Origin: Saccharopolyspora phatthalungensis
GTDB lineage: Bacteria > Actinomycetota > Actinomycetes > Mycobacteriales > Pseudonocardiaceae
Assembly (NCBI RefSeq): GCF_014203395.1
Contig: NZ_JACHIW010000001.1
Location: 1,116,001-1,180,000, forward strand
Length of the DNA: 64,000 nucleotides
Reading direction: 5' to 3'
The notes under the pieces were generated by a model that saw nothing but the letters and a program-made list of their open reading frames with translations, was not told the DNA's origin and searched no databases. Both the position numbers and the translations under genes were made by a program. This document shows positions 1-64,000 of this stretch, in pieces; position 1 is the first letter of the stretch; each line of letters starts with the position of its first letter.

Positions 1-174
1 CTCGGCGAAGAACTCGACTACGCCGAAGAAGGTCTTCCGGACGGCCTCGGCGGGAAGACCCGCGAACTGGTGCAGCGAATCCGCGAATCCTGGACCGAGA
101 GCACGCCGCTTCCCCAGCTCCGCCGCGCACCGCTCGACGTCGACCACGCGGGCCTCCCGAAATCCGAGCCGTGA
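1..174 (+). CDS. C-terminal end of an unidentified protein (partial)
   Basis: An open frame enters from the left edge and runs 57 codons to TGA at 172-174. The tail is hydrophilic, charged and proline-containing (ends ...LPKSEP). I do not recognise a family. Third positions are mostly G or C, which supports real coding. It converges on the mca operon, with the minus-strand hairpin at 283-317 between them. Confidence 0.55.
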   Translation, partial: LGEELDYAEEGLPDGLGGKTRELVQRIRESWTESTPLPQLRRAPLDVDHAGLPKSEP

Positions 175-273
175 TCCACGAACGGCGCCACCAGCGGTTC
201 GAAAAGCGGTGCCTGCGCGTCGCCCGGCTCCCGCGCCCACTGGATCCCTGACTCGCGAGCGACCGATGTCCCC

Positions 274-317
274 AGAAAACAGAGCGGGGTCACCCCGGCA
301 CACCAGGTGACCCCGCT
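274..317 (-). terminator. Terminator of the mca operon
   Basis: A perfect 12-bp inverted repeat (283-294 with 306-317) encloses an 11-nt loop. On the minus strand it is followed by a T-rich stretch (274-282). It lies just beyond the stop of the small membrane protein gene, as an intrinsic terminator should. Confidence 0.75.
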
Positions 318-330
318 CGCCGCGCCCCCG

Positions 331-642
331 TTAGGGGGCTTCGTCTTTGTCCGGCTTCGCCTCGCTCTGCTCGGCTTCGGCCTCGTCGCCCGCGGTGGCC
401 TCGGCTCGCTTCGCCCGCGCCGGGGCCGCTGCCGCGGCCTTCTGCTCGTCGAAGACCACCGGGACCTTCTTCAGGTGCTTGGTCATCGACCGGATCAGGA
501 ACACCACCGCAATCGCGAACAAGATCAGCAGCACCAGGCCGACCGGGGAGGACTTGCCGAAGTCCTCGCCTTGGCCGCCCGGATCGTTCGGCGGAGGCGG
601 TGCCTGCGCCAGCGCGTAGGCGACCGTTTCCAGTGCACTCAT
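331..642 (-). CDS. Small single-pass membrane protein downstream of mca (Rv1083-like)
   Basis: 103 aa. A short Pro/Gly-rich N-terminus leads into one hydrophobic helix (about residues 32-51, core [16 protein letters not shown]), then a basic stretch and a long Ala/Glu/Lys-rich tail, so it is probably a bitopic protein with a charged cytoplasmic tail. Its ATG overlaps the mca stop by 4 nt (ATGA), which implies translational coupling. The position matches Rv1083, the small hypothetical gene after mca in mycobacteria. Function is unknown. The start is fixed by the overlap; longer frames here are antisense or out-of-frame. Confidence 0.85.
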
Positions 643-1520
643 GCGCACACCTTCTCCTGCACGCCGGAGAACAAGTCGTCCTCCGGCAACGTGGTGTCGA
701 CCAGGGAGCGCACCAGCTCGTAGTCCTCGGTCGGCCACAGCTCGCGCTGGATGTCGAGCGGGACCGCGAACCAGCGGCTGGTCGGGTCGATCTGGGTCGC
801 GTGGGCGCGCAACGCGTCGTCGCGCTGCTCGAAGTATCCACCGCACTCGACCCGCGTGGTAACCCGCTCGTCCGGATCCGGCCGGGTCGAGTCCCACTTG
901 GCCAGCCACTCGCCGTACGGCGAGTCCATGTCGTTGGCCAGCAGCGCCTCGTGGAACAGTTGCATGCGCTTGCGGGAGAAGCCGTGCGAGTAGTAGAGCT
1001 TTAACGGCTGCCACGGCTCGCCCGCGTCGTGGAACAGGTCGGGGTCGCCGGCCGCGTCGAAGGCCGCCACCGAGACCTCGTGGCACCGGATGTGGTCCGG
1101 ATGCGGGTAGCCGCCGTTCTCGTCGTAGGTGATCACCACGTGCGGGCGGAACTCTCGCATCACCTTGACCAGTTCACGCGTCGAGACCTCGATCGGCACG
1201 GTGGCGAAGACGTCCTCCGGCAGCGGCGGGGGCGGGTCGCCCTCCGGCAGCCCGGAGTCGACGAAGCCCAGCCAGCGGTGCTGAACACCGAGGATCTTCG
1301 CGGCCTCGGCCATCTCGGCGCGGCGGACCTCGGTCAGGTTCTCGATCACCTCCGGCCGGTCCATGGCCGGGTTGAGGATGCTGCCCGCCTCCCCACCGGT
1401 ACAGGTGACCACCATCACTTCGTGTCCCTCGGCCACGTAACGCGCGGTCGTCGCGGCTCCCTTGCTGGACTCGTCATCCGGGTGCGCATGCACCGTCATC
1501 AGCCGCAACTTGTCCGCCAT
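639..1520 (-). CDS. mca: Mycothiol S-conjugate amidase
   Basis: 293 aa, the usual length. Mca is a zinc amidase that cleaves mycothiol S-conjugates to release mercapturic acids for export, a cytoplasmic detoxification step of actinobacteria. The N-terminal AHPDDE metal-binding motif of the LmbE/PIG-L family is at residues 12-17 and the second motif HPDH lies near residue 140. Mca and its paralogue MshB share the fold. The neighbours (DUF4307 gene divergent upstream, Rv1083-like gene overlapping downstream) match Rv1082 and favour Mca over MshB. The ATG at 1520 places AHPDDE close to the N-terminus as in the family. Confidence 0.93.
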
Positions 1521-1718
1521 CGCTCCGTAGTCCCCTCCCGCTTCGCAGCATCTTTCCTGAGCACGGCCCCGCTGACGGGCCGCTGCACACCCCAGGGATA
1601 CTTAACGTGGATGTCGGGTCTCATTGTTCCCCGTGGGTCCGACGTTCTCGGCGCCAGCCCCCGCATCACCCGTTTGCGGGCGGCGGCGGAGACCGATGTC
1701 GAAAGGCTACCCAGGCCG

Positions 1719-2156
1719 GTGACGAACCAGCAGATCCCGCAAGACCGGTACGGATCGCGTGCCCGCACGCGTCCGCGCCCGGTTCTGCGCTGGCTGCTGA
1801 CCGGCATCGTGCTGGTCGCTCTGGTGGGCGTGGCGATCGTGGGCTACCGCAATCTCGGCAGCGCACCGATCCAGGGCAAACAGGTCGCCTTCGACGTGCT
1901 CGACGACCACTCGGTGCGGATCGTCCTCGAAGTCCAGCGCGACGATCCCCGGCGGCCCGCCGACTGCGTGGTGCGGGCCCGCGCCGAATCCGGCGAAGAA
2001 GTCGGACGCAAAGAAGTTCTGATCCGGCCTGCGGACGGCACCGCCACGCAAGACACTGTGTTACGAACCTCTACCCGAGCAACCATCGGGGAGGTGTACG
2101 GCTGCACTTACAACGTTCCTGAATATTTGTCCACTCACCCGCGGCCAACTGGGTGA
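1719..2156 (+). CDS. DUF4307 family membrane protein (Rv1081c-like)
   Basis: 145 aa from a GTG start. An Arg/Pro-rich cytoplasmic N-terminus is followed by one transmembrane helix (about residues 26-46, LTGIVLVALVGVAIVGY) and an extracytoplasmic beta-rich domain with two cysteines (ADCVV and YGCTY), typical of DUF4307. Function is unknown. It is divergent from mca and upstream of greA, the order seen in mycobacteria. The Shine-Dalgarno is weak (GAAAGG at 1701-1706), so a nearby alternative start is possible. The open frame extends much further upstream, but that part lies antisense to mca and lacks family sequence. Confidence 0.8.
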   Translation: MTNQQIPQDRYGSRARTRPRPVLRWLLTGIVLVALVGVAIVGYRNLGSAPIQGKQVAFDVLDDHSVRIVLEVQRDDPRRPADCVVRARAESGEEVGRKEVLIRPADGTATQDTVLRTSTRATIGEVYGCTYNVPEYLSTHPRPTG

Positions 2157-2231
2157 ACACAGCCGTACCACACCGGGTGCTGGGAAAATCCGGGCCCTGG
2201 GTGTGGTGATTCATGCTATCGTCGATTTCAG

Positions 2232-2257
2232 CACGGCCCCGCGCGGGCCGTGTTTTT
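2232..2257 (+). promoter_or_regulatory. Intrinsic-terminator-like hairpin in the greA leader
   Basis: A perfect 8-bp stem (2232-2239 with 2245-2252), 5-nt loop, is followed directly by TTTTT (2253-2257). It lies 91 nt before the greA start, in the sense direction, after a possible -10-like sequence near 2216-2221. It may terminate transcripts from the DUF4307 gene or act as an attenuator in the greA leader. E. coli greA has leader termination producing GraL RNA, but homology of mechanism is only an analogy. Confidence 0.6.
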
Positions 2258-2348
2258 CCATTACTTGGCTTTGGCCGAGGAATCAAGGTGCGGAATTGCA
2301 ATTGGCCCGTGGGCAAGCGCGGGCCGCAGTCGACGAGGAGTGGTGACC

Positions 2349-2837
2349 GTGAGCGAGACCCAGGTGACCTGGCTGACCCAGGATGCTTACGACCGGCTCA
2401 AGGGTGAGCTGGACGAGCTCGTGGCCAACCGCCCGGCGATCGCCGCGAAGATCAACGAAGCCCGCGAGGAAGGCGACCTGCGGGAGAACGGCGGTTACCA
2501 CGCGGCTCGTGAGGAGCAGGGCCAGATCGAGTCCCGGATCCGCCAGCTCCAGGAGTTGCTGCGCACCGCCAAGGTCGGCGACGTGCCCACCGAGTCGGGC
2601 ATCGCCAAGCCGGGTTCGGTGTTGACCGTCCGCTACGACGGCGAGGACGAGACCGAGAAGTTCCTGCTGGCTACGCGGGAAGAGGGCGCGCACGGCGACC
2701 TGGAGGTCTACTCCCCGAACTCCCCGCTGGGCAAGGCCCTGCTGGACGCCAAGGAAGGCGAGACCAGGGAGTACGAGCTGCCCAACGGCGGCACGATGAC
2801 GGTGACGCTGGTCAAGGCCGAGCCGTTCGCCGGCTGA
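2349..2837 (+). CDS. greA: Transcription elongation factor GreA
   Basis: 162 aa. GreA rescues backtracked RNA polymerase by stimulating transcript cleavage through the secondary channel. The N-terminal coiled coil is evident, with the acidic tip [17 protein letters not shown] (about residues 38-54) carrying the catalytic Asp/Glu pair. The C-terminal globular domain includes the [12 protein letters not shown] signature near residue 120. GTG at 2349 has a GAGGAG Shine-Dalgarno (2335-2340) at good spacing; an in-frame GTG at 2343 is too close to it. The strong terminator at 2855-2895 closes the unit. Confidence 0.95.
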
Positions 2838-2854
2838 CCCCGGCCCGATTCTTG

Positions 2855-2895
2855 CCGCGGGCGTCCCCGAGCGGGGACGCCCGCGGTTCTTTTTG
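2855..2895 (+). terminator. greA terminator
   Basis: A perfect 14-bp GC-rich stem (2855-2868 with 2873-2886), GAGC loop, followed by TTCTTTTTG. It lies 18 nt after the greA stop, between greA and the convergent Lrp-family gene. Confidence 0.9.
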
Positions 2896-2936
2896 CCGCC
2901 ACCCAGACCCCTGGGTACGCGTTCGCCCATACCGGA

Positions 2937-3437
2937 TCAGGGTTCGTGCCCGTCGGCCGTTGCAGCCAAGCGTTCCAGCAGCGGACGAACCCGCGGCGCC
3001 ACCGGCGTGGAAAGGGCGATCGAGGTCGACGTGCGCCGCACCCCGGGCACCCCGACGACCTCATCGATGACCCGTTGCAGATCGGCGTTGGAGCGGGCGA
3101 CCATCCGCACGAACAGGTCCCCCTGACCGGTCGTCGCGTGCACCTCGCACACCTCATCGATGGCCGCGAGCCGCTCGGCCACCAGCGCCCGGCGCCCCTG
3201 CGCGATCTCCAGTACCCCGAAGGCGGTCAGGCCATAGCCCATCGCCGCCAGGTCCAGCTCCGGCGGGAAACCCAACAGGATGCCGCGCTGCGCCAACCGG
3301 TCCATCCGCGCCTGCACGGTGCCGCGCGCCACGCCAAGCCGCCGCGAGCATTCCAGCACCCCGAGCCGGGGCTCGTCGGACAGCAACAGCAGCAGGCGCG
3401 CGTCCAACGCGTCCAGACCTTCGGCGTTGGGAGCCAT
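2937..3437 (-). CDS. Lrp/AsnC family transcriptional regulator, divergent from hpd
   Basis: 166 aa. The N-terminal winged HTH (about residues 8-60; LDALDARLLLLL then LGVLECSRRLGVARGTVQAR) is followed by a RAM/ligand-binding domain with the usual pattern around GLTAFGVLEI and a G-D-x-x-x-R pattern (GQGDLFVRMV). These proteins form octamers that bind amino acids or related acids. It is divergent from 4-hydroxyphenylpyruvate dioxygenase with a 153-bp shared region that contains two matching dyads, so control of tyrosine breakdown is likely (inference). ATG at 3437 has GGAGG upstream; a longer in-frame start exists but extends into the promoter region. Confidence 0.88.
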   Translation of the reverse strand: MAPNAEGLDALDARLLLLLSDEPRLGVLECSRRLGVARGTVQARMDRLAQRGILLGFPPELDLAAMGYGLTAFGVLEIAQGRRALVAERLAAIDEVCEVHATTGQGDLFVRMVARSNADLQRVIDEVVGVPGVRRTSTSIALSTPVAPRVRPLLERLAATADGHEP

Positions 3438-3454
3438 GTCACGCCTCCGTTCAG

Positions 3455-3497
3455 ATTGACCAATCCAACCAGGGTTTCGGATCAAATACTGGTCAGT
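3455..3497. promoter_or_regulatory. Two related dyads between the Lrp gene and hpd
   Basis: ATTGACCAAT (3455-3464) and ACTGGTCAGT (3488-3497) share arms A-Y-T-G/C-A-R-T around a 2-nt centre. Their starts are 33 bp apart, about three helical turns, so they face the same side of the DNA. This suits cooperative binding by the adjacent Lrp-type regulator. Binding is inferred, not shown. Confidence 0.45.
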
Positions 3498-3533
3498 TTG
3501 TGCAGCGAAATCAACGACTGTTGCTCAGGGTGA

Positions 3534-4799
<1,266 letters not shown>

Positions 4800-4848
4800 G
4801 GTGATCGGGCACCGTGCTTGCGATGGCCCCGGGGCACCCGCCGGCGGT

Positions 4849-6060
4849 TCAGCGCTTGGCGATCAGCGTGTAGCCGGCGGATTCGAGCTCGCGGACGACG
4901 TACTCGCGGTGTTCCGGGCCCCGGGTTTCCAGCGAGATCTCGACGTCGACCTCGCCGAGGGCGAGGGCACCGGAGATCCGGGAGTGCTCGATATCGAGCA
5001 CGTTCGCGGTCAGCCGGCCCAGCTTCGCCAGCAGCTCCGCCAGCGAGCCGGGCCGATCCGGCAGCCGCACCCGCAGCGAAAGGTAGCGGCCCGCCGAAGT
5101 CATGCCGTGCCGGATCAGCTGGAGCAGCAGCACGGGATCGATGTTGCCGCCGGAAAGCACCGCCACCGTCGGCGATGTGACCTGCTCCGGATGCTCCAGC
5201 AGCGCCGCGACCGAGGCGACCCCGGCGGGCTCCGCGACGAGCTTCGCCCGTTCCAGACACAGCAGCAGGGCTCGGGACAGGGCCTCGTCGCTGACCGTCA
5301 ACACCTCGTCGACCAGCTCCGCCACGTGCGCGAACGTGATCGGACCGGGCTCGCCGACCGCGATCCCGTCGGCCATCGTCTGCGTTTCGGACAGCCGCAC
5401 CGGTTTGCCCGCCGCCAGCGAAACCGGCCACGCCGCGGCCCGCTCGGCTTGCACCGCGATCACCTTGATCTGCGGGTGCTCGGCCTTGACCGCCGCGGCG
5501 ATGCCGGCGACCAGCCCGCCGCCGCCGGTGGGCACCACGATGCTGCGGACTTCGGGCAGCTGCGCCAGGATCTCCCGCCCCACGGTTCCCTGACCAGCGA
5601 TGATGTCGGGATGGTCGTAGGGGTGGATGAACTCCGCTCGGGTCTGCCGGGCGTAGTCCCGCGCCGCGACGAGCGTTGCCTCCAGCTCCGCGCCGTGCAG
5701 CCGGACGTCTGCGCCGTATGCCTTGGTGGCCGCGATCTTCGGCAGCGGAACGCGCTCGGGCATGAACACCGTGGCGTGGATGCCCAGCAGCGACGCGGCG
5801 AGCGCGACCCCTTGCCCGTGGTTCCCGGCGCTCGCTGCGACCACACCGGCGGCGCGCTGCGATTCGTCCAACCCCAGCAACCGCACGTAGGCGCCGCGGA
5901 GCTTGAACGAGCCGGTGCGCTGGAGGTTTTCGCACTTGAGAAAGACTTCGCCGCCGCAGTACTCACCGAGCACCCGCGAGTGCTCGATGGGGGTGCGCCG
6001 TGCGATCCCGGCGAGACTTTCACCGGCGACCCGGATTCGGTCCAGATCGACCAGCCGCAT
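4849..6060 (-). CDS. ilvA: Threonine ammonia-lyase with C-terminal ACT-like domain
   Basis: 403 aa. A PLP enzyme that deaminates threonine to 2-oxobutyrate. The PLP lysine lies in SFKLRGA (near residue 50), the substrate loop is SAGNHGQGVA and the glycine-rich phosphate site is PTGGGGL. Residues about 325-403 form an ACT-type regulatory domain (LRVRLPDRPGSLAELLAKLG). This single-ACT 400-residue form resembles the catabolic/TdcB-like class often annotated ilvA in actinobacteria; whether it serves isoleucine synthesis cannot be told here. ATG at 6060 gives normal length but lacks a strong Shine-Dalgarno. It converges on hppD. Confidence 0.92.
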   Translation of the reverse strand: MRLVDLDRIRVAGESLAGIARRTPIEHSRVLGEYCGGEVFLKCENLQRTGSFKLRGAYVRLLGLDESQRAAGVVAASAGNHGQGVALAASLLGIHATVFMPERVPLPKIAATKAYGADVRLHGAELEATLVAARDYARQTRAEFIHPYDHPDIIAGQGTVGREILAQLPEVRSIVVPTGGGGLVAGIAAAVKAEHPQIKVIAVQAERAAAWPVSLAAGKPVRLSETQTMADGIAVGEPGPITFAHVAELVDEVLTVSDEALSRALLLCLERAKLVAEPAGVASVAALLEHPEQVTSPTVAVLSGGNIDPVLLLQLIRHGMTSAGRYLSLRVRLPDRPGSLAELLAKLGRLTANVLDIEHSRISGALALGEVDVEISLETRGPEHREYVVRELESAGYTLIAKR

Positions 6061-6321
6061 GTGCCAATCGTGCCACCGCGGATCGCGGGCTACTCGGGCC
6101 GCACCTTCGGTACTCTCTTGGGAGCGGCCGGTTACCCGCAGCCGGACGGCACCGCGAGGAATGCCCGGCGAGTGAGCCCTGCCGAACGGGGCTAGGCGCG
6201 GGCAGGCTGTCGCGGAGGGGGAATGCGCGGCCATCGATCCGTCGTGAAGACCCACCTTGCTGTCGAACCGGGTTCGCGCCCGCCGTCCGCCGTTGGTGCC
6301 GGGCCACACACGGGAGGAAGC

Positions 6322-6573
6322 ATGACGCGGCTGACCCCTATGAACAGCGCGTTCCCGCTGGTCACGGGCATTGTCACGGCTACGGCGCTGTCCGGTGCGG
6401 CGGTGCTCGCGGTCCTGCAGTCGGGCTGTGACGAGCCGGGCTCCTACCATTCGCACGACGGCGTCGTGGAACTGATCGGCGGTTGCCTGCAGCCCGGCGA
6501 CCTCCCGGTCAGCCCCCGGCACCCCACCGAGAGCCGACCGCTCGGCAGCAGCGACCCCTCCCTCGAACGCTGA
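6322..6573 (+). CDS. Small hypothetical protein with one membrane segment
   Basis: 83 aa. Residues about 10-30 are hydrophobic (FPLVTGIVTATALSGAAVLAVL), followed by a short exposed part with two cysteines (SGCDEPG and GGCLQPG) and a Pro/Ser-rich tail. GGAGGAAG at 6313-6320 lies just upstream of the ATG, a good start. It is divergent from ilvA and converges on the gamma-synthase. I do not recognise the family. The cysteine pair might form a disulfide outside the membrane. Confidence 0.65.
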   Translation: MTRLTPMNSAFPLVTGIVTATALSGAAVLAVLQSGCDEPGSYHSHDGVVELIGGCLQPGDLPVSPRHPTESRPLGSSDPSLER

Positions 6574-6631
6574 TAGCCCGTCGAACGGCTGAAAGTCCCC
6601 ACCCGATGGTGAAGCCGGTTTTTGCTCCGAA

Positions 6632-6674
6632 GCGGGGCCGTGCGTCCCTTGGGTGGCTGGCTACACGGCCCCGC
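6632..6674 (-). terminator. Stem-loop after the cystathionine gamma-synthase gene
   Basis: Perfect 11-bp repeat (6632-6642 with 6664-6674) around a 21-nt loop, beginning 9 nt beyond the gene's stop. There is no clean U-tract on the minus strand, so termination efficiency is uncertain. It may also serve the convergent small gene. Confidence 0.5.
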
Positions 6675-6682
6675 CACTGGCT

Positions 6683-7822
6683 TCAGCCGAGGGCGGTGAG
6701 GATGTCCTCAACGAGGTCGTCGGCGTCTTCGATGCCCACGGACAGCCGCACCAGGTCTTCCGGGACCTGCAGCATCGAGCCCGCGGTGCTCGCGTGCGTC
6801 ATCCGGCCCGGGTGCTCGATCAACGACTCCACGCCGCCCAGCGATTCGGCCAGGGTGAACAGCCGGGTCCGCGCGCAGACATCGAGCGCCGCCGACTCGC
6901 CGTCGACGTGGGTGAAGGAGATCATCCCGCCGAAGTGGCGCATCTGCTTCGCCGCCACCTCGTGGCCGGGGTGCTGCGCCAGGCCCGGGTAGAACACCTT
7001 CGCCACCTTGGGGTGGCCGACCAGTGCGGCGACGATCCGCTCGGCGTTGGCGCTGTGCCGTTCCATCCGGACGGCGAGGGTCTTGATGCCGCGCAGCGTC
7101 AGGAAGGCGTCGAACGGCCCGGGCACCGCGCCCGCTCCGTTCTGCAGGAACGCGACCTGCTCGGCCAGTTCGTCGTCGGAGGTGACCACGACGCCGCCCA
7201 CCACGTCGGAGTGCCCGCCCAGGTACTTGGTGGTCGAGTGCACCACGACGTTCGCGCCGAGTTCCAGCGGCTGTTGCAGGTATGGCGAGGCGAAGGTGTT
7301 GTCCACGACCAGCTTCGTGCCCGCGTCGCGGGAAACCTGCGCCAGGGCGGCGATGTCACCGATGTTGAGCAGCGGATTGGTGGGCGTCTCGACCCAGATC
7401 AGCTTGGTGTTCGGCTGGATCGCCGCCCGCATTGCGTCCACATTGGACACTGGGGCGGGGGTGTACTCGATTCCCCAGCCGGTAAGCACCTTGTCCACCA
7501 GCCGGAACGTGCCGCCGTAGGCGTCGTCCGGAATGACCAGGTGGTCGCCGGGCCGCAGGGTGGCGCGCAGCACCGCGTCGGTGGCCGCCATGCCGGACGC
7601 GAACGCGCGCCCATGCCGACCGCCTTCCAGCGCGGCCAGACATTCCTCCAGCGCGGTGCGGGTCGGGTTGCCGGTGCGGGAGTACTCGTAACCGGCGCGC
7701 ATGCCGCCCACCCCGTCCTGGGCGTAGGTCGACGTGGCGTGGATGGGCACGATCACCGAACCGGTCGTCGGGTCTGCCTCCTGGCCCGCATGAATGGCGC
7801 GGGTGGCGAAGCCGTCACTCAT
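6683..7822 (-). CDS. metB: Cystathionine gamma-synthase / trans-sulfuration PLP enzyme
   Basis: 379 aa from ATG 7822. A Cys/Met-metabolism PLP enzyme; gamma-synthases join cysteine to O-succinyl- or O-acetylhomoserine. The PLP lysine is in HSTTKYLGGHSD (about residue 200); YSRTGNPTR and the SLGGVESLIEHP signature are intact. Gamma-lyases share these motifs, so substrate is assigned from synteny with Rv1079 and nearness to cbs. A GTG at 7843 would add seven residues; neither start has a strong Shine-Dalgarno. It lies in the same direction as the Pro-rich antigen gene and cbs, separated by palindrome copy A. Confidence 0.9.
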   Translation of the reverse strand: MSDGFATRAIHAGQEADPTTGSVIVPIHATSTYAQDGVGGMRAGYEYSRTGNPTRTALEECLAALEGGRHGRAFASGMAATDAVLRATLRPGDHLVIPDDAYGGTFRLVDKVLTGWGIEYTPAPVSNVDAMRAAIQPNTKLIWVETPTNPLLNIGDIAALAQVSRDAGTKLVVDNTFASPYLQQPLELGANVVVHSTTKYLGGHSDVVGGVVVTSDDELAEQVAFLQNGAGAVPGPFDAFLTLRGIKTLAVRMERHSANAERIVAALVGHPKVAKVFYPGLAQHPGHEVAAKQMRHFGGMISFTHVDGESAALDVCARTRLFTLAESLGGVESLIEHPGRMTHASTAGSMLQVPEDLVRLSVGIEDADDLVEDILTALG

Positions 7823-7876
7823 GTGGAGCAGAGTACGTCCCACGCCTAACGGCGGCGTACTGCGCTCCCCCGGGCG

Positions 7877-7920
7877 GCGATTTCAAGGGAAATCAGCACG
7901 TCGATTTCCCTTGAAATCGC
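7877..7920. repeat. Dispersed palindromic element, copy A
   Basis: Perfect 18-bp arms GCGATTTCAAGGGAAATC (7877-7894) and its complement (7903-7920), 8-nt spacer. Related elements occur at 20428, 21720 and 42096. It lies between the stop of the Pro-rich membrane gene (7931) and the start of metB. The hairpin could terminate or insulate transcription. Confidence 0.85.
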
Positions 7921-7930
7921 TACACCACCA

Positions 7931-9058
7931 TCACCACTGGGGCGGCTGCTGCCCGCTGGGGGGTGGGAAGCCACCGGGCTGCTGGCCCGGCTGGCCGTAC
8001 TGCTGCGGCTGGCCGAATTGCTGCGGCTGGCCCGGCTGGCCGAACTGCTGCTGACCCGGTTGCCCGAATTGCTGCGGCTGGCCCGGCTGACCGAACTGCG
8101 GCTGGCCCGGCTGGCCGAACTGCTGCTGGCCCGGCTGGCCGAACTGCTGCGGCTGGCCTGGCTGCCCGAACTGCTGCGGCTGGCCGTAGCTACCGGCCGC
8201 AGCCGGAGCCGGAGTACCGGAACCGGCGGCCCACTGCCGCGTACCCGGCAGGAAGGCCAGCACAGCGAGCGCGATGCCGAACACGAGCCCGACAATGGCG
8301 GAGGCATTCGGGTACATGATCACGCTGATGATGCCGGACAAGGTGGAAACGGCGGCGGCACCGCCGACCAGGAGCGGTCCGATCGGCTTGCGCTTCAGCA
8401 GGAGGATTCCGCCGACAATCCACGCGATGGCGCACAAGAAGCCGACGATGACCAGCGTGTACAGCAAGCCCATCGACACCTTGAGATGGACCCCGTACTG
8501 CGCAGCCTTACTGGAGGCAACGGCCAAGCCGACAATGCCGAGGATCCCGAAGATCACGTTCAGGCCGCCGAGGACGATGGCGACGATCGCGGTCGTCTTC
8601 GCCAGCGGGGCGTTGCCCTGGCCCTGCTGCGCGGGCTGGCCGTAGGCGGCCTGCGGCGGCTGGGCGCCGAAGCCGCCCTGAGCCTGCGGTGCCGGAAAGC
8701 CGCCGCTGGGCGTGCCCGACTGCTGCGGCTGGGCCGGGAAGCCGCCCGGCTGGCTCTGGGTGCCGGGCTGCTGGTACATCGGCTGCGGGGGCTGCATCGA
8801 CGGCGGCACCATCGCGGTAGCCTCGGCACCGCTGCCCTGGTCGGCCAGGCCGGGCTGCTGGTACATCGGCTGCGGCGGCTGCATCGACGGCGGCACGACC
8901 TGCGTCGAGTCGGACGGCGGCTGCTGGCCCTGCGACTGCACAGGTCGGACGACCTGGGTCGCGTCGCTGCCGGCCTGGTTGGGGTCCTGCGGGTCCATCC
9001 GGTTCGAGATGGGGTCCGAACCCTGCTGACCGCCGTCCGGCGGCTGCGGAGAGCTCAT
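7931..9058 (-). CDS. Proline/glutamine-rich multi-pass membrane protein (Rv1078/Pra-like)
   Basis: 375 aa. The N-terminal ~145 residues are disordered and Pro/Gln/Gly-rich with a duplicated [16 protein letters not shown] unit. Residues about 150-270 hold four hydrophobic helices. The C-terminal ~90 residues are a repeat of QFGQPGQ-type units ending in [12 protein letters not shown]. The position between cbs and metB matches the mycobacterial proline-rich antigen Pra. Function is unknown. The low-complexity tail makes length variation between strains likely. ATG at 9058 has AGGA about 10 nt upstream. All frames opposite to it are antisense shadows. Confidence 0.85.
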
Positions 9059-9159
9059 CGGGTTGTCCTACTCCCTCGAGGCGTAATGCAAAGTCCTAGG
9101 CATGCGTCCACACACGCTATCTGATCAACCAGCGGCGTAGTGCGGTTAGTAACAAGTCG

Positions 9160-10527
<1,368 letters not shown>

Positions 10528-10782
10528 GTCCGGTCCTCGATCCTTCGTCACTGCTACTCGCCAGATGTGTGACGCCGAGCCTAATCTGCTGGTCACTGGC
10601 TAACCCAAGGGACCTGCGGCACGACATAGGGGCAGGGAACGAAATCGGTCCGTGCCGCGTCTTGCTTTGTGACGGGGGGCGATTGCGGACCGTGGGCTAG
10701 GTGGGTGACCATTTCCCTCCCCGTTGATGCGGCCCGCTGCTGCGTCCGCCATCGGGGCACGGGACGGGTGAGGGAGGGCCGA

Positions 10783-11709
10783 ATGATCGCGGCAAGGGCA
10801 CTTCGGCTCGCACTGCTGGCGGCGGGTACCGCCGGCGGACTCTCCGGCGCGGCGTACGGGTTGCTCAACGGGCAGTCCCGGTACGCCCGGTGGGTAATCG
10901 GACCACCGGCCAACGACCCGTTGCGCGCCGACGGCATCCACCTGCCCAGTGGCATCGGACCGGTGCTGCGCCGGGAACTGGTCGACGACGTCGAACCGCT
11001 GGAGTTCGCCGTGCTCGGCGACTCCGCCGCGGCGGGACTCGGCGTCGACTTACCGGCCGAACTGCCCGGGGTGCGGTTGGCCCGCGGTCTCGCCGAGGAG
11101 CTCGACCGGCCGGTCGAGCTGACCACGCACGCGATCGTCGGCACCACGTCGCAGGAGTTAGCCGCGCAGGTAGACGCCGCGCTGGTCCGACCGCCGGAGC
11201 TGGTGCTGATCATCATCGGGGCCAACGACGTCACCTCGATGCTGCCCGTGTCGGCCTGCGCCGACCTGCTCGGCCAAGCGGTGCGGCGGCTGGTCGAGGC
11301 GGGGGTCACGGTGGTCGTCGGAACCTGCCCCGATCTGGGGGCGATCCGGCCGATCCCGCAGCCGTTGCGTTCCATCGCGCGGCATTGGAGCCTCGCGCTC
11401 GGCCGGGCGCAACGGCGTGTGGTCGACGCGGCCGGCGGGCGCGCGTTGCCGCTGGCGGACCTGTTGTCACCGGAGTTCCTGGCGCGACCGGGCGAGTTCT
11501 TCAGCCCGGACCGGTACCACCCGTCGGCGGCGGGCTATGAGGCGGCGACGACGATCCTGCTACCGGCGATGTGCGCGGCCATCGGTGAATGGGAGGGCGG
11601 CCCGCTGCCGCCGGCCCCGATCCGGTCGGAGGCGGCCGAGGCCCGCCGCCCGACCAGCCGGATCGTGGCGCGCCTGAACCGGCGCCTCCACCGCCGCGCC
11701 GACTCCTGA
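10783..11709 (+). CDS. SGNH/GDSL-type hydrolase, membrane-anchored (Rv1075c-like)
   Basis: 308 aa. An N-terminal hydrophobic segment (residues 5-27) looks like a signal anchor. The SGNH blocks are present: GDSAAAGLG (nucleophile Ser, near residue 84), IIIGANDVT (block III Asn) and DRYHPSAAGY (Asp and His of the triad, near residue 245). It is therefore likely an esterase or lipase acting at or outside the membrane. Position between the thiolase and cbs matches Rv1075c. GGGAGGG sits a few nt before ATG 10783. The natural substrate is unknown. Confidence 0.88.
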   Translation: MIAARALRLALLAAGTAGGLSGAAYGLLNGQSRYARWVIGPPANDPLRADGIHLPSGIGPVLRRELVDDVEPLEFAVLGDSAAAGLGVDLPAELPGVRLARGLAEELDRPVELTTHAIVGTTSQELAAQVDAALVRPPELVLIIIGANDVTSMLPVSACADLLGQAVRRLVEAGVTVVVGTCPDLGAIRPIPQPLRSIARHWSLALGRAQRRVVDAAGGRALPLADLLSPEFLARPGEFFSPDRYHPSAAGYEAATTILLPAMCAAIGEWEGGPLPPAPIRSEAAEARRPTSRIVARLNRRLHRRADS

Positions 11710-11718
11710 ATCCCCACG

Positions 11719-11744
11719 AAACCGACATACTAACCGGTCGGTTT
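11719..11744. promoter_or_regulatory. TetR-type operator upstream of the thiolase gene
   Basis: The stretch contains CTAACCGGTCGGTTT, a quasi-palindrome with AACCG/CGGTT arms around GT, and an outer AAACCGAC/GTCGGTTT pair. It resembles operators of TetR-family regulators of lipid metabolism. It lies 10 nt after the SGNH gene stop and about 150 nt before the thiolase start. No TetR gene is in the window; the regulator must lie elsewhere. Confidence 0.5.
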
Positions 11745-11896
11745 CCTCTTGTACCATGACCGCCATCACCGCCAAGATGAGGGCACCGGCTTTAAAGTGA
11801 CCAATCAGTAGGCCATGTCGTCCTGAGCGGTCGTGGGTGGCGAAGCGGTTGGAAACCCGGTTCGTGCGCACGACTCGCGAACAAAGGAGTTCCTCC

Positions 11897-13117
11897 ATGC
11901 CCGAAGCAGTCATCGTCGCCACCGCACGATCCCCCATCGGCCGAGCAGGCAAGGGGTCGCTCAAGGACCTCCGGCCGGACGATCTCGCCGCGCGGATCGT
12001 CCGCGCCGCGCTGGACAAGGTGCCCGAGCTGGACCCCTCCGAGATCGACGACCTGATGCTGGGTTGCGGCCTGCCCGGCGGCGAGCAGGGGTACAACATG
12101 GCACGGGTGGTCGCCGTGCTGCTCGGCTATGACCGGCTGCCCGGCACCACCGTCACCCGCTACTGCTCGTCGAGCCTGCAGACCACCCGGATGGCCATGC
12201 ACGCGATCAAGGCCGGCGAGGGCGACGTGTTCATCAGCGCCGGGGTGGAGATGGTCTCCCGGTTCGCCAAGGGCAACTCCGACTCGCTAGACGACACGAT
12301 GAACCCCCTGTTCGCCGACGCCCAGGCACGCACCGAGCAGACCGCCGAGCAAGGCGCGGACACCTGGACCGACCCGCGCACGCTGGACCTGATTCCGGAC
12401 GTCTACATCCCGATGGGGCAGACGGCCGAGAACCTCGCCAGGCTCAAGGGCATCAGCCGCGACGAGATGGACGACTTCGGCGTCCGCTCGCAGAACCTGG
12501 CCGAGAAGGCGATCGCCAACGGTTTCTGGAGCCGGGAGATCATCCCGGTCACCACCCCGGACGGCGAGGTCGTCGATGCCGACGACGGGCCGCGGCCGGG
12601 CGTGACCAAGGAAGGCGTGGCCGGGCTCAAACCGGTGTTCCGCCCGGACGGCCGGATCACCGCGGGCAACTGCTGCCCGCTCAACGACGGCGCTGCCGCC
12701 GTGGTGATCATGAGCGACACGAAGGCCAAGCAGCTCGGCCTCACCCCGCTGGCGCGGATCGTGTCGACCGGCGTTTCGGGACTGTCGCCGGAGATCATGG
12801 GACTCGGGCCGGTGGACGCCTCCCAGCAGGCGCTCAAGCGGGCCGGGCTGAGTATCGGCGATATCGACCTGGTGGAGATCAACGAGGCGTTCGCCGCCCA
12901 GGTGATCCCGTCCTACCAGGACCTGGGCATCCCACTGGAGAAGCTGAACGTCAACGGCGGCGCCATCGCGGTGGGGCACCCGTTCGGCATGACCGGCGCG
13001 CGGATCACCACGACGCTGATCAACTCCCTGCAGTGGCACGACAAGCAGTTCGGCCTGGAGACGATGTGCGTCGGCGGCGGCCAAGGCATGGCAATGGTCC
13101 TGGAACGCCTCAGCTGA
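11897..13117 (+). CDS. fadA: Acetyl-CoA C-acyltransferase (thiolase)
   Basis: 406 aa. A thiolase that cleaves 3-ketoacyl-CoA or condenses acetyl-CoA. The acyl-accepting cysteine is Cys90 (RYCSSSLQT); the GHP histidine ([10 protein letters not shown]) and the C-terminal proton-donor cysteine (CVGGGQG) are intact, as is NEAFAAQV. The family usually forms tetramers in the cytoplasm. Synteny suggests the Rv1074c (FadA3) orthologue. AAAGGAG at 11883-11889 supports the start. The TetR-type dyad upstream suggests induction by acyl-CoA or a related ligand. No beta-oxidation partner is adjacent. Confidence 0.93.
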
Positions 13118-13209
13118 CCCTGAACCCGGTGACGGGGGCACCTGTGCCGACCGGAATACCTGGTCACAGGCGCCCTTCGCCGCAGGAAGCTCACTCGCTA
13201 ACCAAACCG

Positions 13210-13250
13210 AACGGGGTGCCGCCGTCCGACGTGGACGACGACACCCCGTT
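13210..13250. terminator. Bidirectional terminator between the thiolase and BI-1 genes
   Basis: A 9-bp stem (13210-13218 with 13242-13250) has a further small inverted repeat within the loop. The minus-strand side is followed by CGGTTTGGTT. It lies between two convergent genes. Confidence 0.55.
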
Positions 13251-13314
13251 CGCACGCTTTACTCGCGGACACGAACCGGCACCGATTCGCCAAGCGAGTG
13301 CGGAGACCGCCCGG

Positions 13315-14103
13315 TCAGTCGCTGCTCTGGAAGTAGGAGAGCAGGCGGAGGATCTCCAGGTACAGCCAGACCAGCGTGGTCATCAAACCGAAGGCGATGT
13401 ACCAGGCGAACTTGGCGTCCACCCCGCCCCTGATGGCCTTGTCGGCTGCGTCGAAGTCCAGCAGGAAGCTGAACGCCGCGATCCCGATGCACAGCAGGCT
13501 GAACGCGATGGCGAGGCCGCCGCCGTCGCGCAGTCCCAGCCCGCCGGGGGTGAAGAAGCCGGCGATCAGGTTCACCAGCATCAGCACGACGACACCGGCG
13601 ACCGCGCCAATGATCCACTTGGTCAGCTTCGGTGTGACCCGGATCGCGCCGGTCTTGTAGACCACCAGCATGGCCGCGAACACACCCACGGTGCCCGCGA
13701 TGGCCTGGATGATGATCCCCGGGGAGAACACGGCGCCGAACACGTAGCTGATTCCGCCGAGGAACACGCCCTCGACCGCCGAGTAGACGATGACCAGTGC
13801 CGGGCTGACCTTCTTCTTGAAGATGATGACCAGCGAGATCACCAGGCCGATGATCGCGGCCGGCAGCGCCAGCGCCACGGCCGGCGGCCCGACCAGGTAG
13901 GTCAGGGTGCCGGTGATCACCGCCAGGCCGAGCGTGATCGCGGTCTTGGTCACCACGTCATCGATGGTCATTGGACGCGCGGTCTGCGGCGGCGCAGCCG
14001 GCGCCTGACCGAAGGGCGAGGTCTGCCCCTGGCCATAGTTGAAGTTCGCGTAACCGCCGGTCGTCGGCAGATTTCGGAACGCGGGGTTGCTCGTTGTGCG
14101 CAA
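13315..14103 (-). CDS. Bax inhibitor-1 / YccA family membrane protein
   Basis: 262 aa. A Gly/Pro-rich cytoplasmic N-terminus (about 45 residues; starts MRTTSNPAFRNLP) precedes seven hydrophobic helices, typical of actinobacterial BI-1 proteins. The EGVFLGGIS motif after helix 2-3 and the C-terminal Asp-containing helix (LLDFDAADKAI) are family features linked to pH-gated ion leak in characterised relatives. The start is TTG, with GGAGGATGAG directly upstream. It appears monocistronic, followed by the hairpin at 13210-13250. Confidence 0.9.
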   Translation of the reverse strand: MRTTSNPAFRNLPTTGGYANFNYGQGQTSPFGQAPAAPPQTARPMTIDDVVTKTAITLGLAVITGTLTYLVGPPAVALALPAAIIGLVISLVIIFKKKVSPALVIVYSAVEGVFLGGISYVFGAVFSPGIIIQAIAGTVGVFAAMLVVYKTGAIRVTPKLTKWIIGAVAGVVVLMLVNLIAGFFTPGGLGLRDGGGLAIAFSLLCIGIAAFSFLLDFDAADKAIRGGVDAKFAWYIAFGLMTTLVWLYLEILRLLSYFQSSD

Positions 14104-14505
14104 CTCATCCTCCTGGGCGTGCTTGCGCCGTCACTCGGAACAACGATCGAGGGCATTGACCGGTTCCCGTTTCGGTAAAGCCGACTTTACCGTTCGATCT
14201 CGTGTTGCCGCACCGCGGCGGAGAACTACTCGGTATCGATTTCGCGAACGGTAACGATCACACCGCGTCGCCGGACATTGCAGGCGCTTGTGGCCCTGCG
14301 CCCGGGACTACCTCGCCGGCTCCGTGCCGCGTGAGCTGTCCGGTAGCGGCAGATAGAAACGAACGATTCGTGCTGCAATGTCCAACGCAGCGTAACCAAA
14401 AGGGCTACACGGGAACTCGACGCCCTGCCCGATGCGATTAATCGCGTCCGAAGCTCACGGCCGGGCCCTGGCACCCGGCGCAGGCTCTACGCGCCTCTTG
14501 ACGTG
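14104..14505. other. Non-coding region between the BI-1 and yidC-like genes
   Basis: About 400 bases upstream of the BI-1 gene and beyond the yidC terminator. Short frames here lack coding bias or recognisable sequence. It should contain the BI-1 promoter; I see no clear operator. Confidence 0.4.
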
Positions 14506-14537
14506 CGAAAAAGCCGGTGGAGACATTCCCCACCGGC
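14506..14537 (-). terminator. Terminator of the yidC-like gene
   Basis: 8-bp stem (14513-14520 with 14530-14537), 9-nt loop. On the minus strand it is followed by TTTTTCG. It lies 22 nt after the yidC-like stop. Confidence 0.8.
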
Positions 14538-14558
14538 CCTTTTCGGCTGCTTGCCCGG

Positions 14559-15611
14559 CTAGCGGCGTTTCTTGCCCTTCTTCGCCGCCGCGGCCTGCTT
14601 GCCCGGTCTGTTCTTCGGCTGGTTCTTCTTGCCGCCCGGTCGGCCACCACCCGGCCGCTGGCCGTTACTGCTGCTCTTGGTCACCTGCTGGTCGGCGTCG
14701 GTCGCCGTCGCGGCGGCCGGCTCCGCGCCCGGTTCATCGCTCTTGGCCTCCGCGCGCACCGGCTTCTGCCCCGGCTTCGGCCGCGGCGCGGACTTCTTGG
14801 CCTCGATCTCCTTGGCCTTCTCCCGCTCCTGCTCGTGGTCGATCTTCTTGGTCAGGAAGTGCTGCTGGCCGAGCGTCCAGAAGTTGTTGGCCAGCCAGTA
14901 CAGCAGCACCGCGATCGGCAGGAACCAGCCGGAGATGATCGCGCCGACCGGCGCGATGTACATCATGAACTTGGCCATCATGGCCGACTGCGGGTTGGCC
15001 ATCGCGGCGTCGGTCTGCTTCTTGACCGATAGCCGCATGGTGAAGAAGGTGGCCACCGAGGCGGTGAGCATCAGTGGGATGCCGACGATCATCATGGACG
15101 TCCGGTCGGTGCCGAACAGCGCAAGCTGGTCCGCGGGCTGGCTGATCCAGTTGGACAGCTTGGCACCGAAGATGTCGGCGTTGATGAACGACTCGACGCC
15201 TGCCCGGTCGAAGATGAAGTTGCTCTGCGCGGTCGGCGTGAAGTTCCGCAGGACGTGGAACAGGCTCAGGAACACCGGGATCTGCAGCAGCGCGGGCAGA
15301 CAGCCGCCGAGCGGGTTCACCCCGTGCTCGGACTGCAGCTTCTGCATTTCCTGCGCCATGCGCTGGCGGTCGTTCTTGTACTTCTCGCGCAGCTTCTGGA
15401 TCTGCGGCGCGAACTTCGCCATCCGGCGTCCCGCGCGCAGCTGGCTGAGCGCCGGCTTCAGCAGCACCACACGCAACGAGAACACCAGGAAGAACACCGA
15501 GAGCGCCCAGGCGAAGCCGTTGTCCGGCCCTAGCACGGTACCGAAGACCTTGTGCCAGAACCACAAGATCGCCGACACCGGGTAGAGGATGAAGGAGAAA
15601 TAACTTTCCAC
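14559..15611 (-). CDS. yidC: YidC/Oxa1-type membrane protein insertase (paralogue)
   Basis: 350 aa. YidC helps proteins insert and fold in the cytoplasmic membrane. The core 60KD_IMP region runs from about residue 30 to 260 with five hydrophobic helices and the signature NPLGGCLPALLQIPVFLSLF (residues ~98-117). The last ~80 residues are a Lys/Pro/Gly-rich basic tail that could contact ribosomes. The usual housekeeping yidC sits beside rnpA and rpmH near oriC; none are here, so this is probably a second copy (inference). GTG start at 15611 with AGGAG upstream. Confidence 0.88.
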   Translation of the reverse strand: MESYFSFILYPVSAILWFWHKVFGTVLGPDNGFAWALSVFFLVFSLRVVLLKPALSQLRAGRRMAKFAPQIQKLREKYKNDRQRMAQEMQKLQSEHGVNPLGGCLPALLQIPVFLSLFHVLRNFTPTAQSNFIFDRAGVESFINADIFGAKLSNWISQPADQLALFGTDRTSMMIVGIPLMLTASVATFFTMRLSVKKQTDAAMANPQSAMMAKFMMYIAPVGAIISGWFLPIAVLLYWLANNFWTLGQQHFLTKKIDHEQEREKAKEIEAKKSAPRPKPGQKPVRAEAKSDEPGAEPAAATATDADQQVTKSSSNGQRPGGGRPGGKKNQPKNRPGKQAAAAKKGKKRR

Positions 15612-15860
15612 TCAGCCACTCCTGGTCATGGCCCGGCTATCCGGCGCTACCGGGGCGTACGTGCGCAGCCGTACCCGCGCTGGAATGCAGGAACAGCCAT
15701 CCCAAGGGTGCCATGCCCAGCCGCAACACGGCCGTCGCCCCCCTGGAATTGTGCCGCGAGGCAGGCCGCCGACGCACCAAGACAGACCCCGTTTTACCTG
15801 CTCACCCGGCCCCTGACACAGACCCTAGGGCATGCGCGCGGTGTCGGGCTCCGCGCCGTG

Positions 15861-16904
15861 TCAGCGCCGCAGGGCGCGCGCGATGATCCGGCCCGCAACG
15901 AGGTAGATCGCCGCGGCGAGGCCGTAGTTCAGGATGACGCCAATGGTTGCATCGCCCGGGGTGAACACGTCGCCGAGCCCGAGCACGAAGAACTTCGCGG
16001 TCCCGTAGGTGAACGCGACGAAGTCGTTGCTCTGGTTGGCGCCGGTGACCACGAAGATGATGTGCAACACGAAGACCAGCGAGATCAGCGCGGAGAGCAC
16101 CTGGATGGTGCGGCCGATCGTGTCGGCGCTGGGGCCGCGGAACCGGTCGCCCCGGTCGGCGTACCGGCGCTCTTCGTAGTCGCGGTCCCGGTCCCGGTCC
16201 CGGTAGCGGTCCCGGTCGCGGTAGCGATCGTCGTAGGGGTCGTCCCGGTAGCGGTCGTCGTAGGGATCGGCGTCCCGGTAGTACTCCGGGTACGGATCTG
16301 GGGGGTAGGGATCCGGGTCGCGGAACGGAGCGGGCTGATCCGCGTCGAGATCCGGGCGTTGCTGGATGCGCGTCGCCGGGGGCTGGTTGGCGGGCGGCTG
16401 CTGAACCGGGGGCGGACCGGCCGGATTCGGTGCCACGTGGCCCGCTTGCGCCGTCGGCCCGGGTCCGGACGACGGGGCGCTCTGCGCGGCTCCCAGCGGT
16501 GGGGGCACCGGCTGGCCTCCCAGCGGTTGTGGCCCGGGCTGGCCCGGCGGGACCTGCTGCTGGGGTGGGACCTGCTGCTGGGGTGGGACCTGCTGCTGGG
16601 GCGGGGCTTGGCGCGGGCCTGGCTGGCCGGGCGGACCCGGTGGGGGTCCCGGTGGACCCGGTGGGGGGCCTGGCTGGCCCGGCGGCCTGCCCGGTTGGCC
16701 CTGCGGCGGCCCTGACTGGCCTGGTGGCACCGGCTGGCCCGGCCCCGGCCGCGGTGGTCCCGGACGCGGTGGTCCCTGGGGCGCTCCCGGTGGCGATCCG
16801 CCCTGCGGGGGGCCCGGCGGCGGACCGGGCCGCTCGTGCCCTGGCTGTCCCGGGCCCGGCCGCCCCGGATACCCGGCTCGGGGATCTCCACGCTCATAGG
16901 CCAT
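15861..16904 (-). CDS. Pro/Gly/Gln-rich protein with C-terminal membrane helices
   Basis: 347 aa. The first ~175 residues are low-complexity PGPP/GQPG repeats including three consecutive QQQVPP units. Residues about 190-260 are Asp/Arg/Tyr-rich (repeated DRYRD). The C-terminal ~85 residues have two hydrophobic helices (VLSALISLVFVLHIIFVV and VILNYGLAAAIYLVAGRI). It probably sits in the membrane with a long disordered cytoplasmic N-terminus. Function is unknown; similar tails occur in cell-envelope scaffold proteins. ATG 16904 lacks a nearby Shine-Dalgarno. A longer frame upstream runs antisense to the 126-bp repeats and is not credible. Confidence 0.75.
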   Translation of the reverse strand: MAYERGDPRAGYPGRPGPGQPGHERPGPPPGPPQGGSPPGAPQGPPRPGPPRPGPGQPVPPGQSGPPQGQPGRPPGQPGPPPGPPGPPPGPPGQPGPRQAPPQQQVPPQQQVPPQQQVPPGQPGPQPLGGQPVPPPLGAAQSAPSSGPGPTAQAGHVAPNPAGPPPVQQPPANQPPATRIQQRPDLDADQPAPFRDPDPYPPDPYPEYYRDADPYDDRYRDDPYDDRYRDRDRYRDRDRDRDYEERRYADRGDRFRGPSADTIGRTIQVLSALISLVFVLHIIFVVTGANQSNDFVAFTYGTAKFFVLGLGDVFTPGDATIGVILNYGLAAAIYLVAGRIIARALRR

Positions 16905-17009
16905 GGCCGCGCATTGTCCCGGTTGATCCCTCCCAGGCGAAACCCCCTTCTCCACCGAACAACCCATGAGACGCACCACAACCTTGAGTGCATCGTCTGC
17001 CCCGCGAGC

Positions 17010-17510
17010 GTGACGGCCGCCTGGCTCGGCGAGAGCGTCCGCGATCGGCACGGCTGTCCTGGCGTGACCGCGTTCCTGGTAACGAGGTTCGGCAGCGTGC
17101 CGATCAACCGGGAGATTCGGCGGCACAACGAATGCGCCGAGCGGCCGTTGCGCTTCGTCGCTGCTCTGGAACCGGACTGCATCGAAACGGCTTTCACCGA
17201 CGAAGCCCCGCTGACGATCGCCGATCTCCGCCCCGGGTTCGACGACGCCCCCGCCTACCGAAGAATGCGGATGGAGGGCGAGTTCATGGCGGCACCGATC
17301 TTCAAGGCCTTCGACGCGATAGCCCACATCCCGACCACGACGATCGCCGATCTCCGCCCCGGGTTCGACGACGCCCCCGCCTACCGAAGAATGCGGATGG
17401 AGGGCGAGTTCATGGCGGCACCGATCTTCAAGGCCTTCGACGCGATAGCCCACATCCCGACCACGACGATCGCCAAATCCGCCCTCGCCAAACCAGATTC
17501 GAGGAATTGA
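17010..17510 (+). CDS. Hypothetical protein with a 42-residue tandem duplication, possibly a remnant
   Basis: About 166 aa from a candidate GTG. Third positions in this frame are strongly G/C, which supports coding. After residue ~67 comes a 42-residue unit (TIADLRPGFDDAPAYRRM...) repeated twice exactly, then a short tail. I recognise no family. No Shine-Dalgarno is visible and the frame stays open upstream into the promoter of the divergent gene, so the 5' end may be lost. It could be a decayed fragment. The start is uncertain. Confidence 0.4.
   Translation: MTAAWLGESVRDRHGCPGVTAFLVTRFGSVPINREIRRHNECAERPLRFVAALEPDCIETAFTDEAPLTIADLRPGFDDAPAYRRMRMEGEFMAAPIFKAFDAIAHIPTTTIADLRPGFDDAPAYRRMRMEGEFMAAPIFKAFDAIAHIPTTTIAKSALAKPDSRN
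17214..17465. repeat. 126-bp direct tandem duplication
   Basis: Two identical 126-bp units (17214-17339, 17340-17465), followed by the first 9 bases of a third. The length is a multiple of three, so the frame is kept. Perfect identity means recent duplication. Confidence 0.9.
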
Positions 17511-17575
17511 ATCGCGAAATCCTTTACCAATGAAGAGGATCGCCGCCCTTGCGGCATGCCTGCGGGTGTAGCTGG

Positions 17576-18484
17576 TTAATGGCCCGGTAGCAGGGTGGAC
17601 AGCGGAATTGCCGCGATGTCCGCGGGAGGGCGGGACAGGTGAAGCGTGGCGTGGAACGCGCCGTCGGTCTCCTTCCCGGACGGGTCATGCCCCGCCGCGA
17701 CGACGGCGTCGATCGCGTAGCGCTCCTCGGCAGGGCCGGTGAACCGGCGTTGCAGAACGGTGTGGGAGGAGGTTTCGGTGACCAGCCCGCAGTTGGCCAG
17801 CGCGTCGGCGATGGGCTGGTAGGTGCCGGTGCGCAGGACGAACGCCGCCACCCACACCGGACGCTCGGCGTTGTCCAGCAAGGGCTGGAAAGTGCTGTGG
17901 GACAGGAAACTGGCTCCGCCAGTGACCGTGATCAACCGGACATCCCGTGTCGCGGCGAGCAAGGCCGCGCTGGCAGGCGCGGTTTCCAGGTTCTCGGCGA
18001 ACCCGGCGTCCATCACCCCCACGGCACGGGCGTAGTCGATGGCGTTGCGCGCCGCGTCCAGACCGACCACACGCGTCCGCCGGCCCGCCGGGTAGCGGCG
18101 GGCACCGTAGAAGCGCCTGTCGGCGGTGACCAGTTCCTCGACCGACAGTGTCGTGATGTCCGGCCCGGTGTACCGGGCCTGCAGGTCGGCCAGGCTCACA
18201 TCGTGGTTGAGCAGCGCGGCGTTGATCCCGTACGAACAGCAGATGTCCAGCACCGTGACCGGCCGCCCGGCGTTGTGCCGGGTGAGCGCGGCGACCAAGC
18301 GCCGGAACACCGCTTGGGCGTGGTGCGGGGTCTGGTACCCGAACGGCGTCAGCGCCCGGAAGTACCCACGCGGGTCCGGTTGGTCGTAGACGTGTTCGAA
18401 CCCGGTCCTTGCCTCCACCAGGGGGTCCTCAGCCCGGCACAAGGTCGCGTCGGCTTTGCTTTCCTCGCCAGGTGTACAGCTCAA
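17576..18484 (-). CDS. SAM-dependent methyltransferase-like protein
   Basis: 302 aa. VLDICCSYGINAALL near residues 77-91 resembles motif I of class I methyltransferases, though the usual GxGxG is replaced by CSYGIN. A later VVGLDAARNAIDYAR segment resembles the acidic motif II, and RLITVTGG the post-motif strand. The N-terminal ~60 residues resemble other small-molecule methyltransferases of secondary metabolism. The substrate is unknown. The start appears to be TTG at 18484; no ATG or GTG lies closer. It ends beside the 126-bp repeat ORF, convergently. Confidence 0.65.
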   Translation of the reverse strand: MSCTPGEESKADATLCRAEDPLVEARTGFEHVYDQPDPRGYFRALTPFGYQTPHHAQAVFRRLVAALTRHNAGRPVTVLDICCSYGINAALLNHDVSLADLQARYTGPDITTLSVEELVTADRRFYGARRYPAGRRTRVVGLDAARNAIDYARAVGVMDAGFAENLETAPASAALLAATRDVRLITVTGGASFLSHSTFQPLLDNAERPVWVAAFVLRTGTYQPIADALANCGLVTETSSHTVLQRRFTGPAEERYAIDAVVAAGHDPSGKETDGAFHATLHLSRPPADIAAIPLSTLLPGH

Positions 18485-18771
18485 GATGAGGGTCCTCTCC
18501 TACTCGGTCCACGCCCTGACCGGGCACCCCGACCAAGACTGCCGTGCCCGGCCCCCGCGAACTAGCCACGCCAGCCGGTCAGGTGACCGTGTCGGGCAAC
18601 GATCACCAGAACTTGTGCTACGGCTCCGGCTCTGGGGGGAGGATGAGCACTAGCTCGACGGGTTCTGCGTTGCGCTGCGGCGAAATCTCCGCCGGCGCGG
18701 CCCGGGACGTTCGCCCCTGGATGGGTATCTGCGCGGGCGACCATGCTGAATTCTGCGCTAGTGCGCGAATA

Positions 18772-19013
18772 CCGGCCTGGTGGCGGACCGGGATTCTCGC
18801 CCAGAACCCAACGCGGCTCGGCGACTGGCTTTCAACACGGCCGAGAAGACGCTCGGTACGGCCTAAGACGGCGACGGCCGGTCGGAAATCCTGGTCACCA
18901 GCCCGTGGGTACTGGGTGTGCTGGAGCGCTCGGGGACGGCCTGACCGATGCAACACTTCGGCGGATGGCTGCTCAACACCGCGGACAACGACTTCGGGCA
19001 TGGGAGTCCGTGA
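18772..19013 (+). pseudogene. Decayed FG-GAP/VCBS-type repeat protein
   Basis: Read in the plus strand, pieces such as GILAQNPTRLGDWL, then (one base shifted) FNTAEKTLGTA, DGDGRSEILVTSPWVLGVLE and HFGGWLLNTADNDFG appear, separated by TAA/TGA stops. The pattern DxDGDGRxEILVTSPWG...RFGGWLLNTADN is a known actinobacterial beta-propeller repeat. Only about two repeat units remain, with a frameshift and three stops, so this is a dead gene fragment just upstream of the M4 protease. Confidence 0.6.
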
Positions 19014-19059
19014 CCGGCGCAACCGAAAGTTTCGGCTTCGCAGCCGAGGGAGCACAGCA

Positions 19060-20151
19060 ATGAGACGAACCAACCACCACACATGCGCGCGGTGCAGCAT
19101 CCTGCCACAGTACGTGCTGACCGACCTCGCGGTGCAGGGCGACGAAGAACTGCGGGCGACCGCGTTGCGCACCATCGGGACGTCGGTCGCGATGCGCACG
19201 AGGCGCACCGTCATCACACAGATGTTCCAGCAACTCGGCGTCGCCTCGGCGGACCTCGCCGCGCTGAACCCCACGACAGACGAACGCAAATCCGTCTACG
19301 ACGCGCAGCACGGCGGGCACGAAGACCTCGCCGGCGTGCTCCGGCGCAACGAGGGCGGTCAACCCGTGGACGACGAGCCCGTGAACCAGGCGTTCGACAA
19401 CGCCGACCACACCCATGACTTCTACCGGGACGTGTACCAGCGAAACAGCGTCGACGGGGAGGGCATGGAACTCGTCTCAAGCGTCCACTTCGGAACCGAC
19501 TTCGACAATGCGTTCTGGAACGGACTACAGATGGTCTACGGCGATGGCAGCGGCCTCATCATGGCCAAGGACAGCCTGACCCGGGATGTCGCGGTGGTGG
19601 CGCACGAGATCACCCACGGCATCGTGCAGTTCACCGCCGGTTTGCGCTACAGCAAGCAGTCGGGTGCGCTCAACGAGTCCATCGCCGACGTGTTCGGGTC
19701 GATGGTCAAGCAGTACCTCGCCAAGGAGACCCCGGACGAGGCCGACTGGCTGATCGGCGAGGGCATCCTGGGCAGCGAACTGCGCGGCCAGGCACTGCGG
19801 TCGATGAAGGCACCGGGCACGGCCTTCGATCAGGATCGCCAGCCCGCCCGCATGGACGAATACGTCGACCTACCCGACGACAACGACCCGCGGCATGACC
19901 ACGGCGGGGTGCACATCAATTCGGGCATCCCGAACAAGGCGTTCTACCTGGTGGCTACCACGCTCGGCGGGTACTCCTGGGAGCAGGCGGGACACATCTG
20001 GTACCACGCGTTGACGACGCAGCTGCGACCGAGCAGCAGCTTCGCGGAGGCCGCGGAAGCGACCACGAACTCCGCGGTGGAGCTCTACGGAGCCGGGCAC
20101 GACGCCGAGAAGGCGGTGCATTCGGCGTGGAAGGAGGTCGGAGTCCTCTGA
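19060..20151 (+). CDS. M4 family metalloprotease, protealysin-like
   Basis: 363 aa. A thermolysin-family zinc endopeptidase. HEITH (His182, Glu183, His186) binds zinc and catalyses; Glu206 in NESIADVFG is the third ligand; HGGVHINSG (about residue 285) supplies the transition-state histidine. The short N-terminus (CARCSILPQYVL) resembles the brief protealysin-type propeptide rather than a long secreted one, and no signal peptide is obvious. That class is often cytoplasmic or released non-classically. The adjacent downstream gene is an emfourin-like inhibitor, the usual partner. GAGGGA precedes ATG 19060. Confidence 0.92.
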   Translation: MRRTNHHTCARCSILPQYVLTDLAVQGDEELRATALRTIGTSVAMRTRRTVITQMFQQLGVASADLAALNPTTDERKSVYDAQHGGHEDLAGVLRRNEGGQPVDDEPVNQAFDNADHTHDFYRDVYQRNSVDGEGMELVSSVHFGTDFDNAFWNGLQMVYGDGSGLIMAKDSLTRDVAVVAHEITHGIVQFTAGLRYSKQSGALNESIADVFGSMVKQYLAKETPDEADWLIGEGILGSELRGQALRSMKAPGTAFDQDRQPARMDEYVDLPDDNDPRHDHGGVHINSGIPNKAFYLVATTLGGYSWEQAGHIWYHALTTQLRPSSSFAEAAEATTNSAVELYGAGHDAEKAVHSAWKEVGVL

Positions 20152-20459
20152 GAGTCACGATCGTTCGCGGCGGTGGGCTGGCCGGTCTGGTCATCACCAC
20201 CGCCGTCGACACGTCCGCACTCACCGAGCAGGACGCGACGACGCTGCGGGACCTGGTCCGCGCCGCCGACCTGGAGAACGTTCCTTCGAGCACGAGCCCG
20301 GCGATGCCGGATGAGCAGGCCTTCGAGATCACCGTTGAGACGGAGGAAAGTAGCCGGACGGTCGTGCTGAACGAGCGCGACCTGTCTGGTGCGGTGCGCT
20401 CTCTCGTGGCCTGGGTAACGAAAAGGAGCGATCTCAAGGGAAATCCGCATGCCTCTTGA
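20127..20459 (+). CDS. Emfourin-type protealysin inhibitor
   Basis: Up to 110 aa. The core (RVTIVRGGGLAGL..., VDTSALTEQDATTLRDLV, then an FEITVETEE strand and a C-terminal helix) fits the emfourin family, small slow-tight inhibitors of protealysin-like M4 proteases encoded beside them. GTG 20127 lies inside the protease gene. An alternative CTG at 20148 overlaps the protease stop, has AAGGAGG at 20131-20137 and would give the usual short N-terminus, so the true product may be 103 aa. Its last ~10 codons and stop are supplied by palindrome copy B, so the natural C-terminus may have been altered. Confidence 0.75.
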   Translation: MEGGRSPLRVTIVRGGGLAGLVITTAVDTSALTEQDATTLRDLVRAADLENVPSSTSPAMPDEQAFEITVETEESSRTVVLNERDLSGAVRSLVAWVTKRSDLKGNPHAS

Positions 20460-20465
20460 AATCGC
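20428..20465. repeat. Dispersed palindromic element, degenerate copy B
   Basis: The left arm GCGATCTCAAGGGAAATC (20428-20445) has one mismatch to copy A. The right arm keeps TTGAAATCGC (20456-20465) but has lost about eight bases. It overlaps the 3' end of the emfourin gene and lies next to the acyl-CoA synthetase fragment. Confidence 0.7.
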
Positions 20466-20486
20466 CCCAGGGGTGTGACGATGAGT

Positions 20487-20931
20487 TCACCCGCTCCGGG
20501 CGTCGAAGGAGTCGCTCGTCGCCCGCGACAGCAGCGACTTCTGGATGCGCAGGCTCGGCGTTTTCGGAAAGTCGTCCACGACGGCGACGTAGCGCGGCAC
20601 CTGGAACCGGGCTAGGCGCTGCCCGCACCAGGCGACGAACATCGCCGGGTCGAACGCGCCCGGGTCGGTGACGGTGACGAACACCTTGATGTCCTCGTCC
20701 CCCTCCTGGGCGGGCACGCCGACGACGGCGCTCTCGGCGACCGCCGGATGTGTGTTGACGATCGCCTCGACCTCCCAGGCCGAGACGTTTTCCCCGCGGT
20801 GCCGCAACGAATCGGTCAGCCTGCCGGTGAAGTGCAGCGCGCCGCCGCTGAAACGGCCACGGTCGCCGGTCCGCCACCATGGGCCGCGGCGGGACCGCGC
20901 GGTGGCCTCGTCGTTGCGGAAATAGCCTATG
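20487..20931 (-). pseudogene. C-terminal fragment of an AMP-forming acyl-CoA synthetase
   Basis: About 147 codons encode the end of an ANL-family adenylating enzyme: WWRTGDRG (hinge Asp motif), GRLTDSLRHRGENVSAWEVE (A8 loop with the GEN variant), NTHPAVAESAVVGVP and a C-terminal R-I-Q-K lysine motif. The N-terminal ~350 residues are missing. Upstream the sequence changes abruptly to an unrelated hydrophobic stretch in another frame (20932-21024). It marks the left edge of the accessory patch. Confidence 0.75.
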
Positions 20932-21126
20932 GCCGAGGATGGCCAGGACGAGCCCACCGCTGCCGGCGATGAGGTAGCCGGGCACCGCGAGCACGACGAA
21001 GGCAAGCGCGCCCGCAAGGATCATCCGTTGCTCGCCGCTGGAATCGCCGTCGCGCCATTCACATTCGGTGCATCACTGGCGAACATTCCCATCGAAATGG
21101 CCGCAACCAGCGTAGTTGCCGGAACG

Positions 21127-21558
21127 TCATTGGTAGTGCTCGTGAAACTCTGGATCGGGCACCCAATCCACGCATGTGGGCCGTTGACCTGTGCGGACGA
21201 ACTCGCGCTGGGCTTCGTGGGCTTGGGCGATAGGCAGTTCTGCGCCGGGTGGCATGACCATGAGGTGGGCGCCGGCAAGGAAGTAGTCGACGTGGTCGTG
21301 GTTCGTGCCGTGGGCGGGAACTAAGGCGGATGTCGCGTCAAACCACATGAGTGCGCCGGTTTCGCAGCGCACCCCGAACATGAGCGTGGGCGTGTCGTCG
21401 CCGGGTTGGTGCTGGAAGCTCCACGCGATGCCGCATTCCGGCTTTGTGCGTTTCTGGTCGTGCTCGGAGATGCCGCGCACGAGTTGGTCAACGTCGGTGC
21501 GGGCGGGCACGAGTACTTCCCCGCATTTGAGGATGCCTGCGTCCGGAGCGCTGGTCAT
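21127..21558 (-). CDS. Imm1 family immunity protein
   Basis: 143 aa. The pattern fits the actinobacterial Imm1 family: LMFGVRCETGALMWFD in the middle, then DHVDYFLAGAHLMVMPPGAELP and the terminal EFVRTGQRPTCVDWV. Imm1 proteins neutralise deaminase-type polymorphic toxins delivered by contact-dependent or type VII systems. Its ATG overlaps the stop of a toxin remnant by 4 nt (ATGA). The toxin's catalytic part is gone, so this is an orphan immunity gene that may still protect against kin toxins (inference). The protein looks intact. Confidence 0.75.
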   Translation of the reverse strand: MTSAPDAGILKCGEVLVPARTDVDQLVRGISEHDQKRTKPECGIAWSFQHQPGDDTPTLMFGVRCETGALMWFDATSALVPAHGTNHDHVDYFLAGAHLMVMPPGAELPIAQAHEAQREFVRTGQRPTCVDWVPDPEFHEHYQ

Positions 21559-21716
21559 GCTTTTCCCTTGTAGGTCTTGGAGAACGGCTTACCGTCCTGA
21601 GTGGTGCCGTGCACAGTCAACGTGTACCCGTTCGGCAAGAACCGTTCAACGACCTGGTCGCATCCGGACGGCTGGGGCTCTAGACGCGGGCAGGTGTCGG
21701 TCGCTTCCCGCCGCAT
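21555..21716 (-). pseudogene. 3' stub of a DddA/SCP1.201-like deaminase toxin
   Basis: 53 codons ending TGA at 21555-21557. The peptide (MRREATDTCPR..., SGCDQVVERFLPNGYTLTVHG, ending KTYKGKA) matches the C-terminal end of SCP1.201-like cytidine deaminase domains: a cysteine pair for zinc, the LPxGxxLTVHG strand, and a KTYxGKA end. The HAE catalytic motif and everything before are missing. The frame breaks at palindrome copy C, 4 nt upstream of the apparent ATG. Coupling to the Imm1 gene supports a former toxin-immunity pair. Confidence 0.6.
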
Positions 21717-21719
21717 CTT

Positions 21720-21766
21720 GGCGATTTCAAATGGAAATCAACGCGCTGATTTCCATTGAAATCGCC
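21720..21766. repeat. Dispersed palindromic element, copy C
   Basis: Left arm GCGATTTCAAATGGAAATCA (21721-21740) pairs with TGATTTCCATTGAAATCGC (21747-21765) apart from one extra A in the left arm; spacer 6 nt; flanked by G/C to extend the pairing by one. It lies exactly where the deaminase toxin frame is cut off. Confidence 0.85.
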
Positions 21767-22061
21767 CACCCCCGGCCGCCAAAGCGCCACCTACCGCAAC
21801 AGCTTGACCAGCGGCTCCCCCGCGAGCAGCACGTGCCCCGTCGTGGTGCCGACGGCCGTGGACGCACTGCCCGACGATGTGCGGTGGTAAGCGATGACCA
21901 AGCGAATTCGTGAGAACAACCTGCCGTTCGACTACGTCCACCGGCCCCGAGCAGTTGGCCAAGCTGCGGTCACTGGAGCAGCACAGCGACGTTTTAGTCG
22001 ACACCCAGGGCAGTCTTGAACAAGGGGCGCATCTACCCCTTCTCTCCCACAGTGGACACGT
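21767..22061. other. Region without a convincing gene
   Basis: About 295 bases. Minus-strand frames give short peptides (one ends TGHVLLAGEPLVKLLR then stop at 21791-21793) that could be the tail of a lost gene, but none has a start, a Shine-Dalgarno or a family I recognise. Probably remnant DNA of the accessory patch. Confidence 0.3.
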
Positions 22062-22541
22062 TCAGGCTGCGAGGGGACGCCCTTTCGCACGCGCTCGGCG
22101 GCTATCGAGCGCGGCGGCCAGGCTGGCTCGGCAGGTTCGGAGGATCTGCCGCGTCGCTGCGGTATCGGGGCTTCGGCCGCAACGCGTGCAGGTAACGTTG
22201 ACCGAACCCGAGACCTCGTCCACCGCGACGGAAGCCTCGGCTTCGCAGCGCCGGCACCAGCGGTGTCCGGTCACGATGATGACGTGCGCAGGCGAGCTGA
22301 TGCATTCGTGCGCCCATCGGCGATGCACGTGGCAGGAGATGCGGTCTAACGCCGAGAGTTCCTCGCGCTCTTCCGCAGCGTCTTCCAGGATGAGGGTGTC
22401 CGCTAGGCGGCGATCATGTAAGTCGGCGTAGCGCTCACCGAACTGCAGGAGTTCCGCAGGTCCGGGTCGGGGTGGGCGTAGCGCACGCCGTGGCTGAGGG
22501 CACTCGGCCTCAGTCCGTTCGGGGTAAGTGTGGAGAAGCAC
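22062..22541 (-). CDS. Hypothetical protein with paired CxxC zinc-ribbon motifs
   Basis: 159 aa. The N-terminal half is Glu/Arg/Leu-rich and helical; the C-terminal half has CHVHRRW, HRWCRRCEAE and VTCTRCGRS, a likely zinc ribbon. Similar proteins are common in actinomycete integrative elements and phages, but function is unknown. GTG 22541 has AAGGAAGG about 9 nt upstream, a good start. Its presence with an excisionase-like HTH and an XRE-TPR protein supports an accessory-element origin for this stretch. Confidence 0.65.
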   Translation of the reverse strand: MLLHTYPERTEAECPQPRRALRPPRPGPAELLQFGERYADLHDRRLADTLILEDAAEEREELSALDRISCHVHRRWAHECISSPAHVIIVTGHRWCRRCEAEASVAVDEVSGSVNVTCTRCGRSPDTAATRQILRTCRASLAAALDSRRARAKGRPLAA

Positions 22542-22754
22542 GGGCTCTGCCTTCCTTGGGGCAGCGTTGTCGGGTTACGACCAGTGTCTTTCGTCCCGGT
22601 TGCGGAGACATTGGTATCTATACGTATTCGGCTACGGATTCGGGGTACGTACCCCCGCCGGTGACCCCCACCAGCCCACTCCCATCAACGATGAAGTGCC
22701 CCCGGACAGGCCCATGTGCGGGCTTGTCATGCCGCCGCTCAGCGGGACTGGTCC

Positions 22755-22886
22755 TTGAGCACGGATTGGTCCATCTTCACCACATATCGCGCGCCGATCG
22801 GGCGGCTCGACGTGGACATTGACTGGCTGGTGGGCGATTCGAATGTCCTTGTCACTGAACCGCAGTGGCTAAAGTGCCACCTGTGA
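22755..22886 (+). CDS. Small hypothetical protein
   Basis: 43 aa from a TTG candidate: starts MSTDWSIFTTYRAPIGRL, then an acidic strand-like segment and ends PQWLKCHL. The sequence is non-random and in the same direction as the next gene, whose GTG overlaps this stop (GTGA). A GTG at about 22713 would add 14 residues. I do not recognise a family; it may be a DNA-mimic-like or accessory protein of the element. Confidence rests mainly on the coupled overlap. Confidence 0.45.
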   Translation: MSTDWSIFTTYRAPIGRLDVDIDWLVGDSNVLVTEPQWLKCHL

Positions 22887-23083
22887 GCGCTGTGAGCACG
22901 CGGTACGCGGACTACCCGGCCTTTATCGTCGGGTTGCACGGGACGCTGAACCTGCACCCTTGCGTGGCGAGTCAGTGGGAGCGTGACGAGTTCGCCGACG
23001 TCTACGGGCTGCTTGTCCAGCGCAGTACTGCGCTGGGTCTAGCCGAGTTCCGGGGCTGGAACACCGGGCTTACACAAATCTAG
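22883..23083 (+). CDS. Small hypothetical protein, coupled to the preceding gene
   Basis: 66 aa. GTG 22883 overlaps the preceding TGA by 4 nt. The sequence (STRYADYPAFIVGLHGTLNLH, then WERDEFADVYGLLVQRSTALGLAEF) looks like an alpha/beta small globular protein. No family recognised. An upstream in-frame GTG at 22865 would overlap the previous gene more deeply. It is convergent with the excisionase-like HTH gene. Confidence 0.5.
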   Translation: MSAVSTRYADYPAFIVGLHGTLNLHPCVASQWERDEFADVYGLLVQRSTALGLAEFRGWNTGLTQI

Positions 23084-23102
23084 TTTCTGCTGGTCAGTGG
23101 CC

Positions 23103-23294
23103 CTACCCGCGCATCTTGCGCGTGTACTCCCGGAGCTGCCGCTTGGAGTCCTCCAGGTCAAACCGTGCTTGACCGCCAGGCGTGAACAGCTCAGGCACCA
23201 AGATCCCAGCCTGCACGTAACGCGCCACTGAACGGCGCGAAACTCCAAGTTCGTCCGCCAGCTGGGACGACGTGAGCAGCCTGGGCCTGATCAT
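23103..23294 (-). CDS. Small helix-turn-helix protein, MerR/excisionase-like
   Basis: 63 aa. LLTSSQLADELGVSRRSVARYVQAGILVPEL is a clear winged HTH of the MerR/AlpA/Xis type, followed by a strand-like RFDLEDSKRQLREY that resembles the wing and recognition helix end. Such single-domain proteins act as excisionases or repressors in mobile elements. No integrase gene is in the window, so the element may have lost it. ATG 23294 starts cleanly; the Shine-Dalgarno is weak. Confidence 0.75.
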   Translation of the reverse strand: MIRPRLLTSSQLADELGVSRRSVARYVQAGILVPELFTPGGQARFDLEDSKRQLREYTRKMRG

Positions 23295-23353
23295 GCTCCG
23301 ATCGTGTCCCCGTTGTCCGCGCTTGTCCCGTTCACTGACTCAGTCGCGTTAGC

Positions 23354-23572
23354 ATGGCTCGCATGTCCCAGTTGGCGCAGCCTGGCAGCCCCTACAAGGT
23401 GGTGGTTGTCGCCCGGCGGCGTTGGTGGGCCTGCCCGATCGGCGGCGTGCGGTGTTGCCGCGTGCTTGTCGACATGGGGCAGGTGGCGCTAGACGCTATG
23501 GCCCTACACATCGAGCTCCACGGCGTGGCCGTGCCCTGTCAGATCTGCGGCAGCTGCCACGAAGCGCATTAG
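23354..23572 (+). CDS. Small cysteine-rich hypothetical protein
   Basis: 72 aa. Contains ARRRWWACPIGGVRCCRVLVD and a final CQICGSCHEAH, so it could bind metal through its C-terminal cysteines. No Shine-Dalgarno is seen; TTAGCAT immediately before the ATG may be a -10 for a leaderless message. It is divergent from the HTH gene and lies 42 nt before the XRE gene. No family recognised. Confidence 0.4.
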   Translation: MARMSQLAQPGSPYKVVVVARRRWWACPIGGVRCCRVLVDMGQVALDAMALHIELHGVAVPCQICGSCHEAH

Positions 23573-23614
23573 CATCATCTATCCCACCGGTCAACTCCGC
23601 TGTACCGTGGCCAC

Positions 23615-24793
23615 ATGAGTAACCAACAGTCACTAGGCGAACGCATCCGGCAACTACGCGGCGACCTCAACACACAGCAGCAACTTGCAGACCGAGCGGG
23701 TCTATCAATCGCGCTGATCCGCAAACTCGAACAGGGCACGCGACAGACATGCAGCGTCGCGAGCCTGCACAAGATCGCTCGCGCCCTAGATGTCACGCTC
23801 GCTGATCTACTCGTCCCAGCCTCGATACCTGAGCACGATCAAGATCAAGGAATCACGGCACTACGACACGCCGTGAGCTTGGTAGGCGTCCCGAAAGACA
23901 ACCCTGCGACGACCCAGGAAGCGGCGCATGCCGAACTGTCGATTTGGAGCGCGTATTTTGATGGTAGGCACGATGCCGCTGTGCGTGTTCTCCCTTATTT
24001 GATCCGACGGCTAGAGTCCGGTCTAGCCGCGTCAAACGACGCGGACAGACCAGCTTATGTTCATTCGCTGTCTCGGGTGCTGTGGGCTGCTGGGCGTATC
24101 CTTTCGGGGCTACGACACGCTGACGCGGCTCATATAGCTTCGCAGAGGGCTATTAGCTTGTCCGCTCAGCTAGACGATCCCGTAATGACTGCCGCTGCTA
24201 GCGGATCTTTGGCAAGGCAACTCATGGTCGCGGGAAGGTACGAAGAATCCATCGAGCTGTACGCCTCGACGGCTAAGTCGATCGAACCGGGCAGGACCCA
24301 CACCATTCCCCAAATGAGCGTTTACGGGAATTTGTTGCTCTCAGCCGGTAACGTGCAGGCACGTGCGGGCAACGCCGCAGAGGCGATGCATTTTCTAGCT
24401 GAGGCACGGGGGGTATCCAACGAGGTTCCCGACGGGCAGTGCCACCACAGCAGTGTCTTCGGGCCGTCGGCGGTCGCTATGCAAAGCACAGATATCGCTA
24501 TCAACCTAGGAGAATTCGGTGACGCTTTGACAGCATCAAAGACAGTGCCGGAGGGAGGGTCTTCCCTGCCTACTCTATCTAGGAGCAGGCATAGCGTCGA
24601 TCGCGCTTTGGTCCATCTCAAAACCGGAGGCGAAGACAAAGCGGTAGCCCTGTTGTCCTCAACGGCTTCCGCTGCCCCCTTCTGGTTCAAGAACCAGCGC
24701 CTGCCGAAATCTATCGTTCGGGATCTGCTCCACACACCCGCAGCTAAATCCGAGCAGTTGAGGAGTCTAGCTAAGACACTCGGAGTCCACTAA
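23615..24793 (+). CDS. XRE-family HTH regulator with TPR-like helical domain
   Basis: 392 aa. An N-terminal Cro/C1-type HTH (residues ~7-62; RIRQLRGDLNTQQQLADRAG then SIALIRKLEQGTRQ) is followed by about 300 residues of helical repeats resembling tetratricopeptides. This layout is common in actinobacterial regulators that sense peptides or control conjugative elements and secondary metabolism. The gene has lower GC and more A/T third positions than the core, which suggests foreign origin. The ATG lies close behind possible promoter sequence, so the message may be leaderless. Confidence 0.8.
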   Translation: MSNQQSLGERIRQLRGDLNTQQQLADRAGLSIALIRKLEQGTRQTCSVASLHKIARALDVTLADLLVPASIPEHDQDQGITALRHAVSLVGVPKDNPATTQEAAHAELSIWSAYFDGRHDAAVRVLPYLIRRLESGLAASNDADRPAYVHSLSRVLWAAGRILSGLRHADAAHIASQRAISLSAQLDDPVMTAAASGSLARQLMVAGRYEESIELYASTAKSIEPGRTHTIPQMSVYGNLLLSAGNVQARAGNAAEAMHFLAEARGVSNEVPDGQCHHSSVFGPSAVAMQSTDIAINLGEFGDALTASKTVPEGGSSLPTLSRSRHSVDRALVHLKTGGEDKAVALLSSTASAAPFWFKNQRLPKSIVRDLLHTPAAKSEQLRSLAKTLGVH

Positions 24794-24862
24794 CGCGATT
24801 GGGTAGTGCCACACCGCGTGTCACCCACGCCCTCCGTGCACCGACAAGATCCATCTTGGGCA

Positions 24863-24910
24863 GCCCCCGCCGGTCGTTCGTGATCCCCCCGGCAGCCGGA
24901 CGGCGGGGGC
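24863..24910. repeat. GC-rich inverted repeat after the XRE gene
   Basis: Perfect 10-bp arms GCCCCCGCCG (24863-24872) and CGGCGGGGGC (24901-24910), 28-nt loop. There is no U-tract, so it is a weak terminator candidate; it may have another structural role. Confidence 0.5.
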
Positions 24911-25030
24911 CGCCCTTCCAACGGAGGGAAGGCGGCACGCGTTGAGGAACCCGTTCAAGTCCTGCCTAGAGCGCAGGCGCAGGAACCGAGTTCGGCGAGA
25001 CATGATCCGCAGGCGAGTAAGGGTGTACCT

Positions 25031-25237
25031 GTGACGGACATCCCTGATCCGGAGCCCACAGAAAGCTCTTCTAGTCTTGGACCGAAGCTAGACATAGTCC
25101 TGCGAAAAGTTTCATGGGATCTTGATCAGGTGGCATTTAAATTGCCCCGGCGTGACGCGTCTAAAGAAGACCTGAACGTGCTCGCAGACACACTCACGGA
25201 ATTGATAGAACTCCTGCGTAAGGAAGACCCTTGCTGA
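25031..25237 (+). CDS. Small acidic helical hypothetical protein
   Basis: 68 aa from GTG. An acidic Pro/Ser-rich start is followed by two amphipathic helices (KLDIVLRKVSWDLDQVAFKL and DLNVLADTLTELIELLRKED). It resembles small dimerising helical hairpins. Base composition is AT-richer than the core, like its neighbours. No family recognised; it lies in line with the following two genes. Confidence 0.5.
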   Translation: MTDIPDPEPTESSSSLGPKLDIVLRKVSWDLDQVAFKLPRRDASKEDLNVLADTLTELIELLRKEDPC

Positions 25238-25296
25238 GATTTAGGCGATTACTACTGTGCCTTGTGGTGGCCTTGATAATTCTGTGACCAGCCGCA

Positions 25297-25728
25297 GTGG
25301 TACCGACGGCGGAGCGGAGAACGTACGCCGATGTACACGCAGACGTGGGCCCAAATATTGATTATAGGATTGCCCCTTTTGTCTCTCCTCTGGCCTACAA
25401 CGAGAGACCGTTGATATCGGTGCCCGAATTCGCCAACTGGATGGCTGGCGAAAACGAGGCACGGTGGCACCAGATCGAGACGGGGGGACCTAGGCCGCTG
25501 GCTTACTGCGGCCATAGGCTGAAAGGTCCAGTACATCGGCGGATAATCGAGGTTCTACCTAGATACCAAGACCATCGAAACGTCGGCGGTGGCTGTCTCA
25601 ACGCGATGATAGATATCAAACAAAGCCGAAACGCTAAGAAGGCCCCTGACGGCCCATACTTGTCAAGGGCCATCAAAGACTTCTACCGCACGCACAACAA
25701 GCCGATGAATGAAGGGTTCGATGCTTGA
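25297..25728 (+). CDS. Hypothetical protein of the accessory patch
   Basis: 143 aa. A mixed alpha/beta sequence with LAYCGHRLKGPVHRRIIEVL and a basic C-terminal half. I recognise no family. Codon use is atypical (many A/T third positions), as in the adjacent small genes, which supports horizontal acquisition. Its stop overlaps the start of the next gene (25721), so the two are likely co-translated. Confidence 0.5.
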   Translation: MVPTAERRTYADVHADVGPNIDYRIAPFVSPLAYNERPLISVPEFANWMAGENEARWHQIETGGPRPLAYCGHRLKGPVHRRIIEVLPRYQDHRNVGGGCLNAMIDIKQSRNAKKAPDGPYLSRAIKDFYRTHNKPMNEGFDA

Positions 25729-25903
25729 CGAAGCGGAAACGATCGATACCGACGAACCCATAGTGTGGGAGTGCCCAGCAAGTGGATGTCCGTTTTCACA
25801 CCAAGACCCAGATATAATGGGGCCGCACGAATACCAAGTGCACGGCCAAGCCTTCATGTCGAAAACATCCACCGTAATTATATCTAGGGGAAGCGACCAA
25901 TAG
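25721..25903 (+). CDS. Small protein with a C2H2-like zinc-finger motif
   Basis: 60 aa. The segment WECPASGCPFSHQDPDIMG followed by PHEYQVHG has two cysteines and spaced histidines as in a C2H2 finger. GAAGGG lies 4 nt before ATG 25721; an in-frame ATG at 25709 would add four residues. It overlaps the preceding gene by 8 nt. The role is unknown; it could bind DNA or protein. A strong hairpin follows at 25954. Confidence 0.45.
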   Translation: MLDEAETIDTDEPIVWECPASGCPFSHQDPDIMGPHEYQVHGQAFMSKTSTVIISRGSDQ

Positions 25904-25953
25904 ACGCGGTGCGAGCAACGCCGGACGCGATCGCCTGAAGGTGATCGGCAAAA

Positions 25954-26007
25954 CCCAGCTCAGTGCGCCCCGGCCGTGGAGCCGGGCCGCACTGCTGGGT
26001 GCGGTTT
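25954..26007 (+). terminator. Terminator closing the small-gene operon
   Basis: A long imperfect stem (25954-25974 with 25981-25999; a 2-nt bulge and one mismatch) with a 6-nt loop is followed by TGCGGTTTCTT. It separates the small AT-rich genes from the DUF427 remnant. Confidence 0.65.
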
Positions 26008-26008
26008 C

Positions 26009-26235
26009 TTGACCAAGAGCAAGGCGAAAGCACTTTGCTCGTGGGAGGGCATCGCCAGCTACTACAACATCGTGTGCAAATCCAGCACCTTGAGCAATGG
26101 GACCTGGTATCACGCGCACCCCAGCCCGCTAGCCCGGCTGATCAAAAACCACGTGGCCTTCGATCCGGAGGAGCGGAAGAGGCGGTTTGCGACCACCTGC
26201 GGACCGGCGACCCTACGGGAGGGTCCGGCAACCGA
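26009..26235 (+). pseudogene. 3' part of a DUF427-family gene
   Basis: About 75 codons match the C-terminal half of DUF427: TKSKAKALCSWEGIASYYN, then TWYHAHPSPLARLIKNHVAF. Normal DUF427 proteins have an N-terminal half with the Arg/Glu residues, missing here; the sequence starts right after the terminator hairpin. The frame is continuous with the GH15 gene, but no such fusion is expected. It marks the right edge of the accessory patch. Confidence 0.6.
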
Positions 26236-26296
26236 CGATTGTGAAGGAGTTGAGACCCATCTGAGGAGATCTCCCGGTAGCAGTTCGGAGGGTTCG

Positions 26297-28130
26297 GTGA
26301 TCGGGTCCGATCTCGGGAACGGCTCACGGGTCGCTGCGCCGCGCTGGCAGGGGTATGCGCCGCTGCGAGAGTACGCGGCGCTGGGCGATGGCCGCACCGT
26401 GGCCCTCCTCGCCCGGGACGGCTCGGTGGACTGGCTGCCGATGCCGGACCTGGACTCGCCGACGGTCTTCGGCGCGGTGCTCGATGCGCGTCGGGGAGGC
26501 TGTTTCGCCCTGGAACCGGAGCTGCCGTATCGGGTGAGCCGCCGGTACCTCCCGAGCACGAACGTCGTAGAGACGACGTTTACCACGGCCGAGGGCACGG
26601 CCCAGGTGACCGACGCCTTGACACTGCCCGGAGCGGCGTTGACGCCCACCCGGGAACTTGTCCGCAAGGTCGAAGGACTGTCCGGGGCAGTGCCCATGCG
26701 CTGGAGGGTGCAGCCCCGTTTCGGCTACGGCGCCGCAGGCACACGTATCAACCGGCGAGCAGGCGTACCGATGGCGTCGGCAGGCACGGACGCGGTGGCC
26801 GTGTGCACCTGGGGTGCGGGCGAGCCGGTAGGTGCCGATGGGGCGATCAAAGGTGCCTTCGAGATCCGGCTGGGTTCGCAGGCCCTGCTCGCACTGAGCT
26901 TCGCGCATGAGGAGCCGCTGGTGGTGCCCGCACGCTCAGAGTGTGCGGCGCGGCTGGCGGAGACCGGCCACCGTTGGCGGGCCTGGCTGCGGGATCGCGC
27001 CTACGCCGGGCGATGGCAGGAAGCCGTGACGCGCGGTGCATTGGCCCTGAAACTGCTGGTGTTCGCCCCGTCGGGCGCGGTGGCCGCCGCTGCGACCTCG
27101 TCGCTTCCCGAGGAGATCGGCGGCGGGCGCAACTGGGATTACCGGTTTTCCTGGCTGCGGGATTCCGCCTTCACCCTGGACGCCTTTCTCGCACTCGGGT
27201 GCCCCGGCGAGGCGCAGGCCTACTTCTGGTGGCTGATGCATGCCACCCAGTTCACCGAGCCGCGCCTGCGCCCGCTGTACCGGCTCGACGGTGGGGCCCG
27301 CGCACCCGAGCGGCCGCTCGCATGGGAGGGGTACCGCGGGTCAGCGCCGGTGCGGGTGGGCAATGCCGCGGCCGAGCAGCTGCAGCTGGACACCTACGGC
27401 GAACTGCTGCAGACGGCCTGGCTGTATGCGACAGCCAGCGGCCGGCTCGATCCCGACATCGCTCGACGGCTGGCAAGGGTGGCCGATTTCGTGTGCGCGA
27501 GCTGGCGGCAACCGGACGCGGGGATCTGGGAAGTCCGCAGCCCGCCCCAACATTTCACTCAGTCAAAGATGATGTGCTGGATCGCTCTCGACCGCGCGCT
27601 GCGTTTGGCCGAACGAGGGCTGCTTTCCCGCCGGCACGCACCCGCGTGGCGACGCGAGCAGGACGCGATCGAAGATTTCATCGAAACGCGCTGTCTGAGC
27701 GCGAACCAGAACAGCTACGTGCGCAGCGCCGACGCCGAGGATGTGGACGTCAGCGTATTGCTCGGCCTGCTGCGCGGCTATGCGAGTCCGCAGCATCCTC
27801 GGATGCATGGCACGGTCGAGGCCATCCGCCGCGACCTGGCGCATGGACCGTTTGTGTACCGCTACAGCGGCGACGATGGTCTGCAGGGGACTGAGGGGGC
27901 GTTTGTGGCCTGCTCGTTCTGGTTGGCTGAGGCCCTGGCTCGCTGCGGCCACCTCAAAGAGGCCACGGAGTTGATCCCAACTGGTCGGGCTGGCTAACGA
28001 CGTTGGCCTCTACGGCGAGGAAATCGACCCGACCACGGGGGAATTTCTGGGCAACATGCCGCAGGGCCTGACTCATCTGGCGTTGATCAGCGCGGCCTGT
28101 GCGATCACCGAGGGGGCGATGGCACGGTGA
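26297..28130 (+). pseudogene. GH15 glucoamylase/trehalase-like gene, frameshifted near its 3' end
   Basis: The main frame (GTG 26297 with GGAGGG upstream) encodes 566 aa. An N-terminal beta-rich domain (YAPLREYAALGDGRTVALLARDG) precedes a GH15 (alpha/alpha)6 barrel with GGGRNWDYRFSWLRDSAF. The frame stops at 27997, but the usual GH15 end ([20 protein letters not shown]..., [11 protein letters not shown]) continues in the next frame to 28130. One extra base near 27980 explains this. The lost tail carries the conserved acidic EEIDP motif linked to catalysis in the family, so the truncated product may be inactive unless this is a sequencing error. Confidence 0.75.
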
Positions 28131-28609
28131 CGATCTGGGGGGCGCTCGCCGGCGGGTTCATCGGCACCCTGGTGCTGACCACGGCGTTGCGCGCGGCGAA
28201 TGAGCTCAAACTGACCCGCATAGACCTCCCCTTCCTGCTCGGCACCTGCGTTACGGCCAACCGCTCCCGCGCGAAAGCCCTCGGCTACCTGGCGCACTTC
28301 GTCATCGGAGAACTGTTCGCCCTGGGCTACTACGGGCTGTTCGTGGCCCTGGGAACCAGTAGCTGGTGGTTGGGGGCAATTTTCGGTCTGGTTCATGGCA
28401 TGTTCGCTGCCACCGCGCTGGTGAACATCCTGCTGCCGGCGGTGCACCCGCGGATGGGAACCAGCGTGACCAGCGCTCCCCACACCGCGCTGCTCGAACC
28501 GCCAGGGTTTCTCATGCTCAACTACGGGGTGGTGACACCGATCGTCGGCCTGCTGGGGCATATCGTCTACGGTGCCCTCGTCGGCGGATTCATTTCCTAC
28601 ACCACCTAG
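28127..28609 (+). CDS. Multi-pass membrane protein coupled to the GH15 gene
   Basis: 160 aa. Four or five hydrophobic helices ([64 protein letters not shown], ending [16 protein letters not shown]). GTG 28127 overlaps the true GH15 stop (GTGA), which suggests the pair was an operon before the frameshift. Function is unknown; similar small membrane proteins accompany GH15 genes in other actinobacteria by my recollection. It converges on the 28606 ORF. Confidence 0.7.
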
Positions 28610-28809
28610 GGTCTGGGCCGGTATCCGTTGCCTTCCCGGCGGACGACGCCACCGGTTGGAGCCGGGAAATGGGTGCCGGCAGCAGCCGGCCCCCCCGGCT
28701 CCAGCTCGATGCCTTCCGCCGGCACATCGACGAGTTCGAGCAGTCCGCTGTCCCGGATGGGACACACCGAGTCGCGCAACATCTGTTCCCAGGCGGCGTC
28801 CTTGTCCAC
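28606..28809 (-). CDS. Short hypothetical ORF after the cyclase gene, possible gene remnant
   Basis: 67 codons from a GTG candidate. WEQMLRDSVCPIRDSGLLELV has helical, protein-like composition; the C-terminus is Gly/Pro-rich. The frame stays open somewhat upstream (GYHWSNVDKDAAW), so it may be the tail of a truncated gene. It lies in the same direction as the cyclase gene but in a different frame, and its stop overlaps the convergent membrane gene's stop. No family recognised. Confidence 0.3.
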   Translation of the reverse strand: MDKDAAWEQMLRDSVCPIRDSGLLELVDVPAEGIELEPGGPAAAGTHFPAPTGGVVRREGNGYRPRP

Positions 28810-28842
28810 ATTGGACCAGTGGTACCCCGCGGCAATTCGGCA

Positions 28843-29646
28843 TCAGCATGGCGATGCCAGCACCGCCAGCGGCCGCACGGGCGCGCCGGTTGCGCCGACG
28901 ATGCGCAGCGGCGCGCAGATGAAGAGAAATTCCGTCGCTCCGGTGGCCGAAAGCTGTTCGAGATTCATGACCTCGATGAGGTAGATGCCCTCCTCGCGCA
29001 GCAGGATGCGGTGCACGGGCAGCTGGGACAGGCCGCCGCTGGGCGTGATCTGTTCCAGGGCGATGGTGTCGGCACCGACCGCCCGGACCTGGCGGGCGGC
29101 CAGCCATTTCGCCCCGCTGGGGTCAAGGCCGGGCACCCCGCTTTCGCCGCCCACGTAAGCAGAGCGGGAATCCCACAGTTGGGGCCACCCGGTTCGGATC
29201 AGTGCGACATCGCCGGGCCGCGGTTCCAGACCGGTGCGCGTCAGGTCGGTCGCGGTCACCGGTTCGCCCGGCTCAAGGCGGGCGACGCCGCGTAGCCGCG
29301 CGATGTCGAACAGCACTCCCCGGCACACGATCGGCGGGACCTGGTCGATTCCGTTTACCCGGTAGCGGCCGTGCTCCACGGCGTCGGCCACGGGGACCTC
29401 CCCGTACATCAAGCCGTCCGTGGCGACGTGGCTGAAGGCATCCATGTGGGTGCCGACGTGCCCGCCCATGACGATCAGCTCGTGCGAGCCTGTCATGCCG
29501 TCGGCACGGACCACGTCGCCGTGGCGCTGCGCCAGGGCCAGCCGGAATCCCGGGTGGGTGGGTGAGGCGGGCATCCCTTCCTGCAGTGGCTGTGACAGGT
29601 CGATGATCTGCTGGTCGCCGTCGGCGAGCACGTCGAGTAGTCGCAT
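28843..29646 (-). CDS. Cyclase family / arylformamidase-like metal hydrolase
   Basis: 267 aa. HVGTHMDAFSH (about residues 62-72) is the metal-binding HxGTHxDAPxH motif of the cyclase/kynurenine-formamidase family; a second histidine region and GDVALIRTGW also fit. Members hydrolyse N-formylkynurenine, isatin or related amides. It is the third gene of an operon with an M20 amidohydrolase and an MHS transporter, 2 nt after the transporter stop, so the pathway probably imports and cleaves an N-acyl or amide compound. Exact substrate unknown. Confidence 0.85.
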   Translation of the reverse strand: MRLLDVLADGDQQIIDLSQPLQEGMPASPTHPGFRLALAQRHGDVVRADGMTGSHELIVMGGHVGTHMDAFSHVATDGLMYGEVPVADAVEHGRYRVNGIDQVPPIVCRGVLFDIARLRGVARLEPGEPVTATDLTRTGLEPRPGDVALIRTGWPQLWDSRSAYVGGESGVPGLDPSGAKWLAARQVRAVGADTIALEQITPSGGLSQLPVHRILLREEGIYLIEVMNLEQLSATGATEFLFICAPLRIVGATGAPVRPLAVLASPC

Positions 29647-29648
29647 CG

Positions 29649-30935
29649 CTAGCCGAGTTCCTTTGCGCGAGTTTCGGGGATCGAAACGGTGACCACGCTG
29701 GAGATCAGCATCAGCACCACCACGTATCCGGTGAAGGCGGAGCGGCCGAATTCCGCTCCCATCCACGATTGCAGATACGGTGCGGTGCCGCCGAACGCCG
29801 CGACCGCGATGGAATACGGCACCGCGAGTCCGATGGCGCGGATCCGGGTGGGGAACATCTCCGCGTACACGGCAGGCAGGATGGACACACCGGCCGAGAT
29901 GAACACCGCGGCCAGCGCCATACCGGCGAAAAGTTGCCACGCACTGTCGCGCACGAGGAACTGGAGCGGAAAGACCAGTATCGCGCAGCCGAGGGTGGAG
30001 ATGAACAACACCGGCTTGCGGCCGATCCGGTCGGACAACATGCCCCAGAGCGGCATGACAGCCATCATCACCACGGCGGCGGCGACTCCCGCCCAGAGCG
30101 CGGCGCTGGAGTCAATGTGCAGGGAGCTGATCGCGTAAGCCGGTGCCGCGACCACCCAGGAGTAGTAGACGACCGTGATGCCGACGGTCAGGCCGATCAC
30201 GTGGATGGCCTGCTTGCGGTGCTTGACGATTTCCGGCCACAGCCGAACCTTGTCCGTCTGTTGCTCAACGGTGAAGGCATGTGACTCGTTCATCTTCCGT
30301 CGCATGTAGATGGCGACGAGACCGAATACGCCGCCGAGGATGAACGGTATGCGCCAGCCGAACGCCTGCATTTCCTGCTTGGACAGGGCGGTGGTCAGGA
30401 TAACGCCGAGGAGCACGCCGACGGTGTTACCGAAAACGCTTGCGATGTAGATCAGGCTCGACCAGCGCCCGCGTCGTGCCGCGGGTGCCATCTCGGACAG
30501 GTAGGTCTGCGCCGACGGGAGCTCGCCACCCGTGGCGAGGCCCTGCACCACCCTGGCCGCCAGCAGAATCAGCGAGGCCCAGGCGCCGATCGCGGCGTAG
30601 GTGGGGGATACCCCCATGACGAAACTCGCCGCAGCGATCAAGGAGACGGTGGCGGACATGCTGGCCTTGCGGCCGATCCGGTCGGCCAGCCAGCCGAACA
30701 CGAACCCACCGAGCGGCCGGGCGATGAACCCCACAGCGAAGATGGCGAGGCTCGACAGCAGCGCGGAGAAGGGGTCCTGCTGATCGAAGAACTGGGTGGC
30801 GAAGAACGGCACGAAGATGGCGTAGATGCCCCAGTCGTACCACTCCAGGGCATGGCCGAGGACGGTGCCGACGAGCATGTGGGTGTCGCGTTTCCGCACC
30901 GGCGTGGCGGGCGCTGGCGCAGCGGTATCAGTCAT
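29649..30935 (-). CDS. MFS transporter, metabolite:H+ symporter (MHS) family
   Basis: 428 aa with twelve predicted helices. The signature loop GWLADRIGRKASM between helices 2 and 3, GWRIPFILGGVFGLVAIYMRR after helix 6, and GMLSDRIGRKPVLF in the second half fit the MHS (ProP/ShiA/KgtP-like) group, importers of organic acids and osmolytes. ATG 30935 overlaps the upstream M20 gene by 8 nt, so the genes are coupled. The import substrate is likely the one processed by the M20 enzyme or cyclase. Confidence 0.88.
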   Translation of the reverse strand: MTDTAAPAPATPVRKRDTHMLVGTVLGHALEWYDWGIYAIFVPFFATQFFDQQDPFSALLSSLAIFAVGFIARPLGGFVFGWLADRIGRKASMSATVSLIAAASFVMGVSPTYAAIGAWASLILLAARVVQGLATGGELPSAQTYLSEMAPAARRGRWSSLIYIASVFGNTVGVLLGVILTTALSKQEMQAFGWRIPFILGGVFGLVAIYMRRKMNESHAFTVEQQTDKVRLWPEIVKHRKQAIHVIGLTVGITVVYYSWVVAAPAYAISSLHIDSSAALWAGVAAAVVMMAVMPLWGMLSDRIGRKPVLFISTLGCAILVFPLQFLVRDSAWQLFAGMALAAVFISAGVSILPAVYAEMFPTRIRAIGLAVPYSIAVAAFGGTAPYLQSWMGAEFGRSAFTGYVVVLMLISSVVTVSIPETRAKELG

Positions 30936-32139
30936 GGCTGGGCTCCGGTGAGATGCTGAGCCGACGGGTTGCCAGCTCGGTGAACAGGGCCGCGCCGTCG
31001 GCAAGGACCGAGTCGTCGAAGACGGCGCGTGGACTGTGGTTGAAAGCGACCTGGTCCGGCTCTGCGCCGCGGGGCATCGCGCCAAGTGCCAGGAAACAGC
31101 CGGGTACTTCCGCGAGCACGCGAGAGAAGTCCTCTGCTCCCGCGACCGGGTTCGCCATCGCGGAGTAACGTCGCTCGCCCAAGGATTCGCGGACGACCTC
31201 GCGGGCGAAATCGTGCTCGGCCTTGTCGTTCACGGTCACCGGCCGAGCGTCGGCGTAGTCGACGTCGACCTCGACATCGTGCGCGTCCGCGAGCCCCCGC
31301 ACGAGTCGCACCGCCGACGCCCGGATCCGCTCCTTGACGGAGGCGGAGAACGTCCGGATGGTGGCCTCGAACCGCGCGGACTCGGGAATGATGTTGCTGC
31401 GAGTGCCCGCCTGGAACACGCCGACGGTGAGCACGACAGGGTCGAACACATCGAATTCGCGCGTGACCATCGTCTGCAGGGCGCTGATCATCTCGGCCGC
31501 CGCGATGATCGGGTCTCTGGTGAGATGCGGGGTGGATCCGTGCCCTCCTCCGCCGTGCACGGTGACCGTGAGGGACGCCGACCCGGCGAGCATCGGCCCG
31601 GGGCGGCTCTGAAACACACCGGCCGGGGAGAACGTGGAGAACACGTGCAGCCCGTAGGCGGCAGCGACCCGCCGACCGGAGGCGTCGAGCACGCCCTCAT
31701 CGATCATGGCTCGTGCGCCTTCCCAGCCCTCCTCGCCGGGCTGGAACATGAAAACGACGTCGCCGGCGAGTTCGTCGCGACGATACGACAGCAGGTGGGC
31801 GGCGCCGACCAGCATCGCGGTGTGGAGATCGTGCCCGCATGCGTGCATGACGCCATCGACCGTAGAGGTGTAGTCGAGCCCCGTGGCCTCCTGCACGGGC
31901 AGGGCGTCCATGTCGGCGCGCAGGAGAACGCTGTGGTCTGACCGGGCGCCGCGCAGCACCGCCGTCACCGAGGTGCAGCTGTCGCCGGTGGTGATCTCCA
32001 GCGGCAGCCCGTCGAGAGCGACCAAAACGCGCTCCTGGGTGCGCGGCAGCCGCAGGCCGATCTCGGGCTCACGATGCAATGTTCTGCGTAGCTCGATGAG
32101 GTCTCCCGCCATCGCCCGCGCATCCACCACTGCCGACAT
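30928..32139 (-). CDS. M20 family amidohydrolase/aminoacylase
   Basis: 403 aa. A di-metal M20D peptidase-like hydrolase: DMDALPVQE (metal ligand region), HACGHDLHTAMLVGAA (metal-binding Cys/His) and FMFQPGEEGWEGARAMI (catalytic Glu) are present, and the dimerisation lid domain is in the middle. Relatives hydrolyse N-acyl amino acids, hippurate or indole-acetyl amino acids. GGGAGGG 8 nt before ATG 32139 is a strong Shine-Dalgarno, first gene of the operon. The divergent regulator probably controls it. Confidence 0.9.
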   Translation of the reverse strand: MSAVVDARAMAGDLIELRRTLHREPEIGLRLPRTQERVLVALDGLPLEITTGDSCTSVTAVLRGARSDHSVLLRADMDALPVQEATGLDYTSTVDGVMHACGHDLHTAMLVGAAHLLSYRRDELAGDVVFMFQPGEEGWEGARAMIDEGVLDASGRRVAAAYGLHVFSTFSPAGVFQSRPGPMLAGSASLTVTVHGGGGHGSTPHLTRDPIIAAAEMISALQTMVTREFDVFDPVVLTVGVFQAGTRSNIIPESARFEATIRTFSASVKERIRASAVRLVRGLADAHDVEVDVDYADARPVTVNDKAEHDFAREVVRESLGERRYSAMANPVAGAEDFSRVLAEVPGCFLALGAMPRGAEPDQVAFNHSPRAVFDDSVLADGAALFTELATRRLSISPEPSHD

Positions 32140-32246
32140 TATGTGACCCTCCCGGTGCAGAATGTCCCCAGAGTGTGCATCTCCGGTACGGACTGAGCCG
32201 AAAATCGATTGATTCGTGCACTGATCTGACTTGTTATGTTGTTTTC

Positions 32247-33251
32247 GTGAAGGACCTCGATGAGCGTGACCTGGCGCTGTTACACGGGCTGCAGATCGCA
32301 CCCCGGGCGAGCTGGGCGGAAGCCGCCAGGATCCTGGACTCGACGCCGGCCACCCTGGCGGGGCGTTGGGCGCGATTGCATACCGAGGGCCTCGCGTGGG
32401 TCACAGCTCATCCCGGTGGGGACTATCAGCGGATCGTGCTTGCGCTGGTGGAAGTCGACTGCCTGCCGGGAGCGCGGGCCGACGCGGTGCGCGCCGTGTG
32501 CGCCGATCCGCGGGCGGTCACGGTAGAGGAGTCCACGCGCGGCAGAGACCTGTTGCTGACGGTGATCACTCGGGATCTGGCCGAGCTCACGCGGTTCGTG
32601 CTCGACGATCTGCCCCGGCTACCGGGCGTCGAACGGCAACGCACGCACGTGGTCAGCGCCACGCATCGAGACGGCAGCTCCTGGCGGTTGGACGCGCTCA
32701 GCCCCCAGCAGCAGCGGGCGTTCGAGGCGGCGGCCCGGACGTTGCGACCAGTACCGGGAGTCAGCGCACAGGCCAACGCCCGGGCGCTAATCGGGGCGTT
32801 GGCCTACGACGGCCGGCAGGCGGCAGCCGATCTCGCCCGGCGCACCGGCCGCAACCCCGCCACGGTACGACGGCAACTGGGGCGCCTGCTGTCGAGCGGT
32901 CTGCTGTCCTTCCGCTGCGAAGTGGCGCAGTCGGTGTCCAACTGGCCGATCAGCAGCACCTGGATGGGCAGCGTCGCGCCAGCAGACCACCAGCGAACCG
33001 TCCAGGCGCTGGCGACGTTCCCGGAACTACGGCTCTGCGCCTCCACTACCGGGGATAGCAACATCGTCTTCACCTTCTGGACCCGCTCGCTACCCGATCT
33101 GCTCCGGCTGGAGGGTCTCATCGGGGAACGCATTCCGTGGCTGCGCGTCAAGGACAACGGCGTCAACCTGCGCACACCGAAACGCATGGGATGGATGCTG
33201 CACCCCGACGGCCGCGCCACCGGGGAGGTCATTCCTCCTGCGGCGCTGTGA
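32247..33251 (+). CDS. Lrp/AsnC-type regulator, double-module form
   Basis: 334 aa, twice the usual size. An N-terminal HTH (DERDLALLHGLQIAPRASW...) plus ligand-like domain is followed by a second HTH (ALAYDGRQAAADLARRTGRN..TVRRQLGRLL, residues ~175-225) and a second ligand domain. The duplication makes each chain a pseudo-dimer. It is divergent from the M20-MHS-cyclase operon with a 107-bp gap containing the palindrome AATCGATT (32203-32210), so it is the likely regulator. GTG 32247 follows TTATGTT, possibly a -10, so it may be leaderless. Its stop abuts the stop of the giant gene. Confidence 0.85.
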   Translation: MKDLDERDLALLHGLQIAPRASWAEAARILDSTPATLAGRWARLHTEGLAWVTAHPGGDYQRIVLALVEVDCLPGARADAVRAVCADPRAVTVEESTRGRDLLLTVITRDLAELTRFVLDDLPRLPGVERQRTHVVSATHRDGSSWRLDALSPQQQRAFEAAARTLRPVPGVSAQANARALIGALAYDGRQAAADLARRTGRNPATVRRQLGRLLSSGLLSFRCEVAQSVSNWPISSTWMGSVAPADHQRTVQALATFPELRLCASTTGDSNIVFTFWTRSLPDLLRLEGLIGERIPWLRVKDNGVNLRTPKRMGWMLHPDGRATGEVIPPAAL

Positions 33252-36200
33252 CTACCCGGGGGAGCGCGGCCAGGACAGGCGGCGCGGCCCCCCAGCCTTG
33301 CGCGCAGCACCTTCATCACCCGAATCATCAGCGCCCCGCTTACGGCCACCGCGTTCGCCTATCGAAGGTGTTTCGGCGAGAGCATGAACAGCAGTGTCCG
33401 CGTCAAAAGTCTCGCCCCATCCGATCTCATCATTCGTCGCCCTCCGGGGATCCAACAACGGCGCAGCGCTCGACGGAACAACCGACCACGGCTCCACACC
33501 GCCCAGCGGCTCAGCAGCCCACGCCAGCAAACTGCGCACCGATTCGCTAGCAAGCGGGTCAAACGTATCGTCCATCGGTGCAGCGTCCACGCCACTCGAC
33601 CCGCCAACCCCGGCAGATTCCTCTCCGACCGGGGATCGTTCACCAGGCACATCCGCCCGCGCTGCCGACACGTCCTCTGCTGGCGCAGCATCCCCGGGCC
33701 CCGAGGCATCCAGGGCTGACCCACTGGCCTCCGCAGTCCTGAACTCCGCAAGCCGCGCCCTGCCCCACGACGAGCTCTTTCCGAACGCCCTCGCCAGCGA
33801 TACACCGGTGTGGGGCTCGCCCGCGTCCCGAGCCCGCCGCACCTCCGCCCACACCGGCTCCAAGTTCTTCCTTGACTGCCGCGTCGTCACCCTTGCCGGA
33901 CCGTTATCTCCCGTCCTGCCACGGAACTCCGCAAGCCGCCGATCACCCCACTTCCTGCCCTTGCCGAATTTCGCCCCCAATGTCGTACCGGTGTAGGACT
34001 CACCCGCGTCACGAGCCCGACCCAGCTCCGCCCACACCTGCTCCAACTCCGCACCCCGCTGCTGCTTCGCCGCATCCGGCGAAACGATAATCCCTTCCAT
34101 AATCCGGAATTCCCTAATCCGGCGCTGACCCCAGGACGTGCCCCTTCCGAACTTGGCCGCCAAGGTCGCACCGGTGTGGGGCTCACCCGCGTCACGAGCC
34201 CGACGCCACTCCGCCAACTCGGCGTCCCAATCCTGCTGAGCCAACTGCGCCTGGGTCGTACCGCCCTCGCTCCTCCTGAACTCCGCAAGCCGCTGGCCGC
34301 CCCACGTCACGCTCTTTCCGAACTTGGCAGCCAAGGTCGCACCGGTGTGCGGCTCACCCGCGTCACGAGCCCGACGCAGCTCCACCCACACATCCTCTAG
34401 CCCCGCATCGTGCGGATCCTCGGCCGTAGCGCCCTCGCGCCTCCTGAACTCCGCCAGCCGCTGCCTACCCCACCAGCTACCCTTTCCGAACCTGGTAGCC
34501 AAGGTCGCACCGTTGTGGGGCTCACCCGCGTCACGAGCACGACGCACCTCCGCCCACACCTCTTCCAACCGCGCATCGTGCTGATCCTCGGTCGTAACGC
34601 CCTCGCGCCTCCTGAACTCCGCAAGCCGATCCCTAGCCCACCGCTTGCTCTTTCCTAACGCCTCCCCCAACGATCGGGCGGTGTGCGGCTGACCCGCGTC
34701 GCGAGCACGACGCAGCTCCGCCCACGCTTCCTCCCGGCCCACCCCTTCCGCCCGGAGCACAGGCCGACCGGACGCCCCCGCAGACTCGGTACCCTCGTCA
34801 CTCGAACCATCCACACTCGACTGGGCACTCACTTGGGCCGCACTCGACTGGGCCGCAACCAGATCCGCGCCCGGCGTGCCTTTCGTCGCCGCGCCACCGG
34901 CTTGGCCGGAGAGTGTCGCATCCCGCTCGATACCCAACGACGGTCCGGCGCTCGACGGATCAACCGACCACGACCCCGCACCACCCGCCGAATCAGCCCA
35001 TTCAAGCAAGGCGCGCTCCAGCGCGGATTCCGACAGATCAACCGTCGGCGGGCCACCCGCCGACTCGGCGGAACCCGACTGTCGGGCAGCCGCCGGTGAA
35101 TCCGCCCCGGCTCCAGCGTGGACAGTCAGCGCGTTGCCCTCGGTACCGAGCTCGGCCGCCAGCTCCCGGGAATGCCGCAACGCCTCGTCGCGGCCAAACT
35201 CACGAATCCTCGCCGCAACCCGCCCCACCACCGCGTCCAAAGCCCCCTGACGCGCCAGCCTCACCACGTCATGCGTCCCTCGCACAATCGTCGCCGCAAC
35301 CTCTCGCGAACCCGGCGACGCTACCGCCTCGACGACCTTCTCCACAGCGCTGGGCCCAACGACAGCCGGCTCAACAGCCAGCCCCGACAGCTCTGCCCGC
35401 ACCCGCTCCAGCAAGTGCACCGCCTGCCCCACCCGCCTCCGCAAGGCCGCCACATCCACGCCAGCCGACTCGCCTCTCGCCAACCGCGCCGACCAGCCCT
35501 CAACCCGCGCGGTCCTCCACTCATCAGTCTCTGCGGTGAGCCCAAATTCCTTCAGAATTGGGACGTTCGCCTCCGGACCCACGGGCCTGCGCGCCGCACC
35601 CTCATCGGCAGAGTCATCCTCACGACCCCCGCTACCGCTCGCAGCCGCATCCATTCCTCCGACACCAGGATCATCAGCCGCCGCCGAACCGAAAGCCAGC
35701 TGACCCGCATCGTCCGCCCCCGCCCCCGGCCCATCACCCCACGACCATCCCGCGACCTCCAGCGAATCCAACGCAGACGCGACATCCAGATCAAGCGTCC
35801 ACGTCATCGGAGTTTCCGCCGGCTCGGTGGCCGCGGGGTCCTCGGGCACCGAAACGTCCGCCTGGGGATCCGGCCCCGCCCCGGCACGGATGCCCAGCCC
35901 CGTCCCTTGCGTGCCAAGCCGGTCCGCCAACTTCCGGGAAAACCGGACCGCCTCAACACGCCCCACCCCATCAACCCGCGCCGCAACCAACGCCACGACA
36001 TCATCCAACGACACACCCACATCGCCCCGCGCCAGCGCCACCACATCATGCGTACCCCGCACAATCCCCACAGCCACCTCACGCGGCCCACCCACCGACC
36101 GAGCCCGCTCAACCTCCCGACGAAAATCCAACTCCGCCCACTCCGCCACGACTAATGACTCAGAACCATGCTCCGACTCCGCAGCCACATCCGCAGACGG

Positions 36201-39200
36201 CCCAACCTCCGGCGGCACACCAATCCCAGAACTCGGTACCTCGCCGACGGATCTGTCAACCTCATCCCTGATCTCGCGAAGCCGCTCCCGGCCCCACGTC
36301 GCGCTCTTTCCGAACTTCTTCCCCAACGTCTCGCCGGTGTAGGGCTCACCGGCGTCACGAGCACGACGCGCCTCCGCCCGAGCCGCCTCCCGCTCCTCCG
36401 CCACAACTTCCTCCCGGGTCACATCACCCTCATCCTTGATCTCCGCAAGCCTCTCTTTGCCCCACGTCACGCCCTTTCCGAACTTCTTCCCCAACGTCTC
36501 GCCGGTGTAGGGCTCACCGGCGTCACGAGCACGACGCGCCTCCGCCCGAGCCGCCTCCCGCTCCTCCGCCACAACTTCCTCCCGGGTCACATCACCCTCA
36601 TCCTTGATCTCCGCAAGCCTCTCTTTGCCCCACGTCACGCCCTTTCCGAACTTCTTCCCCAACGTCTCGCCGGTGTAGGGCTCACCGGCGTCACGAGCAC
36701 GACGCGCCTCCGCCCGAGCCGCCTCCCGCTCCTCCGCCACAACCTCCTCCCGGGTCACATCACCCTCATCCTGGACCTCCTTAAGCCGGTTTCTAGCCCG
36801 CCTCGCGCTCTTTCCGAACTTCTTGCCCAAATCCGCGTCGGTGTAGGGCTTACCCGCGTCAGCACGACGGGCTTCCGCCCGCGCCGCCTCCTGGTCCCAC
36901 TCAAACAATGCCCCACTGCCCGCACCACCCTCATCCTTGATTTCCGCAAGCCGGTACCTAGCCCATCTCTCGGTCTTTCCGAACTTGCTCCCCAACTCCG
37001 CACTGGTGTAGGGCTCGCCCGCGTCGCGAGCACGGCGCGCCTCCTCCCGCGCCGCCTCCCGCAACCGCTCCCCCTCCTGCGCAGACAACTCCTGCCGGGT
37101 CACACCACCCTCATCCCTGATTTCCTTAAGCCGGTTGCGGCCCCACTCCGAACTCTTTCCGAACCTCTTGCCCAACGCCACACTGGTGTAGGGCTCGCCC
37201 GCGTCACGAGCACGACGCGCCTCCACCCGCGCCTCCTCCCACAACCGCTCCGCCTCCCGCGCTGCCAACTCCTTCCTGGTCACACCACCCTCATCCGTGA
37301 TCTCCGCAAGCCGTTTCCGTGCCCACACCGCGCTCTTTCCGAACTTCTCCGTCAACGTCTCGCCGATGTATGGCTCACCGGCGTCACGAGCACGACGCTC
37401 ATCCACCCGCACCCACTCCCGCTCGTCCCCCACAGGGGGCACTCCCTCCTCTTCCCTGATTTCCTTAAGCCGCGTGCGACCCCACTTCGTGCTCTTTCCG
37501 AACTTCTCCGCCAACGTCTCGCCGGTGTGGGGCCCACCAACATCACGAGCACGACGCGCCTCCACCCGCGCCGCCTCCCGCAACCGCTCCCCTTCCTGCA
37601 CTTCCCACTCCCACCGGGTCACACCACCCTCATCCCTGATTTCCTTAAGTCGCGTGCGGCCCCACTTCTTGCTCTTTCCGAACTTCTCCGCCAACTCCAT
37701 TCGGGTGTAGGGCCTACCGACGTCACGAGCACGACGCGCCTCCACGCGCGCCGCCTCCCGCTCGTCCGCCCAAACTTCCCTCTGGGGCACACGACCCTCA
37801 CGTCCGATCTCCGCAAGCCGCGCCCAGTCCCGCTCCGTAGCCGTTCCGAAATTCGTCCCCAACGCCTCACTGTTATAGGGCTCACCCGCATCACGAGCGC
37901 GACCCGCCGCCCGCGCTGCCTCCCCCTGCTCAGTCAAAGCCTGCCCAGTTGGGCCGCCCTCATCTTTGATTTCCGCAAGCCGCCGCCATCCCCACGCCGC
38001 GCTCTTTCCGAACTTCTTCGCCAACGTCTCGCCGGTGTAGGGCTCACCGGCGTCACGAGCACGACGCGCCTCCACCCGGACCGCCTCCGACTCCCGCTCC
38101 CGCTCCTGCTCCCGAAAAGACAGCCGGGTCAGGCCACCCTCGCCCCTGATTTCCCTAAGCCGGGCCTTAGCCCACGTCACGCTCTTTCCGAACTTGTCCG
38201 CCAATTCCCCTTGGCTGTAGGGCTTACCGGCGTCACGAGCACGACGCGCCTCCACCCGCGCCGCCTCCCGCTCTCGCTCTGAGTATTCTTCCCCCCTCTC
38301 AGCTCTGATTTCCGCAAGCCGCTGCCAACCCCACCCCGCCCCCTTTCCGAACTTCTCCGCCAACGTCTCGCCGGTGTAGGGCTCACCGGCGTCACGAGCA
38401 CGACGCGCCTCCACCCGCGCCGCCTCCCACTCCCGCTCCCGCTCCTCCGCCACGGCTTCCCTCCGGGTCACACCACCCTCATCCCTGATTTCCCTAAGCC
38501 GGGCCTTAGCCCACGTCACGCTCTTTCCGAACTGGTCCGCCAATTCCCCTTGGCTGTAGGGCTTACCGGCGTCACGAGCACGACGCGCCTCCATCCGCGC
38601 CGCCTCCCGCAACTGCGCCGCGCTACCAAGCCGCCCGGCCTCCTCCGATGCCGGCGAGTCCGAATCCCCTGCCACGACACGAGTCCGCACCCGACCCCGC
38701 AAGACACCCTCATCAGCCTCATCATCGGCACGACCCCGCTTACGAGCATTACCACCACCAACCGCTGCTCCACCGCCACACCACGCATCCCCAACAGACA
38801 CCGACGGCTCCGCCACATCCGGATTCACATACTCACCACTCGCCCCGAATCCGGCATCCGCGCCCTGAAACAACTCGGTAACACCACGAGACCCCAAATC
38901 GTTGCGCATCCGCTCAACCAACGCCCCAGCATCATTCACCCGCTTCCGCAAATCCACCAGCGCCGCACCATCGAACCCACCCCGCCCCAACGTCTCCGAC
39001 CACAGCCCGACCCGGCCCCGCAACCTGGGCATATAACCCTCCGGCGCACCAACCAAAAGCTCCCGCAAAGAACCAACCAACCGCCACAACTCAGAAACCA
39101 ACCGCGTCCGCTCAACCCCGTCCTCAGCCACCGATGCCCCAAGCGCAGCACCCCACGCAGAATCCAAGGACGGCCCGGCAGCCATCGGATCAACCGCCCA

Positions 39201-41912
39201 CGCCCGTCGATCTTCCCCCGACTCAGCAACACCCGGATCAAACCCAAACGCCCACGCCGCCGCCTCATTCCCAGACCCAGCCTCACCACCGCCCGCAGGC
39301 CTCCCGAAAACCGGAGCATCCTCACCCGTCCCCTGGCCCGCCCCAGCACGAACGGCCAACCCCGTCCCATGCGTACCAAGCCTGTCCGCCAATTCCAGCG
39401 AAAACCGCACCGCCTCGGCACGCCCCGCCCCATCAACCCGCGCCGCAACCAAGGCCATCACATCATCCAACGGCACACCCGCGTCTCCCCGCGCCAGCGC
39501 CGCCACATCGTGCGTAGCCCGCACAATCCCCACAGCCACGTCACGCAACCCACCCACCGACCGAGCCCGCTCAACCTCCCGACGCAATTCCGAATCCGTC
39601 CACTCCGCCACAGCAACCGGTGCGCGCTCGTCCTGCCTCGGCATGCCCGCATCGGACATGGCCGAAGTGTCGTGTGCCGCGAAGTGCGGGCCCGTGACCG
39701 CCGACTCCGTTTCGGCACGACCCGCCTCACTCGGACGCGCAGCCACCGTGTCGGCCGCACCCGCCGGAACCGCAATCGACGAACTTGCCAACGCATTCGG
39801 CCCATCGTGGCCCTGGCCGGCCTGCTTCGGCGCAACCACCGGCCACGGCCCACCCAGCGGCCGGGGTCGAGATCCATCGGGAGCGAACCGCATCCATCGC
39901 GGACCACGCTCCGCCATCAGTGCAACAACATCGCGCCCCACGCCCCGCGCCGCCTCCGAAGCCTGACCCGACGACACCACCACACCGGCACCCGAGCCCG
40001 ACACCAATACCACTGGACCCGCACCGATATCCCGCACCCGACCACGCACGTACTCCGCAACCCCGCCACCAGACACCGCATCTACCGGCACCGATACCCG
40101 CACCGCGCCCGCAGGCAACCCCGCTGGCACCTCGCCCAGCATTGGGTCACCGGATGACACCACCCCCGACACGCCCGGCAGCAGCGATGAATCCGGCGAT
40201 ACCGGAGACTGCGGCGCATCTTCGCCCAAGCGAGACGCATCCGCATTCATCGCGCCCGCCGCACCGGAACCCGCCGCCACAGGCGGACCTGGACCGGTCG
40301 CCTCACCCCCCGCAGAACCCTGGTTCTGCAACGTGGCCCCGCCCTCGGTATCCGAGACCACGCCAGCCACCGAAGAAGTCGTCTGCGACGTAGCGGTGTC
40401 CGAAGACGCACTGGACGCATCGATGGCGTCCGTCGACGGCTTTTCCACCGGCAAGGCGTCCGCATGGTCCACATAGGTCAGAGCAACACCTGCTTGGGCA
40501 TCCGCTTTGTAGGCCGGCGGCGGCCCATCGACACCAGCCCCTCCTATCGTGACCGCACCGCCGGGCACCGGTAAATCGCTCCGGTCGAGGTCGTCTCCGT
40601 GAAGCGGGCTATAAGGTGGCGGTGGCGTGCCTGGCCGGTCCGCATCCCGCAGCACACCCGGGGCCGCTGCATCGGCCTCGTGCCACGACGCACCGGACAC
40701 CCCGCTCGGAGAGTCGGACTTTTCGCTGAGGGATTCCAAGAAGCCGGTCTTCTCGTCCGTCTGCGACCCGGAGTTCACCCACAAGCTCTCGGACGTATCC
40801 GTGTCCGTGCTGCCGGAATCCTTCTCCCCGCCAGCGGCGTCCTGAGCTCGGCCAGGTGGAATCAACTGGCCCCGCAACGCGAGTCCGGTCAGGTTCCCGA
40901 TGCCCGACCCCACCGCCTCGGACAACCCGGCGGTGAAGGAGAACGGATTCCACTGCGCCCCCTGACCACTCAACGCGCCATACCCGGCCTCGCCGAACAT
41001 CTCGGCCAGGCCCTCTTCCAGCGACTCCCCCAGGCCGTGACCGAAACGGGCCGCCCACATCGCCCGCACCGACATCCTCGTGTAATCATCCAGGCTCTTC
41101 GACACCACATCGGCAAAACGGGCCATCGACGACAACGGATACAGCTGCGCATGCTCCTCCGCAGCATGCTTAGCCGCCGCTGCCAACACCTCCGCATCGA
41201 TCTCATCGCCCAGGCCGCGCACCAACACCTTGGTGATCGCATTGCCCACCACGTTGCCCAGCGCCGAGAGAGGCACCGCCAGCAAGGCACCGAACGAGCC
41301 GACCCCCACCGCCATCGTCGTTAGCTCGCCATCCCATTTCTTCCGCGTCCCCAACGCGAATTGCGCCCCCTGCGCCCCTACCTCCACCACCAACTGCAAT
41401 CCGATCCCCACGATCTGGGCCACCGCCAGCCGCATGAACAGCTGCCCCCACCATCGCGACAACAGAAACCGCATCACCGCGAACCGCGCCGCCAGCCACG
41501 CCATACTCGCCCCCGCCGTCAGCCCCGCCATCGACACCGCCCACGCGATCTCCGCTAACAGCAGCAGCAAACTCCCCACTGTCACGAACTTCAAATACTG
41601 CACCTGCAAGGCCAGATTCCGCACAAACCCCGCCAGCTCCCGCAAACCCGCGGCACCCGGCTCCAAAACCGGGCCAAACGCCGCCAACCGCTCGGTGAAC
41701 CGGTCCGCCGCCTTGCCGGAAAACTCCCCCCGCACCCGCCTCACCACATCCCGCACCACCGGACCCAACGTCTCCACCGCCGCCGCACCCTGCTCCAACG
41801 CCGCCGCCACCGCGAACAACGCATCCTCATCCGCATCCGTCATGTCCTCACCGGTCAACACCTGAAAAAGCCGCCGCACCTCCTCCGGCACCAGCACAGC
41901 CACCCAAGCCAC
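33252..41912 (-). CDS. Giant CpnT-like/WXG100-like protein with about 20 tandem HTH-type repeats
   Basis: 2,886 aa. Residues 1-350: the actinobacterial WXG100-like N-terminal domain (VPEEVRRLFQVLTGEDM, FSGKAADRF, then several hydrophobic helices and GQGAQWNPFSFTAG), which points to type VII-linked export by family knowledge. A Pro/Ser/Gly-rich linker (PPPYSPLHG) follows. A domain around residues 595-690 (GPRWMRFAPDG) and a helical domain (LRREVERARSVGG, IVRATHDVAALARG) recur in the second giant. Residues ~1096-1889 hold 14 repeats of ~56 aa; two more copies of the helical domain follow; residues ~2390-2727 hold six more repeats. No recognisable toxin domain ends it; the tail is basic (KRGADDSGDEG...). 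GTG start; no clear Shine-Dalgarno. Confidence 0.85.
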   Translation of the reverse strand: MAWVAVLVPEEVRRLFQVLTGEDMTDADEDALFAVAAALEQGAAAVETLGPVVRDVVRRVRGEFSGKAADRFTERLAAFGPVLEPGAAGLRELAGFVRNLALQVQYLKFVTVGSLLLLLAEIAWAVSMAGLTAGASMAWLAARFAVMRFLLSRWWGQLFMRLAVAQIVGIGLQLVVEVGAQGAQFALGTRKKWDGELTTMAVGVGSFGALLAVPLSALGNVVGNAITKVLVRGLGDEIDAEVLAAAAKHAAEEHAQLYPLSSMARFADVVSKSLDDYTRMSVRAMWAARFGHGLGESLEEGLAEMFGEAGYGALSGQGAQWNPFSFTAGLSEAVGSGIGNLTGLALRGQLIPPGRAQDAAGGEKDSGSTDTDTSESLWVNSGSQTDEKTGFLESLSEKSDSPSGVSGASWHEADAAAPGVLRDADRPGTPPPPYSPLHGDDLDRSDLPVPGGAVTIGGAGVDGPPPAYKADAQAGVALTYVDHADALPVEKPSTDAIDASSASSDTATSQTTSSVAGVVSDTEGGATLQNQGSAGGEATGPGPPVAAGSGAAGAMNADASRLGEDAPQSPVSPDSSLLPGVSGVVSSGDPMLGEVPAGLPAGAVRVSVPVDAVSGGGVAEYVRGRVRDIGAGPVVLVSGSGAGVVVSSGQASEAARGVGRDVVALMAERGPRWMRFAPDGSRPRPLGGPWPVVAPKQAGQGHDGPNALASSSIAVPAGAADTVAARPSEAGRAETESAVTGPHFAAHDTSAMSDAGMPRQDERAPVAVAEWTDSELRREVERARSVGGLRDVAVGIVRATHDVAALARGDAGVPLDDVMALVAARVDGAGRAEAVRFSLELADRLGTHGTGLAVRAGAGQGTGEDAPVFGRPAGGGEAGSGNEAAAWAFGFDPGVAESGEDRRAWAVDPMAAGPSLDSAWGAALGASVAEDGVERTRLVSELWRLVGSLRELLVGAPEGYMPRLRGRVGLWSETLGRGGFDGAALVDLRKRVNDAGALVERMRNDLGSRGVTELFQGADAGFGASGEYVNPDVAEPSVSVGDAWCGGGAAVGGGNARKRGRADDEADEGVLRGRVRTRVVAGDSDSPASEEAGRLGSAAQLREAARMEARRARDAGKPYSQGELADQFGKSVTWAKARLREIRDEGGVTRREAVAEEREREWEAARVEARRARDAGEPYTGETLAEKFGKGAGWGWQRLAEIRAERGEEYSEREREAARVEARRARDAGKPYSQGELADKFGKSVTWAKARLREIRGEGGLTRLSFREQERERESEAVRVEARRARDAGEPYTGETLAKKFGKSAAWGWRRLAEIKDEGGPTGQALTEQGEAARAAGRARDAGEPYNSEALGTNFGTATERDWARLAEIGREGRVPQREVWADEREAARVEARRARDVGRPYTRMELAEKFGKSKKWGRTRLKEIRDEGGVTRWEWEVQEGERLREAARVEARRARDVGGPHTGETLAEKFGKSTKWGRTRLKEIREEEGVPPVGDEREWVRVDERRARDAGEPYIGETLTEKFGKSAVWARKRLAEITDEGGVTRKELAAREAERLWEEARVEARRARDAGEPYTSVALGKRFGKSSEWGRNRLKEIRDEGGVTRQELSAQEGERLREAAREEARRARDAGEPYTSAELGSKFGKTERWARYRLAEIKDEGGAGSGALFEWDQEAARAEARRADAGKPYTDADLGKKFGKSARRARNRLKEVQDEGDVTREEVVAEEREAARAEARRARDAGEPYTGETLGKKFGKGVTWGKERLAEIKDEGDVTREEVVAEEREAARAEARRARDAGEPYTGETLGKKFGKGVTWGKERLAEIKDEGDVTREEVVAEEREAARAEARRARDAGEPYTGETLGKKFGKSATWGRERLREIRDEVDRSVGEVPSSGIGVPPEVGPSADVAAESEHGSESLVVAEWAELDFRREVERARSVGGPREVAVGIVRGTHDVVALARGDVGVSLDDVVALVAARVDGVGRVEAVRFSRKLADRLGTQGTGLGIRAGAGPDPQADVSVPEDPAATEPAETPMTWTLDLDVASALDSLEVAGWSWGDGPGAGADDAGQLAFGSAAADDPGVGGMDAAASGSGGREDDSADEGAARRPVGPEANVPILKEFGLTAETDEWRTARVEGWSARLARGESAGVDVAALRRRVGQAVHLLERVRAELSGLAVEPAVVGPSAVEKVVEAVASPGSREVAATIVRGTHDVVRLARQGALDAVVGRVAARIREFGRDEALRHSRELAAELGTEGNALTVHAGAGADSPAAARQSGSAESAGGPPTVDLSESALERALLEWADSAGGAGSWSVDPSSAGPSLGIERDATLSGQAGGAATKGTPGADLVAAQSSAAQVSAQSSVDGSSDEGTESAGASGRPVLRAEGVGREEAWAELRRARDAGQPHTARSLGEALGKSKRWARDRLAEFRRREGVTTEDQHDARLEEVWAEVRRARDAGEPHNGATLATRFGKGSWWGRQRLAEFRRREGATAEDPHDAGLEDVWVELRRARDAGEPHTGATLAAKFGKSVTWGGQRLAEFRRSEGGTTQAQLAQQDWDAELAEWRRARDAGEPHTGATLAAKFGRGTSWGQRRIREFRIMEGIIVSPDAAKQQRGAELEQVWAELGRARDAGESYTGTTLGAKFGKGRKWGDRRLAEFRGRTGDNGPARVTTRQSRKNLEPVWAEVRRARDAGEPHTGVSLARAFGKSSSWGRARLAEFRTAEASGSALDASGPGDAAPAEDVSAARADVPGERSPVGEESAGVGGSSGVDAAPMDDTFDPLASESVRSLLAWAAEPLGGVEPWSVVPSSAAPLLDPRRATNDEIGWGETFDADTAVHALAETPSIGERGGRKRGADDSGDEGAARKAGGPRRLSWPRSPG
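33730..34745 (-). repeat. Second array of six HTH-type repeats (block 2)
   Basis: Six ~168-bp units of a sister type: VWAELRRARDAGEPH, TGATLAAKFGKS, then WGxxRLAEFRRREG. They differ consistently from block 1 (His for Tyr before the helix, EFRR for EIRD), so the two blocks expanded separately. The array ends about 140 codons before the stop. Confidence 0.85.
36246..38630 (-). repeat. Tandem array of 14 predicted HTH repeats (block 1)
   Basis: Each ~170-bp unit encodes EAARxEARRARDAGEPY, TGETLGKKFGKS, then a helix like ATWGRERLAEIRDEG. The LAEKFGKS-x2-WGxxRLxEI pattern looks like helix 2-turn-helix 3 of a DNA-binding HTH. The units from about 36250 to 36753 are near-identical at the DNA level with an exact 168-bp period (unit boundaries 36418, 36586, 36754), so they duplicated recently; outer units have diverged. 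Confidence 0.85.
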
Positions 41913-41958
41913 CCACTCAGCTCGACCTCGAACCGGTCAGAAACGGCCACCGCGCCGT

Positions 41959-42024
41959 AGTATGAGCCAGCAATAACGCCGCACTAAAACATTGCCTCCC
42001 AGACCCAACGACTATGCACGTTCA
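41959..42024 (-). promoter_or_regulatory. Shared promoter element of giant gene 1
   Basis: On the minus strand, TGAACGTGCATAGT (complement of 42011-42024) is followed after exactly 39 bp by GCTGGCTCATACT (complement of 41959-41971). The same two boxes with the same spacing precede giant gene 2. CATACT could be a -10 hexamer; the upstream box is too far for a -35 and may bind an activator. Confidence 0.65.
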
Positions 42025-42095
42025 GGCATAGCAGCGCAGCGAAAGGAGAAAGGTGAGTACGCCCGGGGATCTAGACACGGGACACTGACCACGAC

Positions 42096-42141
42096 GGCGA
42101 TTTCAATGGAAATCAACGGGTCGGTTTCCATTGAAATCGCC
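42096..42141. repeat. Dispersed palindromic element, copy D
   Basis: Arms GGCGATTTCAATGGAAATC (42096-42114) and GGTTTCCATTGAAATCGCC (42123-42141) pair with one mismatch; spacer 8 nt. It begins 3 nt beyond the MarR gene stop and lies between that gene and the giant-gene promoter. Confidence 0.85.
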
Positions 42142-42144
42142 AGA

Positions 42145-42666
42145 CTAGTCCCGCTTCGCGGCCTTCTGCAGTTCTTTGGCCTCCGCCTCGACCATCCGCG
42201 CACTGGATCGAAGCATCTCCTGCATGAGCCCGATCTCGTCGGCTCCGAGCGCCTGCGTCAGCGTCGTGTTGATTTTGTCGACCTCGGCGGTCATTTCCTT
42301 CAGCGCGACGATCCCCTCCGCGGTCAGCGACAGCGCGACAGCCCGCTCACTATCCTCATGCGGCCCGCGGGCGACGAAGCCGCGCGCTTCGAGCTGCGAA
42401 ACGATCCGATTGATGGTCTGCGGCCGAACGAAGCAACGGCGAGCGACCTGTGCCAGCGAAAGATGGGGACGGTTGTACATCACCCGCATTGCCGTGTAGG
42501 ACGACAGCGTCAAGCTCCAGGGCGCCAACCGGATATTGCCGATCCGCGTGACCGCGTGCTCAAGGCGGAACACGGCGTCTACCAGGTAGCTCGCGTCCTT
42601 GAGGTCCAAATCCTCAGACGAAGGCTGAGACGCACCACGCTGGTCACCGTCATTCAAGGCTGTCAT
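42145..42666 (-). CDS. MarR family transcriptional regulator
   Basis: 173 aa. The MarR core is complete: a dimerisation helix, LSLAQVARRCFVRPQTINRIVSQLEARGFV (winged HTH, recognition helix QTINRIVSQLE), then the wing with D-S-E-R-A (HEDSERAVALSLTAEG) and long C-terminal helices. Its start codon sits inside a perfect dyad (42658-42676), so it is probably autoregulated. The neighbouring genes upstream (acyl-CoA synthetase and dehydrogenase) are broken, while the flavin reductase is intact, so the former target may be partly lost. Confidence 0.9.
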   Translation of the reverse strand: MTALNDGDQRGASQPSSEDLDLKDASYLVDAVFRLEHAVTRIGNIRLAPWSLTLSSYTAMRVMYNRPHLSLAQVARRCFVRPQTINRIVSQLEARGFVARGPHEDSERAVALSLTAEGIVALKEMTAEVDKINTTLTQALGADEIGLMQEMLRSSARMVEAEAKELQKAAKRD

Positions 42667-42676
42667 GTTGACAGCC
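42658..42676. promoter_or_regulatory. Perfect dyad over the MarR start codon
   Basis: GGCTGTCA TGT TGACAGCC: 8-bp arms and 3-nt spacer. The size and symmetry are typical of MarR operators. It covers the start codon, so binding would block transcription of its own gene directly. Confidence 0.6.
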
Positions 42677-42866
42677 TACGAGCCAACTGGTCGTCCATGC
42701 CAATTCCGTGGCGCGGCCTCGCCGGGGCCGTGGTGGTCAGTGCCGCCAGGAGACGCGCGCGTTGGCCGCTAGGCCCGCTCCGGGCGCGGTGGGAACGCGC
42801 CCGACGTGGCGGAGGAAGCCTCGTGCCGAGATGCCAACCGAGTTGCTCGCTTTACTCCGGTGACCG

Positions 42867-43075
42867 TCAGAGATCGCGGGTCGGCCGCAGCCCCGCTGCG
42901 GCGGAGTCCCAGGTTTCGACCGGCCTGCCTTCGTTGCGAAGGACGACCTTCTGGATCTTGCCGGTCGGCGTGCGGAGCATCTCGGGCACGATGCGGTAGT
43001 AGCGGGGGACCATGAAGTGCGGCAGGTGGCGGTCGCAGTGGTCGAACAACGCCTTGAACAGGCTGTGGTAAAGGC
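42867..43075 (-). pseudogene. C-terminal stub of an acyl-CoA synthetase
   Basis: About 65 codons encode the end of an ANL enzyme: LFDHCDRHLPHFMVPRYYRI then RTPTGKIQKVVLR, including the A10 catalytic lysine motif. Upstream the frame becomes unrelated. The tail and stop are normal, so the gene lost its 5' part. It is distinct from the fragment at 20487. Confidence 0.7.
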
Positions 43076-43113
43076 AGCTTAGGCGTTCAGGCGGACAGGG
43101 AGTGTGATCATCG

Positions 43114-43321
43114 ATGCACAAGGTGGGTGTGGTGGGCTGCGGCGCGAGCTCGTACCGAGCTTGCTGACCGCGCCGGAGACCATCGAACGGTCCCGGAACC
43201 TGGTCGAGAAGGTCTTGGGCAACCGCCACTGCTGGCGCGCATGGTCGACGCGGGTCTGCTCGGCAGGAAGGCCGGACGCGGGTTCCACGACTACTCGGCT
43301 GAGCCGAACCGCGAACAGTAG
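43114..43321 (+). pseudogene. Collapsed 3-hydroxyacyl-CoA dehydrogenase gene
   Basis: ATG 43114 begins MHKVGVVGCGA, the start of the NAD-binding Rossmann motif. It then jumps to APETIERSRNLVEKVLG-like and, in the third frame, LLARMVDAGLLGRKAGRGFHDYS, the C-terminal signature of 3-hydroxybutyryl-CoA dehydrogenases. Large internal deletions and frameshifts make it non-functional. Confidence 0.65.
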
Positions 43322-43382
43322 CGCGACCTCACGCCTTAGCGTAACAGCTTGCATCATGAACGTATCTTGTTATTATATCAGC

Positions 43383-43907
43383 ATGCTTACATCTCCGGTG
43401 TTGCTGCACGAGACGGATGATCCGGCCCTGTTCCGACGAGTGCTCGGCCACTGTCCGGCGGGCGTTGTCGGCATCACCGCCGTGGATCAGACCGGCGGGC
43501 CGGTCGGATTGGTCGTGTCCTCCTTCACCTCGGTGTCGCTAGACCCACCCCTCGTGGCCTTCCTGCCGACCAAATCATCCACAACCTTCCCCAAGATCAG
43601 GGACTCGGGCAGCTTCTGCGCCAACGTGCTCGCCGCCGCACAGCGCGACCTCTGCAGAGCATTCGCCGTAAGCGGCGGCGACAAGTTCGCCGGGGTCGAT
43701 TGGTCCCCCGGGCCCACGGGGTCACCGATACTCGCGGGGGCCGTCGCGTGGATCGATTGCGACATCGACGCCGTGCATGACGCCGGCGACCACGAAATCG
43801 TCGTCGGCCGCGTCCGGGCACTCGCCGCCGAACCAGCCGACCCCAGCGCCCTCGTCTTTTTCCGAGGCGGCTACAGAGCGATCGCCTCCGAACCCTCGGC
43901 CACCTGA
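43383..43907 (+). CDS. Flavin reductase family protein
   Basis: 174 aa. A FMN-binding split-barrel flavin reductase: HCPAGVVGITAVD, LVVSSFTSVSLDPPLVAF (flavin-contact signature), FCANVLAAAQRDLCRAFA and the later IVVGRVRAL with FFRGGYR. Such enzymes supply reduced flavin to two-component monooxygenases. None is adjacent. ATG 43383 lacks a Shine-Dalgarno; TATTATAT just upstream may be a -10 for a leaderless message, and an ATG at 43356 is possible. It is the only intact gene between the MarR gene and the second giant. Confidence 0.85.
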   Translation: MLTSPVLLHETDDPALFRRVLGHCPAGVVGITAVDQTGGPVGLVVSSFTSVSLDPPLVAFLPTKSSTTFPKIRDSGSFCANVLAAAQRDLCRAFAVSGGDKFAGVDWSPGPTGSPILAGAVAWIDCDIDAVHDAGDHEIVVGRVRALAAEPADPSALVFFRGGYRAIASEPSAT

Positions 43908-43989
43908 CTGCCGCCACCGTCAATCAGCAGCACCATCGCTACGGCTCCCACCAAGAGCAACCATGAACACTCCGGGCGATCACGGCCGA

Positions 43990-44346
43990 AGGCGCTGGCA
44001 CAGTGGTGTATCTGCGCGGTCATGAAGGCCGTGGCATAGGGCTCGCCCACAAGATCCGAGCCTACGAACTCCAAGAGAACGGCCTGGACACCGTTGACGC
44101 CAACACGCCCAGGGTCTGCCGGTCGATTCCCGCCTCTACGGCATGGGTGCGCAGATCCTCGCCGACCTGGGCATTACGCGGCTGAGGCTGATCACCAACA
44201 ACCCTGCCAAATACGGCGGGCTCGGCGGCTACGGCGTGGAAATCGTCAGCCGGGTCGGACTCACGACAAGCGCAAACCCCCACAACCTCCGCACCAAGCA
44301 AGACCGTCTGGGCCACCACTTGTCCCTCGGCGAAATCGCTGGCTAG
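43990..44346 (+). pseudogene. GTP cyclohydrolase II (ribA) fragment with a frameshift
   Basis: The first part reads [21 protein letters not shown] and [11 protein letters not shown], then one base shifts and [38 protein letters not shown] and [16 protein letters not shown] follow. These are the catalytic C-terminal motifs of RibA. The N-terminal zinc-binding half is missing and the frame is broken near 44112. It may have been a riboflavin partner of the flavin reductase. Confidence 0.75.
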
Positions 44347-44714
44347 GCCCCAACTCACGGGGAGGAGCGGCCAGCAAGGCGAAGTACACGCCGTGGCTGT
44401 GACACCCACCAACAACGCGACCTCCTTCTTACGCCTGCCTTCCTTGCACCACAACACAATCCGCGCCCTCGTGGCGATCCTCGTTGACGCATCCCGACTA
44501 ATCGTCAGAGCCCGCAGCTCTGCTTCCCACCCACCAACAGCTCAAAAGTCACCACGAAGATCACTCAACCCAGCGTAAAGAAGCCACGATTTCGGACCAC
44601 TATGCTCGTCTCTTTGCCCCCGAGTCGATAGGCCTAATTCCACTGAGTAGCATCCCCGACCAACATGGCCAGTTATACTCATTTTTCATACATGTCTACA
44701 AAACTAGCTCTCAG
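44347..44714. other. Region without a recognisable gene
   Basis: About 370 bases between the ribA fragment and the transposase remnant. It is locally AT-rich (44580-44710). Short frames on either strand have no start signal, bias or family resemblance. It is probably degraded sequence. Confidence 0.4.
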
Positions 44715-45515
44715 CGCGTGTTCCTCGCTGCGCTATTCCGGGATTGGGCGGTGAGTGTGACGGCCTGGCCGCCGCGGATCCGGATCGAGTCGTACCCCCA
44801 GATCTTCTCTGGGCCTCGGCAATACTTCAGAGGCACCTTGATCCGGTGCCCGTGCACCGACCAGCCTGATGCGGGCGCGAAAGTGCGGGATGACCGCGCC
44901 TAACTCGTCGGCGCGGACGCCCGTGGAACCTTCCGGTGGCTGCGTGCAGAGACCGCCGCCGACGCGTGTCCTTTTGAGACTAGTCGGGGTCTTTGCTCCT
45001 CGCTCAGTAATGGGGCCTGCGCCAGCGAACTGCCTTCCGCCAGAGGATTTCTTGGTACCTGATTGCCACCCACGACGATCCCACCGGCACGGAGATACTC
45101 GGTCAACGAGTCCAGCGTCCACTGGGATGCGGCAGCCTCCCGCTCGGTTCCGGAGCGCCATCGGACCGCCGCGTCAAGCGCCCAGGTGTGGTGGCAACCA
45201 CAGTCACGATGCGGCTGCGCTCTTCCTCGGTCAGCCGGGGCTTACGTCCGGCCCCCGGCCGGTCTGCCTATCGCCAGACCGTGAATGTTGAACCGGTGCA
45301 GACGTTTTCCGCACCGTCTGCGGATGGCCTCCCACCTCCGCCGCATGACTGCGATGGCCTTACCCTCCCCGCTCGCAGTGACCATCCGGGCCCTGCGAGT
45401 CCAGGTCCGCAGAGCACGCCGAGCACCAGCCAGCTTACGCATCTTGCCATCGCAACCAGCAGCTTCGGCGTAACTCACGCGCCACCAAGCCCGCGCCAAC
45501 GAGGCCAACGGTCAA
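44715..45515 (-). mobile_element. Degenerate IS630-like transposase
   Basis: On the minus strand the pieces, in three frames, are: RRARMVTASGEGKAI with HRFNIHGLA (HTH region), GRKPRLTEEERSRIVTVVAT (typical linker), WTLDSLTEYLRAGGI, and near the end VPLKYCRGPEKIWGYDSIRI with GGQAVTLTAQSRNSA. The order is that of IS630/Tc1-type transposases. Frameshifts and losses make it dead; no clear terminal inverted repeats were identified by eye. Confidence 0.6.
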
Positions 45516-45629
45516 TAGCGGAACACAGTACTAGACGCAGCACCGGCGTCCCCTGCATTCCGGGCTCGAAAAAGCGAGCTCACACCACCAAACAACTCGC
45601 AATAGCCCTTTTTCCGCTATTTTCGTGGT

Positions 45630-45695
45630 TGAACGTGCATAGTTGCCGCACGCGCGGCCGTCTCAGTTTGCCGGGGCGGATGGCTGGTTCATACT
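45630..45695 (+). promoter_or_regulatory. Shared promoter element of giant gene 2
   Basis: TGAACGTGCATAGT (45630-45643), 39 bp, then GCTGGTTCATACT (45683-45695), the same arrangement as upstream of giant gene 1. CATACT would place transcription start near 45702, about 57 nt before the GTG. The rest of the two upstream regions is dissimilar, so these boxes appear selectively conserved. Confidence 0.65.
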
Positions 45696-45758
45696 TCATA
45701 CTAACGGCCCAATGATTGGGTCGCGTAGTTCGTATGTCCGCAGAGTGGGTGTCTTTTC

Positions 45759-48700
45759 GTGTCCTTGATGGTGCCGGAGGAGGTGAGGCGGCTTTTTCAG
45801 GTGTTGACCGGTGAGGACATGACGGATGCGGATGAGGATGCGTTGTTCGTTGTGGCGGCGGCATTGGAGTCGGGTGCGGCGACGGTGGAGAGTTTGGCAC
45901 CCGTGGTGGGGCATGTGGTGGAGCGGGTGCGGGGTGGGTTTTCGGGCAAGGCGACGGACCGGTTCGCGCAACGGCTGGAGGCATTCGGACCGGTTTTGGA
46001 GTCCGGTGGTGCGGGTGTGCGGCAGTTGGCGGAGTTCGCGCGGAATCTGGCGTTGCAGGTGCAGTATCTGAAGTTCGTCACGGTGGGGGGTTTGCTGCTG
46101 CTGGTGGCCGAGATCGCCTGGGCGGTGGCGATGGCCGGTCCCACTGGTGGAGCCAGTATGGCGTGGTTGGCGGCGCGGTTCGCGGTGATGCGGTTGCTGC
46201 TGACCCGGTGGTGGGGCCAGTTGTTCATGCGGCTGGCGATGGCCCAGATCGTGGGCATTGGGCTACAGGTGGTGATGGATGCCGGGGCCCAAGGGTTGCA
46301 GTTCGCGTTGGGGACGCGGAAGAAGTGGGATGCGGCGATGTCGGAGATGGCGGTGGGGGTCGGCTCATTCAGCGGGCTGCTGGCGGTGCCGCTCTCGGCG
46401 CTGGGCAATGTGGTGGGCAACGCGATCGCCAAGGTGTTGGTGCGGGGTCTGGGCGACAAGATCGATGCTGAGGTGTTGGCGGCGGCGGCGCGGCAGGTGG
46501 CCGAAGAGCACGCGGAGCAGTACCCGGTGGCTTCGATGGCGAAATTCGCCGATGTCGTGTCGAAGAATCTAGAGGATTACACGGGTATGTCGGTGCGGGC
46601 GATGTGGGTGGCCCGCTTCGGTCACGGCCTGGGCGAATCCCTGGAAGAGGGCTTGACCGAAATGCTGGGCGAGGCGGGGTATGGCGCGATCAGCGGCCAG
46701 GGGGCGCAGTGGAATCCGTTCTCGTTTACCGCCGGGGTGTCGGAGGCGATCGGTTCGGGTATCGGGAATCTGGCGGGCTTGGCGGTGCGGGGCGAGCTGA
46801 TCCCGGCGGGCCGGGCCCGGGAGGACACGGGCGGGGAGAAGGATTCCGCCAGCACCGACACCGACACGGCCGGCGAGTTGCAGACCGAGTCCGGGATGCG
46901 GGCGGGCGAGAAGCCTGGCTTTACCGAGACTTTCAGCGAGAAACCCGGATCTCCAAAGGGAATGTCCGATGTGGATTCCGGGATTCCGGCGCCGGGTTCC
47001 AAAAAGGTGGTGGCCACTGAGCTGGAGAAGGGTTGGCCGGGTGTTGCGGTCACCTCGGCCGTCCTGCCCATCGGCACCGCCCCCGGGAAAACGTCGCCGG
47101 GTGATTCCTCCGGTACGACGGGAGCCGGAACCGGCGCGGTGACCGAGGAAAGTGCGGGGGGCCTGTCTTCGTCCCCGGGCGCGGGGCCGGACAGCCCGGC
47201 TCATCAGACCTCCGTACCCGATACCGGGATTGCCACGCCCGCTGGCGCAGCCCCGTCTGGCGGACCGGGCCAGGCGGGCACGGGCGCCGTGGCGGGTGAG
47301 GACTCCGAGACCGGTGTGCCCGGGACAACGGTCGTCCCGCCGGTGCCGCGATATCCGGGTGAGGCAGGGGCTCCGGGCCCCGACAGACTGGGCACCCCGC
47401 CGCCGCCCTACAGCGCGCCGCAAGGACAGGGCCATGTCCACGGCCACACACCGGAGCCCGGCGACGCGACCGGGGCGGGCACCCATACCGGGACACCACC
47501 ACCGGCCTACAGCCCGTCCGCCAACGCCCTCCACACCAGCCCAGAATCCGCTGTGGACAGTCCCAGCGAACCGATGGGGCCTCCAGAGCTATCCCCGGAG
47601 TCGGAGTCGGAGTCGGGGCTGGTGCCGGTGAGCCATTACGGCCCGCCGGTCTCCGACGCCGGGGCGACGACCGGAATACCCGGTTCGGATGCGCCGCCGC
47701 GTAACGACCACACCACACCCGAACAGTCCCTTATGGACAATACCGGTGACAGCCGGGACGGTCCGCGGGTTTCTGATGGCGGGGTCACCACGGCAGGATC
47801 CCGCGTCGGCGCACCCCCGATGCACGGCCCGGTCGGTGCCGACCACGCGAATACCGGCACGTCTGACACGGGCAGCACGGGTGTGCCGGTGGAACACCCG
47901 GCCCCGCTTGAGGGGTCGGGCCCGCCCGTTGCGGGGGGCCCGGTGGCCTCTGAAGGTGCGGTGCCGACCGGGGATCCTCCTGCCGCTTCGCCACCACGCG
48001 AGGGCCACCCCGGCACCGTTCTGGACGGCCACCCGGGCACCTTTTTGTCTGGTGTGGACAGACTGGGCGCTGCGGTGGACGATGCGCGGGCGGTCGAGCC
48101 CGGCTCCCCCGTCGACACGCCCTTGACGAGCGCCACCCAAAATCCTGGCGTGTCCTCCGGCGGCGTGGCTCCGGAAGCGACGCCTGCTGCGGCCGGGGCG
48201 GTTGCGGCCACCGAGGGCGAGGTGACAGTGCCCGGCCAGGTGTCCACGCGGGGTGATGGCACCGTCTCCGGTGTTCCCCCGAGAACGGATCCGGTCACGA
48301 GCACTACCGATGCGGCCCGCGGTGCGATACCGCAATCCCCGGGCACGGTGTCCTCGGGTGGCCGTGTGCCGGGTGCGGTGGGATTGCCCGTCGATGCGGT
48401 GCGCGTGCCGGTGCCTGCGGATGCGGTCTCCAGCGGCGGGGTCGCCGAGTTCCTACGGGCCCGGGTGGACGATGCCGGTACCGGCCCGGTGGTGTTGACC
48501 TCGGGCGTCGATTCGGGCTCTGATGTGGTGGTCCCATCGAACCAGGCCGCCGACGTGGCGCGCAGCCTGGGACGTGACATCGTCGCGCTGGTACCGGGAC
48601 GTGGCCGACGTGGACCCCGGTGGATGCGGTTCGCAGCGGACGGGGCACGTCCCCGCCCCGTAGGCGGGCCGGGACAAATCCTGCCACCGCGGCAAACCAG

Positions 48701-51700
48701 CCCAGGACAGCGGGAACTCGATGCTCTGACCGACTCCGCCACCGCCGTCCCGACCAGCACCGCCAAGACCGGGACGCCGGATGCAACCGGCGAGTCCGAG
48801 ACGGTGCCGCCGGTCGCGGAGACCGAGGCCACCGCGACGGGCCCCGGGCAGGGCACGCGGGAGAGACCCGACCCGACAAGTGTCGCCGACTGGACGGCCT
48901 CGGACCTTCGCCGGGAAGTCCAGCGGGCGAAGACGGTGGGCGGACCACGCCCCGCAGCGATGCGGATCGTGCAAGGCACCCATGACGTGGTGCGGCTGGC
49001 CCGTGGCCAGGCGGGCGTGGCGCTGGAGGACGTGGTGGCCCTGGTCGCCGCGCGGGTCACCGTGTACGGCCCGGACGGGGCGAAGCGGTTTTCCCGCAAG
49101 CTGGCAGCCAGACTCGATACCCGGGGAACGGGAGTGACCATCCGCGCCGGAGCGGGACCGGACCGGCAACCCGATACCCCAGCCCCCGACCAGTCCGCCG
49201 ACCCCGGTCAGGCCGGCGAGGAGACCGCACAGCCAGCGGACCCGGCCGGTGACCGAGCACGAAAACGAGGCCTTTCCGATGGCGCGGCCGATGACGGCGC
49301 CGCGCGCAGGCCCGGCGAGCCCGACGAGGCAGCCGAAAGACTTGGTAGCTCGGCGCAATTGAGCACGCCGCAATTGGTAGCGGAGCAATTGAGAGAGGAG
49401 GCGCGGGCGGAGGCGCGACGGGCTCGTGACGCCCGCCGGCCCTACACCGCTGTGGCTTTGGGGCAGAGGTTCGGACGATCCCGCACGTGGGCCCAGGCGG
49501 TGCTTGCCGAAATCAAGGCCGAAGCCGCCACAACCCAACCACGCCCACAAGAACAGGCGCACACGGACAGGCTCCCCGAACCCGACGAGGCAGCCGAAAG
49601 ACTTGGTAGTGCGGCGCGGTTAAGCTGGGCGCAATTGCAAGCGGCGCAATTGAGAGAGGCAGCGCGAGCAGAGGCGCGACGAGCCCGTGACGCCGGCGAC
49701 CCCTACCACGGGGCGAGTTTGGGGCGGAAGTTCGGCAAGAGCGACACGTGGGGTCGTCAGCGGCTTACCGAAATCAAGGCCGAAGCGGCCACTACCCAGC
49801 CCCGGCCACAGGAACCGGAGCAGGAAGCATGGCCTGCCGGTGAGACCGGTGAGTCTTCCACCGACGCGGCACCCGCTGAGGGGACAAGGAGCGACTCTGC
49901 TGCTACCGCGGCGAGTTCGGCGGCCTCGGCGGACCAGCGGCTTGATGTGGTGGGAATCGGTCACGGGCACCACGATGCGGTGCGCCCGGCACGTGAGGAT
50001 GCGCTACCGACAGCGCCGGTGAGCCTTTCGGTGCAGGGCACGGGAGAACGTGCCGACTACCCCGGGTGGACCCGCTCGCCTCACCAAGCCGCCACCGCCC
50101 CGCAAAACACCCGGCCCCTACTGGTGCTCGGACACAACGACATGGTCGTCTCTGGCGACACTGTCGCCAGAGCGCACGCCACCGGGGCGGACGTGCTGGC
50201 GCGGGGCGACCTCGGTACCGGGCCGAGATGGCTGCTGTACCCGGCCGACGGTAGCCGGCCCCGACCTGTCGATCCGCCCTCAGAGCTGACCCGCAGGCCC
50301 AGGCCGGAACCGTTGTTGTTCCGGGGCCCCCGCGATTCCAGCGAGCTCATCGGGCGCGCCGCGTGGTTGGCGCCCCATCTGTTCGACACCCAGATCGTCG
50401 GTGTGCACATGACCGGGGACGGGCGCGCGGTCCTGGGAGACGGCAGCCTGCTCGAACCCGAAGGTTTCGCCGCACACGTTCTGCAAGACCGGCGTTTCGT
50501 GCCAGGGCCCAACATCGCCCTGCTGGGATGCGCCGCCTACCAACGTCCCCGCCCGGGCGCCTTGTCCTTCGCCGAGCGGTTCACCCGCGCCCTGGGTGAG
50601 CGGGCATGGGTCACCGACGCCGAGGTGTTCCAGACCTCAGATGGCGCGGTACACGCCACCGAGACGGTGATCACCGGCGACGGCCGGATGCTGCCGGTGT
50701 TCGTCGACGGCCAGGGAACCGGCCACTGGTCACTGCTGGACCCCGACGGGCGCGAGGTCCTCTCACGTCGCGGCCCAGAACTGCGGGCCGCACTGACCGG
50801 CATGACCACACCGCGCTACACCGACCAAACAGCCCCGGAACCGCTGATCAGGTGGTCGGACAACGGCGACGCCGACCCCGCCAGGCTCCACGACGAACGC
50901 GACGAGGAGACGCAGGCTGATGCTGGGCCCCAGCACGGTCCAGAGCAGGAACAGGAGCAGGTGCAGCGGGCTCGGCCGGGTGCATCGGAGGTGCTGGAGC
51001 AGCAACATGAGGAAGCGTTCCAGGAGCTGGCATGGGTGACCGCGCGCCAAGCGGAAACGGAGCGGGCACGCCAGGAAGCGCAAGCCGAAGCGGAGCGGGT
51101 GCGGGAACAGACGCAAGCCGAGACGCAGCGGGTGCGGGAACAGACGCGAGTGACTGGGCGGCGGGCACGCCAAGGGGCGCGAGCGGGTGCGGATCGGGTG
51201 GGGGAAGAGGCGCGAGCGGAGGCGCAGCGAGCCCTCAACGCGGGTGAGCCCTACACCGTTGCGGCTTTGGGGCAGAGGTTCGGACGATCCCGCGCGTGGG
51301 CTGCGAGCTTGCTTGCGGAGGTCAGGGAGGCTGCGACCGGACCCGGTTCGCGGCAACAGGCTCAGCTGTGGCCGGCTCGGGCGGCGGGTGTCGGGCCGCA
51401 GCGGACATCGCGAGCGCCGCAGGACGCCGACCCTGGTGTGGGCCGGTCTGCCGCTGGTGGTGGGGTGCGGTCGGTGGGTGAGATGTTGCGGGGATGGTGG
51501 GCCGCGAGTGCGGATCCCGCGGCGGCTGCTGGGCGGGTGTTGTCCGATGAGGATGTGCGGCGGCTGACTAATGCGGTGGAACCGGGTGACCGGGATGGGG
51601 TGGGTGCGCCGGGGGCGCCCAGTGCAGAGCGGCTGCGGCTTATTCACGCTCTCTGGCTGACCGAGATGGTGGGTGGGCGGCCCGTCGTTGAGGATGTGCG

Positions 51701-54700
51701 GGATGTCCGGCTGGTAGCCGACTGGGTCCGGGACACCGGTGCGATGCAGGGACCGAGGTTGGTCTCCGCGGCGGATGTGCACCGTGTGGTGCGGGAGGCG
51801 ACCGGGAGCACCACGGACGCCCGCTGGCAGGAAGTGCAGTTCTTGGCCGATGTCGTCCGGCGGGTGGAGCAGGGACTGGAGCAAAGGGGTGAACAGCGGC
51901 GGGCCACGCTGGCCGAGGTGCGGGCGCAGTGGCAGCGGCAGGCCACCCGGGCGGTGACGCTGCGAATGGGCAGCCAGGCCGAGAACACCGTGGTATACCC
52001 GGCCGACGAGGTCTCGGCACGATGGTGGCGCAGTTTCCGCAGTGGCGGGGTGGATTTGGGTCAGATTCGGCGTGATCTGGGGATCGCCGACGACAGCGAG
52101 CCCCTCTTGGTCGTGGTGGAGGCCAGACGACTGCCCGCCAGTGCGAACAGATCGTTCCTGCTCGGAGACGAACTTCGCAATACGAGCGTGGAACTGGAAA
52201 CACCACGCGAGCTGGGCCAGCGGGTGGCCGACACCGAGCAGTATCAGCGAGTCACCGAAAACAACCCAGACGGCCCGGTCGTGCTGGTGATCCTGGGCGG
52301 CAACGCCGGACTCCGCCGCACTCGCGACGCCCTCGCTCAACGATTCGCCGAAGGACTCACCGCAGGCGGCGACAGTGCCCGGCGGGTTCTTCTGGCCGAG
52401 GGCTACATCTCGCACGCTCCCGCCGGGCTCGGGCTGACCGCCGCGGGGTCACGGCCCGCCGGCCGCCAAGACGCACCGGGGCTGGTGCTGTCCTCGGGTG
52501 CGCCGCCGAGTTTCCGGAGTCACGGGCCGATTCAGGGGTCCGCACGGCATAGTCCTACGCACGGCCCCGCCACGGCCCCGTGGTCGCCACGAGCGTGGCT
52601 GACGATTCCGGCGGGGCCAACCATGATCGACGCGGTGGCCTTTCCGCGCAACAGCGATGAAGAGGCGGCGTGGCGGCGGTGGGCGGAGTCGGGACCTGAC
52701 CTGACCGTGCTGTCGGGACCTGACCTGCCCGGGCTATCGACACAGGTGCAGGGTGCAGCACCGATCCTCGTGCTGGCGAACCGGCACGGATTTTTCGACT
52801 ACGCCGACCCCGAAACCTGGGCTCCCGTGCGCACGGGGCCCGAAGAATTCGGTGCGGCCGTGGCTGAAGCATTGGGCCAGGCAGCGGGTTTGGATGCCAG
52901 CAGGGCGGTCGTCGTGTTCGCTGTGCAGCTGCCTAACGGGGGTGGCCTGCGCGAGCAGGGGCGCCAGGGACTCGCGAACGGAATAAGCCGACATGGCCAC
53001 GACGGGCCGGTTTATGTTGCTGACGTTGTACAACGCGATGACGGCGGCAGCATTCGGCTTGAGATCCAGGGCATCACCCTGGCCGAGAGAGGTCCGCGGG
53101 ACCCTGAACTACCGGTGCGGGAACTGAATTCCTCCGATCCGGGACGTCATGTGCTGGCAGCCGGGGGAACCTCGGCGGATGCGGACTGGTGGAATCAGTG
53201 GTCGTCGAATGGCGTCCAGGTCAGCGGCGTGGAACTGCTCGGGCTCGATTCGACGACGGTGGTGCTCGCGCGGTTGCGGGGTAGCGAGTTCGTCACACCC
53301 TCGGGCACCATGTCCGCGTTCGAATTCGGCCGCCAGGTAACCGACAGCGTGCCCTACCAGACCTCGACCACACAGCATCCAGACGCTCCGGTGCTGCTGG
53401 CCACGGTGGGGGCCGAGACGGGGCTCAGCGAGGACGCCGCGCATGAATTCGCCCGAGGCGTACGCGGCAACGACCCGGATCGCACGGTCCTGGTCACCGA
53501 CCGGGACTTCCGGTTGCGACGCGAAAACGACCTGGCCGAGCTCCCCCTCGAAGCCGACCTCCTGCGGTTCGTGCCGCCACCGAACTGGTTCCCGGGAGCC
53601 AGAACGAGCCGGCCCGCCGACGGCGGCTTCACAGCGGTGCTGACATATCCATCCCTGCCCGGACCGACTCCAACACCCACTGTGGACACGGACTGGTTTG
53701 CCTCGGAAACCGGCCACCGCAAGCCGCTGGTCGTCATGGCCCGATCGGTGCGCGGCCGTTTCCACGTGCTGGATCCCTCGACGGATCAGACATGGGTCCT
53801 CGGGCCATCGGACTTCGGCACAAGCGTGGCCAGGAGTACGGAGTTCCAGCAGGCCGTCACCGACGATTTGGCACGCCCGGTTGTCGTGGTGTTCAACAGG
53901 TGGCACCCCGGCCTGACCGAACAAGACGCGCGCGCACTGGCTGAGGGGCTGCGCGGCGACGGCATCCAGCGGCCCGTTTTCCTCTCGCTGGGGCGGATCC
54001 AGAACAGCGAGACCGGAGCACGGCCCCACGCTCTGGCCGAGGCACCATCAACACAATCGGCGCTGCTCTCCCACCCGGCCAGCGCTGCCGATGCGCGGCA
54101 GCCCCTGCTCCTGTCCGCTCTGGGCAGTGAGCACATAGAGGTTCTCGGCCAGCTTCATTCGTACGGGGTTTCCCGGCTGTTGTCGCAGCTGGGGTATTCC
54201 GGCACCCAGCAACCGATTGTCGTCCTCACAAACAACCCCGCCAACGATTCCGTCGCCCCCCTCGGGAGAAGGAACGTACGGCCGACACGGCTCATGGGCA
54301 CGGTGCTGGCGGGAACCCCGGACTACCTTGAGGCGATTCGCGGGGACTGGCGGCGACCGATCGTGATCGTCCCGGTAGGAGAACCGAACGACCCCGACCC
54401 AAGGCCCCAGGACTTCACTGACTTCACAACGGAACTACTGGGCAACCCCGATACTGACCGGCCCGTCTACCTTGCCGAGCACAACATCCATCACGTGGAG
54501 CCCGGCCTGCGACTGCTGACGCCCGAGCGCATGCGGCCTCCCCCTGCGCGGGAGGACTTGGTGTCCCACTCCTTGCGTGTCGGCGTCGGCCAGGAATCGG
54601 CCGTCAACGCCGTGGGCTTCCCCGCGGGACCAGACCTGCCGACAGAATGGACCGGGTGGGGCTCGCTGGAGCGCACCTGGTACGGGCCCGCCCTGCGCCG

Positions 54701-57700
54701 CGCGATGAGCGAGTTCGACCCGGACCCGCTGTTCGTCTTCGTACCGGTACGGAACGGACAAATAGTAGTCCGCGACGCAACCGGCGTGCTTGAAACACCG
54801 GATCCTGTTGCGCTGGGCCTTCGCATGCAGCAGTCCCCACAGTTCCAGGACGCCGGCGGCCACATCGACCGCACAGTGGTGATCGTGGCGGACTTCATGG
54901 GCCCACAAATTCCGGACTGGTACGCCAGAGCACTCGCCGAAGGACTCCGCAGAACCGGTGGCCCACCCCGACCCCTGTACGTTTACGACGGCTACAACCA
55001 CGCGGCTTTCCACACCGACGAGGCGCTGGGCCGCCTGCGGAACGTGACACCCGAGCTGAACTGGCAGCGGTCCGGGCAAGTCCGCGACCCAGACGATCCG
55101 CTGGAAATCGTCCCGCACTATGTGCGGGGTGCGCTGCCCGCCTACGACAGTGCCGGAGAAGTCGCCTCGGCGGTCGCGGCGGTCGACCGGCAACGCCAGG
55201 CAGCCCTGGCCAGCGCCGCCCGCGCAACCCAGCCCGCCGAGGCCACCGAAGCCGAGATCGCCACCTTGCACCATCGGTGGAACGAGCAGTTCCACGAAGC
55301 CGAACGCACGCTGAGTACGCTCCCGGCCGACTGGGTGGCCGACCTACAGGCACGGGCCAGGACGATCCTGGCAAGCGTGTGGCCACGCCCCAGACAGGGC
55401 GACACCCTCTCGGCGATGGCCATGCAGGGCTTGTGGGACCGGATGGCCCAACGCGTCGCGTTCCGCTTGTACCACGACGGCCGGTCGGAAACGGGCGCGT
55501 GGGCAGACGCCGCAGCAATGGCCGCCACCGTTCCATCCCTGCCGGTCGTGCTGACTGTCCGGGGATCGGACGAGTCGGTCACCTACCCGACATGGACAAG
55601 ATCACCGGGACACGCGCAGCTCACACCGGACCGGGATCGGTTGCTGGTGGTACTGGGCACCGACCACTCGGTCGTGCTCAATGAATTGATCGCCGAAGCA
55701 CAACGCTCGGGCGCCGACGTGCTCGCACGAACCGACACCACAAACGGTCCACAATGGATACTTTTCCGGGCCGACGGGCGCGAACCCCTGCCGGTGGAAC
55801 CGCCAGCAGAGCTAACACGACTGGCCAGCCCGGCACCGTTGATGTACTTCGGACCCGACGATGACGCGGCGGCTGTCGAAGCGGTAGCGCTGGCCTCGGA
55901 TCTGCCCGGCGTACAAGTCGTGGGCATCCACATCACCCCGTCCGGAAACGGACGGTGGCCAGACGGAGAAGCAGGACCGGAAGAATCCGCCGCCCGCGTA
56001 TGGCGCGACCGGCGCTTCGTCGCCGGACTACCAGTGGCCCTGTTCGGATGCGGCGCCGCACGACGTTCGGCCCCGGGCGAGGCATCATTCGCCCAGCGAT
56101 TCACGGCGAGACTGGGGGCGTTGTGCGGTTGCGCTACCGGGCGGCGTTCAGAGCCGGGTGAGGCGTCATTCGCGCAGCAATTCGCGACGAGCTTGGGGCT
56201 ATCCGTCTGGACGACCGACGCCAGCGAGGTATGGCAGACCCGCGATGGTGCGGTACACGCCACCGACACCGTGACCACCGCCGACGGGCGAATGCAGCCG
56301 ATGTTCACCAACGGCCAAGGAACCGGCCAGTGGTCCCTGCTCGGCCCCGACGGGCGCGAGGTGCTCTCCCATCGCGGCCCGGAACTACGCGCCGCACTAA
56401 CAGGCACGACCCCACCGCGCTACCCCGACCAGGCGCACCCCGAGCCGGTGATCAGGTGGTCGGACAACGGCAATACCAATTCCTTCCACGACGAGCGGGC
56501 GCGGTTGGAGACGTGGCGGGGTGGTCAAGAGATCGCGCGGCCGCTCGATGAGTTGTTGAGCGGGTGGTGGACCGCGCGTGCGGATGGCGGGTCGGCTGCT
56601 GGGCGGCAGTTGTCTGATGATGACGTGCGCAGGCTGGCTGATGCGGTCGAACTGCGTTACCGGGACGGCGCGGGTGGACCGGGCACGCGCAGTGGAGAGC
56701 GGTTGCGGGGCAGGCTTGTAAACGTACTTGAGCTGACCGAGGGACTGGGCGGACAACCCACCGTCGCCGACGTGCGGGATATCCGCCTGGTAGCCGACTG
56801 GGTCCGGGACACCGGCCGGATGCCGGGGCCGACGGTGACCGCCGCCGACGTGCACAGCCTCGTCCACGAGCTGACCGAAACCACCACGAACGTTCGCCCG
56901 CACGAACTGAGCTACCTCGCCGATGTCCTGCGGCGAGTGGAACAGGAAGGCCAGCAGCGACGGGCGACCGTGCCCGAACTACGCGCGCAATGGCGGCATG
57001 GAGCCACCCAGGCCGTGACACTGCGGATGGGCGCCCACACCGACAACACCGTCGCCTACCCCGCCAGCACGGCCTCATCACGGTGGTGGGGAAATTTCCA
57101 TGGCGGCCGGGTAGACCTCGACCAGATCCGGCAGGAGATGGGAATCACCGCGGATCGCGAACCGGTCATCGTCGTGGTCGAAGCCCGACGGCGCACGGCC
57201 GGTGCGGAAAAGTCATTCCTGATCAGCGATGAGATCCGCGGGGCGACCGCACACCTCGACACCCCGCGGGAACTGGGACAGCGGGTGGCCGGCACCGAGC
57301 AATACCAGCGGGTCGCCGCAACCAACCAGGACGGTCCGGTCGTCTTGGTGGTCACGGGCGGCAACGCGGCACTCGGCGTGCACCTCAGTCGCGACGAACT
57401 CACCCAGCGATTCGCCGAAGGGCTCAACGCAGGAGGGGACGGCATCCGCCAGGTCCTGCTGGCCGAGGGCTATGTCTCCCACGATCCTGCCGGGCTCGGA
57501 TTAATCGCTGCGGGCCCACAGGCCGGTGACCGGCAGAACGCCGGACTGGTGCTGCCCTCGGGAACACGAGCCAGTGTGGTGACGCTGCGGCTGGAATCCG
57601 CGCAGGAGAACACGATCGCCTACCCCATTAACGCCACGGACAAGAGTCAACTGCTTTCAACGGTTGGCCTGGGTCTGGGATGGGACACCGCAAGGGCTGA

Positions 57701-60700
57701 TTCGCCGATCTTCGTGCTGGCGTGGATTACACCGACGGGTGGGTTCACCGTCGCCGACGGGGATACGTGGGAAACGCAGGACGTGAGCCCACGCGAGTTC
57801 GCTCGCCGGGCGGTCGAGGACGCGCGATCCCACGGGATCGCCAGGCCAGACGACGAACGTCCCATCATCGTCCGCACATACGCCTGGGACCGTCACCGAT
57901 CGCTGCCAGAACGGGCCCGCCACGAGCTGGCCGAAAGCTTCCGCGAGGCGGGACATCACGGGCCGGTTCACGTGTTGGAACGGGACATTGCGACGGAACG
58001 TTTCCATCCCGCTCCCGTGGTCCAGTGGTCGCCGCGAGCGCGGCTGACGATACCGGCGGGTTCAACCGTGCTCGACGCCGTCGCGTATTCGCGCAACAGT
58101 GGCGAGGAGGCCGTGTGGCGGCGGTGGGCCGAGTCGGAGCCTGACCTGGACGATCTGCTGGAACGGGTGCGTGACGAATCACCGGTCCTCGTGCTGGCCC
58201 GCTGGCTGCCCGGTAGGGCTTTCGCCTACTTCGACCCCGCAACCCGAGCCAGCAGGCACCTGAGCGCCGGAGCATTCGGCCGGGAAGTGGCCGGGGCCCT
58301 GGGCGAGATAGCGTCCTCGAATCCGGGAAAGACCGTCGTCGTGCTTGCTATGCAGCGGCCATATGAGGCCAACCTGGGAGAACCGGAACGTCAGCAACTC
58401 GCGAACGGGCTAGGCCGATTTGGCCACCATGGGCCGGTTTATGTTGCTACCGTTGTGGAAATCGATAACGGCGACACCACCCGTATTCATTTTGGGCTGG
58501 ATATCAATCTCGCCGGAGGACAACCGCGCGATGCCGAGCTGCCGGTGCACAGGTTGGCTCGCTGGCAACAGTCGTATCGTTTGCTGGCAGCCGGCGGAAC
58601 TTCGGCGGATATGACCTGGTGGCACGAATGGTCGACGAGTGGTTTCCGGGTAAGCGGTGCGCCACGTCTCGGGTTGCGTTCGACGACGGTTGTGCTCGCG
58701 CGGTTGTGGGGCGATGAGTTCGTCACACCGTCGGGCACCCTGTCAGCCTTCGAATTCGGTCGCGAGGTAACGCGCCGGCAACCGTACCGGACCGTGACCA
58801 TGCAAGATCCAGACGCTCCGGTGCTGTTGGCGACGGTAGGAGCCGAGACCGGGCTCAGCGAGCACGCCGCACACGAGTTCGCCCGTGGTTTGCGGCAGGA
58901 CATCCCGGATCTGGATGTCCTGGTCACGGACCGGGATTTCCGGTTGCGGCGCGAAAACGACGCGGCCGTTCTCCAGCTCAACGAAAATCCCCCGCGGTTC
59001 GTGCCCCCGCCGAACTGGTCGCCGGAGGTTGAGGTGGACCGGTCCACCGACGACGACTTCGTTGCGGTGCTGACGTATCCGTCCCGCCCAGGACGGACGC
59101 GACGGCTTACCGTGGACGCGGACTGGTTTGTTTCGGAGGCCGGCCACCGGACGCCACTCGTGGTGGTAGCACCGTCGGTGCACGGACGCTTCCACGTGTT
59201 TGATCCATCGATTTACCGGGTGCGAGTTCTTGGGCCCGCGGACTTCGGCACGAGCGTGGCCAGGAACGCGGAGTTCCACCAGGCCGTCAGCGACGATCCG
59301 GCCCGCCCGGTTGTGGTGGTGTTCGACCAGTGGCCGTCCGGACTGACCGAGCGGGACGCGCGGGCGTTGGCCGAGGGCTTGCGCAGCGACGGCATCCGGC
59401 GGCCCGTTTTCCTGTCGATGGGCAAGTTTCAGGAGCGCGGGGCCGGGTGGCGGCCATACTCCCTGGTCGAGGCGCCGTCAGCGCAGTCGATGCTGCTCAC
59501 GCATCCGGCCAGTGCCGCCGGTGCGCGGCGCCCGGCGCTCATCTCCTATCTGGACCCCTCTTCCCAGGCGGAGGTCCTTGACCAGGTTCGTTCGCTCGGG
59601 ATCTCCCGCCTGTTGTCGGAGCTGGGGTATCGCGGGGCCCAACATCCGATTGTCGTCCTTACGAGCGCGGGTTTCGGTCGTTTCATGACGCCATACGGGG
59701 AGCTGTCGCCTGCGCAGCTCGGCGATTTCCTGGCGGAAGACCCGAAATACCTTGAGGCGACCCAAGGGGACTGGCGGCGACCGGTCGTCATCGTCCCAGT
59801 ACGGCTGCCGCCGCACTACGTCGATGAAGCGTCGGACATCACTCCCTTGACCGCACACCTGCTGGGCACCCCCGACGCTGACCGGCCCGTCTACATCTCG
59901 GCAGACATCATGTCGGTCGGCGGGCTCACCATGCAGGAAGGCGGGCGCCTCCCCGGCCCGAAACTGTTGACACCGGAGCGAATGCAGCCTCCCGGTACGC
60001 AGCAGGAACTGGGGTCCCAGACCCTGCGTGTCGGTGTTGGCGAGGAGTCGGCGCTCAACGCGGTGGGTTTCCCGGTGGAATCGGAAGACCTAGCCGCCTG
60101 GGAAGATTGGGGCTCGTTGAATTACGACGGGTACGGGCCCATGCTGCGGCGCGCGGTGGGCGAATTTGATCCGGACCCGCTGTTCGTCTTCGTGAAAGTG
60201 TCGGACGAACAAGTCGTAGTAGTGCGCGACAGAGCTCACGAACCGGAACCGCGGTCGGAGTCGGAACCGGGATGGTGGGAGTCCGATGCTGAGTCCGCCC
60301 CCGAGTCCGCCCCTGAGCCTGGCCAAATGCACGAGTCACCGGATCCTGTCGAGCTGGGCATGCTCATCCAGCGTTCGCCGCATTTCCAGCATCTTGAGTA
60401 CCCGACATCGGCCGTTGCGGATGCCGGGCAGCTCGGGCGCACGGTGGTGATCGTGCCGATGTCCGAGAATGGCAGGCCATTACCGGACTGGTATGCCAGA
60501 GCACTCGCCGAAGGCATGCGCCGAGTCGGCGGTCCACCGCGCCCCGTGTACGTCTACGACGGCTACCACAACGAGGCTTACGATACCGATTCCGTGCTGG
60601 ACCGGCTGCGGAGCGTGACACCCGAACTGCACTGGCGGCAGGCTGGAGAGGTCCGCGACCCGGTGGAGCCCCGGGAAATCGTGCCGCACTACGAGCGCGA

Positions 60701-63700
60701 CTCGCTGCCGAGTTATGAGAACGCCGGAGAGGTCGCGTCCGCAGTCGCGGCGGCCGACCAGCAACGCGAGGCAGCGCTGTCCGGTGCCGCCCGGCCCACC
60801 CGGCCCGCTGAAGTCACCGAAGCCGAGATCGCGACCGTGCGGCAACGCTGGAACCAGGAGTTCCAGGAAGCCGAACGGGCGCTGAGCACACTGACGGCTG
60901 ACCGAGTAGCCGACCTGCAAGCACGGGCCAGCACAATCCTCGCAGGCATGTGGCAACGCCCGAGGCAGGGCGACACATCCCCGGCAATGGCCATGCAGGA
61001 CTTGTGGGACAGAATGGCCCAGCGGGTCGCCTTCCAACTCTCCAACGACGGTCGGTCGGAGACGGGCGCGTGGGCGGATGCGGCAGCAATGGCCGCAACC
61101 ATTCCATCCCTGCCAGTCGTACTGGCTGTCCGGGGATCGGACGAGCCGGTCAGCTACCCGGCATGGACGAGATCGCTGGGATTCGCGCAGGTATCACCGG
61201 ACCGGGGCCAGATATTGGTGGTGCTGGGCAGTGACCACATAGTGGTGCCCGGTGAATCGGTGGCCGAGGTACGGCGTTCGGGCGTGAATGTGCTGGCACG
61301 GACCGACATCGAAGAAGGTCCACGATGGACCTTGTTCCGCTCCGACGGGCGCGAGCCGTTGCCGGCGGAGCCACCAGCAGAGCTAACCCGGCTGGCCAGC
61401 CCGGCGCCGTTGATGGTCTTCGGACCTGCTGACGATGCGGCGGCGTACGCGGCGATGGCGTTGGCTTCGGATCTGCCGGGTGTGCAAGTAGTGGGCATGC
61501 ACGTCACCCCGCACGGGCGTGCGCGGTGGCCAGACGGAGAAACCGGACCAGAAGAATCCGCCGAGCGGGTATGGCGCGACAGACGCTTCGTCGCGGGCCT
61601 GCCGGTGGCGCTGTTCGGATGCGGTGCCGGACAACGACCAGAGCCGGGCGACACGTCGTTCGCGCAACGGTTCGCCGCGAGGATGCGGGCGTATGTGTGG
61701 ACAACGGACGCCACCGACGTTTGGCAAACCAACGATGGTGCGGTACACGCCACCGACACCATCGCTACAGCCGACGGCCGGATGCAGCCAATGTTCACCA
61801 ACGGCCAAGGAACCGGCCAGTGGTCCCTACTCGGCCCCGACGGGCGCGAGGTGCTCTCGCGTCGCGGCCCAGAACTACGGGCCGCACTGACCGGCACGAC
61901 CCCACCACGCTACCCCGACCACACGCACCCCGAGCCCGTGATCAAGTGGTCAGACGACGAGGGGGCCGAGTCCGCCGAGTCTCGCGCTCGTGTCGATGAA
62001 CTCGACGAGGCGAGGCGGGCGGAATCGTGGTCGCACAGGCTGGCGCGGGTGGAGGCGCGGCGGGCTCATAACGACGGTGAGCCCATCACCGCTGAGGCGT
62101 TGGGGGCAATGTTCGGGCTGGACAGCGAATGGGGTGCGGCGCGGCTTGCCGAGATCGAGGCTGACCTGGAGTCGGAAGCGCGGGGGGCGGCGCGGGAGAT
62201 GGCGCGGGAGGCTGATGAGGAAGGTGATCCCTGCTCCGCTGAGGACTTGGGGGAGAGGTTCGGTCGAGACAGCGATTGGGGCGCGGCGCGCCTTGCCGAG
62301 ATGCGGGAGGAAGCGGAGCGGGATCGGGCGGAGGCGCGGGCGTTAGCACGGCGGGCGGCTGAGGCCGGCGAGCCCTTCGACTCTTGGGAGTTGGGGGCGA
62401 TGTTCGGGCGGCACGGCGAATGGGGCGAGGAGCAGCTCAACGAGGTGGCATTGGAGCGGGACCAGGAGGAGCGGTGGGCGGGGCGGCAGGCTGATGAGAC
62501 CGGCCAGCCCGTCACCGCTGGGGAATCGCGGGCGGTGTTCGGGCGGGGCGCCGCGCGGATCGCCGAGACCGAAGATGAGGACGATCGGGCGGTGGCGCGG
62601 GCGTTAGCACGGCGGGCGGATGAGTCCGGCGAGCCATTCCCCCCTCGGGAGTTGGGGGCGATGTTCGGGCGAGACAGCGAATGGGCAGCGGCGCGGATCG
62701 CCGAGTTCGAGGATGAGCGGGAGCGGGAAGCGCGGACGCAGGCGCGGCAGGCCATGGACGAACTTGAGCCTTACACCCCTCGGACGTTGGGGGCACGATT
62801 CCAGCAGAGCAGCGAATGGGGCGCGGCTCGGCTTGCCGAAATGAGGGAGGAGTTCGTCCGGGAACTAGAGGCCCGGGCGGCGGCACGGCGGGCCCGTGAC
62901 GCCGGCGAACCCTACGCCGCTGAGGTATTGGGGGCGAGGTTCGGCCAGGACAGCGAATGGGGCGCCCAGCGGCTTGACGAGATCAGACAGTCACCCGGTG
63001 AGCTGTTGAGTCAGTGGTGGGCCGCGCGCGAGGATGGTGCGTCTGCCCAGCGGAGATTGCCTGATGATGAGGATGTGCACCGGCTGGCTGACGCGGTAGA
63101 ACTGCGGTACCGCGACGGCGTGGGCGGACCAGGCACACGCAGTGCGGAGCGGTTGCGGGGCAGGCTTGTCCACGTCCTTGAGCTGACCCAGGAACTAGGC
63201 GGGCAACCCACCGTCTCCGATGTGCGGAATATCCGGCTGGTAGCCGACTGGATCCGCGACACCGGCCGGATGCCCGGACCCACAGTCACCGCCAACGACG
63301 TCCACAACGCCGTCCAGGAATTGACCGAAACCCCCACCAACACCCGCCCACACGAACTGCGCTACCTGGCCGAAGTCCTACGACAAGCGGAACAGGGAGG
63401 GGAACGGCAAGGCCCGCACCGGGCGACCGCATCCGAACTACGCGCGCAATGGCAGCACGGAGCCACCCGGGCAATAACACTGCGGATGGGCACTCACACC
63501 GACAACACCGTGGCCTACCCCGCCAGCGCGGGCTCATCACGATGGTGGCAAGACTTCCACGGCGGCCGAGTCAACCTCGACCAGCTCCGGCAGGAAATGG
63601 GAATCACCCCAGACCGCCAACCGGTCATCATCGTGGTCGAAGCCCGACGACGCACGGCCGGTGCGGAAAAATCATTCCTGATCAGCGACGAGATCCGCGG

Positions 63701-64000
63701 GACGACCGCACACCTGGACACCCCACGCGAGCTGGGTCGGCGTGTGGCCGGAACCGCGCAATACCAGCAGATCGCCACCAGCAACCCGGACGGCCCGGTC
63801 GTCCTGGTGGTCACAGGCGGCAACGCGGCACTCGGCCCACACCTCAGCCGCGACGAACTCACCCACGAATTCGGCGAAGGACTCAACACGGGCGGAGACA
63901 ACAACCGACAGGTCCTGCTCGCCGAAGGCTATGTCTCACACAATCCCGCCGGACTCGGATTGGTCGCCGCCGGGCCACCGGCCGCCGACCGGCAACACGC
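45759..64000 (+). CDS. Giant WXG100-like repeat protein, >6,080 residues, runs off the window
   Basis: One frame checked at about 18 points stays in phase from GTG 45759 to the last base. Residues 1-350 closely match the other giant's N-terminus (VPEEVRRLFQVLTGEDM, then helices and GQGAQWNPFSFTAG). A ~600-residue Pro/Gly/Thr-rich linker with PPPYS motifs follows. Shared domains come at ~48400-48660 and ~48880-49155, then HTH-type repeats (49395-49790). From 50016 a ~1,850-residue unit recurs: A (LLGC/LFGC domain), B (LRMG...VVVEARR), C (TIPAG..DAVAF), D and E (LRVGVGQESA.NAVGFP). A charged coiled coil lies at ~50940-51200. The C-terminus, where a toxin would sit in this family, is outside the window. 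Confidence 0.85.
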   Translation, partial: MSLMVPEEVRRLFQVLTGEDMTDADEDALFVVAAALESGAATVESLAPVVGHVVERVRGGFSGKATDRFAQRLEAFGPVLESGGAGVRQLAEFARNLALQVQYLKFVTVGGLLLLVAEIAWAVAMAGPTGGASMAWLAARFAVMRLLLTRWWGQLFMRLAMAQIVGIGLQVVMDAGAQGLQFALGTRKKWDAAMSEMAVGVGSFSGLLAVPLSALGNVVGNAIAKVLVRGLGDKIDAEVLAAAARQVAEEHAEQYPVASMAKFADVVSKNLEDYTGMSVRAMWVARFGHGLGESLEEGLTEMLGEAGYGAISGQGAQWNPFSFTAGVSEAIGSGIGNLAGLAVRGELIPAGRAREDTGGEKDSASTDTDTAGELQTESGMRAGEKPGFTETFSEKPGSPKGMSDVDSGIPAPGSKKVVATELEKGWPGVAVTSAVLPIGTAPGKTSPGDSSGTTGAGTGAVTEESAGGLSSSPGAGPDSPAHQTSVPDTGIATPAGAAPSGGPGQAGTGAVAGEDSETGVPGTTVVPPVPRYPGEAGAPGPDRLGTPPPPYSAPQGQGHVHGHTPEPGDATGAGTHTGTPPPAYSPSANALHTSPESAVDSPSEPMGPPELSPESESESGLVPVSHYGPPVSDAGATTGIPGSDAPPRNDHTTPEQSLMDNTGDSRDGPRVSDGGVTTAGSRVGAPPMHGPVGADHANTGTSDTGSTGVPVEHPAPLEGSGPPVAGGPVASEGAVPTGDPPAASPPREGHPGTVLDGHPGTFLSGVDRLGAAVDDARAVEPGSPVDTPLTSATQNPGVSSGGVAPEATPAAAGAVAATEGEVTVPGQVSTRGDGTVSGVPPRTDPVTSTTDAARGAIPQSPGTVSSGGRVPGAVGLPVDAVRVPVPADAVSSGGVAEFLRARVDDAGTGPVVLTSGVDSGSDVVVPSNQAADVARSLGRDIVALVPGRGRRGPRWMRFAADGARPRPVGGPGQILPPRQTSPGQRELDALTDSATAVPTSTAKTGTPDATGESETVPPVAETEATATGPGQGTRERPDPTSVADWTASDLRREVQRAKTVGGPRPAAMRIVQGTHDVVRLARGQAGVALEDVVALVAARVTVYGPDGAKRFSRKLAARLDTRGTGVTIRAGAGPDRQPDTPAPDQSADPGQAGEETAQPADPAGDRARKRGLSDGAADDGAARRPGEPDEAAERLGSSAQLSTPQLVAEQLREEARAEARRARDARRPYTAVALGQRFGRSRTWAQAVLAEIKAEAATTQPRPQEQAHTDRLPEPDEAAERLGSAARLSWAQLQAAQLREAARAEARRARDAGDPYHGASLGRKFGKSDTWGRQRLTEIKAEAATTQPRPQEPEQEAWPAGETGESSTDAAPAEGTRSDSAATAASSAASADQRLDVVGIGHGHHDAVRPAREDALPTAPVSLSVQGTGERADYPGWTRSPHQAATAPQNTRPLLVLGHNDMVVSGDTVARAHATGADVLARGDLGTGPRWLLYPADGSRPRPVDPPSELTRRPRPEPLLFRGPRDSSELIGRAAWLAPHLFDTQIVGVHMTGDGRAVLGDGSLLEPEGFAAHVLQDRRFVPGPNIALLGCAAYQRPRPGALSFAERFTRALGERAWVTDAEVFQTSDGAVHATETVITGDGRMLPVFVDGQGTGHWSLLDPDGREVLSRRGPELRAALTGMTTPRYTDQTAPEPLIRWSDNGDADPARLHDERDEETQADAGPQHGPEQEQEQVQRARPGASEVLEQQHEEAFQELAWVTARQAETERARQEAQAEAERVREQTQAETQRVREQTRVTGRRARQGARAGADRVGEEARAEAQRALNAGEPYTVAALGQRFGRSRAWAASLLAEVREAATGPGSRQQAQLWPARAAGVGPQRTSRAPQDADPGVGRSAAGGGVRSVGEMLRGWWAASADPAAAAGRVLSDEDVRRLTNAVEPGDRDGVGAPGAPSAERLRLIHALWLTEMVGGRPVVEDVRDVRLVADWVRDTGAMQGPRLVSAADVHRVVREATGSTTDARWQEVQFLADVVRRVEQGLEQRGEQRRATLAEVRAQWQRQATRAVTLRMGSQAENTVVYPADEVSARWWRSFRSGGVDLGQIRRDLGIADDSEPLLVVVEARRLPASANRSFLLGDELRNTSVELETPRELGQRVADTEQYQRVTENNPDGPVVLVILGGNAGLRRTRDALAQRFAEGLTAGGDSARRVLLAEGYISHAPAGLGLTAAGSRPAGRQDAPGLVLSSGAPPSFRSHGPIQGSARHSPTHGPATAPWSPRAWLTIPAGPTMIDAVAFPRNSDEEAAWRRWAESGPDLTVLSGPDLPGLSTQVQGAAPILVLANRHGFFDYADPETWAPVRTGPEEFGAAVAEALGQAAGLDASRAVVVFAVQLPNGGGLREQGRQGLANGISRHGHDGPVYVADVVQRDDGGSIRLEIQGITLAERGPRDPELPVRELNSSDPGRHVLAAGGTSADADWWNQWSSNGVQVSGVELLGLDSTTVVLARLRGSEFVTPSGTMSAFEFGRQVTDSVPYQTSTTQHPDAPVLLATVGAETGLSEDAAHEFARGVRGNDPDRTVLVTDRDFRLRRENDLAELPLEADLLRFVPPPNWFPGARTSRPADGGFTAVLTYPSLPGPTPTPTVDTDWFASETGHRKPLVVMARSVRGRFHVLDPSTDQTWVLGPSDFGTSVARSTEFQQAVTDDLARPVVVVFNRWHPGLTEQDARALAEGLRGDGIQRPVFLSLGRIQNSETGARPHALAEAPSTQSALLSHPASAADARQPLLLSALGSEHIEVLGQLHSYGVSRLLSQLGYSGTQQPIVVLTNNPANDSVAPLGRRNVRPTRLMGTVLAGTPDYLEAIRGDWRRPIVIVPVGEPNDPDPRPQDFTDFTTELLGNPDTDRPVYLAEHNIHHVEPGLRLLTPERMRPPPAREDLVSHSLRVGVGQESAVNAVGFPAGPDLPTEWTGWGSLERTWYGPALRRAMSEFDPDPLFVFVPVRNGQIVVRDATGVLETPDPVALGLRMQQSPQFQDAGGHIDRTVVIVADFMGPQIPDWYARALAEGLRRTGGPPRPLYVYDGYNHAAFHTDEALGRLRNVTPELNWQRSGQVRDPDDPLEIVPHYVRGALPAYDSAGEVASAVAAVDRQRQAALASAARATQPAEATEAEIATLHHRWNEQFHEAERTLSTLPADWVADLQARARTILASVWPRPRQGDTLSAMAMQGLWDRMAQRVAFRLYHDGRSETGAWADAAAMAATVPSLPVVLTVRGSDESVTYPTWTRSPGHAQLTPDRDRLLVVLGTDHSVVLNELIAEAQRSGADVLARTDTTNGPQWILFRADGREPLPVEPPAELTRLASPAPLMYFGPDDDAAAVEAVALASDLPGVQVVGIHITPSGNGRWPDGEAGPEESAARVWRDRRFVAGLPVALFGCGAARRSAPGEASFAQRFTARLGALCGCATGRRSEPGEASFAQQFATSLGLSVWTTDASEVWQTRDGAVHATDTVTTADGRMQPMFTNGQGTGQWSLLGPDGREVLSHRGPELRAALTGTTPPRYPDQAHPEPVIRWSDNGNTNSFHDERARLETWRGGQEIARPLDELLSGWWTARADGGSAAGRQLSDDDVRRLADAVELRYRDGAGGPGTRSGERLRGRLVNVLELTEGLGGQPTVADVRDIRLVADWVRDTGRMPGPTVTAADVHSLVHELTETTTNVRPHELSYLADVLRRVEQEGQQRRATVPELRAQWRHGATQAVTLRMGAHTDNTVAYPASTASSRWWGNFHGGRVDLDQIRQEMGITADREPVIVVVEARRRTAGAEKSFLISDEIRGATAHLDTPRELGQRVAGTEQYQRVAATNQDGPVVLVVTGGNAALGVHLSRDELTQRFAEGLNAGGDGIRQVLLAEGYVSHDPAGLGLIAAGPQAGDRQNAGLVLPSGTRASVVTLRLESAQENTIAYPINATDKSQLLSTVGLGLGWDTARADSPIFVLAWITPTGGFTVADGDTWETQDVSPREFARRAVEDARSHGIARPDDERPIIVRTYAWDRHRSLPERARHELAESFREAGHHGPVHVLERDIATERFHPAPVVQWSPRARLTIPAGSTVLDAVAYSRNSGEEAVWRRWAESEPDLDDLLERVRDESPVLVLARWLPGRAFAYFDPATRASRHLSAGAFGREVAGALGEIASSNPGKTVVVLAMQRPYEANLGEPERQQLANGLGRFGHHGPVYVATVVEIDNGDTTRIHFGLDINLAGGQPRDAELPVHRLARWQQSYRLLAAGGTSADMTWWHEWSTSGFRVSGAPRLGLRSTTVVLARLWGDEFVTPSGTLSAFEFGREVTRRQPYRTVTMQDPDAPVLLATVGAETGLSEHAAHEFARGLRQDIPDLDVLVTDRDFRLRRENDAAVLQLNENPPRFVPPPNWSPEVEVDRSTDDDFVAVLTYPSRPGRTRRLTVDADWFVSEAGHRTPLVVVAPSVHGRFHVFDPSIYRVRVLGPADFGTSVARNAEFHQAVSDDPARPVVVVFDQWPSGLTERDARALAEGLRSDGIRRPVFLSMGKFQERGAGWRPYSLVEAPSAQSMLLTHPASAAGARRPALISYLDPSSQAEVLDQVRSLGISRLLSELGYRGAQHPIVVLTSAGFGRFMTPYGELSPAQLGDFLAEDPKYLEATQGDWRRPVVIVPVRLPPHYVDEASDITPLTAHLLGTPDADRPVYISADIMSVGGLTMQEGGRLPGPKLLTPERMQPPGTQQELGSQTLRVGVGEESALNAVGFPVESEDLAAWEDWGSLNYDGYGPMLRRAVGEFDPDPLFVFVKVSDEQVVVVRDRAHEPEPRSESEPGWWESDAESAPESAPEPGQMHESPDPVELGMLIQRSPHFQHLEYPTSAVADAGQLGRTVVIVPMSENGRPLPDWYARALAEGMRRVGGPPRPVYVYDGYHNEAYDTDSVLDRLRSVTPELHWRQAGEVRDPVEPREIVPHYERDSLPSYENAGEVASAVAAADQQREAALSGAARPTRPAEVTEAEIATVRQRWNQEFQEAERALSTLTADRVADLQARASTILAGMWQRPRQGDTSPAMAMQDLWDRMAQRVAFQLSNDGRSETGAWADAAAMAATIPSLPVVLAVRGSDEPVSYPAWTRSLGFAQVSPDRGQILVVLGSDHIVVPGESVAEVRRSGVNVLARTDIEEGPRWTLFRSDGREPLPAEPPAELTRLASPAPLMVFGPADDAAAYAAMALASDLPGVQVVGMHVTPHGRARWPDGETGPEESAERVWRDRRFVAGLPVALFGCGAGQRPEPGDTSFAQRFAARMRAYVWTTDATDVWQTNDGAVHATDTIATADGRMQPMFTNGQGTGQWSLLGPDGREVLSRRGPELRAALTGTTPPRYPDHTHPEPVIKWSDDEGAESAESRARVDELDEARRAESWSHRLARVEARRAHNDGEPITAEALGAMFGLDSEWGAARLAEIEADLESEARGAAREMAREADEEGDPCSAEDLGERFGRDSDWGAARLAEMREEAERDRAEARALARRAAEAGEPFDSWELGAMFGRHGEWGEEQLNEVALERDQEERWAGRQADETGQPVTAGESRAVFGRGAARIAETEDEDDRAVARALARRADESGEPFPPRELGAMFGRDSEWAAARIAEFEDEREREARTQARQAMDELEPYTPRTLGARFQQSSEWGAARLAEMREEFVRELEARAAARRARDAGEPYAAEVLGARFGQDSEWGAQRLDEIRQSPGELLSQWWAAREDGASAQRRLPDDEDVHRLADAVELRYRDGVGGPGTRSAERLRGRLVHVLELTQELGGQPTVSDVRNIRLVADWIRDTGRMPGPTVTANDVHNAVQELTETPTNTRPHELRYLAEVLRQAEQGGERQGPHRATASELRAQWQHGATRAITLRMGTHTDNTVAYPASAGSSRWWQDFHGGRVNLDQLRQEMGITPDRQPVIIVVEARRRTAGAEKSFLISDEIRGTTAHLDTPRELGRRVAGTAQYQQIATSNPDGPVVLVVTGGNAALGPHLSRDELTHEFGEGLNTGGDNNRQVLLAEGYVSHNPAGLGLVAAGPPAADRQH
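50016..64000 (+). repeat. Tandem ~5.5-kb coding mega-repeat (2.5 units in view)
   Basis: Equivalent A-module starts are at 50016, 55542 and 61113, giving periods of 5,526 and 5,571 bp. Module B starts near 51480, 56550 and 63000; module C near 52580 and 58024. Unit 1 and unit 3 carry HTH-type repeats between A and B (51190-51350; 62010-62990), unit 2 has almost none. The protein copies are clearly homologous, with many identical runs, but not identical, so the duplication is older than the 168-bp repeats of giant 1. Confidence 0.85.
62010..62990 (+). repeat. HTH-type repeat array in giant gene 2
   Basis: About seven units (one degenerate) with ARRARDAGEPY-like starts, LGARFGQDSEWGAxRLxEI-like cores. 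The turn residues KS of giant 1 become DS or RH here. Three more units lie at 49395-49560, 49640-49790 and 51190-51350. Confidence 0.75.

Follow-up and report, generated by a model that had tools for sequence, protein, structure and literature searches.

The window, a stretch of 64,000 nucleotides of Saccharopolyspora phatthalungensis, carries on its forward strand most of a gene for a protein of 7,379 amino acid residues. As judged from its sequence, this protein is composed of a type VII secretion (T7SS)-type N domain, a linker, and three super-repeats (mega-repeats), each possessing one A module, six or seven degenerate B modules, a C module, and a D module; an E module, with a putative catalytic His-Cys pair retained, closes each super-repeat except the last. 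We consider it fairly probable that this is a giant WXG100-headed member of the polymorphic-toxin type, with a stalk of inactive protease-like B modules and self-processing E modules. The protein would exit the cell via the type VII system, its B strings may form a long structural or peptide-binding stalk, and E would be a working protease which cuts the chain between or after super-repeats, freeing the C-terminal cargo in those members that still have one. Since the frame ends after a D module, the protein would be a cargo-less or differently ending member.

Open reading frame and genomic context

The initial annotation had described a giant frame without an end in the window, and translation from GTG 45759 to the window end indeed revealed zero stops across 6,080 codons. 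Reading on past position 64000 along the contig (5.89 Mb) located the stop at window coordinate 67898 (L009:3898), giving 7,379 residues (22,140 bp), no in-frame stop in 22 kb, and a D module at the terminus. The protein-database entry is three residues shorter at the start (7,376 residues), which is compatible with initiation at ATG 45768; no clear ribosome-binding site was seen for either start codon in 60 bases inspected by eye. The GC contents of the three codon positions (GC1/GC2/GC3) are 0.73/0.55/0.76. When the first 21 of the 22.1 kb were divided into 14 segments of 1.5 kb, GC2 had the lowest value in every one; over this length the codon-position composition is typical of a coding high-GC gene. 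The features are as follows.

33252..41912, - strand: divergent paralogue, 2,886 aa, of the N-D-X-H-array class (module models)
45759..64000, on to stop 67898, + strand: giant ORF, 7,379 aa; alternative start ATG 45768 (translation)
45771..46829, + strand: N domain, WXG100-like part at aa 5-143, then a conserved hydrophobic region up to aa 357 (Pfam PF25547; at least 40 homologous places in the genome)
46836..48428, + strand: Pro/Gly/Ser/Thr-rich linker, aa 360-890 (by eye)
48453..48677, + strand: D module 1, aa 899-973 (module models)
48906..49148, + strand: X module, aa 1050-1130 (module models)
49467..49817, + strand: two H motifs, aa 1237-1266 and 1324-1353 (H model)
50001..50285, + strand: D module 2, aa 1415-1509 (module models)
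50289..50885, + strand: E1, predicted C80-like protease domain; His1550 codon 50406, Cys1591 codon 50529 (module models, alignment)
51474..55532, + strand: mega-repeat 1, A, six B (one B2-type copy absent), C; aa 1906-3258 (module models)
55527..56489, + strand: D and E2; His3391 codon 55929, Cys3431 codon 56049; internal duplication in E2 after Cys
56544..61103, + strand: mega-repeat 2, A, seven B, C; aa 3596-5115 (module models)
61098..61979, + strand: D and E3 (the copy used for modeling); His5248 codon 61500, Cys5288 codon 61620
61974..62993, + strand: H-like repeats in a charged array, aa 5406-5745 (H model for two, by eye for the rest)
62997..64000, + strand: start of mega-repeat 3 (A, B1...); A-B1-B2-B2-B3-B4-B5-B6-C-D runs on in L009 to the stop
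L009:3980-4435, - strand: DUF6188 protein, convergent, first gene past the giant ORF (profile match)
L009:5049-6389, - strand: WXG100_2 protein, 447 aa, convergent (profile match)

N-terminus and type VII secretion

The WXG100-like (CpnT-like) N-terminus recognized in the initial annotation was confirmed by a match to Pfam PF25547 (WXG100_2), which scored 41.5 bits (cut-off 27). A long hydrophobic stretch is visible by eye in the N domain (aa 100-215). Two genomic loci encode EccC and EccD, the T7SS components searched for, with scores above cut-off. These loci and the N-terminus fit the "exported-type" protein that had been proposed, and export would presumably proceed through a T7SS. An EccC-like T7SS ATPase stretch (G000:C1:1114411-1116180) reaches into the window with its final part, at positions 1-180. 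It scores below the family cut-off and has one in-frame TGA; it is described here simply as a third ESX trace besides the two above-cut-off loci.

Order and age of the super-repeats

Direct-repeat families within the giant ORF are spaced at 5.1-6.5 kb. The tandem mega-repeats reported at the outset are real: the unit is an ordered A-B1-B2-B2-B3-B4-B5-B6-C-D-E, where the letters A-E were taken from the initial annotation and the boundaries redefined. The three copies (A to C) of the full ORF show 72-76% nucleotide identity over aligned codons, with dN/dS values of 0.44-0.48, and the longest exact repeat inside the gene is 49 bp. The divergence of 24-28% of bases, together with these dN/dS values and short exact repeats, indicates old coding repeats rather than an assembly artefact. 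Five of the 12 assembly contig ends do lie in, or at most 20 bases from, family genes (C1 start; C3, C4, C5, and C6 ends), so that the assembler evidently struggled with this family and lengths, perhaps also copy number, are underestimated. However, the giant gene is interior to its contig, its repeat copies are too divergent for such an error, the same ordered cassette occurs in another genus (G033), and the coding statistics hold; that the frame is spurious or misassembled is barely credible, and we reject it on repeat divergence, dN/dS, and codon-position composition.

The repeat unit is itself mostly made of copies of one domain, of 131-216 residues according to the module models. B1 to B6 are all homologous, every B model finding the other B types, and the nine proteins of the genome with an A-B-C series contain 160 B modules. 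Comparison of 23 complete A-to-C super-repeats gave dN/dS values of 0.34-0.56 in all 253 pairs. B4-type copies share 61-72% identity with the B4 reference, as against 17-27% for the other B types, from which we conclude that the module order is old; the order A-B1-B2-B2-B3-B4-B5-B6-C is unchanged in a frame of 8,417 residues from another genus of the same family (G033). When five overlapping pieces of the giant ORF were searched (E-values up to 1), neither Pfam nor NCBIfam held a model for the repeat unit, and beside WXG100_2 only chance-level rows were returned, two in Pfam and one in NCBIfam. The original statement that the unit matches nothing nameable is thus correct for these profile collections, but B and E can be named by their predicted fold.

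Predicted protease-like folds of the B and E modules

Of modules A to E, for which the initial annotation had suggested structure prediction, B and E were modeled (E3 being the E copy used): in the VIA comparison the best match for both predicted models was to C80 cysteine protease domains, so that a predicted fold is now assigned to repeats missed by Pfam and NCBIfam. E is predicted to fold like the C80 toxin-processing proteases, which are caspase-like. At the sequence level, solved structures gave no meaningful match to E, B, or H, and Pfam returned only weak, scattered matches to E (best E-value 0.039). "Lonely Cys domain," a name for such proteins, is not used here since no such NCBIfam model matched and the name was absent from the literature searched.

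All 28 copies of the E module in the genome retain the His and the Cys (27 were compared in one alignment, the 28th separately), and both are invariant in all 23 rows of an alignment comprising 11 of these copies and 12 of 20 outside domains. The two residues lie at the ends of successive strands, their positions being judged from the strand ends, not from superposed coordinates; His first, then Cys, would be the pair of the clan CD/C80 peptidases. Among the 160 B modules (62 of which were taken into the B alignment), the aligned Cys is present in one, the aligned His in none, and both together in none. From its predicted fold and profile, B is probably a degenerate relative of a C80/clan CD peptidase. 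Within the giant ORF, 20 of the 23 B and E domains have no catalytic pair.

If E is active, the product might also be a self-dicing polyprotein, where each E cuts beside its own super-repeat to yield several inactive-protease strings of ~1,800 residues, acting as decoys or binders in the target. We regard this as very doubtful; if true, one 22-kb gene (41 kb in the largest paralogue) would deliver several near-equal strings working as binders, not as enzymes. The regular alternation of dead protease domains with a single intact one offers a directly testable case for the role of the degenerate caspase-like arrays described in 2012, be it as stalk, in substrate binding, or in ordered cutting of a giant secreted protein.

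A family of giant paralogues

At least 40 places in the genome match the N-terminus, with the first 1.2 kb as query and again with the 350 N-terminal residues; among the matches listed, 39 span nearly the full N domain and one is a fragment. The frames of the 40 listed members total 162,967 residues or 489 kb, so that one giant-gene family accounts for some 5.7% of the 8.54-Mb genome. Five of these frames run into contig ends. The longest encodes 13,644 residues (41 kb); ten complete frames have at least 5,000 residues and one more is cut by a contig end. Two classes can be distinguished. Ten of the 40 listed members carry E, nine of these with the A-B-C series, while H motifs are found in 27 of the other 30, which hold 533 of the 562 copies. 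Ten paralogues have between 0 and 7 super-repeats each, a spread that fits the gain and loss of units by recombination; the longest identical stretch between paralogues and the giant gene is up to 154 bases.

The 562 H copies are distributed over 31 paralogues as long arrays, spaced mostly at 55-62 residues, with the consensus RAEARRARDAGEPYTG..LG.KFGKS..WG..RLAEIR. Their resemblance to helix-turn-helix domains is weak: in a scan of 31 of the 40 listed tails, Sigma70_r4 was matched in three (best E-value 4.9e-5) and HTH_11 in one. The same scan gave matches to NCBIfam LIMLP_16025 in four members and to Pfam DUF5053 in seven. The 2,886-residue paralogue at 33252-41912, its start 3.8 kb before the giant ORF, has many H motifs; the RRLSWP-like motif of its tail was noticed by eye in the tails of several further paralogues.

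C-terminus, cargo, and downstream genes

By family logic, a toxin domain at the extreme C-terminus followed by an immunity gene had been suggested as possible. For the giant ORF neither was recognized: its last 1,298 residues gave no Pfam or NCBIfam match (E-values up to 1), it terminates 19 residues past a D module, and the next gene, on the opposite strand, encodes a DUF6188 protein. This protein and the 447-residue WXG100_2 protein beyond it are possible partners of the giant ORF. The family logic of a C-terminal toxin does hold for paralogue C2_1963029m, where a Scabin-like domain (E-value 3.8e-7) follows the last E. An alpha/beta hydrolase occurs in one tail (C2_1353857m, by sequence), and several unnamed tails are common to more than one paralogue. 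The tail of C4_153898p (L020:7426-9228) gave a weak match to glycosyltransferase-88 (E-value 0.015); by eye it resembles a nucleotide-sugar glycosyltransferase.

The missing toxin domain, the many B and E domains of the giant ORF without a catalytic pair, and the hydrophobic stretch in the N domain would also fit an exported or membrane-attached surface or cell-wall filament, in which the protease-like strings serve adhesion or binding, E is structural, and the link to toxins is only ancestral. We consider this possible but unlikely, since there would be no need, if the role were purely structural, for the strict retention of His and Cys in E as against their joint absence from every B, and E or E-like domains also adjoin Scabin-like or nuclease domains.

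The ending by a D module and the motif P.PGTV is common to the giant ORF and C1_98896m and hence is not the result of a private frameshift, an explanation that was rejected also because no module remnants were detected in six frames over 3 kb past the stop (E-value 1e-3). Module matches do occur after the stops of C1_4944794p (X), C1_4320280p (H), and C5_10135p (H), and in five other members the N domain of a next paralogue was found after the stop. D and E come after each of the 14 non-terminal super-repeats; among the nine terminal ones, D-E is present after four, D only after one (that of the giant ORF), and neither after four. Such a distribution, together with the many members of the second, H-rich class that end in or just past an H array and the identical stretches of up to 154 bases shared with the giant gene, could indicate that the giant ORF and other abruptly ending paralogues have lost their C-terminal cassette and survive as donors for recombination or as copies in slow decay. 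This is rather improbable in view of the low dN/dS in all super-repeat pairs, the 22 kb without stops, the lack of remnants in the 3 kb past the stop, and the shared ending.

Distribution in other genomes

The N-terminus was matched in 22 of 22 sampled genomes of the genus, with at least 40 matches in this genome, 26 in congener G007 (a few being split pieces of one gene), and one to five in the other 20. On G007 contig C1 (9.44 Mb), 25 of the 26 matches lie no farther than ~1.03 Mb from a contig end, a placement reminiscent of chromosome arms. E was matched in 11 of the 22 genomes. The closest named relative is Saccharopolyspora spinosa NRRL 18395, with two matches, the best segments of which show 56 and 59% identity.

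A search for B in 200 genomes of the family, in which the best 17 candidates were scored, gave matches in at least 14. The best E-values were 1.2e-52 (this genome), 1.8e-31 (G033), and 1.7e-10 (G080, the next), and in nine of 12 genomes the weaker matches fall within frames of 3,000-16,800 residues. In another genus, a frame of at least 15,763 (up to about 16,768) residues has distant B modules near its end (G074:C4 ~6250009-6297300).

E-like domains occur in at least 17 of 296 genomes of the class (best 10 candidates scored in the genomes listed). In 17 of the 22 E-like matches outside this genome (G298, G434, G332, G417, G477, and others) the frame has only ~230-600 residues, mainly in one family (f19); judging from these frames, the domain seems to exist also in a compact, almost free-standing form. 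Among the smaller proteins P0006-P0025, the 12 that were aligned have invariant His and Cys, and in four of four smaller relatives scanned, chosen since their listing named a nuclease, a nuclease domain follows the E-like domain.

Among 5.8 billion proteins, each search for the module series returned the same five matches, all from this genome. These searches scored the best 936 or 1,156 candidates, of 0.55-1.75x query length, and recovered five of the genome's nine series proteins, the second missing the very G033 protein that supplied its query; with such limited recovery the five matches are no proof of rarity. A plasmid collection gave no match to the B6-C-D-E stretch. The N domain was matched in six Streptomyces plasmid records at 25-31% identity, and ~9 kb on either side of the match in the best of these contained no E or B (E-values up to 1).

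Comparison with known systems

The giant ORF shares its PF25547 WXG100-like N-terminus with CpnT and other WXG100-like-headed type VII substrates. CpnT, which we take to be such a substrate with a C-terminal toxin, differs in that no C-terminal toxin was found in the giant ORF, which instead carries thousands of residues of protease-like repeats. The likeness to the C80 domains of MARTX and large clostridial toxins lies in the predicted fold of E and B, the His-Cys order of E, and the internal position within a long protein, whereas B has no catalytic pair and neither module matches the solved domains in sequence. The smaller relatives with a single E-like domain (P0006-P0023; Saccharopolyspora, Actinopolyspora, and Lentzea where named) likewise have its His and Cys, but are of only 563-1,541 residues.

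A 2024 survey of proteins exceeding 5,000 residues (PMC11573180), in the part consulted, credits the top two bacterial strains with 31 and 30 such proteins, which are mostly non-homologous, whereas here one family contributes ten complete frames of that size and one cut. The closest precedent is found in Zhang et al. 2012 (PMC3482391), the consulted portion of which describes caspase-like repeat arrays, in which some repeats lack catalytic residues and for which multiple autoproteolytic events were proposed; it also mentions gigantic actinobacterial proteins and names T7SS as one delivery route. The protein described here resembles those giant actinobacterial toxins, as presented in that portion, in its great length and in its caspase-like arrays with some catalytically dead copies. 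The arrays described there sit upstream of toxin domains, whereas no recognized toxin domain follows the array of the giant ORF. By comparison with the same portion, the repeats here form a super-repeat of fixed order, each unit of which has a single intact domain, present 0-7 times in ten paralogues, and a second paralogue class carries nearly all of the H motifs. Our findings thus extend what that portion reports by the ordered super-repeat, its spread over the paralogues, and the scale of the family within one genome.
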